Part shown: positions 1-64,000 of the stretch, in pieces
Layout of the letters: each line of letters starts with the position of its first letter
How positions within the stretch are numbered: position 1 is the first letter of the stretch
Source of the DNA: Taiwanofungus camphoratus
Taxonomy: Eukaryota; Basidiomycota; Agaricomycetes; Polyporales; Taiwanofungaceae
Direction: 5' to 3'
Assembly (NCBI GenBank): GCA_003999685.1
Contig: CP021228.1
Location: forward strand, 496,001-560,000
Length of the DNA stretch: 64,000 nt
Notes under the pieces: model-generated
What the model was told of the DNA's origin: nothing
The model's database searches: none
What the model saw: the letters and a program-made list of their open reading frames with translations, nothing else
Program-made: the position numbers and the translations under genes

Positions 1-1
1 C

Positions 2-169
2 GGGAAGGCATTTGGGACTATGATGATTGCAACGACCTCCTTTGTCGCTATTGGAGTTTTGTTCTCACTGCTTGCCCAACCCGCTGATCTAGGTGGACGC
101 AGGAGGAAAAAAGATAAGGACCAAAAGGGAGATACAGAACCGAGACCAATCCAATCCAATCAGGTCTAG
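2..169 (+). CDS. C-terminal end of a membrane protein (partial)
   Basis: An open frame enters from the left edge and ends at a TAG at 167-169, giving 55 residues. It begins with a hydrophobic segment (TTSFVAIGVLFSLLAQ) that looks like a final membrane helix. A basic, polar tail follows (GGRRRKKDKDQKGD), as expected for a cytoplasmic C-terminus of a transporter. Most of the gene lies outside the window, so the family cannot be named; a major-facilitator-type carrier is only one possibility. It could also be a chance frame, since only one exon is visible. Confidence 0.4.
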   Translation, partial: GKAFGTMMIATTSFVAIGVLFSLLAQPADLGGRRRKKDKDQKGDTEPRPIQSNQV

Positions 170-1363
170 ACCTTCCGCGACGTACGTGAGCTGGTTTCGT
201 GTAACACATATTTGGCACGATTACTTTGAGTCGCCAAACGTTTATACAGCATGTACGATCGTCCTATTTCCGCCGCGTTTTATTTATTTTCAATCATTGG
301 TGTCTTGGAAACCTATGGTACTGCACATCTGAGTATGTTTGATTAAACCAGGATATTGATGAATTCTTGCCGGAGATCCGTCCATTTTCACTCGCCAAAA
401 TAGTTCGCATTTCGTACGAGAATTACGACACAGGCAAGCGGCTCAGAGACATTCTCATGACTCTTTTCGTATCAGTGAGGGCCGCAAAGTGAATTTGGAG
501 AGAGGCTCTCCCACGTATCCATCAATAAGCGTTTAATGAAGAGTCATTTGGTCTACTTCCGCGCCCGGGTTCACACTGGCATAGGAAGTGCTGGTGTCCG
601 TCATGATACATAACTAAGTTTTCACATGTCTTACATATGCATTCCTGACGCAGTTATTAAGCCCGGCTTCCCCACAAGTCATCAAATTGTGAAATTGAAC
701 ATCATCAACGACCAGTCCTCACAAAAGGGGGTACAAGTTGAGTGACTTCAAGTCTTTCTGACCAAACATTGTATAAAACGACCATCAGGAAAAATGCAGG
801 TAATTATGTAGCTGGATGTGCTACATCCCCAATCTATAGTACTATATAGTGCTACAGATTTGGTTGTAGTTGCCGTAGCGTCAGGAGCTACTCTGATTCT
901 GATGCATCATCTGGTTGTGACAAACGCATTGATAATGAATTTAGGTCCGAAACGGAAGACTCAAGCCCTCTGGCTTCTAGCTGGACTAACTGGGTATAGA
1001 TACACAAAAGTGATGTACCGCCTGTCTGTCCGTCCCTGAGAGCGCTGAAGACCGAAAGTTTTACGAGGATTATGCAATTACCCTGGACCAGAGCAACCAC
1101 TGACAGATATCATAGATTGTTTCACAATCGATATTGGTGAGCATGCCGGGGTCTGAGAACTTCAGGAACGACAATGGTGGCGCAATTCATAGTCCCTCGG
1201 TTGATATCTCAAGTTGAATGTCCTTTCAAGACAGGCTAGCGGGTAGGGTTGCTGTATTTTGAATTTCGGGACACGCTAAGTACGATTCTGCAACGTGACG
1301 CCATAAGTTTTTTTGGGGAATGATATAAGGTCAATGAATGGGTCCTCATCTCAGTGTACAGCA
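170..1363. other. Intergenic stretch
   Basis: No frame here has the length or composition of a gene. It presumably holds the 3' flank of the left-edge gene and the promoter of the UbiA-like gene. An alternative in-frame ATG at 1334 would add ten residues to that gene. Confidence 0.4.
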
Positions 1364-2479
1364 ATGGCTGAATTCTCTCCTCTGTCTGTAAGCAAGCTCC
1401 GAGACGAGCTCCTCACTCATCCTCTCATGCTTTCGGTTGGGAGCTTCAGTCTCTCCACCTTCATGTCGCGCTCGATCTACGGCATGATCGACTGGAGACC
1501 AGTGCGTACTCTTTTTCCTCGAATGCCGTACTCCGCTGCGCAGTGCTGACTACCGCAGTACATTAGATTCTCATCTGCGTTGCTTCGGATATTCTTGCTA
1601 TCGGCATGGATCATTACTTCGATCAGGCGGCAATGTTGATGTACGCAAAGAAGACCGGTAATCGGGAAATGAACTCCGTCTTCAACCAGGCACGAGCGTT
1701 GTTGTTCACGAATGCGGTACTCCTGTTGGTTGCACTGGTCCTTTCCCCTCCCTTGACTTGGGCCATGGTGGCAATCTTCTTCGGGCCAGCATTCGTTTGG
1801 GACTTCAAGCTTTTTGCCTACGGCCAATCGCCAAAAACGAATATCGATGGAAAGGCAGATAAGTCGAAGAAAACTTTCACTATCAAACGTATCCCGGGAA
1901 TGAAGGCTGTTCTCATTGGGATCATCAGAGGGTTCGTAACGCACCTCAAAACATGCAGAAGTAATCCACTGATTGACTGATCAGTTGTGGCACCTTTGCA
2001 ATTGTCAATTCCATCTTCGCACGATCCGTTCCCCCAGAAATGACTTCAAGGATGTGGAGTCCTTCTTCAATCATTGTGTGGTCCACAATTAACCGGGCAT
2101 GCCACGCCGTACGCACGAGATCTACGGTCAGACTTATACCTAATACTCAGTTCCTTTGCTGCATAATCAGGTGATGGCTGACGTCCGCGACTTCCGCGAG
2201 GATTGGGAGAAGCAAGTGCCGACCATCCCTGTACTTCTCAAGTCGGTCCTCAGGACGAAGATTTTGCTTTCTGCAGTCCACTTCATGACGATGTGGGCGT
2301 ATAGGGAGAACCCATACATTGTCTTTGCCTCGGTCTATGCGACTATTCTTGTGTGGCTGTTGGACGAAAACAGCCGGCGCGGCCTCTATCGATTGAGCTT
2401 CCATTCGCAAACTTTGGTCGCCATGGTATACGGGGCCGTTGCGTTGGGCAAGCACTATGCCTCCTTCCAAAAGATATAG
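1364..2479 (+). CDS. UbiA-type prenyltransferase-like membrane protein
   Basis: Four exons give 311 residues: 1364-1501, 1567-1931, 1985-2108 and 2171-2479, all with GT-AG introns of 53-65 nt that close in frame. The length and hydrophobic pattern fit the UbiA family, which transfers prenyl groups to aromatic or other acceptors within a membrane. The second Asp-rich motif is clear: DVRDFRED followed by EKQVPTIPVLL, which matches the family pattern D-x-x-D-x-x-x-D then (T)xPVLL. The first Asp-rich region is represented by MDHYFDQ near residue 60 and departs from the usual N-D-x-x-D. Several membrane helices are visible (for example ALLFTNAVLLLVALVL and MVAIFFGPAFVWDF). In Agaricomycetes short UbiA proteins often belong to terpenoid or meroterpenoid metabolism, but no such partner genes are seen nearby. 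The substrate is unknown. Confidence 0.68.
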
Positions 2480-4120
2480 TATGTTGGTGACCAGGGCAGC
2501 ACCGTTAGCTTTTCATGGGATTACTCGTTGTCTCGCTTGTAGGCGATATCTGCTTGAGCCAGTCTAATGCCGCCACCCGCGATAGCGGAACGTGAGCGAT
2601 CCGTACTTGCTAGTGCCCGTGCATTGCACACTCTTTCCATACGGTTATGCTTACAAATAAATTGTCTCTTGGGCCTAGATATTATTTACTGGTGCTCACC
2701 TTAGATCCTGCGGGGTAGCCGAAAACATTAGCCGATACCATAATCCAAAGAGTGATCTGACTTGTCAGAATATGGTTCATGCATAAAAATAGAACGCACA
2801 CGGTGCGAAAGTTTGGACCGGGGTTACTGTCCATTATACCTTGCTGCTCAAAGTGATGCAATGTGAAAGCGACAGATGTAATTTTCTATATTTCCATCCA
2901 TATCCTGTCCTGTCACACTACTGTTTGCTAGAGGCTCTTTGGAAGCATACAGTAGGCTTCGGCAATGTGAAGGCTACAAGCTGACTGAGCGATTCATACA
3001 TAGGAGCGGATTCACATGAAAGATACCTGACCTCTCCGGAGACGTCGGAGAGATGGACTTGTTGATCGTAGAGCGGCACAAAGTTGGGAAGATATCAGTG
3101 GATATAAGACGGCCTTGATCAAGCCTCAGGCCCGGCCCTCAGGGGCGTATCACTTGCCACGAGTGCCCGTGAGATGGGTTGGACAGGCTGACAGCTTGAG
3201 AATGTCGAATAGGGCAGATATGTGCATTCAGTATCCCATGATAGCTGGCGCGCCGATGTTAGCGTTCAGTCGAGCACTCGTCTAGTTTATGTCATGGACA
3301 AGTGCCACGCCCAGACGCTATATCATGCGTCAATATCATCATAAGGCGTTAAGTATCCATCAGACTGCAGGGTGAACGATCCAAGGACCACACTGGCGCA
3401 TAAGTACTGTACTGATACAACCTCGCCACATGGGACAGAGCGTCACCGCCAAAATATTTATTAAGCGCCCATTTTGTCCTTTCTGACCGGAAATAGTTAA
3501 GTTCAGTCCTTGTGACATGTGACCGAACCTAGTACTGTGCCCACTTGCCACCCCTGATGAAGTCCATGCAAGTCAACAGTCGCCGACATCCGCCGTACTC
3601 TAGTTCAGGGCTTGGGCCCTGCAGGTAGGTGAGCGGACATTGAGACAAGAACAATCTGTGAAGAAGACTGGAATAGATGGTTCCCTCCCGTTTGAGAACC
3701 ACTGGTGTACAATCAACTGATGCTGACATTCATCGTGAGGCTGCTTGCTAATCGAGAGACTATGTTCGCAAGCCGGGGAGGCATTGATACTGACGTTTGG
3801 ACAGCAAGCCGAATCCGTGAGTGTGAATTAAGGGGTTGAATACAGTCTAGTATTTTTGAATCCATGAGAGATTGATACTACAATTAGGCTGCATAATAAT
3901 CGTGAAGAATGAGAAATCTGAACATGAAGGACAAAGATGTTTGCTGCATGGACTGGAATACGAGGCACGCTGAATCAGTGGTACATATCTATAGTTTATT
4001 GATACAGACAATGTCGATTACTTTGAGAAAGATTGGATTTGTATAGGTTAGTGTAGAACGGAGGAGGGCCAGCCCTGTACAGAAAAGAAGAGACAATATC
4101 CAGGATTCCAGAGTCTTCAG
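2480..4120. other. Intergenic stretch, no gene seen
   Basis: About 1.6 kb without a convincing coding exon. Frames of about 65 codons near 3360-3730 on the minus strand lack similarity or splice context. It separates the 3' ends of the convergent UbiA-like and Kre9-like genes. Confidence 0.4.
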
Positions 4121-4940
4121 TCAGAGCGCCATAGTTATCCCAACCAGTGCTGGCCACAGAATGAAGACCACGCGAAACTTGATGCGTTCCAAATCGACAG
4201 CAGTACGTTTCCAGAGACTCCCGCTGCTAGCACCGGTTTTCTTATTTTTGATGTAGGGATCTTCATTTTGATCGCTGATGGGCGGTGGGGTACCAGTGGC
4301 TGCAGTAGAAGGTCGAGTTATTGTAGATGTGGATGTGGAGACCATTGTGGTGTTCAAGGGGCCGAATTTGAGCATAGCCGTAGAGATGCTGGCAGGACTT
4401 GTATCGGTAGGAGCAGATTGCGTCATGGCTTGCTCTGCGCCATCATACGGACGTGTGTCAGACATGTCTGTAAGGGTAAACTCTGCCGAGTAGACGGTAA
4501 TCGGAGGATCATCACATATGAAGCGCATATGGCTAAACTACTCGGTGAGCCTCTCTGTTCAACGGGAAATTATAGAAGCGCACTAGTCTGAGCCATTAGG
4601 TCCCCATGTGGGTGAGATCCAGACCTTTTGGGACCTGCTAGTTGGATCGACATCCTTCGCCAGAGTGGCGACGTAGTTCTGCAAACGAAGTGATGTAAGA
4701 CACTGGGTGAACATACGTTCTATGCCGGCATAGAACGGCTCATACATCGCCTGCAAAGTATAGGTCAATCCTAATTGGTCCCAAATCTTGGAGAGAAGGA
4801 CGAGAGTTGTCGTTAATCCAAGTGACAGTATTGGTGCGTCCAGCGCTGAAGACAGTGTTTGCTACAGGTCGTGTCCCATATAAGCCTGCAAGAGCCGAGT
4901 TGGCAGCAAGTAGAGCAATCAGGATCGATATGGCCAGCAT
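4121..4940 (-). CDS. Kre9/Knh1-like secreted GPI-anchored protein
   Basis: Three minus-strand exons (4746-4940, 4584-4678, 4121-4532) give 233 residues. The N-terminus is a signal peptide (MLAISILIALLAANSALA). The next ~100 residues follow the Ser-Thr-rich GPI-anchored family with a Kre9/Knh1 N-terminal domain: FSAGRTNTVTWINDN, then the strand pair around VWISPTWGPNGSDY and HMRFICDDPPITVYSAEFTL. A Ser/Thr/Pro-rich stalk follows (TSTSTITRPSTAATGTPPP). The extreme C-terminus is hydrophobic (VVFILWPALVGITMAL), as in GPI attachment signals. Family members are secreted or wall-attached and are linked in yeast to beta-1,6-glucan; the exact role in this fungus is unknown. The intron between exons 2 and 3 uses GTGCGC as donor. 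Confidence 0.8.
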
Positions 4941-5551
4941 ATTAGTCAGTTTGAATCTCTTTTGCTTTTCCTTGTAACAGCCAGTAAGTCAGAACAAACC
5001 GTATCTCAAGTCTTCAACCTTCAAGCACAACTGAACAAGCTCTGAGATCTGATGGAGTGAGAGCAAGGTCTTCAATTTGAACTTGTCCAGGCTCAAGCCC
5101 AGCTGCAGGAGTCTAATGCATGAGCAACTCCGAAATCTAAATGTGGCAATTTACTTTCCCTTTTAGTCTATCGCAGTGGCGTCGACTACACCTATTTTGA
5201 ACTGAATCTACAGTTGCAAAGTCAACCAAAATTTTGATTTATTTTTGTAGCTACCAAAAATGCTTAAAGCATGTTATTTTGATATGCCGGCTTTCGTTAT
5301 TCCTTGTTCTGAAGTTTTGACCCCCCAAAATTTGGCCACCTTTGATTCAAAAAATATGAAAAAATGCGCGACTCTTTTTTAAGAGTAGAATGTGAATCCG
5401 AATTGCCTAAAAAAATCGTAATTTCGAGATATCAATGATTTAAAAATTGGTGGACTTTGATTGTAGAAGTGTCAACACAGCTGCGGACAGTCGGATCCGA
5501 CGGTAATTATCACACGCCCACAGATGTATCCTGCCCAACACTGAGCTGGCT
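4941..5551. other. Divergent promoter region, AT-rich
   Basis: The region lies between the start codons of the minus-strand Kre9-like gene and the plus-strand BEACH gene, so it should carry both promoters. Positions 5200-5460 are noticeably AT-rich with A and T runs. No specific regulatory motif was identified. Confidence 0.4.
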
Positions 5552-13513
<7,962 letters not shown>

Positions 13514-13969
13514 CCGCTTTCGTGCATATGTAAAATTTGTCGCTACTTGCTCTCGAGGATCTATAGCACATCTGATATGTCTCATATATTTATGTTCCTT
13601 ACGCGCATACATGCTACAACACAAAACACAGGTCTTTCTATTCTGTATCGTGACGTCCCATGACATAGCGGCTTCTAGACGACCCCTAAGCCTTCGAGCA
13701 TTTTGTATCTACCCTCGGTGTTTGTATGCAACCAGGTCTGCTGAATGAATGTTCATAAGACTATCTGCATATATTAGAATGGCTATCTATATTGAGGAAG
13801 ACACCCTTGACAGTACTATCTAATGGCGATCTCCGATGTGGCTGGTTCAGGCGTACAGTCCTCTGTACTTATAACCTGATCACCATCTACCGTCGACCCT
13901 CTCGTAACCCTCGTCGCGGCCTACGTGTTTTTGAATCCTGTTCGACGAAGGCATCCCAATCTCTATAAG
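13514..13969. other. Intergenic, BEACH 3' flank and profilin promoter
   Basis: No coding exon is seen. The two genes run in the same direction, so this stretch should carry the BEACH terminator and the profilin promoter. No distinct motif was recognised. Confidence 0.4.
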
Positions 13970-14553
13970 ATGTCCTGGCAAGGTGATTTTCTCGATGCCA
14001 TCCTGTCGATCTAGAACTCAAATGCTTCATTTTGGTGCGCGTGAACAGCGTACGTTGACACGAACCTCGTCGGGAGCGGCAGGGTATCGAAGGCCGCGAT
14101 TATTGGCCTAGCGGGAGGCGTCTGGGCATCATCTCCTGGCTACACGGTACGCTCCCGATGTATTTCGCAGATATGGCTTGCTGCCCTCGTAATCTAACGC
14201 GTGAAATATCGGTATACGCAGCTATCGACTGACGAACAGAAGAAGATCGTGGCCTCCTTCAATGATCCGTCGAGTGCTCAGGCCTCCGGAATTCGCTTAG
14301 CGGGGCAGAAGTTCTTCACGCTTCAAGCAAACGAGCGCAGTATATACGGGAAGAAGGCGGTGCGTACACTGCGTATCTCTTATTCGCAGTGTCCTGATGC
14401 CATCGATAATCTGAACCCTAGGCCGACGGGTGTGTGCTGGTGAAGACGAAACAGGCAGTCCTGGTAACGGAGTATGTGGCTCCCCTCCAAGCAGCCGAGA
14501 CAACACCAGTGGTTGAAAGTCTCGCTGATTACCTGATCAGTGTCGGATATTAG
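13970..14553 (+). CDS. PFY1: Profilin
   Basis: Four exons (13970-13982, 14049-14146, 14222-14359, 14422-14553) give exactly 126 residues, the usual profilin size. The first exon is only 13 nt (MSWQ plus one base), an arrangement common in fungal profilins. The protein reads AYVDTNLVGSGRVSKAAIIG, then GGVWASSPGYT, LSTDEQKKIVASFND, SIYGKKAADGCVLVKTKQ and a C-terminal helix ending SLADYLISVGY. These are the profilin core and its actin/poly-proline surfaces. Profilin binds actin monomers, speeds nucleotide exchange and feeds formin-driven filament growth at the cell cortex. All introns are GT-AG and 62-75 nt. It is convergent with the GC-rich minus-strand gene downstream. Confidence 0.95.
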
Positions 14554-15179
14554 TTGTCGTGCATGCTACTCGTGGACGAAGTGTGTGTGTGGTACTCTGA
14601 AGAAGACATGGCATCGTGTATTACTCGCTTTTCATTTTATACAGTGATTTGTTACCACATCAACTAACTTTTGAACTATGGGCTTACTTTCGAGATCCTC
14701 CCGTTAGCTATTCGATTCCTCAGAACACATCAACATTTGCATGAAGTGTCAAAGACTAGTCCTTGTGCAACCATAACTTAACTTCTGTCCGGCAAGTTAA
14801 GGATTTGAAAACAAGTGGGGTACTAATTACTACAGTCCATAGAGATACATGCAACTGTCTAGTGTACTACTTCCACCGATGACTGGTGCCTCGGGGATGT
14901 AATTTGATGTTAGTGCAGAAACAGCGGTTCTGAAGTCGACAACAGACAACAAGCTTAAAGTGCAGGGCGGTCCATCGATGTATATAGCTTTCAAGGTCCA
15001 TTTCTGGTCAGCATTTTGGTTGGTATGAGCACTTCCCTTCCGTCTTCACATAGCGTTTTGAGCCTCACGGCGGCAAGATCCTCTCCTTGTCATACACGGT
15101 CTTCAGCCATATCTCCCCCGGCCGGCTACACACAAAGTCTGCATTAGCACCTCACACACCAAGCTCACACAGGGAGCTC
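14554..15179. other. Intergenic between convergent genes
   Basis: This lies between the stop codons of profilin (plus) and the large minus-strand gene. No gene is seen; it probably holds the two 3' untranslated regions. It also marks a sharp change from ~50% GC sequence to the GC-rich block. Confidence 0.4.
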
Positions 15180-18100
15180 TCACCTCTTCTCCCTGAGGAT
15201 CCTGAAGATGCACAGCCTCTCGTCCCACGCGCCCTGCCGCTCCTTCCCTGGCCTCGCGCTCGCGCCGACCGCCCTGGGCGGGAACGCACCGCGGCACCGC
15301 GCCTGAAGGTCCGCACGACCCTCGTTCGTACCTTCCGCCTCGACGATGACCGTGCCATACCACCCGGGGTCGATGAGCCACGTGCCTCCGGGTCCGGGCC
15401 CAGGCCCGACGGAGGGCGGGACGGTAAGGCGCATGGGCTTACTGGTCTGCGGCGGCTTGATGGTGAAGGAAGAGCGGTGCACCCAGCGGACGACGGTATG
15501 ATAGCTGCCTTGCGGTCTGCAGATCGATCGCCGTCATTCCGGGGTTTAGAGGTCGGTCGGAAAGGGCGGACTTACGTCTCTGTTTTCGTCCGATCCTGCA
15601 GCAGCTGCAGATTCGCCGCGATCTCCTCGCCCCATGGCGCGACATCGACGTGGCACACGGGGTTGCCAGAGCCCGAGCCTGCACGGATGACGCGGTGGAA
15701 GTACGACGGCGGAAACGCGAGCGTCGGCAGGTAGTGCGGCACGTCGCCCGTGCGTGAATAGGTATAATCGAGATCCTATGGGTCACGTCATCATTGTCAA
15801 CACTCGTCCCTGAACCTCGCTCCTCGCTTCGACCAGGTCCTCGCGACAAGGGGATGCCAACAGAAGAACCGAAAGTCACTCACAAGCAGATAGCCCCCGT
15901 CCCACACCATCCGCCCCACATTCGCCTCGTCACCCACCGCCACGTCCCACACCACGTCCCCGGCCCGCATCAGATGCAGGACGCCTGCCTTCTTCAGCTC
16001 GCCCTCGCACGCTAGCACGCTCGTGTCTGAAAGCCAGTCGCCCTCAGGCGACGGCACGAATACCTGCAGGAGCGGCGCGCGGCGCAGGCGGAACAGCGGC
16101 GAGTGGAAGCCCGCACCCTGCGCAGGCCTCTGGCCCTGGCCCTGGCTCTGGGCGGCAGAGGAGCGCCCGTGGCTGCCGCCCGCGCCGCCGCGGTAGTACG
16201 AGTGCCCGTGCGAGAACGACGACGCGGGGGACGGCGCGCGGCTCGACACGCGCGACACGCCGCGGCTCTGCCTCGTGCCCCGCCCGTCGCCGCCCGCCGA
16301 CGCGTCCCGCGCCGGGGACGCGCTCGCGCGGGGGGGCGCACGGCGCGCCTCGGCCTCGGCCTGCGCGCGCAGCCGCAGCACGACGCGCGTGTACGCGCGC
16401 GTGCACGTCGCGAGCTCGTGCATCGTACCCGCATCTGCGCGGGGCTCGCCCTCGCCTTCGCCCGCGCCCGCGCGCGTCTGCGACTGCGGGCGGGACGACG
16501 GCTGCTGCGCCTGCGCGGTGGCGTGGAGGAACGCGTTCGCGAGCCGCGCGTACTGGTGCGCGGGCATGGACACGCCGCGGAGGTATGCGTGGAGGTCCTG
16601 CGCGCCCGACATCGATCAGTCAGTCAGCGAATGCTCCTCGCCGCCTCGCACCGACTCACCTCGAGCGTCAGCACCAGCGGCTCCTTCTCGCCCTGCCCCT
16701 CCGCCGGCGAATCAACTGTCCACCGCGCATACCCCACCCCGCCCAAGAAGCGCTCCAGCACGACCTCCCGCAGCTCGCGCTCCGCCCTCAAGCGCCCGCG
16801 CACGTCCTTCCTGGCGCCCTCGACCCGCAGCCACTCCGCGTACGTCAGGTGCGCGAGCAGGCCCGCGAGCAGCGCGGGGTGCACCAGGTGCACGTAGAGG
16901 GGGTAGTACTTGGGCGGCGGCGGAGGCGGGAGCGCGGCCCCGCGGCGGCGCGCGCGCGAGGCGGCGTACGCGTCTGCGGGGGAGAGCGGTGAGAGGGGAG
17001 CAGGTGCGCGGGGGTGGCTGGAGCGCGATCGGGATCGGGATCGGGAACGGGAGCGGGAGCGCGACCTGGAGCGGCTGCGCTCCTCGTCTCTGCTCCTGTC
17101 TCTGCCTTCCTCCCCGTGCTTGTCTTTCCTCCAGTCCCCCAGCCCGTCCTCTTGCTGGTCCCGCCCCCACCCCCGACCACGATCACGATCAGGGTCCGCG
17201 CTCCTCTGCCTGTCCTTCCTCTTCAGCGTGCCCGCCGCGTCGTCCCCCCGCCTCTTCCTGCTGTTCAGCCGCTCGACCTGGCGCTCCGTGAGCACCTTGA
17301 TGCCGTTCACGTCCCTCTCCCTCTCCCTTTCCCTCTCCCTATCTCTATCTCTATCTCTCTCCCTCTCGCGCTCCTTCTCTCGCGGGCGCTTCGTCAGCCG
17401 CGCAGAAGGGCCAGGCTGTGGCGGCGCACCGGACGGGGCGGCGAGCTGGATCGGCGAGCTGAGCGGCGGCGGCGGCGGTGGGGGCGCATCGCGACTCGAG
17501 TGGGAAGGCGTCATCGGCGAGTCGGGCTCGCCCTCCCTCCTCTCCCTCTCCCTCTCCCTCTCCCAAGTCTCCCTCTCCCAAGTCTCCCTCTCCCAAGTCT
17601 CGCTCCCCTCCCAACTCCCCCCCTCCGCCGCCGCCACGCCCCGCGCGCCCGTCCTCTCGCGCTCGCGCGCCCTCCCCCGCCCGCGCAGCGAGTCCGCGCG
17701 GCCCCTCAGGCGGCCCGTGAGCGAGTCGACGCGCTCCCGCGCGCGCCCCGTGAGCGAGTCCGCGCGGCGCCGGAGCCTCCCGGGCTTCGCCGCCCCGCCC
17801 TTGCTCTCGCGCTCGGGGGTCGGCGGGAGCGACTGTGCGCGGCGGGTGTCGGCGGGGGCGGGGGCGGCAGTGAGGGCAGCAGTGGGGGCGGGCGGGGAGC
17901 GCTCCTTGGAGGCGGCGCGGCGGGGGAGGAGGGACGACCACGGGAAGGGCCGGTGGCCCTCCCTCGCCTTAACCTTATCCTTGTCCTTCTCCTCCTTGTC
18001 CTCCGCGTCGCCGTGAGCGTGTGCGTGCAGCAGGCCCGCCCACGGGAAGTGCCGCGGCGCGTGCGGGTGGGCACGGACGTCGGGCACGGCGGGGAGCGGG

Positions 18101-18392
18101 GGCGACGGCGAGCGCGGTGTCGGGTAGCCGTGCGTGTGCGCGTACGCGTACGCGCGCGCCCTGTCTTTCTCGTCGGTGCCGCGGCCCCTCTCCCAGTCCT
18201 CTCTGTCCTCCCTGTCCTCCCTGTCTTCCCTGTCCTCCCTGTCTTCCCTGTCTTCCCTGTCTTCCCTGTCTTCCCTGTCTTCCCTGTCTTCCCTGTCTTC
18301 CCCGCCCTCCTCGTCCTCCCTCTTCTCTCTCTCCTGCCGCGCCTCGCCGTCTGGTCGATTCCCGGCGGCCTGCCAGCCCTCTTCCTCCTCTT

Positions 18393-18434
<42 letters not shown>

Positions 18435-20077
18435 TCTCCTCCGCGTCCCTCGCCTCAGCCGCCGCAGCGGCCATCGCAGCAAAGATCAGCGGGCCCCTCC
18501 TCTCCTGCGGCTGCGAGGACGGGGACGGAGGCGGGGGCGAGGCAGGCTCGGCGGACGCCATGGCGGCGAAGATGAGCGGCTGCCCGCGCACGGGGCCCGC
18601 ATGGCTGTGCTCCTGCCCGTTCGGCGTGCGAGTATGGGAGTGCGGGGAGTGCGGGGGGTGTGGGGAGTGCGGGGAGTGTGGGTGGTGCGGGGAGTGTGGG
18701 TGGTGGTGGTGGTGGTGCGCGTGCTGCGGGTAGACGGGCGCGGGGTACGGCCCGCCGCGGAACGTCTGCTGCTGCTGGCCCGGGTGTGGCTGCTGCTGCT
18801 GGTAGTGGCTCGGGTGCGCGTGGGGGTGCGGCGGGTGGGACGAAGGCGGCGCGTACGGATCGTGCGGGTCCGGCGTGAGTTCCTGCGCGGGGTCCGGTGC
18901 TTGGCGTTCGGTGTGGCGTGTCGGTGGCTGGGGCGGGGTGAGAGCGTGCGTCTGCGTCTGCGTCTGCGGTTGGGTGTGGGCGGGGGCGGGGGCGGGGGCG
19001 GGGGTGTGGGTATGGGTATGGGGCTGCGCCTGGTGTGTCGGCGGCGGGCCCTGCTTGGTCTTGCGCACGCGGTGCACCTGGCTCTGGCTCTGGCTCCGGC
19101 TCTGGCTCTGGCTCTGCACGGGGTACGTCGTGGAGTCGTCGGCGTGCGCGTGCGCGCGCACCTCGTCGCCCGATCCGGGCGCGCGGTCGTCTGGCCTGGC
19201 CACCCCCTCCAGCCTCTCCTTCGTCCTGGCGAGCGGGGTGTCGGCGCTGCTCCCGGAGGAGGTGGACGCGGAGGTGGACGTTTCGGGGGATGCGGAAGAG
19301 GAGGAGGCGGGGGGCGGGGCGAGGGGGTGCGGGAGCGGGTTGTGGTGTGGGCTCGGGGGGTGGTGCGAGGTTTGATGCGGGTGCGAGTGCGGGTGGTGGT
19401 GTGGGTGTGGGTGCGGGGAGGCTTGGGGGAGGAGGTGGGCGTGGTGGTGTGGCGAGGAGGAGGAGGGGGAGGGAGGGGGGAGGGGGTGTTGGAGGTGCTG
19501 CTGTGGGCGTCATCACGGACGGTGAAGGGGAGGAGATCGTCAGCGCGTGCTCTGCGTTCACGGGGCAGGTGAAGAGAGAGGGCAGGAAGAGACGAAGATC
19601 AAAGAAGGTGAGGTGGGGTGCGCGAGTGGGCCGTGAGGAGGCACGGAGAGAGACGTGCGAATCTGTGGATACATCACTATCACGACCACTCACCGGGTGC
19701 GCACGGACACCCATGCCCATGCCCATGCCCACATACGGATAGCCATAGCCATAGCCATAGCCATAGCCATACGGCCACTGTGCATACGCCGCGTCCCAGC
19801 CCGGCACCATGGCCCCGCCCGCGCCCATCTGGGGGACGAACGGCACGAACACGTACGCAGAGGCCACGCTCGCCGCTGCAGACGGCACACGGCGGAAGGT
19901 CTGCGAGCTCTTCGCGCGCCGCACGGGCCCATGCAGCTGCGCCGCGCCGCGATCGCGACCGCCACCGCCACTGGGAGGCATACGCGACGCGCTGGGGGCA
20001 CGTGTGCGCGTGGTCGTCGGGCGCGGAGGGGGGCGTGGCGGGTCGGGGGGTGGGTCGAAAGACGGGTAGACGGGCAT
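15180..20077 (-). CDS. Large low-complexity protein with an unrecognised C-terminal domain
   Basis: A minus-strand model with five exons (19694-20077, 16660-19500, 15884-16597, 15576-15775, 15180-15504) closes in frame to 1,487 residues, starting MPVYPSFDPPP. The long second exon holds extreme low-complexity tracts in order: His/Pro runs, Gln-Ser repeats, an acidic EQ run, about ten DRE triplets, long Arg-Glu runs and an RS run of ten or more dipeptides before residue ~940. The sequence then becomes ordinary and conserved-looking: KYYPLYVHLVHPALLAGLL, YAEWLRVEG, LHAYLRGVSMPAHQYARLAN, SPLFRLRRAPLLQVFVPSP, VWDVAVGDEANVGRMVWDGG and WLIDPGWYGTVIVEAEGTNE. I do not recognise this domain. RS and RE tracts suggest a nuclear, RNA-associated protein, but this is inference. 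Phases at every junction agree, and the last exons have normal donors (GTGAGT, GTAAGT). The start could lie further upstream if it joins the next gene. Confidence 0.7.
18198..18302. repeat. 9-bp coding minisatellite (Asp-Arg-Glu triplets)
   Basis: A 9-bp unit, (t/c)tccctgtc on the plus strand, repeats about eleven times. On the minus strand it encodes repeated Glu-Asp-Arg within the large low-complexity protein. Units differ mainly by synonymous c/t changes, so the array is not perfectly homogeneous. Neighbouring tracts of a CTCCTG 6-mer (about 18390-18430) and of CATAGC (about 19740-19770) behave the same way. Confidence 0.85.
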
Positions 20078-20810
20078 CGACGACGGCGGCGGCGGCGACG
20101 GTGCTCGGTGCTCGGTGCTCGGTGCGCAGTGGGCAGGCAGACAGAGGAAAAAAGGCGAGCGAGGGGAGCGGCACGCGGAGAGAAGGGCTTCATTGTACTT
20201 ATGCCAGCAGAAGGCAAGAAGGCGACGGGGTCGACAGGCACGACAGCCGGGCATGGCATTCGCCGGGTGTAAAGCGGCCGGGCATCGCAGCACCAGCGCA
20301 CGCTCCCGTCCCGTCTCCCGTCCCATCTCCATCTCCATCTCCATCTCCATCCCATCCCACATCAGCCCAACTGAGTTCAAATGCACGCCAGCCCAGTGTC
20401 ACCGGTGCAGGCGCATCGCGAGGCTGTCGCCGCCACCGTCACGCCCCGCACGCATCACCCTCTCGTCTTCGGAGGCACGTGGGCGTGAGCACACCAGAAC
20501 GCGGATCGCGGCGAACACGCGTCACGTTATCCGACATCGGGGGATCGTCCTCCCAGAATGGACCATCCGCTGCCCGTCCTCGCCCGGATGCTCGTTCCCC
20601 CGGTGACAGCGGACAGCAGACAGCGCGAGAAGCAGAGGCGAAGGAGAGCGCAGATGCGACAAGACACAAAACAGAAGCGCCATCGAGGCTGTCACGTCAT
20701 CGCCGATCTGCACACGGAGCGCCCGCACGCAATCAAGCCAGAAGACGACACGCAGCGAAGCACGAAGCGACACGGAAACAGCGAAGGATGACGAGACACG
20801 AGACACATAC
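20078..20810. other. Gap between the two GC-rich minus-strand models
   Basis: Either an intergenic region or a ~700-nt intron. The upstream model ends at a good donor (GTATGT at 20810-20809). A pyrimidine-rich tract followed by in-frame AG sites near 20100-20115 could serve as an acceptor. An intron this long would be more than ten times the usual size here. Confidence 0.4.
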
Positions 20811-22766
20811 CTTCGCAGTCGCGGCCTCGCCCCGCCCAGGCCCGTCCCCTATGGGACTCGCAGCAATCGCAGGCTCAGCAGAGGCTGTTGTCGGCGCCGT
20901 TGCTGGTGCAGGCACCGGCGCTGGCGCAGGAGGGGGCGGCCCGAACGCTGCCAGCAGCGAGTACTTGCGCCGCGGCGCACCCGCTACAGCAGACGAGGAC
21001 CCAGCCAGTGCCCGCGGCGGGTCATGCGGTGGTGGAGGCGGAGGCGGCAGCGGTGGCGCATGTCCGTGTGACGACGCAGAGAGCGTTTGCAGCGACGACG
21101 CGCTGGACGGCGGCGGCGTCGGGAGCGCGTGCCCGCGCGCCTTGTCCTCCACCTCCTCTTTCCCCTCCTTGCCCTCCCCCGCCTCTCTGCGGGCCCTCTC
21201 CTTCTCCCTCTCCCTATCCCTCTCGCGACCCCGGAGCCGCACCTCCCCGCGCACACCGTACGCGGACGGTGAGAGCGGCGGCCCGCCCTCCGCAGCCACG
21301 CGCTTCGCCTTCACGCGCGGCGAACCCACCCCCGGCGCGCCCCCGCGCGGAGACGGCGGGGCTCGGTCCTCAAACGAATGCGCCGGCTTGACACGCGGGG
21401 AGACCGCGCCCTCCACCGTGCCCTCCACCGGCGGAGACGCCGCGCCTTGGTCTTCAAACGGGTATTTCGGCAGCACGCGGGGCGAGCTCGCCTCCTGCGC
21501 CGCGCGCCGCGGAGACGGCGGGGCTTGGTCCGCGAGCGAGTGCGTCGGCTTGACGCGGGGCGAGCTGATGCCCTCTGTCACGCGCCGGGGTGACGGCGGT
21601 GGCACGCTGCCCGGGTCCTCGAGCGAGTATTTCGGCCTCACCCGTGACGAGGACGGCTTCTTCGCCTCAAGTTTGGGCTGGGGCGGCGCGGGCTTCGTGC
21701 GTGCGTGCGCCTGAGCTTGCACATGGCGCGCGTTCTCCTCTGCTCTCCGCCTCTGCTCTTCCTTCTCCAACTCCAACTCCAACTCCCTCTCCTTGTCCCT
21801 CTCCCTCTCCCTCTCCTTCTGCCTCTCCCTCTCCCTCTCCTTCTGCCTCTCCTCCCGCCGCCCACCTCCCCCACTCGCGAGCCCGACAAGCGCCCGCGTG
21901 ATACTCCCGCTCCGCCCACGTCCGCGTCCGCGTCCCCGCCGCCTCTCCCTATCACTCTCCCCCTCCCCCTCCCCCTCCCCCTCCCCCAGCTCCTTCTCCC
22001 CGCTCCTCCCCCCCTCCTGCCCCCCCTCCCTCCCCCTCGGCGCCCTCACCGCCCGCGCACCGAGCGGGACCGGCTCCGACACCTGCGCGCGCACACCCCC
22101 ACCCCCGCCTCCACTGCCACTGCCACCCCCACCTCCACTCCCATTGCCACCCACAACTCCGCTCCCACCCCCACCCCCGCTCCCACCCCGCTCACGCGAG
22201 AACGACACCGCGGACGCGAAGCGCGCATAGAGCGGCAGGTCCGCGGGGCCTCCCCCCGCCGTCGCGTTCGAGCTCCTGTTCGACCCCCCGCCCCCGCCGA
22301 AGAACGAGCCCGCGCGCGAGGCCGAGGCCGAGGCGGAGAAGGAGCCCGCGCGCGAGAAGGAGCCCGCACGCGAGACGGAGGCGGAGAGGGAGCCCGAGGC
22401 GTGGTGCGAGTGCCCGGACGCGTGCCTCGCCAGGCGAGCGTTTGTATTTGCGGTTGCGTTTGCATCTGGTGGCGGTGGCGCTGGATCCGGGGCGGTGGCG
22501 GCGGCGGCGTCGTAGGGGGTGGTGGTGTAGGGTGTGGACGCGGACGCGGAGGTGGAGGCATGCCGCGAGTGCGACGGCGAGTGCGGGTGGGAGGGGACGC
22601 GGTGCGGGTGGGGCTGTGAGCGGGAGGGGTGGGAGGGCTGCGCGGGCGAGGTCAAGGGGCCAGACGGGAAAACGCGCCGGGTGGGCGAGGACGGGTGAGA
22701 GGCGGGGGCTGGGTCCTGGGGCGCGGCGATGTCGCGCGCGGACCGTTTCCGGCGGAGGACGCGCAT
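20811..22766 (-). CDS. Low-complexity protein with tandem ~27-residue repeats
   Basis: A single long minus-strand exon starts MRVLRRKRSARDIAAPQ and stays open for 652 codons to a GTATGT donor; read through, it stops at 20733. The composition runs from Ser/Pro/His to Ala/Ser and Gly runs, then a charged coiled-coil-like stretch of Glu/Arg/Lys (about 21770-21850 in DNA), then four to five tandem repeats whose core is SPRVKPxHSxEDxxPPSPR. A Pro-rich end follows with RRKYSLLAAFGPPP, which echoes the repeat core (KYSLED). No catalytic domain is visible and I do not recognise the family. The basic N-terminus and Ser/Pro repeats suggest a phosphorylated scaffold, which is only inference. It may be the 5' part of the downstream gene. 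Confidence 0.55.
21300..21656 (-). repeat. Tandem protein repeat, ~26-28 residues per unit
   Basis: Read on the minus strand, units begin SSRVRPKYSLEDPG, SSPRVKPTHSLADQA, SSPRVLPKYPFEDQG, VSPRVKPAHSFEDRA and a decayed SPRVKAKRVAAEGG. They are spaced 26-28 codons apart with a PPSPRR-type linker. The similarity is clearer in protein than DNA, which argues for selection or age rather than recent slippage. Confidence 0.8.
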
Positions 22767-22780
22767 CGTGGGTCGCGTGC

Positions 22781-22850
22781 TCTTTTTTTCTTTTTGTTTT
22801 GCTTTCCTTGCTTTCCTTGCTTTCCTTGCTTTCCTCGCTTTCCGCTTCTG
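22781..22850. repeat. Pyrimidine-rich 9-bp minisatellite upstream of the gene start
   Basis: A T-rich tract leads into about four to five copies of ctttccttg just 5' of the minus-strand start codon at 22766. On the transcribed sense this is a purine-rich leader. It may be part of the promoter or 5' untranslated region. Confidence 0.7.
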
Positions 22851-24355
22851 CTGAGCTGTGGCGGAGGTGTGAGCGGGGCGCGGGGGGGCGCGCGGATAGC
22901 CGGACAGATAGTGGACGTGCGCTCACCGGGTGCAGGTCTGGTCAGTTCCGTGCTCGGGGCTCGGCCAGCAACGATGACAGGCAGGGAAGGCAGGCAGGCG
23001 GGCGGATCAGGTGTGCGTTTTGCGTTTCCCGTTTCCCGTTTTGCGTTTTCCGTTTTGCGTTTTTGCGTTTTTGCGTTTCGGCGTCTGCGCTGTTGCTTAG
23101 CCGCGTGAAGGCGACCTGATCGCCTGTTTGACGGCACGATGGCACGCGCTGAACCTAGCTCGGGGGACGCGCGACGTGCGACGTGCGACGTGCGAGAGGG
23201 GCAGGAGGAGACGACGCAGGGTACAGGCGAGGGAGCACGGGCAGGGCTTCGAGTGTACAGTCCGACCTGGGCCAGGCGGCGACTTGTCCAACGCGACTGC
23301 CCGTCTGGCTTCTCCGGACACGAGGCCGCACGCAGGCGTTACTCTGCACGCCCGTCTTTGCTGCGGCCGGGACCGGTGCTTCTGAATGAAAACTCGCGCT
23401 TCGGAATGAAAGCCTCGCGCTGCACGCGCTGATGCTGGTGCGGGACCGCTGATGGGACGCGCTGCGGCGAGACGCAGAGGAGGGGGGGATACACGCGGAG
23501 AAGATGGGAGACCGGCAGCACGGCAGCCTGCAGGCACTCTGGCTGGCACTAACTACTACTGCCAGCGACCGGGCGTCATGTCAACGATGGGGTGTAACGC
23601 GTAATGGTGCGAGGGCACGGTGGATGGAGGGCACGGTGGATGATGATGATGATATCCTGGGTCTGGGCGTGCGCGCGTGCGTGCGTGCGTGCGTGCGTGA
23701 CGTCGAGGGCGAGGGCGAGTGTGTAAGGTTGTGCCTAAATTACCGGTGGCTTCCTCAGGCTTCACCGGCACCGGCACCCACGGTCGTGCGCGCGTGTATC
23801 TGATAAGACTGCAGCGTCGGTGTGGGCGGTTGGGCGGTTGGGCGGTGCAGACGGGTTGGTGGGACGAACTGATGTCTAATAGACCGTTGTGTGCGCTGCC
23901 TGTCGATGCTCGAGGGCAGCGGTCAGCTTGTTTTTTTTTTGTTGTTGATGTTGTTGACCAGCGGGCGCTCGCGACCCAAACGTATTTCGCACGTGGGCGC
24001 GTCACGGGTTCTGTCAAACCGTACAACGATCAGCTGATCTCCGCGTCTTGACCGCGGAGCAAAAAGTTCCCAAGTTGAGTGTGCAGTGTGGCAAGGACAC
24101 GAAATTCGGAGGAGCGGTAGTTCGATGGGTCATAGACAAATGACTAACAAACTAGCCTGGGATTTCTCGGCGAGAGAGTGAATACATGGGAGAATATGTT
24201 CATTTGAATTTTGTTGATGATTAAAAGAATGTCAAGTCAAATTCATTGGTTACTTGCGTGATCTTCCCGGTGCGCGGCTCCCTTGCTGCTTGTCTGTGTA
24301 TCCGGGAAGGTTACTGAGTCTCAATCCTGAGAGGGGGAAAAAATGCTAATTTGTG
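22851..24355. other. Intergenic, with short tandem repeats
   Basis: GC-rich flank without a recognisable gene. It contains stacked short repeats: gttt(t)cc/gcgttt variants at about 23015-23085, a gat run near 23640-23650, and a (GTGC)n tract at about 23674-23700. GC content falls back to average by ~24.1 kb. Confidence 0.5.
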
Positions 24356-24633
24356 GGTGCCAACTATACAACACCCCGTACACTACAACTATAAAAGCCA
24401 CTGTGATCGGTGGCAACTAACGTCGACAGCTTGCCTAATAAGGAAATAATCATATCTAAAAGAGAACAAGCTTCTTCGTTACACTATGTTTTGTTTCTCT
24501 TTCTCAATTGGGCATGATGATTTCCTTATTAGACAGAACTGTCCACCATGGTTGACACTGGTTGCGGTGGCTTCTATGGTTGTAGTGTACTTCTACGGGC
24601 TGTTGTAACGTTATAAAAGGTGCAGTTGGCACC
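24356..24633. mobile_element. Foldback MITE (non-autonomous DNA transposon remnant)
   Basis: The two halves of this 278-bp stretch are inverted copies of each other over nearly their full length. It starts GGTGCCAACTATA and ends GTTGGCACC. Inner arms match around CTAATAAGGAAAT / ATTTCCTTATTAG, and both arms share the ACTACAACTATAAAAGCCAC / GTGGCTTCTATGGTTGTAGT region. There is no open frame inside. The arms differ at many sites, so the copy is old. No clear target-site duplication was seen at the tips. Confidence 0.75.
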
Positions 24634-25232
24634 TGCAAACCAGTTTTTTTGCTCTTTTCTCTCGTACTCACAATCGAGACGCTATGGCTTATCAGATTGC
24701 ACGGACAAGAGAGCTGCGCATGCTGGATCAGAGAGGTTCATGCAAGCAACCTGCCGAGTTTGACTCAACGTTTTTCATTCAATGCATTTCCGCGTGCACT
24801 CATCAACAAAAGCCCGGTGACTTGTTGGTTGTTTGCCTGCAACCTATTGAAATCCTGCTCTCCTGATATCTTTCCTTTCCTTAACGCATTTGATAAAATT
24901 CCAGGCCTGCGGCAAATGTTGTTTGATGCACACAGGAGACATCGCGAGATCAAAACACGCGCTTGTTGGCACGTGGATGCGTCACGAGTGCGTGTAAACG
25001 ATCGGCCGAAGGCTGAGGTGCTCCCTGCGCGCTCGTCGTTGGCGCGGACGATGTATCCACCGAGGTCGAAGCGGCTCGAGAGAACTGCGGCTGCAAGAGA
25101 ATTCATAAACCGCCTTGACTCGGACCTCATATCTACTCAGCACTAGGTTGCTTAGACCGAAACCACTTGAAGAGGTGCGGATTATCGCTGGCAGCGCGAG
25201 ACGAGACCGGATTATTGTGCAACAATCACACG
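24634..25232. other. Intergenic, methyltransferase promoter
   Basis: Frames up to 165 codons are present here but none has family similarity, and none carries plausible splice context. It lies immediately upstream of the methyltransferase start. Confidence 0.4.
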
Positions 25233-26577
25233 ATGGCGACATTCGCGAAGAGCACCTTTAACGCTGTACGCTACGCCGCCGGTGAGCACTGTTCTCGCTT
25301 TGCTATAACGATTCAACGATTCAACGATCCGACTACACTCGCCTCTGCTCGCAGCGCGCCCAACCTATCCCCGCCAGCTCTTCGACTTTGTATTCCGCTT
25401 CCACGAGCGTGGGCGCGGCGCCCGGTGGGAGCAGGCGCTCGACCTCGGGTGCGGGACTGGTGCGTCTCATCTGCCCCCTCTACTGCCCACTCAGATCCAT
25501 AACAGCCCGGGCACACACACAGGCCAGGCGACCCTCGAGCTGACACCTTTCGCGCACATCGTCGGCGCGGACCCCTCCGCAAAGATGATCGAGCAGGCGA
25601 CGGCCGGCCTCCGCGTGCACACACAGCAAGGCTATCCCGACCTCGCGGAGCGGGTCCGGTTCGTGCAGAGCCCTGCGGAGGAGCTGGGGTGGATGGACAG
25701 CGAGAGCGTCGATCTGATCGTCTCTGGTGCGTGCCCGTGTGGCGATGCTTGTAGCTGAGAAGGGCTGATGGGAAACGGGAGGAAGCGCAGGCGGCGCACT
25801 GGTTTGACTGGGCCAGGCTCTGGCCCGAGGCGGCGCGGGTGCTGAGGAGCGGCGGGAGCCTCGCTGCATGGGTGAGTACGAGTCCAGTTTTCTCATCCAT
25901 CCTCTCCTCGCATCTGTGACGTGCCCGTCGCGTATCGGCCCTTACCCACTGGCGTCCCTCACAGGGCTACTCCGAGTTCCGCCTCGCGGAGCACCCGCGC
26001 GCCACGCCCCTGATCCACGCCTACTCGCAGGGCACGGACCCTGCAGCCTCGCTCGGGCCGCACTGGGAGCGCCCCGGGCGGACGATCGTGGACAACCACC
26101 TGCTGGACATCCCTGACCCGCGCACACTGACGGCGGGCGGCGGGGCGTGGGCCGACTTCGAGCGGGTGTTCTTCACCGGTGCGTCCTCACGCCCGCCATC
26201 CGACGATGGCCGCATGCCGTACTGAGAGTGTCCTGCATTCCTGCTCCTCCACATTTCTGTATTTGGCTTGGGTGTTCCGCGAAGGCGGCCACCACCCGCA
26301 CCTCCCCGCGCCGCTCCCTGTCCTCCTGCGCAAGCGCACCAGCTGGGGCGGCCTGCTCAGCTACCTGCGCACCTTCAGCGCGCTGCACACCTTCCACGAG
26401 CGCTACCCCGCCGACCTGGCGAATCCGGACGGCGACATTGCCGTGCGCTTCTACAGGAAGCTGAAGGCGCAGGTCGCGGAGGACGAGGGGAAGGGGAGGA
26501 CGGGCGACGAGGTGGGCGACGAGGAGGAGGTGGAGATTGAGTGGCCGTTAGCGATCATCCTCGCGCGGAAGGCGTGA
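25233..26577 (+). CDS. SAM-dependent methyltransferase (Tmt1/Crg1-like)
   Basis: Six exons (25233-25281, 25355-25459, 25523-25726,25786-25871, 25965-26178, 26285-26577) give 316 residues in consistent phase. The N-terminus (FNAVRYAAARPTYPRQLFDFV) and motif I (ALDLGCGTGQATLEL) are typical of class I methyltransferases of the Methyltransf_11 type. The acidic residue after the second strand is in VGADPSAKMIEQA, followed by SPAEELGWMDSESVDLI and the aromatic AQAAHWFDW. This combination resembles yeast trans-aconitate methyltransferase and Crg1. The substrate is not evident and the protein may methylate a small carboxylate or lipid. The donor bases around the introns are GTGAGC, GTGCGT, GTGCGT, GTGAGT and GTGCGT. 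GC content is high compared with the flanks. Confidence 0.88.
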
Positions 26578-27008
26578 GTCGCGAGGGATGAGGGAGGTAT
26601 TCGTCTATGCCCGTGATGAGGGTCAAGGGTGTTCGCAGTGAATGTTCACTATGAGCGATAGTCACCCTGTCACCCATCACCCCACAATATTTTTGACACT
26701 TTGCTGATGGTGAGGAGGTCAAATTTAAATTGAATCAAACTTTCGCCACCTACTGTCAACTGGTTTGAAGTCTTTGATTCTTTGGGTCAAGGACACAGGA
26801 CATGTGGTCATTCAAATGCCTGGTGCCCCCCACCATAATTATTGAAATATGAACATATTTCCTTTGCACAACAAAGCTCAGTCACTCAGGTTAGATTCTT
26901 CGCGGAATAATTCACCCTCCTTGTTCTAGCACACATCTGGCTGTCACCACAGGTAGATCAAAAGGACAGAGCACCAACATCATGGATATGATGTAGCTGC
27001 TTCTAAAC
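26578..27008. other. Intergenic stretch
   Basis: Holds the 3' flank of the methyltransferase and unremarkable AT-richer sequence. No gene is seen. Confidence 0.4.
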
Positions 27009-27700
27009 CTAAACCATAGCAGGTGGCATCTTTCCGTTAAGCCAGAAACCTTCTGTGAGTACCAATTTTGGTTGTGGATCTGGACAGGAGAGGATGTCAG
27101 ATAGCCTTGGGCGCATTTGCGAATCTGTATTGCAGCGCCTTTCCATCAATGTCCAGAGAGCAACCGTTAGCCTATGCACTTCTTCCGGAGGACGACGAGG
27201 GTGGGTGCCTTGTATAATGTGGCGGATGACTGTCGCCTCGCTAGGATACTGGTCATAGGGAAGAGCCGTTGGTGGTACATTCATTGTCTTTCATGAAGGC
27301 TGCCAGGCCGAAGTCAGCAACACGAGCTCGACCGTTGTTGTCAACAGGGACATTCAACTTGCATTTCATCATCAACAGGTTAATAAAGAACTTTATTTTG
27401 TGAGCATGTCACTTACGCCTTTCAGATTACCATGTACTGTTCTTGCGGTGCAGCCCGGTCGCATTGAATATCTATCACTTGGAAGATTTGTAAGGAAGCT
27501 CGTCGACCGAGACTCAAATGCAACCGTTTCCTATTTGCAGCCGACTTGCATCGGGAGTCGGGATGCATCCTCAAATAGGCAATGATGTTACCTTGGTCCG
27601 TCCAAGGGGACAAAGCCTGATCAGCGCTCAGCGTCCATCGAAACAGGAACTTGCTCAGAGCGGCCACCACTCTCGTGGCCTGGCGGCGCCCGACGTGAAC
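27009..27700 (-). pseudogene. Decayed Ser/Thr (TKL-like) protein kinase
   Basis: Minus-strand fragments line up with the family of small Agaricomycete protein kinases. In order they are SPWTDQGNIIAYLRMHP (hinge/helix D region), VHGNLKG (a catalytic-loop variant of HGDLKG; the frame differs from the preceding piece), NNGRARVADFGLAAF (DFG motif), and a last frame YDQYPSEATVIRHIIQG ... ALWTLMERRCNTDSQMRP (C-lobe). The APE motif and the DVYAFG-type helix that should lie between DFG and the last frame are missing. The pieces lie in different frames, and the whole N-lobe with the glycine loop and catalytic Lys is absent. This is therefore a truncated remnant, not a working kinase. Such kinases form large, fast-evolving families in mushrooms. 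Confidence 0.75.
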
Positions 27701-27720
27701 AGCGGGTCGGGCGGGGATTA

Positions 27721-27820
27721 GGTTACGGCCTTAACGGCTGTCGCTTCTCTGGTTGGCTGGGGAGTTGTACGGCCTTAACGGGCTGTTACCTCTTTGGCGG
27801 CTGGGGACTTGGGCGGCTGG
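27721..27820. repeat. Imperfect ~45-bp tandem duplication
   Basis: The segment starting ttacggccttaacggctgt is repeated about 45 bp further on as gtacggccttaacgggctgt. Both copies continue into a ctggttggctgggg / tggcggctgggg stretch. There are two copies only and no coding potential. Confidence 0.6.
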
Positions 27821-29078
27821 GTGGAGCTGTCCTCTCTCCTTGCAGGCTCACCGACATACTCGCCCATGCCACGTAACGAGGGCGCCGAAACCGGTAGGCG
27901 TACCGCTTCCTGGGGCGCAGATGCCCACCTAAGTTGCATGGAATATAAACCTGCGGAATATTAAAATTTTAAAAAAAGACTCTCATGGCCTCTACACGAC
28001 GTAAATACATAACCAGTCCAAATCTCTCGACTCAAAGTTTTCGAGCTGTCAAAGAGCATCGAAGACGCGATGTGGGATAGAATTCGTGCTGGCGCTAACT
28101 AGTTGATGCATGGCAACGAGGCAGTGGACAGAGAGGATCTTTTTTTTTTCTTTCCTTCTTTCCCTGCTTTCCTTCTTCTCCTCGGACGTTCCCTCCCCCA
28201 ATGTGTACAAATTTCAATGCGTGCGGGGATGGGGAGGAGACTATTGCGTGGGCATGATGAGTGCGCCCGCTCCTGGGAATCAAATAGGACGCGTCTCGCG
28301 GTCGAGAGGGCCCGCCCGACCATTGTCAGATCTATGTAATCCGGAGCACTTTGGTCGACGTCTCTCTTGATCTCTTGATCGCCATGTCTTCTGGTATGTC
28401 GTGCGGGCTTGCCTCCATACAACCAACGTGCGCACTACGATGGTCGCGAAATTGGCACGGCATACTCATGCGAGGCGCCGAGGGGACCCGCGCGTGAGAT
28501 GGCACGACAATCGAGGATGATTCGCAAATATATTGCTTGACGCGTGACGGCTTCGACGGGGTCACGGGCCTCCGCCACTGCAGCCGACCTCAACAGCAAC
28601 AAAGTTGCTTGCATTCGAAGAGGAACGCGTCGAGAGAGAGGGATGCGGGGGAGGCTGCAGCCCCGCATGCCGCTGAGTCGGAGGGGCTGCCCAAGCGCAT
28701 CCGCGCGTTGGGGATCGTCGATCGCTGGCGCAGTCATGTGTCCGCGCTAGCCCATCGCGCGCTCACACGACCCCATTGGCCCCAGGACCGTCTCTCTTCT
28801 AGTGCGGGGCCCATATGCATCCTTGTTTTCCGACGACGCGAAGCGCGAGCGTGACCAAGCACCGAGCCGCTGGGAAATGCGAAACGAAGACAAGAACGCA
28901 CGCGATCGAGCTATAAATTCCGCCCGTGTTCGCAGGCGCACCTGACGACGACCCATCGCGCCAGCCCCGGCCAGTACCAGTACCAGTACCAGTGAGCGAG
29001 TTCCCATCCCTGGCCGCCCGCCGTTCTAACTGCCCAGAGCCCAGGCGCACCCAGGCGAGCGACCCACACCGACGAAAA
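27821..29078. other. Intergenic stretch
   Basis: No supported gene. A run of ten or more T with following ctttcc repeats lies at 28140-28180. The last ~200 bases become GC-rich and lead into the start of the four-helix membrane protein gene. Confidence 0.4.
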
Positions 29079-29958
29079 ATGGCCTCGCCTGCACTGACAG
29101 CACACCTGCGCGCCGTCTCGCTCTTCCTCTCCTTCGCCTTTGGCGTCGTGGGCATGTCGCTGGGCATCAACGCGCTCGCCAAGTCGCACCACCAGAAGCA
29201 CGAGATCCGCAACGCCGCGCCGCAGGGCGCGGTGGTGTCGATCAACACGCACGACGTGCTCGCGTCGGGCGTCGTCGTCACCGTCGTCTGCGGGCTCATC
29301 GCGCTCACGTCCTTCCTCTCCGCCTCGCACGGCTTCATCACCCGGCGCAGCAAGAGCGTCATCTCGCGCAGGACCGCGCCGATGGTCGCGGGCGCGGTGC
29401 TCGGCTTCCTGACGATATGGCTGTTCGCGACGCTCGTGCCGTTCACGGACTTTGTCGCGCGCAGGCACTCAAAGGTCAGCGCGACGCTCGGCGGCGTGCC
29501 CATCCCCGCGAACGTGATCCAGTCCGTTCAGCAGGCGCTCGGTGTCACGCCCGTGTACCACAAGATTCATTACCGTGAGCATCTCATATTGAAATTTTAT
29601 GCGTCGCGACTCGCCCTCTGTCTGCCCCGCTCTGCGCCGCGTCTCGCTTCCGCCTCTGTCACCGCGCTCGCGCTTCCCCCCTTCCGCCGCTCCTGGCCCT
29701 GGGCATTTGCCCGCGCTGTCCAAGCACACGCTAACCTAGCCCTTCATCCACACAGTGCGCAATGCGACGATCCTCCCGTGGTTCGCGTTCCTCTTTGGCG
29801 GGACGTCCTCCGCGCTCTCTATCGCCGCGGCACGCTCGTTTGTCCCAGGTGCCGCAACCGAATACCCTGTAGTGGACGAGAAGGCGGCGGGAGATGCAGC
29901 GGCCGGGACGACGGCTGCAGCGGCGCCGGCGGACACGAAGAATGCCGATGGGTCATAA
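29079..29958 (+). CDS. Four-helix membrane protein of unknown function
   Basis: Two exons (29079-29574 and 29756-29958) give 232 residues; the single intron is unusually long for this locus (181 nt). Four hydrophobic helices are visible: SLFLSFAFGVVGMSLGI, SGVVVTVVCGLIALTSFL, PMVAGAVLGFLTIWLFATLV and ATILPWFAFLFGGTSS. A soluble loop before the last helix reads VPIPANVIQSVQQALGV. The C-terminal tail is Ala-rich and disordered (AAGTTAAAAPADTKNADGS). The layout resembles other fungal four-helix membrane proteins, but no family-defining motif was recognised. The start follows an in-frame purine-rich context (GAAAAATGG). The gene is GC-rich, like the methyltransferase. Confidence 0.75.
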
Positions 29959-32393
29959 ATCCCGAATTGGTATTGTCGATGATGGGAATTGGGGGAAGGC
30001 AAGGAGAGAGGTGGAGAAGGGGAAGGGAGAGGAAGAGAAGCTCGATTCTTATTCCTAATGTTACGCACACGCATGTGGCTACGACTGATTTACGAGTTTG
30101 CGCGCTCCGGCGTTGGTTCGAACGATTTGTCTATTGTACAGTACCCCCTTCGCTTTGTCGAATTTACACCAATGGCGGTATTTGGATCCTTCACGACGTC
30201 GTTCGAAGTGCGCAGTACGGGCATGGTAGGGTGTGAGATAAAAAGGCAGATGCATGTGGCGGTGCAAGAGATGGGGACTCGGTGTCTTTACTGTGTTCAT
30301 GCCTGAGCCGAGCACTGAGCATTTGGTGCGGTGAACGAGTCGACGCCGATGCATGTACATACACAGCAGGCCTAAGTATACGCAGAGGACCTGCGCCAGC
30401 GGGGCAGCGAGGACAGAATATATCTTGAGTGACCACCAGCTGCAGTGCCGCATCCTGCGACGAGCACTCAGCCCGCGCGCGGGCTGTCGCCGCCAGGCCA
30501 GTGGGAGGATGCACGGCCTACCGAGCGACCGCGGTGTAGCTACTAGCATTGCGCACGTCAAACGGTGCGACCTGATCTGCCGCACCTGGTAGCTATATGC
30601 TCCAGCACGGTCGGCCATGTCCAGCCGTTGACTTGAATCAGCGTGGAAGGGAGCCTGCCAGTGGGTGGAGTGCACCTAGCTAGGGAGGCACAGCGTCGCA
30701 AGCTAACCCGCCACAGGATCAGGGAAGGATGGCAGACACACGGTCACGCCGCGGCGTGCTCAGGCCGGTCTTCGCAGGAGCCGCCGCCTTACTGCCCACT
30801 ACGCAAGTCCGACGGGCGGTCCGTGGGATCAGCGGAGCCAGGCCTGCAGCTCAGAACGAGAAACGGAAGGAAGTGTAGAGGTGGGTTCCGTAAAGCAATC
30901 GAGGTGCCTCCCAAAGTTTGGCATGGCAGGGTGCAGCTGAGAAGCGTGCTAGCACACCGCATGCACGTGGTCGTATAGTCCCGTCCTTCGCAAATGGATC
31001 CGGGGCGTACGAAATACTAGTAAGTAGGATGCGTAACATTTCTGTTTCTTACAGGGATGATCGATAAGAAGTGCACCAGTGAAGATTCATGGGTTAGAAC
31101 GCGTAGATCGGAATCGCATGCCGGGGGGGGAAGATGTCGACGGAGAAGTTGGGACGAAAGAGGATTTTAGTACTTGACCAAATGCGCCGCTGCTCTTCAG
31201 GCTCGTGTATGGCAACGCCCTGGGCATGCCACGATGTCAATCGCTTGGGATCCTCTGTAGAAATTAAAATAAAGCGTAGTCAATTGTGCAACTGTCTGGT
31301 GACTGGCTGCTCCATATTCAGCCACCGAGAGGTAAGATATTTGACTGGTTGGTCAACTTATGCAATTTTGATAGCAGAGAAGTGTCAAGGCCGACTTTCA
31401 TTTTTACAGAGGATGCCAGGAGATATATCGTCTCATACATCCGTGGTGTCCCCTGAATGCCGGTACTTGCTGGATCTAAGCTCGAGCTATATAGCACATA
31501 TGCTTCAAGTACAAAACGTAGCCCATTCACGATAGAACAGGTCGAGTTATATTGCCAAGTAGTCTGTCCATAATCCATCAGGATCAACGGCTCGTTCTGA
31601 GAATATTCAGGAAGCGAAACGAAAACAGCAGGCCATTACTGAAGACGAGTCCCGACTCGTTCATGGACGACAACTCGAACAGTCAGAGCTGATGGCCGTT
31701 TGTACGGGACGCTCACACCCAACAATGTCAAATTCCTGACGAGCAAGTAGTCTCCTTACTGTTCGCAGGGCGGGTTCAGGAATACCGATGTCAAGGTCCA
31801 ATTTGCATAATAGCTGGACATACATACCGGAGGGTTGCATGATGGTGCGAAACGTTGAGCATTATGCGGAGATGCCATGACGTCCGAGGGGACTTCAGTC
31901 TCTGGTAATCAAACTCTGGATATCCGAGCTTGTTGGAATATTAGGATTCAGACCAGGCTTGGACACAAGGCAACGTGTTTTCAAAGCAAAGATCGCAGAC
32001 CCCTAGAGCATTGATCGATGGCGGAGGAGGCGCTGATCCATATCGGACTGTGTGCGAACCATACGCTCTCGCATCTCGACTTTGACCAGAGTCCTAGATA
32101 TACAAAATACCTAAAGGAAGGAGATTATACGAACACCCTGATCCTGATGACATGATCAGAATTGGATACGACACAGCCAATAAATCAGAAGTGAAACACT
32201 GAGCGACGAGAACTGAAACGATTAGACCCCTTCCGAAGCTGGTGGTCCTTCTCAAGCACTAACCAGCTTCGGTCTGTGGCCCCACAACGGCGCTCATTTG
32301 AAACTCGACCACGTGATCACGACGCGGTTCGCGTTCCAGCCGCGAGGGCCAACTCGGAATCGAACCTCCACATTGACGACCACGATAGACGAT
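29959..32393. other. Long intergenic region (2.4 kb) with a diverged dispersed repeat
   Basis: No coding exon was supported, although several random frames of about 100 codons exist on both strands. The only structured element noticed is the dispersed repeat at about 31252-31412, listed separately. Confidence 0.4.
31252..31412. repeat. Dispersed repeat, copy 1
   Basis: This segment shares ordered blocks with 60546-60720: aaagcgtagtcaa near the left, gactg(g/a)ctgct in the middle, and gtcaa(c/g)ttatg...attttg followed by aggccgactttcatttt then acagag on the right. The blocks occur in the same order and orientation. It is probably an old non-coding transposon family. Confidence 0.65.
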
Positions 32394-35300
32394 ATGTCGA
32401 CGACGATCACCTCACTTTTAAATTCTCTACACACACATCTTCAATCTCAGACTCAAATTCTTCCCACCCTGCATGCCCAGCTTGGACTGCCACCAACAGC
32501 TCTCACAGACGAACTGTCAACCCTCCAGCAGCAGTTGACAGAATGCATCGAGAGACAGATTGATTTGCGACGGAAGCAGGTGTCTGAGTGGATGGGGAAG
32601 TGCTCCGAGGTTGAGGAAGAATGCATACGATATGGCAAGGCTCTAGGTGGTCACGTTAAAGCTTCAGGAAACAGCGTTGGCGAGATCAGGAAGGAACAGA
32701 TACTTCCGAAACGATTTGAGATCATTTCCGAATATCAGGAGAAGCTTAGACAGGTGAGTATGGCTTGAATGGGCTACGGTACTTGAGCTAGCTCTTGGGG
32801 TTTGCCCGGTCTTTTTGAGCCCATGATACGAACCGTTATACCCAGCAATTTGGGTGACCGCGGCAGTGACAAATCCATCTTGTGCATGAAGGGTGTGTTG
32901 TAGCTGCCTCGAGGATGCCTCTGTCACTGGGTTGGCTTTTTTCCCAGCGGAAATGACCCCTGATAGCAACGCTTCCCGATATGCGCGAGCCATCACCATT
33001 CACAACTGTGGTCTTTCGCGCGTTTGGGCTTTCACGGGCTCAGACCCGGGAAACCAATAGCTTGCAACGCTATAGGTCGGAAAGTGCAGGACTTGAAAAG
33101 GCTGTACTTTGGTATAATGCCTGGCTTGACCTTGAACCAACTTCGGACCCGGTCTCATAAGCTTGGGTCTAGGTTTATTCGTCAAAAACCCATGAACATT
33201 CATGAATTTGGGCGGTTATCACCGACTAAGTGGCAACGAACTTGCATTACAAGTCAATTAACTTTGGTTTCTTCTTTGATTGCTGTTCAACTTTTTATGT
33301 CGGTGCTAGAGTGTTTCTGACAGATGTTGTCTGCACACAGCTTTATCATACCAAACTCGAGCAGTTGTTGACATTGACAGGCCGGCTGAACGCACTGTCC
33401 AATACTTTGGGACCAGAATTTTATTCCCGAGACATCGTGGAGTCTAGTCCGGCGATTGGCCAGAACGAAGATGATCCAAATTCACATCGCGACGTTACTC
33501 CTGAACGATTCTCGAAGTTGGAGAAGGAGCTCGTACGTGGTAAAGGCGAAGTGGTAAGTATGATAAAATAGCCTTTGCGACGTTAGCACTGAAGACGCCA
33601 CAGGCGAAGCGATTGACCCAGCTGTCTGCAACGATGGTTCAGATTGACTGGCTCTACACAGAACTCGGGATCGCACCACCTTCACTGGAGGACTTGCCCT
33701 CCGCCTCATCCTCAACATCAGGCCTTTCTCTGCATCCCAGGTCAACATCTTCGTGTAGCAACAGAACGACAATGTCAAACGTCTCAGATCCATTTCTCTC
33801 CACGTCTACCACTATTTCCATGTCGACGCCCACGCCTGCCGCGCGTTCCAAACACCCAACGCCTCTCCTCTTCCTAAGTGTTCTTGACGAGCCACGGGAA
33901 CCTCCCGATACTGAGTATCAGCGCGTCTTCGCACGATTCGTTGCTCGTATGGAGGAAGCATCTGATGAAGATCTGCAAGACTCAAACACAGCACATGTAG
34001 GCCTTGAGGGTGTCGAGCCTACGCCAGGCCTCATGGCCTGGACAGATTCGACCCGCGCCGGATTGGAAGACATCAAACGACGCAGGGAGGCGCATATACA
34101 AGCAATGTATGACCAACTCGAGGCACTGTGGCGGCGGTTGGGTGTCCCGGATGCTGACATGGACGCATTTGTGGACGCACAGAGGGGCAGCACAGAGGGT
34201 ACCGTTAAAGCATACGAGGAGGAGCTTGAGAGGATGTTGGAGCTCAAGAGGGAGCGAATGGGCGCATTTGTGGAGAATGCTCGAGCGGAAATTGTCAAAT
34301 TGTGGGACGAGCTGATGATTGGCGAAGAGGAGAGGGCGGACTTTGCGCCATTTGTAGACGGTAAGTGCCCTCAATCATAAGACTATTTGGACACTAATGT
34401 TGGCCATGACAGACGAACATACCGAGGAACTATTGACAATCCATGAGGAAGAGATCAAACGCCTCAAAGAGGAGCGGCGGCTGAAGGCTCCGCTCCTCGC
34501 AAATGTTAGAAAGTACTTCGAGATATGTGAAGACGAGAAGGAGCTAGCTGCAGCAGCTAGTGATCAAAGTCGCCTTCTTGGTAGAGGACCTCGAGACCCT
34601 GGTCGCCTGTTACGCGAGGAGAAGATGCGGAAGCGTGTTACGAAAGAGAAGCCCCGAGTACGCCTCCGTTCCGGCTGTTTCCTTTGCAAATTAAATCTGA
34701 TATATTTCTTCTGCCTGTAGCTCGAACAGGATCTCCTGGCCTCAATTCCTGCATGGGAGGCTGAAACAGGGAGTGTCTTCTTTGTTCATGGTGAGAGTAT
34801 GTTGCAGATCCTCATGGAAACTGTCAGTGCAGCAGACCAGGAGAACTGTAACAAACGTGGTAAAACGCAGGGCGGACGAGCAGGCTCTGTACCACCTCGA
34901 GCAAAGACACCGTCTAACCCTCCACACCATTATGTACCAATGCCAGGCTCTAACCATGGTGGTATGAAAAGCTCTGGCACGGTGACGCCAGCAGTGCGCC
35001 CAGGTTCAAGCATGGCCATGTCATCCCAATCCATGCCAAATAAGCGCCCTCGGCTTGGGGATTCAACATCTGCATATAACAATGTTCCGGTCCCGAATTT
35101 GCCCACGTCCTTGGGAAACAGCAAGGGTCCGGGAGGTCATCGAGCCGCTTCGCCTACGAAAATTCCGGGAAAGACCCCAACTATTACCTCCTCCCTGCCT
35201 CGTCCAGTATCGATCGCGATGCCCGTGCCAAGACCAGGAACCCTGCACCATACGCTTGGTCATGGCAGAGTGCCGTCCTCACAACAACAACAACAACAAC

Positions 35301-35566
35301 ATATGCACAATTACCACCCATACCAAGCACCGCGAGCAGCTTCACATGCCTCATCAAGCTCGACGCATAGAGCATATGGTGCTAGTGCTCTGAACTCTAG
35401 TGTCGCTGCAAGGAAAGCGTCGAGAGCACGGCGAGAAAGCTTTAGACCGAGGCCCAGCGTCGACGACAATTGGGCTGTTGGGCTGGGTGTATCTGATGGA
35501 GGCGGACCACGGAGGTGGGCCGGCTTCTCAGGGACTGTCGTAAAGGAAGAGGATGAGGGGTATTAG
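32394..35566 (+). CDS. ASE1: Microtubule-bundling protein Ase1/PRC1/MAP65
   Basis: Five exons (32394-32753, 33341-33553, 33604-34360, 34413-34657, 34721-35566) give 806 residues. The order of parts fits the family. A helical N-terminal dimerisation rod contains LHAQLGLPPTALTDEL. The spectrin-like microtubule-binding region follows, with the hallmark LWDELMIGEEERADFAPF and EEIKRLKEERRLKAPLLANV around residues 550-640. A disordered, basic, Ser/Pro-rich tail comes last, with NKRPRLGDST, a short poly-Gln and an acidic end. Ase1 crosslinks antiparallel microtubules in the anaphase spindle midzone. The first intron is about 587 nt, roughly ten times the usual length here, and appears to carry an insertion. 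Other introns are 50-63 nt, GT-AG. An in-frame upstream extension lacks an ATG before 32394. Confidence 0.92.
32799..33055. repeat. Inverted-repeat insertion in ASE1 intron 1 (weak)
   Basis: The stretch begins ggtttgcccggtct...gagccca and ends cgggctcagacccgggaaacc, which are imperfect inverted copies of each other. Together with the abnormal intron length this suggests a small MITE-like insertion. The arms are short and diverged, so confidence is low. Confidence 0.4.
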
Positions 35567-36928
35567 AGGTGTTCATTTTTTCTCTCGTTTGTTTCTTTAC
35601 CCCATTGCTGGTCTGTCAACAGAGACTGGATCCTGTGCTTGAGTATCTATGCTTACTATTATTGGTTACCTTATGCACGCTGTTACGGTCTCAATGTATA
35701 CGAGCGAGTGGGATTGGATGTCTATTGTGTAATGACACCAACACGACATTGTCGTCGTGTAGCGATTCAGCTGTATGAGGTAGCCCTTGGATTATGCAAA
35801 CAGGAAACCGGAAGGCTCCCTCAGCCGCGTTAGCAAGGACCGTGCCACCATCGTACCGTCCTTATCATCTGTTAAAACAATTCCAGGGTTTTCACGTTCA
35901 AGGAACAGCAGTGGTTTATGCTCTTCAAATAGTGATTCGGCTATAGCAGTGAGACGTTGGTCAAATAACCTCGCTTACTGGCCGAACACTTCAATCACCT
36001 ATCCTATTATATGTATGCAGAGGTTTTCGAACTTTTAGCGGACCTTCGTAGCTTATATAAAATCGATCCGTCCAGTTCATTGCCGTGAGAGCGTTCTAGT
36101 CCAGCTGAACACCACACCTTTCCAAAATCTCTGTGAATTTGTTGCATTGGCGACCGCGGCATTACATGAGGGCCCTTCTTTAGGGCTCGTGATGCATTCT
36201 CCATCCTACTATGTCACTCAAGCAAGTCTGAATTTTATAAATGAAGACATTGTCAACAATTGCACATAGACTTACATTTCTCCACATGAATAAGGATTGC
36301 TCTGTACTGAGCATAGAGAAAGTCTTCAATGACGTCATGTCCATCAATCAGTCAGGTCCACATTACCAGACCAAAGTCCTTTTGACATTCAATACAAAGG
36401 AAGACGGTTGACTTCGCCTGGTCCGTCAAATGACTGGCTACAAGTCTGATAGTTATCTATGGCGCTTTCTTCGACTGCCACAGAAGACCGACCAGAGCAG
36501 TTGTTAGCCGACAAGGCCACTCAGAGAGGTTCCTTGCTAATGAGAATCAAGTGACCACGCATTCATAGTTTTTTCTGTTCGAAAATGTATCCTCGATTTT
36601 CCCAATCGCCATTTGAGTTCGTCGAGTTCCTTGCAAGATGAGCTCAAGGAGGTCCCACAACAATGACACTGTCCCAGACTGATAAGAAGAAGAATAGGCT
36701 GAGTAACGACCGACTAATCGGACGCTCTCCGAGGTCGTCATGATGTGCATTGCCCGTCCAAGATGCGCGGGTTCCCGAAAAGGCAATCTGCCGCTATATA
36801 ACACCGAATCCGCCATGAAGCCGCATTTACCGTCGACGTTCACTTTTCTGCCCCTCCCTTCACCTAACAAGCATTAGACATCCTATCGTACACTCTTGGA
36901 CTTTCGCTAGTAATTTGCAATAATCATA
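35567..36928. other. Intergenic stretch
   Basis: Between ASE1 and GNA1, both on the plus strand. No coding exon was supported. The last part before 36929 should contain the GNA1 promoter. Confidence 0.4.
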
Positions 36929-37630
36929 ATGACATTCACCTCGGATTCAGAGCTGGACCTACTGTTCCCATCCGACCAAATTCCCATGGAAGTTAAGAAA
37001 CAACTGCATCCAGACCTTCATGTATGTGTCTTAGGGAGGGCCTTCAGGTTGTGTGCTTATATACGAACAGATCCGCCCACTTGCATCCACTGACTACAAG
37101 CGGGGACATTTAACCGTTCTGTCCGTTTTGACTGTTGTGACCGATCCAGGTGAAGATGCATGGGTTGCGCAGTTCAAGGCTCTTCGTGCCGCCGCCCGTA
37201 CATATTATTCAATTGTCATCATCGATAAAGCATCAGATCGCATTGTTGCTGTTGGGACCGTCTTTATTGAGCGCAAGTTTCTCAGAGGGCTGGGTAGCGT
37301 GGGGCATATTGAGGATATCGCCGTGGACAAGACGCAGCAGGGCAAGAAGTTGGGTCTAAGGATAATCCATGCACTCACTGGTATCAGTGAGAATAGTGGG
37401 TGTTACAAGACTATCCTGAACTGCAGCGATAACAATATACGTATGTGCCTCCGTTGCCTCCGTTGACCTTCGCCTTGACGCGTGATTATGATTAGCCTTC
37501 TATCACAAATGCGGGTACGAGAAGAAAGAGAATGAGATGGTAAGCAATGCGTAATATGGGTTTATATGACTCCTAATCGCAACTACAGGCAAAATACGCT
37601 CCGGATCGCTCACGTTCGCCGAGGTTGTAA
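36929..37630 (+). CDS. GNA1: Glucosamine 6-phosphate N-acetyltransferase
   Basis: Four exons (36929-37021, 37071-37440, 37496-37539, 37589-37630) give 182 residues. The GNAT fold is clear: IRPLASTDYKRGHLTVLSVL at the start, IVAVGTVFIERKF strand, then the acetyl-CoA loop in HIEDIAVDKTQQGKKLGLRI, YKTILNCSDNNI and PFYHKCGYEKKENEMAKY at the end. These match Gna1, which acetylates glucosamine 6-phosphate with acetyl-CoA in the cytosol. That step leads to UDP-GlcNAc for chitin, N-glycans and GPI anchors. Introns are 49-56 nt, GT-AG. The 44-nt third exon carries the conserved FYHKCGYEKK piece. Confidence 0.95.
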
Positions 37631-38786
37631 AGTCATCTAGTGTCATTGCGGACAGAGGTGACCGTCCGATCCGCGGACAGTAGTTATATATTGTACAGAT
37701 TCCCTGCTAAGTAATGGACGCTGATACACATGTACATACTAATAATGGGTTTGGAGCTGTTCATGAGCATATCAACTTTACAAATTGATTAGCTGAGGGC
37801 ACTAGATGCAATGCTAGAAAAGACGTGTCGATGAGCACGGGATTTGTATAAATGGGCACGTGAACGATACTGGTAGCTCAGCCTTACACGCAAGCTTACA
37901 CATTCGTTTCCTCGTTTCCTCTGACTCCCGAGTATTGAAGCTCCCCCATAAAGCGGCATTGAACATCTGGTTTCAGGGCTGCTCTTTTGGTGACAGAGAT
38001 ATTATTCATCCATGGCTTCGTATGGAATCTTTTTCCGTGCGACGGATTTGTTCGCAGGACCTGGCGCCGATTGATCACTGTTCTCACTGCTCTACGGTCA
38101 TAATTGAGTTCAAGGCTGATGCAGAATATGATGAAATTTTATCAGTACTGTCGTCGCAGTGATCAAAAAGACCTGAGACACAAACACTCATCAATGACTT
38201 GATGTTGGCACTTTTCGAAACTCTGCACACACAGGTGAGTTTGCTTCAAACCAAGAGTATGATAAGTTTCTCGTGTCAGAGGTCCAGTGATGGTCATCTG
38301 AGCTAAATCAGTCTCAAAGGTGAGGCTGCTATTGTGAACCTCCTTGGTCGTCATTCACAAACGCCCGGATTACACGTTGTTACCTCATCAATAAATACAC
38401 GGCCATCAATGACCCCATCATCGCTGTTGCACTCGGATTCAGCGTACCGATGGACAGTTTGACTGGTATCGTGAAGGCTATATATTCACAATCTGAATAA
38501 CTGATCAGAGAATTGCAACATCAATAGTACTCAGGATAAGGGGGAGTATCATGTATTATACTCGTCGATGCAGTCCCATCAATCTTTTTCCAGACCGTTT
38601 CCACGACTTCGGGCTCACCGAGAACTGGCCCTGATTGTTGAGCAAGCCAGCTCGGGTATGAGCACTGCATTCCCTGTTCGACTTCCTTATTATATCGTCG
38701 AGCCTCTACATCTTCTGACATTCGCCTCCGGATCATTACCTTTCAAACACCCTGACCATTCAATTAACCGCTCATTTTTTGCTCCG
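37631..38786. other. Intergenic stretch before the DUF6533 array
   Basis: No coding exon supported. A 100-codon frame at 37860-38162 has no splice context or similarity. The final ~200 bases should contain the promoter of the first array gene. Confidence 0.4.
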
Positions 38787-40563
38787 ATGTCTTCTAATGC
38801 AAGTAACGCGGAGTTCATATCTATTCTCGAGGCCGGGTCAGTCTGCCACATTAGCTTGCACAGTGCCAATGACGTTAAGCTCTAATCTCGTTATTAGCGA
38901 GACGCAGAGCTACTGCCAGTCAGCAATTTCCGGTGAGTGGAGCCATTCTTCAATATACGGCGTGCTCGGTGACCGTCCTTGCCTGATATCTGACATAGCC
39001 CTCGTTTTGTATGAATATATCATTACTTTCGGTCAAGAGGTTCAGTTTATTTGGGGCAGCGGGGCTACAGGTGCCATTATCATATTCTATCTCAACCGAT
39101 GCGTAATGGTTGGGGTGGGGATCATGAATGCATTATCCATAATCAATTGGAATGCAAATGCGGTATGTTGTGTCGATTTCACCGATCGAAGATGTCCTCA
39201 CTCGTTATGGGTCTCAGAGGTACTGTATCATCACTTGATCACCTACTTAAAATTGAAGCTCATACAGTACTCGACATCCACCTCAGCTGTGAGGCAGTGA
39301 CGCTATTGTATCAGATCCTGAATTTGGTCTCGTTTTCTATATGTGCAGGTGAGACGCCAGACCCTCATTGCTCCTTGAATTGTACCATTCATCATGACAT
39401 CAAAGTCGTGTCGGCCCTTCGCGTCCATGCCGTCAGTGGTCGCGACTGGCGCATTGCCTTGCTTACTTTATTATTGGGGTTGGTGCCCGTATGGACTAAC
39501 TTGGTATTGTTCTCTTCTGTTGACCCGAATATCCAGTCGAACTGATGTGCGTTGATTTCTGTAGTTTTATATTATTGAATCCTCGTTTATTGTGGTCTAT
39601 TTCTCATTTATCAATGTATGCTGGGAGAAATCGGGTATTTCCTTGACATCCAACAAAAGGTTATCATATGAACTTAGCGTTGTCAACGAATACTGACTTC
39701 AGTTGTTTCTGTGACAGAGGTATCGCATGCATTCTTCGAGGCTGGCTTGTATTCTTCCCCAGATACTCACATATAATAACAGTGGTTATTGCTACCCGGG
39801 TGTGCTTGATAACATCTGATGTTATAGTATTACTGGTGACTTGGTATTACACATATGAAGCTTTTAATGGACCTGCTCAAAAGAACACTAAAACATCCCT
39901 TGCTCGGCTTTTGTTGAGAGATGGTGAGGGTCATAGTTCAAGTTCTACCTGACATGCGCAGGATCTCAAATGTTATCTCTTTATATCAGGTACATTGTAT
40001 TTCATGTATGTCGGAATTTGTCCATTGGCTCGTAAACAAGCCAACTATTATCCCGCCGCTAGACTGCTCTTAATGTTAAACGTCATGCATTTGAGTTTAT
40101 TCATCATCAATGTAAGTTCGTTTTCACTGATCTATTGACAATGATTGATATCGTCCCAACGGATCCATCAGCTCTCCGCAGACATTGTTGAGTATTTCCT
40201 GGTCCCGTCCGTTCATTTACCAGTCACGACATTCAGACATAGCTGATGCCTATCAGTGTATCAGCAGTTCTGATATCCCGATTCCTGCTCAATATACGTC
40301 AAGTTCGGTACTCTACCAAGGACGACGTCGGGTCTCGAAATCAATCTATGGTCAGAGCAACCTACCGATCATACTCCTCACAGATGTCGACCGTAGCATT
40401 TACTTCCGTTGGAGATGTGGAAGCGACGTTCGACAACGAGCTGTGTTCGAGTACGCCTGCAGGTTGTCAAGCTTCCGAAACAACTCAAGATTCGTTGTCA
40501 AGCAGATGCAGCTATCTGGAAGATGATGACGGTGATGTCATCCACAGCACAGACGAGGCATAG
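38787..40563 (+). CDS. DUF6533 seven-membrane protein, array copy 1
   Basis: Thirteen exons give 351 residues: 38787-38836, 38898-38932, 38999-39162, 39218-39219, 39287-39348, 39406-39503, 39565-39659, 39718-39719, 39783-39923, 39990-40005, 40063-40111, 40172-40206, 40257-40563. The N-terminus carries the DUF6533 signature: YCQSAIS-ALVLYEYIITFGQ, then FIWGSGATGAIIIFYLNRC. Further membrane helices follow: SALRVHAVSGRDWRIALLT, VVIATRVCLITSDVIVLLV, TLYF-ILLLMLNVMHLSLF, and the terminal VLISRFLLNIRQVRYST before a polar tail. The family is a basidiomycete group of GPCR-like seven-helix proteins of unknown role in the membrane. Two predicted exons are only 2 nt (AG at 39218 and AG at 39718); both are needed for the frame. 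The exact start rests on the exon-1 length shared with copies 4 and 5 (50 nt). Confidence 0.82.
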
Positions 40564-41596
40564 CGAGTTTATACAATGATCTTCGGACATAAAATATGTC
40601 CATCACGTCTGGAGAACTGGAAGTTGTATAGCGGTCATCGCTGAGGATTTTTTGTATGTCATAGTCCGCTCAAATGTTCATTGTATCAACAGATCTCGCC
40701 TTATTTCATACTGCATGCGTCTCTGTAAACGGTCTGGTAGCGTTTATTGTCTGTATGAACAATTAGTCTGACATTTCTCGTTTTTGAAGGCAGATGCTTA
40801 GCGGAGGATGCTACCGGCTTATTTACATAAGCATACAGGTCTTGCGGCTGACTGCCAGCTGCCATCAGTTCCTTCGAATTCCGTGCTCGGAGTCATTCAT
40901 ATAGAAGACGCATGCTACAGTTGAAGCGCTGAAGGCGTATTCAACGTGTCTAATTAGCGTGGAAAGGCATCCAGGAGACACACTTGAAGTCGCTTACGTC
41001 ACGGTCACATTCCAGCGTCTGTCAACACCGCCTCAAGTTCTGCGTGCCTAAGCTTGCACTCCGCACTTCCATTCATCACCAATTCATCACAATCAGATTC
41101 TCTGGTCGCTCAATCCTGTGTAAACCATCTGCTCGTTCACATTCACTGCGCTTGATTGTGACTGCGGACACCGTTGCATGTATTCCCGAAATCTGTCCGC
41201 TGTCAGCGGCATATCAGATGTCTGACATTGACTGTCGCTCACAGCGGCTCGAGACTTGGCTCGTTCGACAAAAGCCTGTTTCGGCTGTATCAGGGACCGG
41301 GCTATTGGTAGATTGACCTGTGCTAGATGGTGTCTTCAGCCACATCTCCGCCTGGTGCTGTGAGAATTTACCCTTGAAAGCGCTGGCAATGATCCTTCCT
41401 AGAATGCAGGTGTATGTATTGATACGTGCATAACCATCGTCCATTTCTCCGCCATGAACAGATTGATGTCGCTCAACAGTCATGCTTCTGTCGCCGTTGG
41501 CCGAGCGAGACTTATAGAGCCGAGAGAGAGAGAGAGCTGTGAACTGTCAGCTTCTACATTCCTTAACTGTCTCTTGAGGTCACAGTTCCACCACTC
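40564..41596. other. Spacer between array copies 1 and 2
   Basis: No coding exon supported. A short (ga)n run, agagagagagagag, lies near 41521-41534. Confidence 0.4.
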
Positions 41597-43356
41597 ATGA
41601 AGGATGACATTGGGCGTAGTTGGGCGAATACTATCTCTATTGTGCAGAACAAGTCTGTTTTGATCTTTAGATCCTCTTTGTGAATATTGAGAAATTGACA
41701 TTGATCTCGTGGGCAGTTTTATCAACACTTACTGTCAGGCAGCAATATCTAGTGAGTAGTAAAAATGTTCAAGGCGTCTATGATTGTCTTGTCAACTCAT
41801 TGTGACAATGATATAGCTCTAGTTCTATATGACTACATCATCAGCTTTGGTCAAGAAGTGCAATTCATCTGGGGTGGTAGAACTAGTGCCGTGGTTGTAT
41901 TCTACGTCAACCGTTGTACCATGCTCGCACTGAGCATTGTAAATACGCTAATGAACTGTCCATGGAATACTATCATAGTAAGCTTCTTTACTTTCATTGG
42001 TCAGATGCATTTTCATCCGTAGTATTCCAGAGGTTTAGTTCTCAACAATGTCCATCTTGATTCAATAGCGGCATTCTGATCTCATTCTGGTTTCTAGTTG
42101 CAAGGTCGTAAATTTGTTCTATTTTGCGGTGGAGATGATGTCCTTTGCAGTACTAGCAGGTGAGATATGGTATCATCAAGTGTCTCCCCACTCATCGTCT
42201 TTGATCACAGTTATTTCGGCCCTTCGTGTGCACGCTGTTACTGGTCGAAACTGGCGTCTCGCTGTGATTACTTTAGTACTTGGCCTAGTGCCTGTAGGCA
42301 CCAATATGGTGAGATACGCTCCTTTTCGTTGGTGCATGTCAGGCTAATATGTATAACTCACCTTGTAGTTCAATGCTTTCAGAACATCGTATCTAGTGAC
42401 AGCTCTCTCGTCTAGTGTCTTTGTTTGTTCAAATACGTCAAATGACCACTTTGCAAGTAATAAGAAGTACGGATCTTCGTTCAATAGATTGTATTGTTGT
42501 ATACTAATGCCATAAAATTAAGACGTAATGCACTCTCTATATCTGAGTTATCCTTGTTTGAGTCCTAACAGGTCCATTACTCGTCATCCCAGTACTCATT
42601 GCCACTCGAATATGTCTCATTGTGTCCGACCTCATCGTCGTTGCTGTAACTTGGTATAACACTCATGATTTTATGCACCCTATTCAATCGCACGTGAAAC
42701 ACTCCCTTGCTAAATTATTAACGAGAGATGGTACGTCTTTTCCGGGACAGAAATGCGTTATTGCTCAATACATATACATCACACTCAGGCACTTTGTACT
42801 TTTTGTACGTCAGCTCAACCCTGCTTGACTGTCATCTGCACTGACCTCGTGATGAGGTTACTTCTCATGATCAATATTATACATATAATCCTGTTCACGC
42901 TTAACGTCTGTCTCGTCATCATTCCTCGTACGGTGTTTCCATCCTGAGAGTATTTCATGCAGGTATTCCAGGATTTTGCTGGCTTCACAGCTCCGTCCGT
43001 CCGTTCTCTCGCTCTTGATCGTCAAACTCTGACCCCCCATTGATAGTATATCATCGATTCTCATGTCTCGTTTCCTGCTCAACATTCGACAAATACGTTA
43101 CAAGCTAAATTCTCAATGTCTCTCCGCCAGTCAGTCATGTTGTTGCCACACGAGCCAGCCACAATTACTGCCGACAAGTGTGAGATTCACGACGGGCTTT
43201 GTGGGCGACGCCGGCTACGCTTTCACAGATGACTGGTGTCTGTGCTCAACTACAAGTTCGCACAACGATCTTGGGACGAAAGGAGACACGTTGAGAGGGG
43301 AACACTGCTGTCAGACGGATTCTGATATTGCGAACGAGAAGGATGATCTCGAGTGA
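41597..43356 (+). CDS. DUF6533 seven-membrane protein, array copy 2
   Basis: Exons 41597-41652, 41717-41751, 41817-41977, 42031-42032, 42098-42159, 42211-42308, 42369-42466, 42523-42524, 42593-42730, 42789-42804, 42857-42905, 42963-42994 and 43047-43356 give 352 residues. Key segments are TYCQAAIS-TLVLYDYIISFGQ, FIWGGRTSAVVVFYVNRC, SCKVVNLFYFAVEMMSF, SALRVHAVTGRNWRLAVIT, LIATRICLIVSDLIVVAVTW and SSILMSRFLLNIRQIRY. The tail is polar and acidic. The first 2-nt exon is AG; the second is AC, which gives Lys-Leu where other copies have Arg-Val or Arg-Met. It has the 32-nt form of the penultimate exon shared with copy 3. The start was chosen because it is the only upstream ATG that reaches a donor in phase 2. 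Confidence 0.78.
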
Positions 43357-43985
43357 CAAAAAATCAGTATACGAACCGATAAATGCGACTTTTCAGCATG
43401 TGTATTCTACGTTAGTAAATGAAATATCTGAACAAGTCCCGATGCGTGATTTCACAGTTTCATTCTCTGAAGACGTTGGCATGATAATAAGGTCAGCAAA
43501 TACACAGCGTACTCAGTCTCGAAGGTTGCAACAAGTCTCGTACTTGGCAGGTTCTAAGTCGCTGCTATCATGGCATTCTATCATGATGTCAAAATCGTAT
43601 GTGGTTTCTTGGAAGCGCTGAGTTGAGAACAGCGTCGGAAGGGACTAAGCTGATTGGTTGATACTGACGCGCTAGTAACTCGTGGCAGGCATCCGACGGG
43701 CTGTTAAGTAGCTCTACGAGACCTGGCACGGAGTATAAACTGTAGAATTTAAAATTAAACTCGTGGCTAACTAGGGTTAACACGCCGTTGTGTTTGAAGG
43801 CTAATCTATGAGCCTATGAAGACATACCTGTTTCTTACCTTGCTATGGACAGATGTGTGCATGTCTTGCGACTAGCTTGCGATTCTTCGAAGCTTGCTAT
43901 TGACCACCATCTGATAAAGGCAAAAGCTGGGGAGCTGCTGCATATACCCCTGGGGGGTCGCCCTCCGAGGTAGACACAGTTAAGG
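43357..43985. other. Spacer between array copies 2 and 3
   Basis: No coding exon seen in about 630 bp. A frame running to 43621 has no relation to the family. Confidence 0.4.
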
Positions 43986-45776
43986 ATGTCGTCGGACGCG
44001 AGTAATACACTGCGGACCGTCCAGACCGAGTCAGTGTACAGATTCCTTTATCTTCCTGTTCATCCGTACTCATTTCCTCAATAGCGAAGTTTACAATTAT
44101 TGCCAGGCTGCGGTGTCTGGTAAGCCCTTATCATCGATACTGCATCATCTGCATTGGGTCCCATTCAACCTGACTGACATCGTTCAGCCCTCGTCCTGTA
44201 CGAATACCTTATCACGATTGGTCAGGAGGCCAAGTTTTTTTGGGGCAGCAAAGTGACAGGCGGTGTCATTATATTCTATCTGAACCGGTGTATCATGCTT
44301 GCATTGGGTATTGTTGGCGCGCTACAGATATGTCCATGGAAAACTAGCGTTGTGCGTTTTTTTTTCTTTCGTTCAGCTGGAAGTATTTCCTGACTTTATC
44401 GCTGGTTTAAGAGGTCCGACGTGCATTCTGCTAATTATAATTTGAGATTGATCTGGGAGGTTATATGATCTAGTTGTGAGATCGTGGACCACTTGTACCA
44501 TGTCTTCGAAGTCATGTCATTCGCTATGTGGGCAGGTAGGTGATGGCTTACACTTGACTATGTTTTGAGGCATCATAACATATCATTTTGAAGTGGTCTC
44601 TGCTCTTCGTGTTCATGCTGTAAATGGGCGAGACTGGCGTCTTGCAACGGTCACCTTAATACTGGGTTTGGTGCCCGTCGGAACGAATATGGTATGTCGT
44701 CTCAATGCAAAGAATGGTAAAGCCCCACGGGTCTCACGAGACGTTTACTAGCTTAACGTCATTAAAACATCGTCGAAAGTTGCGATGACTCTGTATAGCA
44801 ATAGCATGTGTGTGAACGCGTCCGACCTGTCTCTGACAATCCAGTACAGGTGCTTAAAATTTAGTTTACTCTTATCGAGATAAAGGTTGCTAAACCCAGT
44901 TCCGATTTGTCTCCAGAGGTATGATGATCCAGCAGTATGAAGGTGCAATCTATCTGACCGGCAGACTGTACATCCGTGTAGTGGTGATTGCAACCCGTTC
45001 ATGCGTTATCGCCTCCGATGTTATAGTCCTCCTGGTCACTTGGTACAACACGTATGAATCTGCTAAATGTCCTACTGGGGTGAATGTGAAAGCCTCCCTA
45101 GCAATGCTTTTACTTAGAGACGGTGCGTTGGTATCTATTCGTACTTGAAGTTTACGGCTCTTCATGTCGCTTACATGTCACTTAGGCACTCTTTATTTCA
45201 TGTATGTCCTCCCTGGGGCAAGCTATTGTAGCCTACATTGACTTCTCAATAAGATTACTCTTAGTCCTGAATATCTCGAGCATGGTCCTATATCTCCTCA
45301 ATGTACGTCTATCAAACTGTGCCAAAACCATGTACTGAAAAGAGTTTGGCGCACAGCTCTCTCAGAATGCTTCTGTTTTCACAATCTCGTTTGTCATCCT
45401 TTCGCTGTCGCATGTAATAGATGACCAATATTTCGACAGTGTGTCTACCATCCTTATCTCTCGCTTTCTGCTGAACGTCCGCCGAGTGCACTATTCCACC
45501 ATTGTCGACATGGACACGCTATGCCTATCATCCGCCTATTCATACCAAACTGGAGATTCACGATCGCGACCATCGGATGTGAGATTTGCATCTACCTTCA
45601 AGGATAATGTGGATGTGGTTTTTGATCATGAACCGTCCTCATCTGGGACACTTCATGATGACATGGAAATGGCTCCAACTGTGTCAGCAAGTCGATATGA
45701 AAGTCTGGAAGACGACAGCACCGGCACAATAGACCATTGTCTAGTTGCGGTGAACGTTTCTGGCTCGTATGTGTAA
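43986..45776 (+). CDS. DUF6533 seven-membrane protein, array copy 3
   Basis: Exons 43986-44029, 44085-44119, 44188-44351, 44412-44413, 44474-44535, 44594-44691, 44752-44849, 44917-44918, 44982-45122, 45186-45201, 45254-45302, 45357-45388 and 45440-45776 give 359 residues, the longest of the five. It reads NYCQAAVS-ALVLYEYLITIGQ, FFWGSKVTGGVIIFYLNRC, SCEIVDHLYHVFEVMSF, SALRVHAVNGRDWRLATVT, VVIATRSCVIASDVIVLLV and STILISRFLLNVRRVHYST. An N-glycosylation-type NAS lies in the loop encoded by the exon ending at 44849. Both 2-nt exons are AG. Exon 1 is 44 nt instead of 50. The last exon is longer than in the other copies and encodes an acidic, Ser-rich tail. Confidence 0.82.
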
Positions 45777-46778
45777 ACCAATAGGATTTTTGGTAAAGGA
45801 TTTGGTGGGTCCGTCCCTTCAAACGCCTCGTAGTGCTTGATCTCTGATATTGCCCCTCTGACGGTCAGCCCCCACTTGTGCCGTCCCTCTGGATCTCACC
45901 TGCCATTGCTCCCTGGTAGTCACGCTTATGATGACTTGCGCAGGCGCTCAGCCCGAGAGCTGCACTGGCGTTACCGGCCCTAGTCGCTCTACGATCCCGA
46001 TGGCTGCATTACTGGACACATCGAAGCACGTGTACGATTGGGCCCTTCGGTGCCTACTACCATTCATATGCACGTCTACTCTCCCCTCGCTTGAACCCAA
46101 TCATTGTGTTGCACCTTGTGCAATTGAGTTGTCGAGTTGTCCTGTTTTGAAGCGGGTAGCCACACTTATTTTCAATGACGCAGCGGCGACATTTCTTTGA
46201 CATGTCAACGTAGTCAAGGCAGTGTATGTTAGTTCGACTAGCGTATATGCCGCAGCGGCTACTTTCGAATTTCAGCTTTCCTGTGTCACGCTGCAATCTT
46301 TCATGCAATCTCACCTACCGGTCAATAAACTTAAACGATTAGTCAAAAGCATGACATAAGTGACTGTCTAGTCTGTCCGGGTCTATATTGGTGAGCGGGA
46401 ACACAACTTATGGGCTTGTATAGACTGACTGACCAATATGCAGCAAAATCATATATCTCTGTATGTGTCGAAGGTCATCATCCTTATTGAAGCTTCCTCG
46501 AGGTACCTCGGTACAGCAGTTGATATGCCTTGCTCATTCATGTGTCAATGTCCCTAAGAATTTGTGACATGTGATCTGTCAATGTTCATTCCGACCTTTG
46601 CTCGGAGCGCTTTGAGTGGCATACAGGTCAAGCTCCATATCACTGCACCCAGAAAAACTGTACATGCCTTGATTGGGTTTTTTTGGTGCATATCTAGGCA
46701 TTCGGACCTGTCAAGGCTCACCATTTTCTCTTCTATACCTTCCAGAACTTCCTAGCCTTGCGGTAGTGATCAACACAA
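45777..46778. other. Spacer between array copies 3 and 4
   Basis: About 1 kb without a supported gene. Frames near 45928-46200 and 46564-46755 show no family similarity. Confidence 0.4.
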
Positions 46779-48521
46779 ATGTTAACGAACACAAGCAATG
46801 TGAACCCCACTTCATGTGTAGAGAAGAAGTCAGTGCCAATTAGTATTATCACGATGACACGCTGCTCACTATTGTACGAACAGTTCAATTCTGAATTATT
46901 GTTTGGCAGCAACATCAGGTAAATTCTAGGCTTCGATATATTCTCCAATGCCTTACCAACAGTCTCGTTATCCATTTATTTCAGCTCTTATCTTTTATGA
47001 ATACGCAATCACCTTGGGCCGTGAGATTCAGTTCGTGTGGGGCAGCAAAATGTCTACTGCTGTCATGATATTTTATTTGAATCGGTGTAACATGATCGGA
47101 TTGTTGGTGTCCAACGTGTTATGGTTCTTCCCTTGGGACACCGTCGTGGTGTGTATTCAGTTATACGATGGAAGGCCCTTCTGACTTAGTTTGCCTCAGA
47201 GGTTGTATATTCGTTCAACGGTCGGAGTGATTCAGCTGAAATAATAACGTTATTGGGTATATGTGCAGCCGCGAAGTGGTGTACCTCTTAAGCCATTGTA
47301 TGACTATCACGAACTATGCCATGTGGGCGGGTGAGATTTTCTATATGTCTATCGCGTCCGTTCGACTCATTGTCTGTCTCTCAAGTGGTTTCAGCATTTC
47401 GTCTATACGCCGTCAGTGGTCACAATTGGTGTCTCGCGACAGTCACTTTTATATTGGGATCTGTTCCGGTTGGCACGAATATTGTTAGTGTTCCCGTTGA
47501 TATTGTTCTTTGAAACTATTCTGTCATGTCGGTCCAGTTTACAGCTTTGAAGATATCGTATGAAATGGCAGAGAGAACCTGTTCAGACACATTAAACCTT
47601 TCCTTGACAATCATGCATAGGTCCTTGTACTACGATCTTGTATATTTGATTGAGCACTGATTTTGGTTTGGAATCTCTAGAAGTCTGATGAGTTTTATGG
47701 AACACGACTGTCCTGGGCTGATACTCTGTCTCATTGTAGTGACCATTGCTACTCGTTTGTGCGCCATCGCATCTGATCTGGTTGTCCTACTCGTGATCTG
47801 GTACCACACATATGACATTGCCAAATGCTCTATGCAAACCATCGCCAGAGCGCCCCTCGCTCGGCTATTGTTAGCAGATGGTCAGTCTAACATGATTTTA
47901 TCATTATTCGAGTCTCGTACAAAGTTCGATTGATGTCATACTAGGTACCTTGTACTTTCTGTGAGTGACTCTTGAGACGTCTGCGAGGACAACGTTGACC
48001 GTCTGAGGTAGAATACTTCTACTGTTGAACGTAGTGCATTTGAGCTTGTGTGTCCTGGATGTTTGTCTCCTTCAAGTTTCATCTTCTACATTTAGTCGTG
48101 TCATGTTGAAGAAACTCTGGTCAGATCTTCTATCATGTAGCAGGTGTCTTCATCGTCCCGTCTGTCTTTTTCCCGGGCTGTCTCTAATACTACCTGTGGC
48201 TCATGACCCTGCGGCAGCATGTCATCAATTCTAATCTCGCGCTTCGTCTTGCGCCTTCGCAAAGTATACTACAGCGCGGACGACACGGAATCTCGACGTC
48301 CATCTTTCATCCGTACAGTCGACGTTCGAAGCTCTCAATCACAGCAGTTGACTATAATGTTCGCACCAGGATCCACGGGCAGCAGAGTGCCTCTGGAGGG
48401 TGGGGGTGGGTCATACTTACTTGCATCAGAGTATCAGGGTGGCCACGACTTCACGTCGAGCGAAGCAATGGATGATTATGGACGGATTGCAGATACTGAA
48501 TTCGTGGAGGAACAACTGTGA
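46779..48521 (+). CDS. DUF6533 seven-membrane protein, array copy 4
   Basis: Exons 46779-46828, 46884-46918, 46985-47148, 47200-47201, 47269-47330, 47386-47483, 47538-47620, 47681-47682, 47740-47880, 47945-47960, 48012-48060, 48125-48159 and 48218-48521 give 346 residues. It reads NYCLAATS-ALIFYEYAITLGR, FVWGSKMSTAVMIFYLNRC, SREVVYLLSHCMTITNY, SAFRLYAVSGHNWCLATVT, IATRLCAIASDLVVLLV and SSILISRFVLRLRKVYYS. The Cys that follows the first micro-exon codon in all other copies is replaced by Arg here. The second 2-nt exon is AA, giving Arg-Met. The exon ending at 47620 is 83 nt, shorter by five codons than in copies 2 and 3, as in copy 5. Confidence 0.8.
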
Positions 48522-49523
48522 GCTGGGGCGAGATGTTATACACGGAACTATTGGGTCAAATTAATTGATTCAGGTCCCTATGTCTTTTCTTGTCGTGTTC
48601 AATTCTGATACATTCTGACTGTATTAATTCCATTGAAGCCCTGCGGATATTGCTTACCCCTTCATATTGATGATGTGTGCTCTGCCCGGGAATTTGGACT
48701 TGCCGGCTGTCTATGACCAAAATCTCAGATTGACAACGGAGGATTGCGCAGGGCCTCGTCAGCTCCCAAGGAGGATTGAACGTTTCGGATAACCGCTGGT
48801 CGGACCCATGTGTACCATAACAACTGGGTCAGAAACAGCGACCGGAACTCAAGTGCAGCACTGCTGTACAGCTCGTCGGATGCAACGCACATGTTCTTGT
48901 CAATGTGAAATGATTCTATTTTCTCTCGCGATCTATCATGGCAAGTTCTCATTACAATGGTTACCGTCTCAATTTCCACATCGGCGCACCCCTCGAATCA
49001 CGGTTGTGATGTATATACATATTCCACCCCTCCGGTTCTGCCTGCGCCCTCATGTGCTTATCCACTCCTTCAATCATACATCCGTACTGTATGGATCAAA
49101 GCCTTGACCATCACGGCAGACCATCGGACTTCTCTGATCACGAGCATGCGACACTGCCTTTTGGTGGACGCATGAGACCATGATCAGAGATGCGAGCAAC
49201 TCGACGGCACTCCGGGTTTTCCTCAATTGACCAGGGGTTGCAGATCTGGAGTAGACAACACTTAGTGCGAAACAAAGAACTGAAGGTCTTTTTCCTCGTC
49301 CACATGGTACTGTATCAGGGCGCACCAAGAACGCGCCGGCCAGGGTGGTCTTGAGGGAGCAGGTGTGTTGATCTGCACTGCTTATATGTTCGCCGTTGCT
49401 GAGTTATGTATACGGGTGGACAAAAACTTTCAAAGACTTGCCTCAAAGCACATCCGCAAGCAGCAAAGCTCGCGAACTCTCTCATACCTTGCGATATTTT
49501 ACTTCGACGGTTATCGTTCACGG
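48522..49523. other. Spacer between array copies 4 and 5
   Basis: About 1 kb with no supported exon. It should hold the promoter of copy 5 near its end. Confidence 0.4.
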
Positions 49524-51180
49524 ATGCTAGCAAACCCAAGTAATGCCATCATCATTGCTGATGTCAAGAACTAGTCAAGTTCTAACCCTCCATGCACATG
49601 TCGTCAAGAGACTGACTGCATCCACAGCTTAGTTGCAAATTACTGCTCTATAGCGGTCTCTGGTGTGTGCTGAGCATAGCAGCTTACCCTACATGTCGTC
49701 TTTACTACCTGATCTAGCTGTCGTCTTCTATGACTACGTGATCACATTTACCCGGGAGGTTCAGTTCATGTGGGGCAGCAGGATGACATATGCTCTCCTC
49801 ATATTTTATCTCAACCGGTGTAACATGGTTGTGCTGGTAGTGACCAACGTGTTATGGCTCTTCCCTATGGTTGCTACCGTGGTGCGTTTCCTTTCCTACA
49901 TTGGACCAAGGCTGGAACTGACCTCGCGGTCGGTTCATTTCAGGAGTTGGTTACAGATCTCATGTATCTCTTTAGGTAGACTGATATCTTTCACTTACCT
50001 CTAGCTGCAAGGCGTTCAATCTTTTCAGTGTTATTCCTGAAATTATGAGCTATATGCTGTGGTCAGGTGAGGCCGTCGAGGGTGTGTTGCTGAATGTGTT
50101 GATCCTCGTCATTGTTTTCTAGTGATTTCAGCTCTTCGTGTTCATGCCGTCAGTGGTCGCAACCTGGGTCTTGCTACGTTGACTTTCGTATTAGGGTCGG
50201 TGCCTGTTGTGACGAATATAGTGAGCGTTCTCCTCCACTGATCCTGGAAGATTGATGCCTGACGTTGGTACAGGTGAACCTCGTCAAATCATTCTATACA
50301 GTGATAGACAGCATGTGTCTGACCGGATCGGAGCTCTCCTTGGCAGTACAGAACAGGTTCTGACCCTCTTCCTTGTTTATGTCGTGAAGCTAACATGATA
50401 AGTAGGGGTACGACGAGTCCTGAGTCTGGGATGTTTGACTGATCATTTTGTTTGCTTGTAGTACTCCTCACTACACGTTTATGCGTGATTGCGGCCGACC
50501 TCATAGTTCTTTGTGTAACCTGGTACAATACGTACGATACTGTCAAACATTCTGCTCAATACAACGTTAAGGCATCACTTGCTGGGCTATTATTGAGAGA
50601 TGGTGAGTGATGTGGCAGGTTCAATATTATGTGCAACAGCCTCATTGGTGCATCTTTCTTACAAGGCACGTTGTACTTCTTGTAGGTCTGACCGAGCATG
50701 TTGTAGGTGACAATACGATGATGTTACCGCAGGTTATTTCTGCTGTTGAACATCGTGCATACGACGTTATACGTGCTGAAGGTTTGTGACGGTTATCTTT
50801 GTCTCCCTTGCTGGTATCATCATGCTAAAGTGAATTTGGCTAGCTTTTCACCGACGTAATGGGAATATTCATAGTGCCGTCGGTTGCTTTCCGCGTTCAC
50901 ATGGTATAAAAATCGCTGACTGTCCAGCAGACTATTAACTATCCTCATCTCACGCTTCCTCTTGAACCTTCGTCAAGTCCGCTACTCCACCATTGATGAC
51001 ATGAACTCGCGACCCCAATTCACTAGCCATTCATACGACCTCGAACAGTTGCAACTATCAGATGTTGGCTTCAGAGCCGAATTCGTGACCAGCGGGGCAC
51101 CGATTGACGATGAACCGGATTCATCTCTGCCCATGAATTCTCAAGATGACGTTGAAGTGGCTTTGAGTGCCGTGATGTAG
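49524..51180 (+). CDS. DUF6533 seven-membrane protein, array copy 5
   Basis: Exons 49524-49573, 49628-49662, 49718-49881, 49944-49945, 50005-50066, 50123-50220, 50274-50356, 50406-50407, 50462-50602, 50666-50681, 50733-50781, 50844-50878 and 50931-51180 give 328 residues, the shortest of the five. It reads NYCSIAVS-AVVFYDYVITFTR, FMWGSRMTYALLIFYLNRC, SALRVHAVSGRNLGLATLT, LLTTRLCVIAADLIVLCV and TILISRFLLNLRQVRYST. This copy departs most at the micro-exons: the first is GA (Asp instead of Ser) and the second is GG. The Trp of the conserved NW pair is Leu. It may be the least constrained copy, but the frame is intact throughout. Confidence 0.78.
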
Positions 51181-51717
51181 CACAGCGGTGGCTGTCCTGA
51201 AGACAAAGGGCGCAGAGTCTTGAAATGGGCTGGACAAACGCTGAGCTCAGGCTCCTACTGTTCCGCGAGAGTTAGATCCTACTCTTAAGATATATATAAT
51301 CAAAGCTATGCCAAATTGAGTATTTTGTTGGGTGGGGGCAGTCTCGACCGTCATAAAGAGGGTGACAAGAGCAGGCCCGCTTCCGCCCTAAGGCTCTGAA
51401 ATGTCGAACGGTTGATTTAACGTTCAATACACATGAGTCTGATTGGCACCTACCACATCCCACCTGCCCCAGGCTTCTGGCCCGGTGGAATGATTGCTGA
51501 CTACATTTTTCCGTAAAATACAATTAGAAACTAGTCATGATACATTATGTACTGGATGGACAGCAACAGGATAGGCAGATATCGAAACCACGAGTACAAC
51601 AAGTGCAATGCGACAGTATGACCGAGAGCAAGAAAAGGTAGAATGCAAGGTGCGAGAGCGAAACACATGGTGAATTACTACGAAGACGTAGGGGTCGATG
51701 AGCTACACCTTTTGATA
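51181..51717. other. Intergenic between convergent genes
   Basis: Lies between the stop of DUF6533 copy 5 (plus) and the stop of POL2 (minus). No gene is seen; it presumably contains both 3' untranslated regions. Confidence 0.4.
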
Positions 51718-54700
51718 CTACCAATGAGTTAGCATGGTTTGTGCACATTCCTGCATGAAGTTAGCAGAGGCACGAAAAAAAAACAGATCATACATACTTT
51801 TAGGCGAACCAGATTATATGCTAGGGAAACATTTACAATGGTTCGCAGTTTCCGACGCATGTCAGTTTTGTGCACACTGAGTTGGAAGTTGCCAGAGCAT
51901 TGACAATGACGGGAAATGTTATCTGACTGAATCCGCTTGCATTTGGAACATCGCAGATCTTGTTGAGTAAACTTTTGCTCCAAGTCATACACGATGTCCA
52001 TCAAGATGAATTCGATCATGGTGCGGTCGTATTCTCCGCCACAATTAGCGCAAAGCCAGCGTGTGTTGACTTCAAGGTTATTTGGCAGGAGCTCTGGATC
52101 ACGGCAGAAGTCGAAATCCCGAAGACCATCACAATGTCGGCATGGCACATTGGACAATCTCAGAGGCTCGCATGGATTTTGGAAAGTCGCTTCATTTGCG
52201 AATTCCCTCACTCCAACTAGCTCCAGTAGGTTTCGCTTCAGCAAGCCAATTTCTATCTGATAGTCTTTTGCCAAAGAGAAGACAGCACAGGAGAACTTGA
52301 CAAATTCCAGGACCGGATTCGTAAGGTGCAGATGAGAGCCGGGAAGGAGAGGGAATTCCCATTGGGCTAGAGCATCTTCGTCCGTCATGGCTTCACGATG
52401 TCTTTCCAGGATGCTCCCTACTGTCTTCAGAAGTCTCCGTGTGAGACGGCGAGCGATGAAATCTCGGCTAACTTCTAGCTCCTGTATCTTTGAGGCATCG
52501 CGTTGAGTGGCGTCAGGAGCACCATTAGGTAACACTCGCAAAGGCGCTCTGGACACTTCTTTGTTCCTCTGACTAGCTCTAAAAAGTTCCACTAGGAAGA
52601 AACGGAGCACGTTTCGGAAATCACGTTGAATAGCAGGAGGTAAAAATGATTCAATGTTCCATCGCATCTCTACCGAAAGCTCCTCCGGTGGCTCAATCGC
52701 CAGCGGATCCTCGCAGACCACGCCTCCCAAATTTGCTTGGTCCATGAATAGCAGAAAGTCATAGAATCGTTCAGTGTGAAGATAGACGTGTTGGAAGAGC
52801 TCGTGAGATGTTATAGCCGTTGTGATATAGGTAGCGTACGCATGTGCTGTTCCGGGAGGCTTAGATGTGACCAGAAGGATTCGTCCAAAATCTGCATGGA
52901 CAACGTGTGATCCCAATCGTTTAAACTCGGCGAGCATTTGGACAAAAGTCTTGCGCATCAGACCATGAATGAACCGATGTAGGCTTGGTTCATACATGTG
53001 CGAGGCGCTCGAACTTACCCAACGCCAGAAATGATCGATAGCGATTGTTGCAGGGCTTTCGAAGTTTCCTTGGATTTTATCGAGCAACCATGTTTTGACA
53101 AGGTTCTTGAGAATAGCAAAGGTCTGTGTGGATACGTTGGAATCACCAAGAGTAAGATCGTGCTGCGAATCTCCTCCAGCATATTCATCCAGTGTATGAG
53201 ATGAGTCGAAGGCTGTAGCACCGCCGCTACCCTCTAGCTCGTTCACAATAACAGAGTGCAACACTGCATTGACCGCGAGATTGCGAACTGTCAGTTCGAG
53301 GCAGACGTTAGAGTAACATCCAGACGAAACAAATTCAGTCTTCGGCAAATCTTCCGATGGCCTGGTATCGTTTTCAAGACCTCCCAGGTCCGGACGTCCC
53401 CTTGGTGACCACCATAAGACGATGTCATGATCAGCGAGCCTACGAGCAAACTCAACGTCCGAGAGCAGCAAAGGCTGATCGCCTTCGATATGACCAACAG
53501 GTATGTCATAGTAGTCTGCCAAGGCAATGGTGCGATCCAACCATGGACCCATGGATAAATAACGATTAATCATTTTTTGGGCGACACTTGATTGCCAAGG
53601 GAAGACATCCAACGTATGAGGTATCTTAGCTTTCGACATCGATAAGACAGGAAATTTCGAAAGTCTTGGTATATGGGTGTCGAAATACGTCTGTTCTCTG
53701 CCAGACGATATGACCACGATGTATGATTGGCCCTCGACGAGGCCAAGTTCCCGCGAGACGCCCTTCAGAGCTGTGAAGTCATTGCCATGGTATGTCGTCG
53801 TGAACTCGCAGGAGGCAGGATACGATATGGATATACTGGAATTGAGGACTTGCTGCCGGCTGCGGAGAATGTTCATGTAAAGCTCGGGAAGACGGGTTAT
53901 CGGTTGTCGGCGAGTTGCAGGATCAACTATATGAAGCCGGACGGGCTCTCCAGGAATGAACAAGGCAAAAACGTGCACTGGGGCGGTGCTGGAGCACGCA
54001 TGATAGAGAAAAATGTACTTTCCCGCCCTCCCTTCTCCGAGGTATCTCTGTTTGGACATCGGAGCGCTAGCACGACCAAGCTGGTCTAGACTGAAACCAA
54101 CATTTTCAGCTCTGTTCAGCGTCATACTGGCATCTTCACTTGTGCAAGTCTTTCCCAGTTTCAGGATCGCTCGCATGAAAAGTGGAAGCTATAGAGGTGC
54201 TAATGAGCATATAGCCTTCCGGTAATAATCATGTTCGATCTTCCTATGAGTCCTTACCTGGAGTTCGTAGACACCATCCACATTGGGGTCGTTCGTAAGA
54301 TCTATGAAATGCTCCTGGCCTTCCAGGAAAACGTCCTCGCGCACAGAAATTTTGTAAAGATTTATGCATTGACGATCCCGGGGTAGAGTCCGAACTACTC
54401 TATCGGAAGAGTATATGTCCTCCTTGAAGTGATCCGCTTTGGGTGAGGTACGGAAGTGGAGATAAAACTCACGGGGAATGCGAAGTGGTACAGAGATGAG
54501 GTCTGAGTCAACAGAGAGCCACATGGTGAAGCGACCAGGGACCTTGTTAGGTCGAATCTGTATAATGTCCCAGCGACCGTTTGTTTTCATGCGAACACCC
54601 TTGAACATGGTTGGAATGGCAGCAGAGGTATCATCTTCCCGGCGATGCTTCCAACGGCGACGCATGCCCTTTAGCCAAGAAGCATAATCTTTTGATGCAT

Positions 54701-57700
54701 CGGGTAAAGGCCCCTTCAACACATCATTGTCCAGCATCGCTTCAGGGGTATCCTCTCTGCGCCTAGTGTTACGGTTGACGACCGCTATGCGCAGTCGGTT
54801 ACCATGACTAGGTTGAGCTGCCAAGTCTTCAATATCCCGTGAAGCCTGATTTGCCTGATTTGTTGGTCTGAAAAAGTCCGTAACTTTGTGTTGACGGAAT
54901 TTATCCTCCAGTGCAGCCACCCGCCGATGCAGCCAATCCGGATGACGAATACGAGGGACTGGATTGGAAATTTTTTGCATCGCGGCCGGAATTGTTATGA
55001 GCTTTTGGATCACAGATCCCAGACGCTCAATATAATATTCCCAGTCCAGGATGGATCGTATATCGAAATTTGTCAAGCTGTTGTCTTTCAGCCATTTGCG
55101 AAGATAGATCTGTTTGACATTCTCATCCGCAGAGAAAATGGCTACAGGAACAGCCCGTTCTGTGACTGGAGCACCGCTTGGACGAGCCGAGATGATGAAC
55201 TTGCATGCGAGGCCCTTATCCTTGACCATCTGATTACCAAGGAATTCCGCCAGGCGTTTAGCAGTACTAATGGATGTTGATTTCTGACCCCCATATTCGG
55301 CCAGAGTCTTGGACATACTCCTATTCTCGGCGATGAGCTCCACGAGTTCGTCGTCCTCGAGGCTCTCAGCTTTACTGAACAGAACATCGAGCCATCGGTC
55401 CGCTATTTGCGCAACAGCGGCATAACACTCTTCAGTAGTAGTACCCAACAAAAACTTCTCGAAGATCTGCGACTGGAATATTTTGATGAGTTGCAGCTCG
55501 CCCCGCCGCTTCACCTCAAATCCTTTTAGTTCAGCGAGTGAGCCGTCATCGTTGAAGACGGCATAACGCTTCTTCAACAGCTTGTCCTCCTCCTTAGAAG
55601 ACGGCAGAATCATAGCTCTATATGGTCCATCCAATTCAAAAAATATGGAGTTCTCGCTATGCACCGTATAGCTTCCAGTTTCTGTGTCGAGATCATGGTA
55701 CTGATGGTTCGTAAATTGTGCATGGACCAGATGGTTCAACATGGTGCAAGGGTACGAGAATCCGATTGCCTTGCCATTTGCCAGCTTGAACTTGAAATTC
55801 TCTGGAAAGACTCCTGGAAGCATGCACCAGATCCCATCGGTATCCAGCTCCAGGGGACGACCAATTTGTTCTACGAGTTGTCTGGCCATCTGAATAATGG
55901 TTGCGCCGGTCAAACAAGTGATCCCAGCCATCTCCATGGAATGCCAACGGGCACCCTTACGCATGACGTATCCATAGAACGAGTTCAGGATGCACTTGTG
56001 TGCCAACTGCAGGGAATCATAGAGAACGATCATCTTCTTTGCTTCGTCGACCTCTGCGATAGAGCGCTGCTCCGCCAGAACGGTGTCGAGATTCTTCTTC
56101 CAAGTCTTGTGTAGTCCTTTGTATTCATATCGACGATCCCTGAATCGACGTACTGTGTCTATATAGAATGGGTTCTCCCTCTGGCAGATGATTGCTTCAC
56201 GATTCTCAACCTTGGTGTCCTTGATTTTCTTGTAAACCTTGCGCGAATAGTCTCCGAGGCGTTTTTGTAATAGTGCTGTTTGTTCTGACTCAGATAAATC
56301 GACAAACCTGCGTTGAGGGCCACCAGGACGCTTGGGAGGGAAGGTTTCTTGATTTAAAGCATGTTTGATCATGTTGAATTCGTCTCTCCTGGCGGGGAAG
56401 AATTCACCCCTCCAAGCCCACGTCATACGACGATCGCAGGCTTTGCCAGGACGATTGTAGTCACAAACGGCGCAAACAGATTCATCTACGACAGAATCCG
56501 GTTGCAATCGATTGGACAACATGATGTTTGGGTACATAGCAGCAACGTCCAAATGGTAGATCAATGGTTTGTCCATGCGCTGCGGGTGATCTCGTATTTC
56601 TTCTAGAGCAAGTTGGATCTGATTCTTGATCTCGTCGTAATTCGTCACGTTCTCAAGAGAAGACTTGGACTCTTCAACGATACAAAATGTTAATGCCGCA
56701 TCGAGTTCATCGATGAGCTGGAAGTCTAAGTGTGAGCGCAGTGAATAGGTTATTCTCGATACTCGAAATATTAACCTTTTGCACTGCTGACGGCTCTATC
56801 TTGAACTGAGTAGAAATATCACTCCGGAAGACTCCAGCTTCGAGCGCCTCCACATGCCCACCGACATATGTTTCAGATGCCAGTAAGTGTCCTTCATACA
56901 TATTACCATGTTCCTCTTCGTGCCTGTTCGGCATGATAATTTCTCCACGATATGCTTCCACCTGTGTGGTATTTTAGAATAGGCCATAAAGCAGTGGACA
57001 TCAGTACTTACCATAAGCAGGGTTTCACAAAGAGTTCCAGTTCCTTTGCGTAAGACATCATCCGGACGTAAAGGAATGATGTTGCACAGTGAAAATATAA
57101 AAGGATGAACATATTTCATGTATAGATAATACGTTGCGACAGCATCGGACACGGAGTATTGTGCGAGTGTCTGAGGTTGCTCCATTGCGTATCTACGAGT
57201 CGTTAATTTTAAGAATACTACTTGTGAAGGCTTTCAGGACTATACGCACGGTGTCATGAGCTCCGGATCTAATTCAATGGGATCATATCCCAGTTTAGCC
57301 GTCGTCACAGCTTTCAAACCCTGACTACCCTGTGGCAGGTACGAATCACGCTTGACCCATCGGAAGCAATCCATGTGTGCGCAGGTTCGGCTCTTAAATT
57401 CGTCTTCAGAATCCTTGGCAAACCCGATCTCGAGGAACATGTCGATTCCGTGTACCTTAGCTCGGGCACACAGGAAAGGGAAATCAAAGAAGTCCCCATT
57501 GAATGTTGCCATTACAGTTGGCTTTACCTCCTGACAGTGTGAAAAGAAACGACGAATAGTAGCAGCCTGTGACGTACGTCAGCGTCGCCGAGGTAAACAC
57601 ATCATGAACATATATACCTCGTCTGGTTCGTTGAAAATAGTGAAAGGACCTTCGTAGCCTTCTTTAGGTGTGTATTCGAAATCTTCGATGTCCTCACTAA

Positions 57701-58836
57701 CAATTTCACGATTCGTAATAAGGAAGCCTTGTCCATCAACCATGTAAGATATCATCATAACTTGGTCAATGGCTTGGTCAGGAAACTTGAGAGGAGCCTT
57801 GGTCGTCTCGATATCGTACGCCATCACGACAGGGTCTGCACGTTTGACACGTTCAACGAGCTGTTTGAATGCTGGTTGTCCGGCTGTAAAGGTAACGGCA
57901 TACCAATGACCGACGCGGATGTCGTTGTCCATGGCGACGCGTAAATAGTACGGCACGTCGAATTCGCGAATGTCGATTATACCCTCTCGCGGATCTTTGT
58001 CGCGACCTCCGGAGGCTCTCGCCTCACTTGCACTCGCCTGCCATTCTCCTTCTGCTTCGATGAATACACTCGCATTAGCTGCAGCATTGACCACTTCCGC
58101 ATACGCATCCACGGCGTCAAGCTTGGCACTGTTCGCAAGTGCAAGCGGCATGATGTCACGTCGGACGGCAAGGAGGTCAGAGACATTCCTGAAATGAAGC
58201 TGTAAATAAAGTCGCCTGTGTCCCAAAAGATGATTGGGCAGTTGCAAATCTTCCTTCCGCTCCCGCGTTATACGGCATATGTGAGCTTCATACCTCTTCA
58301 TTAACCATTCCTCAATGATGGTCTCCATTCCGGTCTATATCGCTAATTGAGTCCATCAGAACTGCGGAGAATATCCGCACACGCACCTTGCATGCAATGT
58401 AAAAGTACGGCTCATACTGATAGGTACATTTGAACATTCCCCCATCATCTTGTACAAAGTAAAAATCAACTGCAGCCTTTCCAGATTGCCAATCTGCATC
58501 TTTCACTAATGTCTGCACATACTGTGAGAGAAATAAATCGGCCAATAAGATATAAACACCTACTGGGTGCATGTTGATTAACCATCCCTCCCTTCGTGTG
58601 CCCTCTTGTATTCTTGCAAACCCAAGCTTCTCATCTACGTCATCGCTGATTCTAACCTGTTCAAATCTTTCCGCAAGCTGGGTACCATCGTCCTCCCGTT
58701 GCGGCTGGGTCTCTGCGGGTGCTCCTCCGCGACCTCTGCCTCTTCCTCGCCCGCCACGAAACGAGCCGTTTCCTCGATATCCATATCGCGAGGAGCCTCG
58801 GCCTCTACGAGACCCTGCAAACGATCCGCGGGTCAT
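51718..58836 (-). CDS. POL2: DNA polymerase epsilon catalytic subunit
   Basis: Nine minus-strand exons give 2,227 residues: 58564-58836, 58387-58512, 57618-58334, 57250-57566, 57012-57192, 56776-56961, 54258-56717, 51798-54188, 51718-51750. The N-terminus is RG-rich. The proofreading exonuclease is intact: Exo [11 protein letters not shown] near residue 307, Exo [11 protein letters not shown] near 395, Exo III YSVSDAV near 492. Polymerase motifs follow: DVAAMYPNI (A) near 657, [18 protein letters not shown] (B) near 841 and ELDTDGIW (C) near 892. A Cys cluster typical of the catalytic domain is at [13 protein letters not shown]. The inactive second polymerase half follows, then two C-terminal Cys modules (CRHC...CANC and CSKC...CQC). 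Pol epsilon copies the leading strand in the nucleus and takes part in checkpoint signalling. The last exon is only 33 nt. All motifs argue for a functional gene. Confidence 0.97.
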
Positions 58837-59381
58837 GATGGTGTTTAAAAGTGATTAGAAGTCACGGCTATGGCAACAAGTCGTTCCAACGCGTCGAGTC
58901 GCAATGTCACAGACGCCAAATGTCACATTAGTCACGATCGTGTATGTCACATGGATGATCGAGCCTATCCTCCGAGTCCAAATCACTCAATCTGTAATAT
59001 GATTTATGCCGCGATTCTGACCATTCAGCTGCATTCACACTCTCAATCGGTCGCATTTTCTCTCTCAACAAAATGCTGCCAGTCAGTCGAGGTACATTTT
59101 ACGAGGCTCAAGCAATCGAAATGACGATGAACTTCAGACATACTAGAACAATGATCCCTTCGTTCCCTTGCGTGGTGCTTATAAGGACGCTGGCCCATCC
59201 ACGTCTTGCCGGAACACGTTTGCAAACATTGATAAGGATTCAATCATCATGAACAGCGATCGGCTCAACGCCTGTTCATAATACCGACCCCAGGAAAATT
59301 ACAGTCACGTAGCCTATTTGAGGCTGTCCATCCAGACAGGTCAATCGTCCTGGTGATCAGTTGAGCTATGCCTAATAGAAT
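58837..59381. other. POL2 upstream region
   Basis: Upstream of the POL2 start codon; should contain its promoter. No gene or recognised box was found. Confidence 0.4.
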
Positions 59382-60140
59382 CAGTGTTGTGCCAGACGGC
59401 GACCGGTCGCCTAAGTCGTTTGCACGACTGGACGACTAGTCGTGCGACTGGCGTTCCGACCGGGAGTCCAGACGACTATTCCCACGACAGCCACACCACA
59501 GCCAAGGGCGGCCCATCGCCGTAATATCCATACACATGTGTTAGAACTTGGCCTGGTAATGTAACATCGGACATTTCCAAGCTGGCCGTCTCAATCTAGA
59601 GACCACACACCCGGAGGCCTCTGGAGATGATACAGAAGATGATGTTGGGGGACCATACACCATTGAATTAGAGGGAATTGTTGAGGGATTTATCCGGATG
59701 TTAGATGAAGACATTAAAATACAGTTCCCATTATGTCTCAAAATACCACTTGGGGAACCTTTTCAACTCCAAGTGCTTGGAGTGAGTGGATAGTGTGAAG
59801 CAATGTGAAACATGGATTGCAGGAGGAACTGGATATATACAAACAGCTCAAATTTGATGGCAGAGGATGAAGACGAGTAAATGCGCTTGGATGCTGATGC
59901 ACAGGCAATTCTTGCATGGGGATCCAATACTTTTGATTCTCTAGTATTCTATTACATCCTGATTGGATATTCCATGGTTTCAAGCTATACATACTAGTCT
60001 CCTGCAACCGGACTTTGCGTGATGCAACGCGCACTGCGCCAGTCGTCGACCGTGAGAATAGTCGTTCTCCGCGGTCATGTAGTCGCCGATTTGTGACTTT
60101 ATGCCAGTCGTGCGACTAGTCGACGACTGGCACAACACTG
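59382..60140. mobile_element. hAT-like non-autonomous DNA transposon
   Basis: The element starts CAGTGTTGTGCCAG and ends CTGGCACAACACTG, a perfect 14-bp terminal inverted repeat of the CAGTG type seen in hAT elements. Just inside both ends are short palindromic subterminal blocks built on gtcgtgcgac and gactagtcg. The 759-bp body has one partly open stretch (about 59610-59790 on the plus strand: YTIELEGIVEGFIRMLDED) but no recognisable transposase. No exact 8-bp target duplication was seen beside the tips. It is best described as a non-autonomous or internally deleted copy. Confidence 0.75.
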
Positions 60141-61167
60141 CGACAAAGTCACCTATAGTATGCCGCCACTGTCAACAGCACAACCTGAAGGTGGGAGTTC
60201 CGGGAAGAAGCGGAAAGGTAATGCAGTCGCAGATGTCCCAGAACGGCTGGCTACTAGGTCCAGAAAATCGCTGCTAGTAAAACAGTTCTGGAAATATTAC
60301 CATATAAGAAAACTTTTTGGTGGGGCGCAGTATACAACAGGAGCCCCGGGACAGAGGACAAATCGGTGAATAGGCGTCAGCGACAGGGCCTTGGGGACGG
60401 GGGACGTCGCCTAAGGTTGTGGGAAGTACAGTAGGTTGACTCGTGGATTTGACATCATATGTGTAAAGCAAAGCACACAGGAGCCTATGCAAGGCTTAAA
60501 TACAAACTAGCTATTCGAATGCATGGGGGTTGACAGTATTGACACTCTGTAAAAAAGCGTAGTCAACGTTTGTGCAAAATTTGCAGGGCAGTCATGCACT
60601 AGTCGCACAAACTGACTACAGGTTGACTGGTGTGCGACAGTCCTGTGACTGACTGCTAGTCAAGTTATGTGATTTTGGTACCAGAAAGAGGACTGAGGCC
60701 GACTTTCATTTTTTACAGAGATTGACAATTTAAGTAGACGACGACTCAACTAGCACTTAGAATCAGATACTTGGTTACACATTACAGACCAGCCAGTCCT
60801 GGTATATTGCTTTACGAGCAAATAACAGTGTACATGACCTAGTCCCAACCGGTCAGCCAAACACAGACTACTAATATAACAGTGCATGTACGAGTACTTG
60901 GTGACAGTAACTAGGACATAGCAACGTTGATGGCGACGACAGACAAATGGAAAAGTAAAAGACGAGAAAACATGCTCCAACACCAACAGAAGAGAAAAAG
61001 AATACAGCCTGATAATGAGGCCGATAAAGTAAAAGGGATAAAAAGAGGCAAAATCGAACAGCAAACAAATGAGGAACATGTAACCAGATACCCTGGTGCG
61101 GCCACCGTAAATCTCCGGCAAGGTGTGGTCGCGCTCGTGAGCGAACGAGCTATTCAACTCATGGCGG
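60141..61167. other. Intergenic region with a dispersed repeat
   Basis: No supported gene. A short frame at 60160-60369 (GGSSGKKRKGNAVADVPERL) is basic and could be a fossil of something, but lacks context. The dispersed repeat at 60546-60720 is listed separately. Confidence 0.4.
60546..60720. repeat. Dispersed repeat, copy 2
   Basis: Related to 31252-31412 by ordered blocks. Its middle contains an inverted pair, gtcgcacaaactga and ggtgtgcgac, separated by a few bases. No coding potential. Confidence 0.65.
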
Positions 61168-61937
61168 TCAAGCTGCTACTTGTTCCAGAGCCGCTGCAGC
61201 CGCTTCTGCAGCCTCCTCCTCCTCTGGTTCTTCAGCGATGGTCTCTCGGGCAGTCCCCGAGATAGTAGCATCGTTCTCCTTCTCTCCGTTGCCCACCTAT
61301 ACATGGATCAGAACAGATCAGAAGACCAAAACTGTGCTGATCATATAAGACATACCTTAGATGCAGGCTTCCTCGAACCAGCCCTAGATGCGGGTTTCTT
61401 GGCGCCTGCAGCCGAAGGGGGTTTGACTGAGGAGCGAGATGAGGGCTTCGCAGAGCCTGAACGGGAAACTTTGGATGCCGGTTTGATTGAGGCACCGGCA
61501 GCCTTGGAAGGAGGCTTGGAGGCCGCCTTGGAAGGGGGCTTCGACGGAGCCTTGGATGGGGGCTTTGACACAGCCTTTGAGGCAGGCTTGGCCTACGACA
61601 GAGACTTGAATAAGCTCAGGTGACAAAAAAACGTAAGGTCCGAACTCACTCGTTTGGCGGGGGGTGGCTGCTCGTCGTCAGCAGATGAAGTGCCATTGAG
61701 GATGGCAGCATCCTCTTCTTCTCTATCGGCGGCCGTCCTCTTCTTACTCTTGGCGACTTTCGGTTTTTCCGCGCCCTCCTCTATGGGCTTGTCGTCTGCC
61801 TTGGCCTTTTTGGCCCGAGGCTTTGCTGGAGCCTTCTTCGGAGCAGGCACCGGCTTTGGTTGGTCTTTAATGCGTGCAGACCGACGCGGCGCAGGGATAG
61901 CATCTGTAGCAACGGTTGTGGCAGCCTTGCGAGGCAT
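61168..61937 (-). CDS. Basic Lys/Ala/Pro-rich nuclear-type protein
   Basis: Three minus-strand exons (61650-61937, 61356-61592, 61168-61296) give 217 residues. The start MPRKAATTVATDAIPAPRRS contains an RRSAR motif. It is followed by alternating Lys/Ala/Pro sequence (PKKAPAKPRAKKAK) and a likely nuclear signal (KSKKRTAADRE). The middle exon carries short repeats of the form SKPPSKA, then SRSGSAKPSSRSS. The last exon is acidic and Ala-rich (EEPEEEEAAEAAAALEQ). Composition resembles histone H1 tails or other chromatin linkers, but there is no globular winged-helix, so a histone H1 call is not supported. Function unknown. Introns are 57-59 nt, GT-AG. Confidence 0.75.
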
Positions 61938-62771
61938 CTGAGAGGGAAGCGCAGATGAGAGGATGGGAAGGTGTATGAGGATGGGGTAAAGGTCAGAAAG
62001 CGTTCCGTGAGGTTGGAACGCTACTTGAACCCTATTCACGATCAACAAGTTATCACGTGCCACGTTCCATCGCGTGACACGCGCGTCGCGGGGCCACGGT
62101 GGCCATGATAGCCTGTCCGAGATAACAGGAACTTCCTTTGTTCCATTATGTCACCTACAAACGGCAATTGATAATTTAGGGTTGTTGTCTAATTTTGCGC
62201 TCTCGGTCAATTTAACCCATTAGCATGCTGGCTGGAGCATCGTGCTCCAGTCGTGTAGGCATGTTTAAGAGTGGAAAGTTACTGAATAGGACTCACGTTG
62301 CATGGGACTCACAATCCATATTTGTGAGAGGGAAGGGTCTGAGTATTACACTCACCATCGATTGGCTCTAGCTGAGTCTAGTCTTGATGAACTGAGAAGG
62401 GTAGTCACGACTAGTTCTGCATAAGACGTTGTCAATTCGTCGTCGGGTCTGCCTGAAGATGGCCAGACCAAAACTGGCATTGTGAGGACTGGGGGAAAGA
62501 GGACACCTTCGACACCCATCGTTTCACGGTCACTGCAATGGCTGTGTTCTTAGATGTTGTCTCCTTCAGTTCACGTATTCAGGGTGTCATTTTTATGTGC
62601 AACTCAATTCAGACTACTCTTGTACTGTCGTGTCCATATAATTTGTTACATCTAGCACTCTTAACGAGCACGTTCTTGATCTCTCACCAATGACCTTGCT
62701 TGGGAGTTCAACGGAGTAAAGCCAAGCTCCAAGATAATATTTAACCTTGACATGTTCCCGATATCTATTGC
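61938..62771. other. Intergenic stretch
   Basis: Between the start of the basic protein gene and the stop of the UBR7-like gene, both minus strand. A short perfect hairpin, ctggagca-tcg-tgctccag, lies at 62232-62250. No gene is seen. Confidence 0.4.
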
Positions 62772-64000
62772 CTATGTTACATTATTTTGTGTTTGAGTGC
62801 GAGCATCGAAGAATGCACGAATATCCGCCTCCGTGACCTCCTTGCCTTGCTGAGCGAATGGACGTAGATGATTGATCAGTTCATCGCTACAGCACGGTAA
62901 GAAATCGAAGACGGCAAAACACGACAAGGCGAAACAAATCAGCCTTCTGAAAGGGACGCAAGGCGTGCACATACCGCATGTCGTTAAATGCCCGAATCCC
63001 ATCTAATGCTTTATCACGCGGGAGCCGCTGCAGCGCGCGGAGGCCAAGTTCCTCTAACGACAGCCCTAAGATATTTTAATTAGTATACTTGTACAACAGA
63101 AGTCAAGGGGGGCAGACCAGAGTCTGGATCCTCGGGGGGCTCGTATGTCTCTTCCTCCTCTAGGAGATAAGGGTGAGCTTGTAATGGAGGGAGGCACTAG
63201 CATGATGCAGAACAGTCAGACTGGAGAAGGCGAATGGAGAGCTCGAGGGTACTTACAGAGTTACACCTGCACCATCGTCCTCGCCAGCCTTCTGTCAGGA
63301 AGATATCTCCCTGCCCGAGTGGCGCAACCACGCTGTTCGAACATGGAGCGTCCGAGGTGGATTGGATATGTTCGGCAGATAAAAGGATCGCCTGCGCGAG
63401 CGGGTTGGGGGTAGGTGCGATACATGAGGGAGACGACGGCTCTGGCATAAAACGTGCTCGCTTCGCCTGTTGGGAATCCGCGGCATCTGGAGAGCGTAGC
63501 CGCTTCCTCGTGTTCTCGGACCCATGTTCTACTTCTACCTCCTTGTGCAACTCAACCACAACTGTGTGACTCTCGTCATCATCAATCCGTCCCATGACTC
63601 TCCATTCCCCGTGAGGGCTGTCTCGGACGACCATGAGGATGCCTTGATCGCCCGCATACTTGTGCACAGTAGATATGCTGCGCACGCATGCACTGCAGAT
63701 AAGGCTGTCATAGTCTGAGGCTCGGATGAGCGGAGGTGGCAGGCCCGAGGACGATGCCTCCGATACGGCATCGTCGGCCCCCGCGAATCCCTGAACAGTT
63801 GGCTCTGGTGTAGGCTCGCGCGAGGGAGGGCGCTCGCGCAAGTTCAAACACGACTCGTGAAACCAGTCCTGCTAGCGGTGATCATTTGCAAGCGCCACGA
63901 TTACGGATGGAGCGTACCTCACAGGCAAGACACTGTATCATAGTCTCCCTTTCGTTTGCTGCATCGTATTCTCTCCCGCATCTGCAGAATGTACCCTCAA
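62772..64000 (-). CDS. UBR7: UBR7/mlo2-type protein, C-terminal part (partial)
   Basis: Five minus-strand exons are visible: 63919-64000 (cut by the window edge), 63257-63868, 63118-63196, 62975-63065, 62772-62886. The first reads FCRCGREYDAANERETMIQC, then LACE-DWFHESCLNLRERP, the PHD-like zinc region of UBR7/mlo2. A second Cys motif, LICSACVRSISTVHKYAGDQ, follows after an acidic linker. The C-terminal block is characteristic: FLTEGWRGRWCRCNS-CLP, EEEETYEPPEDPDSGLSLEE, RALQRLPRDKALDGIRAFND and LRPFAQQGKEVTEADIRAFF. UBR7 proteins are putative N-recognin-type E3 ubiquitin ligases linked to chromatin. The UBR box itself lies beyond the window. Phases agree at all junctions. Confidence 0.9.

Follow-up and report, generated by a model that had tools for sequence, protein, structure and literature searches.

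Two predicted two-nucleotide exons per gene in a five-gene DUF6533 cluster of Taiwanofungus camphoratus

How is the reading frame kept in five neighboring genes when a single intron between their conserved exons breaks it in every copy, and at the same two places? The question is raised by a stretch of the Taiwanofungus camphoratus genome (assembly GCA_003999685.1, CP021228.1, positions 496,001-560,000 of the forward strand), the 64,000-nt window within which all coordinates given here are counted. It contains five adjacent tandem genes, c1 to c5, each encoding a DUF6533 membrane protein. The answer that we favor, and consider quite probable from the sequence, is that each gene carries two obligatory exons of 2 nt, both placed between ordinary introns of 49-68 nt; these would be among the smallest exons known. 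The cores of the genes, defined as running from the acceptor of intron 1 through the end of the RDG exon, are as follows.

38999..39923, + strand: core of DUF6533 gene 1 (c1), PF20151 45.5 bits
41817..42730, + strand: core of DUF6533 gene 2 (c2), PF20151 48.2 bits
44188..45122, + strand: core of DUF6533 gene 3 (c3), PF20151 42.5 bits
46985..47880, + strand: core of DUF6533 gene 4 (c4), PF20151 48.8 bits
49718..50602, + strand: core of DUF6533 gene 5 (c5), PF20151 42.9 bits

All five copies match the PF20151 profile (42.5-48.8 bits, against a curated cut-off of 24.1), but the profile spans just 46 positions and its matches stop upstream of the first frame break, short of the junction residues. 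Several TM-like stretches per copy are seen by simple hydropathy applied to the core only, approximately TM1 to TM5; seven transmembrane helices are reported for the DUF6533 protein SNB1 in the cited part of PMC10949477. Each gene also has a 16-nt exon in the GTLYF block.

39990..40005, + strand: 16-nt exon of the GTLYF block, c1 (intron coordinates)
42789-42804, + strand: 16-nt exon of the GTLYF block, c2 (intron coordinates)
45186-45201, + strand: 16-nt exon of the GTLYF block, c3 (intron coordinates)
47945-47960, + strand: 16-nt exon of the GTLYF block, c4 (intron coordinates)
50666-50681, + strand: 16-nt exon of the GTLYF block, c5 (intron coordinates)

The spliced proteins have pN/pS values of 0.36-0.53, while synonymous sites are close to saturation between copies (pS 0.57-0.76). 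No relatives of the spliced c3 protein were found in a viral contig collection, nor of the five-copy protein alignment in viral and prokaryotic contig collections.

The first break, site 1, lies in the loop joining TM2 to TM3. In c1 to c5 the outer donors are GTATGT, GTAAGC, GTGCGT, GTGTGT, and GTGCGT, each preceded by a complete codon, and the exon on the right begins with one base followed by TGT, TGC, TGT, CGC, and TGC, respectively. The intervening gaps measure 124, 120, 122, 120, and 123 nt, about twice the length of the 28 reference introns taken from the same genes (51-68 nt), and one intron running from the conserved GT donor to the conserved AG acceptor would break the frame in all copies. 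A 2-nt exon in the middle of each gap would restore the frame and divide the gap into introns of 51-67 nt.

39218..39219, + strand: site 1 micro-exon AG, c1, Ser; introns 39163-39217 and 39220-39286
42031..42032, + strand: site 1 micro-exon AG, c2, Ser; introns 41978-42030 and 42033-42097
44412..44413, + strand: site 1 micro-exon AG, c3, Ser; introns 44352-44411 and 44414-44473
47200..47201, + strand: site 1 micro-exon AG, c4, Ser; introns 47149-47199 and 47202-47268
49944..49945, + strand: site 1 micro-exon GA, c5, Asp; introns 49882-49943 and 49946-50004

These are exactly the positions and dinucleotides that an earlier note on this DNA had proposed, and its description of the surroundings holds equally well: a phase-0 GT donor after the TM2 exon, a downstream exon starting with one base before TGC, TGT, or CGC, a gap of 120-130 nt that is about twice the local intron length, flanking introns of 51-67 nt, and a codon for Ser in four copies and Asp in the fifth. 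Its further statement that a single intron breaks the frame in all five stands for the conserved ends; with other ends, in-frame introns exist in four of them. When the conserved ends are kept, with GT donors and introns of at least 44 nt, the middle exon can be 2 or 5 nt long in c1 and 2, 5, or 11 nt long in c2 and c4, whereas c3 and c5 accept only 2 nt; if GC donors or introns as short as 30 nt are allowed as well, individual copies gain additional lengths, and 2 is still the sole length common to all. The proteins spliced in this way align without gaps across the junction, and the residue following the Ser or Asp codon is the cysteine that opens TM3 (Arg in c4). In other DUF6533 proteins, too, TM3 begins with Ser-Cys, a resemblance that we do not count as evidence. 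Folding of the five gap RNAs gave z scores of -1.09 to 1.44, with no shared fold seen.

The second break, site 2, falls at the end of ECL2, just before TM5, where the gap between conserved exons is 105-132 nt; the site and its outer ends were picked after the frame break had been noticed. One intron with conserved ends again breaks the frame in all copies, and the only middle-exon length common to the five is, as at site 1, 2 nt.

39718..39719, + strand: site 2 micro-exon AG, c1, AGA GTG = Arg Val; introns 39660-39717 and 39720-39782
42523..42524, + strand: site 2 micro-exon AC, c2; introns 42467-42522 and 42525-42592 (the second possibly ending at 42571)
44917..44918, + strand: site 2 micro-exon AG, c3, AGA GTG = Arg Val; introns 44850-44916 and 44919-44981
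47681..47682, + strand: site 2 micro-exon AA, c4, AGA ATG = Arg Met; introns 47621-47680 and 47683-47739
50406..50407, + strand: site 2 micro-exon GG, c5, AGG GTA = Arg Val; introns 50357-50405 and 50408-50461

The alignment of the spliced proteins is gapless across this junction too, homology resumes exactly at an AG in every copy, and a GT stands two bases past the first acceptor in every copy. The micro-exon of c2 is the weakest among the ten. The loop length that other DUF6533 proteins have after the ECL2 cysteine fits only the version with the micro-exon; this likewise is not counted as evidence.

Could such arrangements arise by chance? In 4000 dinucleotide shuffles a 2-nt solution never appeared in all five copies at either site, the per-copy chance of an in-frame, stop-free solution at site 1 being 0.09-0.16. 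Length-matched genomic GT...AG segments from the rest of the window (340-393 for each length, scored for the motif only, with frame ignored) give 0.025-0.061 per copy at site 1 with both introns of 49-68 nt, and the products of such empirical rates, which assume that the copies are independent, are 3e-7 for site 1 and 5e-8 for site 2. When AG and GT are separated by m bases and both introns are held to 49-68 nt, m = 2 occurs in five of five copies at either site; among the other values from 0 to 15, the highest at site 1 are m = 0 (four of five) and then m = 5 and m = 7 (three of five), while at site 2 only m = 0 occurs, in one copy. The introns themselves have diverged almost to saturation among the copies (mean z -0.1 to 1.6, compared with 3.4-12.3 for the five exon pieces), so common intron sequence does not by itself account for the shared micro-exon motif. 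In calling the site 1 exon real and ancient, the earlier note appears right on the first count, as the 2-nt structure is the only common solution, gives a gapless junction, and beats both null models; ancient can be said only relative to the duplications, between whose copies synonymous sites are nearly saturated, as no orthologue outside the window was found in the viral and prokaryotic collections.

Several points weigh against the 2-nt structure: its middle donors are weak, it scores highest only in c3 and c5 at each site, single-intron options exist at site 2 in c1 to c4, and site 2 with its outer ends was picked after its frame break had come to light. Leave-one-out scores of the 28 reference donors range from -0.8 to 11.6, and the middle donors of site 1 score -1.8, -4.3, 0.4, -5.3, and -4.8 in c1 to c5, four of them below every reference donor; at site 2 three of the five second donors fall below every reference, and the first donors are also low (-0.3 to 5.4). 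Conversely, all 20 inferred introns lie within 49-68 nt, and their best branch-like 5-mers score 4.4-7.3, compared with 3.8-7.3 in the references, with CTNAY in 18 of the 20, although this 5-mer score has low specificity. In c3 and c5 the 2-nt structure at site 1 ranks top (summed splice-site scores 15.3 and 12.0) and is the sole in-frame GT-AG option with conserved ends and introns of at least 44 nt. Longer exons outscore it in c1 (5 nt, 11.0 vs. 9.7), c2 (11 nt, 14.0 vs. 10.9), and c4 (5 nt, 13.4 vs. 7.3), as would be expected if some copies had micro-exons of 5 or 11 nt that lengthen the loop by one to three residues. We consider this unlikely: these lengths are closed to c3 and c5 under the same settings, and they insert residues where the 2-nt reading aligns without gaps. 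Still less likely is that site 1 has no micro-exon and that copy-specific single introns mend the frame (for example 41978-42068 in c2, 39225-39286 in c1, or introns from a donor shifted by 2 nt downstream in c3 to c5). In-frame single GT-AG introns with other ends do exist (10 in c1, 3 in c2, 2 each in c4 and c5, none in c3, which has one with a GC donor), that of 91 nt in c2 scores 11.6, above the 2-nt structure, and of the 13 listed among the 17 found, 3 are of normal or short length (50, 55, and 62 nt); but the other 10 measure 74-118 nt (vs. 51-68 nt), and no single structure serves all copies. The shifted donor restores the frame in three copies (GC in c3 and c5, GT in c4) and is absent from c1 and c2.

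At site 2 the strongest competitor, though improbable in our judgment, supposes that c1, c3, and c4 have one ordinary intron and then a TM5 exon that is longer and variable, with a different single intron in c2 and a c5 gene broken by an in-frame TGA. Open in-frame exon sequence does follow an intron of normal length in c1 (58 nt), c3 (67 nt), and c4 (60 nt), and single introns outscore the 2-nt structure in c1 (6.5, with a second option at 5.4, vs. 4.5), in c2 (8.7 for the 115-nt intron 42457-42571 vs. 4.1), and in c4 (9.2 for 47627-47683, which uses another donor, vs. 6.5). However, the 2-nt structure has the highest score of all in c3 (17.1) and the highest in c5 (8.9), where there is no single-intron structure; the copies do not resemble one another in the putative longer stretch (mean z 0.7, an intron-like divergence), and the AG at the restart of homology and the GT two bases beyond the first acceptor are present throughout. 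The related idea that the site 2 pattern is a chance product beside a longer open exon in c1, c3, and c4 was rejected, as that stretch is unlike between copies and is stopped in c5. Finally, each gap might be one intron removed stepwise, in recursive or stwintron-like fashion, leaving zero bases. The sequence AGAGGT of c1 to c4 does allow a zero-length junction at site 1, but the frame stays broken in all copies at both sites once the whole interval is taken out, and m = 0 is missing from one copy at site 1 and from three of five at site 2, so that this possibility seems very remote. The earlier note had passed over the ambiguity in c1, c2, and c4, as well as the weak middle donors and site 2 altogether.

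With the 2-nt structure, phase-0 and phase-2 introns at site 1 would flank the first two bases of the Ser codon (Asp in c5), and phase-2 and phase-1 introns at site 2 would flank the last base of an Arg or Lys codon plus the first base of the next. Since two sets of splicing factors hardly fit together on two bases, we infer splicing by intron definition, with introns removed singly; the AG found in six of the ten micro-exons may aid U1 pairing at the weak downstream donor. Omission of a micro-exon would shift the frame and truncate the protein, so the full protein would require inclusion, which could serve to gate expression. As to their origin, the duplications were likely preceded by the gain of a second intron at a distance of two bases from an older one; comparisons of the two introns within each copy (z -1.7 to 1.8) show no trace of a single intron having been doubled in tandem. 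It seems to us an even bet that these genes represent a subfamily encoding receptor-like fungal proteins of seven helices, with two dinucleotide exons per gene (ten here), kept despite the turnover of surrounding introns, in which unusually weak donors form a built-in inclusion gate for the full protein. If true, 2-base exons are no isolated curiosity in fungi, for one gene may need two and one cluster ten, and automatic models of such genes would be expected to fail at both sites. The cluster would also offer natural replicate substrates for the handling of back-to-back splice sites on two bases by an intron-definition spliceosome, with a bearing on how introns end up two bases apart.

Among the matches listed in our search of the literature on very small or fungal micro-exons and on DUF6533, there was no fungal 2-nt exon and no DUF6533 micro-exon. 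A close parallel, as described in the cited part of PMC12940212, is CYP621A of Fusarium, with a single-nucleotide exon backed by both 18 SRA reads and an intronless relative: This is likewise a fungal family with a frame break between conserved exons and a mid-gap ag-N-gt common to its members, and its gap in F. graminearum is similarly long (139 nt, over twice the median intron length of 56 nt). It differs in having 1 nt, one site described per gene, and orthologues across species, whereas our case has 2 nt, two sites, and tandem paralogues. For Arabidopsis, Drosophila, and human, that source cites exons of 2-5 bp, the same size class in non-fungal organisms. The 1-nt exons of APC11 and VPS55 in land plants, experimentally supported according to the cited parts of PMC8831610 and PMC4674806, similarly lie between two introns and were overlooked by annotation, but the donors of VPS55 are described as GTRAGT, in contrast to the weak middle donors here. 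Stwintrons of filamentous fungi, in the accounts consulted, share two successive splicing reactions in one interval, yet are nested introns leaving zero exon bases, whereas the frame of c1 to c5 breaks if the whole interval goes. Small exons of filamentous fungi also include those of Phanerochaete P450 genes, which are longer (the shortest stated in the cited part of PMC1184071 being 6 bp, beside introns of 45-55 bp), and that of Trichoderma Xlr2, described as a regulated switch. Exons of 1 nt backed by transcripts are thus already on record in Fusarium and plants; the present case is unusually rich, with probably ten micro-exons in one cluster.

The five tandem membrane-protein genes of the cluster, here c1 to c5, lie on the plus strand and carry first membrane segments that all match the DUF6533 profile (42.5-48.8 bits vs a cut-off of 24.1), a domain described as basidiomycete-specific in an excerpt of PMC10949477; the DNA of the window is fungal. 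When their exon peptides were searched by tblastn, c1-c5 were recovered and all remaining matches had E values of 0.1 or worse. No relatives were found in the two collections searched, of viral and prokaryotic contigs. Between copies, pS is 0.57-0.76 and pN/pS is 0.36-0.53 over 182-188 codons; reading frames thus appear to be kept by selection, and any break in them needs a solution.

Such a break was claimed by the earlier note at the TM2-TM3 junction (site 1), and re-reading of the sequence bears it out in all five copies: the conserved outer donor falls at the end of a codon, and after the conserved outer acceptor a single base precedes the TM3 exon, which puts one intron alone out of frame. 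The gap is indeed doubled, at 120-124 nt vs 51-68 nt in 28 reference introns, and retaining two central bases leaves two introns of 51-67 nt. The positions proposed for these bases (AG at 39218-39219, 42031-42032, 44412-44413 and 47200-47201 in c1 to c4, GA at 49944-49945 in c5) are all correct, as is the codon formed, Ser in c1-c4 and Asp in c5, giving the pairs Ser-Cys (c1, c2, c3), Ser-Arg (c4) and Asp-Cys (c5). In alignments, Arg at 47270-47272 of c4 replaces the TM3-start cysteine found in the other four copies; the ECL2 cysteine is retained in 5/5 copies, c4 included.

A further predicted 2-nt exon, absent from the earlier note, lies at the ECL2-TM5 boundary (site 2). Here two bases are left over at the end of the exon that closes ECL2 (AA in c2, AG in the other four copies), and the next conserved exon opens with two bases ahead of a VIATR-like block, which reads LLTTR in c5; hence the frame breaks by the same amount as at site 1. 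The gap is 105-132 nt, with a central AG-NN-GT in 5/5 copies.

Predicted 2-nt exons at site 2, from the frame break, doubled gap and central motif
39718-39719, plus strand: AG in c1
42523-42524, plus strand: AC in c2
44917-44918, plus strand: AG in c3
47681-47682, plus strand: AA in c4
50406-50407, plus strand: GG in c5

By intron coordinates, each gene also has a 16-nt exon, encoding the GTLYF block, between two short introns.

Exons of 16 nt
39990-40005, plus strand: c1
42789-42804, plus strand: c2
45186-45201, plus strand: c3
47945-47960, plus strand: c4
50666-50681, plus strand: c5

Which structures could restore the frame was established by exhaustive enumeration of stop-free, in-frame structures with one or two introns of 44-130 nt, each bounded by a GT donor and an AG acceptor. 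With the conserved ends of site 1, the open middle exons are of 2 or 5 nt in c1, 2, 5 or 11 in c2 and c4, and 2 in c3 and c5, the sole length common to c1-c5 being 2 nt. Shifting the donor 2 nt downstream would repair the frame in c3, c4 and c5, not in c1 and c2. At site 2 the only length common to all five copies is again 2 nt; c1, c3 and c4 also allow a longer open exon preceded by one normal intron, and further single introns are open in c1-c4, while the enumeration found no single-intron solution in c5. The stretch disputed between these readings has a mean z (similarity between copies) of 0.7, compared with -0.1 to 1.6 for introns and 3.4 to 12.3 for exon pieces; being as diverged as introns, it is preferably read as intron. 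With GC donors or introns as short as 30 nt allowed, individual copies gain further lengths at site 1; 2 nt remains the sole common length at both sites. The site-1 gaps showed no RNA fold shared by the copies.

Splice-site strength argues against the 2-nt exons. Scored with a matrix derived from introns of the same genes, the middle donors are weak, falling below all 28 reference donors in 4/5 copies at site 1 and 3/5 at site 2, where the first donors are likewise low. By summed score the 2-nt structure ranks first in just two copies at each site, c3 and c5. At site 1 it is surpassed by 5-nt exons in c1 and c4, and in c2 by both an exon of 11 nt and a single intron of 91 nt; at site 2 it is surpassed by single introns in c1, c2 and c4, although a one-intron sum and a two-intron sum cannot be compared strictly. 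What supports 2 nt is therefore the frame and the agreement among copies rather than splice-site strength.

This consistency exceeds what shuffled sequences and real segments give. With both introns at 49-68 nt, the motif AG-N{m}-GT occurs with m=2 in 5/5 copies at each site; for the remaining m between 0 and 15, the highest counts at site 1 are 4/5 (m=0, from AGAGGT) and then 3/5 (m=5, m=7), and the highest at site 2 is 1/5, or up to 2/5 under a looser 44-nt limit. Dinucleotide shuffles attained 5/5 copies in 0/4000 cases at each site. In real GT...AG segments from other parts of the window, the motif alone has a per-copy rate of 0.015-0.074 across the two sites; the products, again for the motif only, are 3e-7 (site 1) and 5e-8 (site 2). 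These products assume independence of the copies, which is reasonable, if not exact, because the introns are near-saturated. Site 2 was identified after the fact. Without the site-1 exon a stop follows after 1 (c1), 68 (c2), 1 (c3), 61 (c4) and 11 (c5) codons, and without that of site 2 after 12, 22, 25, 12 and 36 codons, respectively.

The short introns would be recognised singly, both then being removed in sequence, so that the two bases may serve first as the exon start after an acceptor and later as the terminal dinucleotide of the exon upstream of a donor. Of the predicted micro-exons, 6/10 are AG, which is compatible with the donor consensus on its exonic side. Each site resembles a pair of introns separated by two bases; sequence comparison gave no trace of one intron having been duplicated in tandem.

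Around the cluster, the adjoining gene (51732-58334, minus strand) encodes the DNA polymerase epsilon catalytic subunit, with thumb, polymerase, exonuclease, DUF1744 and zinc-finger matches across three open frames. MAP65/ASE1 and Arm_4 matches lie on the plus strand at 33544-34377 and 5991-6767, respectively. Both strands of 15800-23300 hold long overlapping open frames (e.g., 961 codons at 16627-19509, minus; 859 codons at 16993-19569, plus) and short tandem repeats; four open frames tested there had no Pfam match.

Ultra-small exons are already known. One-nucleotide exons have experimental support in plants (excerpts of PMC8831610 and PMC4674806) and in Fusarium CYP621A, and exons of 2-5 bp are cited for other eukaryotes (both in an excerpt of PMC12940212); among the open-access literature matches listed, none reported a 2-nt exon in any fungal gene. 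What is unusual in c1-c5 is the occurrence of two sites per gene, in tandem paralogues and with weak donors. The reasoning for CYP621A in the same excerpt is like ours, proceeding from a frame break, a doubled intron and ag|N|gt, but the Fusarium exon is backed by reads, whereas the 2-nt exons of c1-c5 are predicted from sequence.
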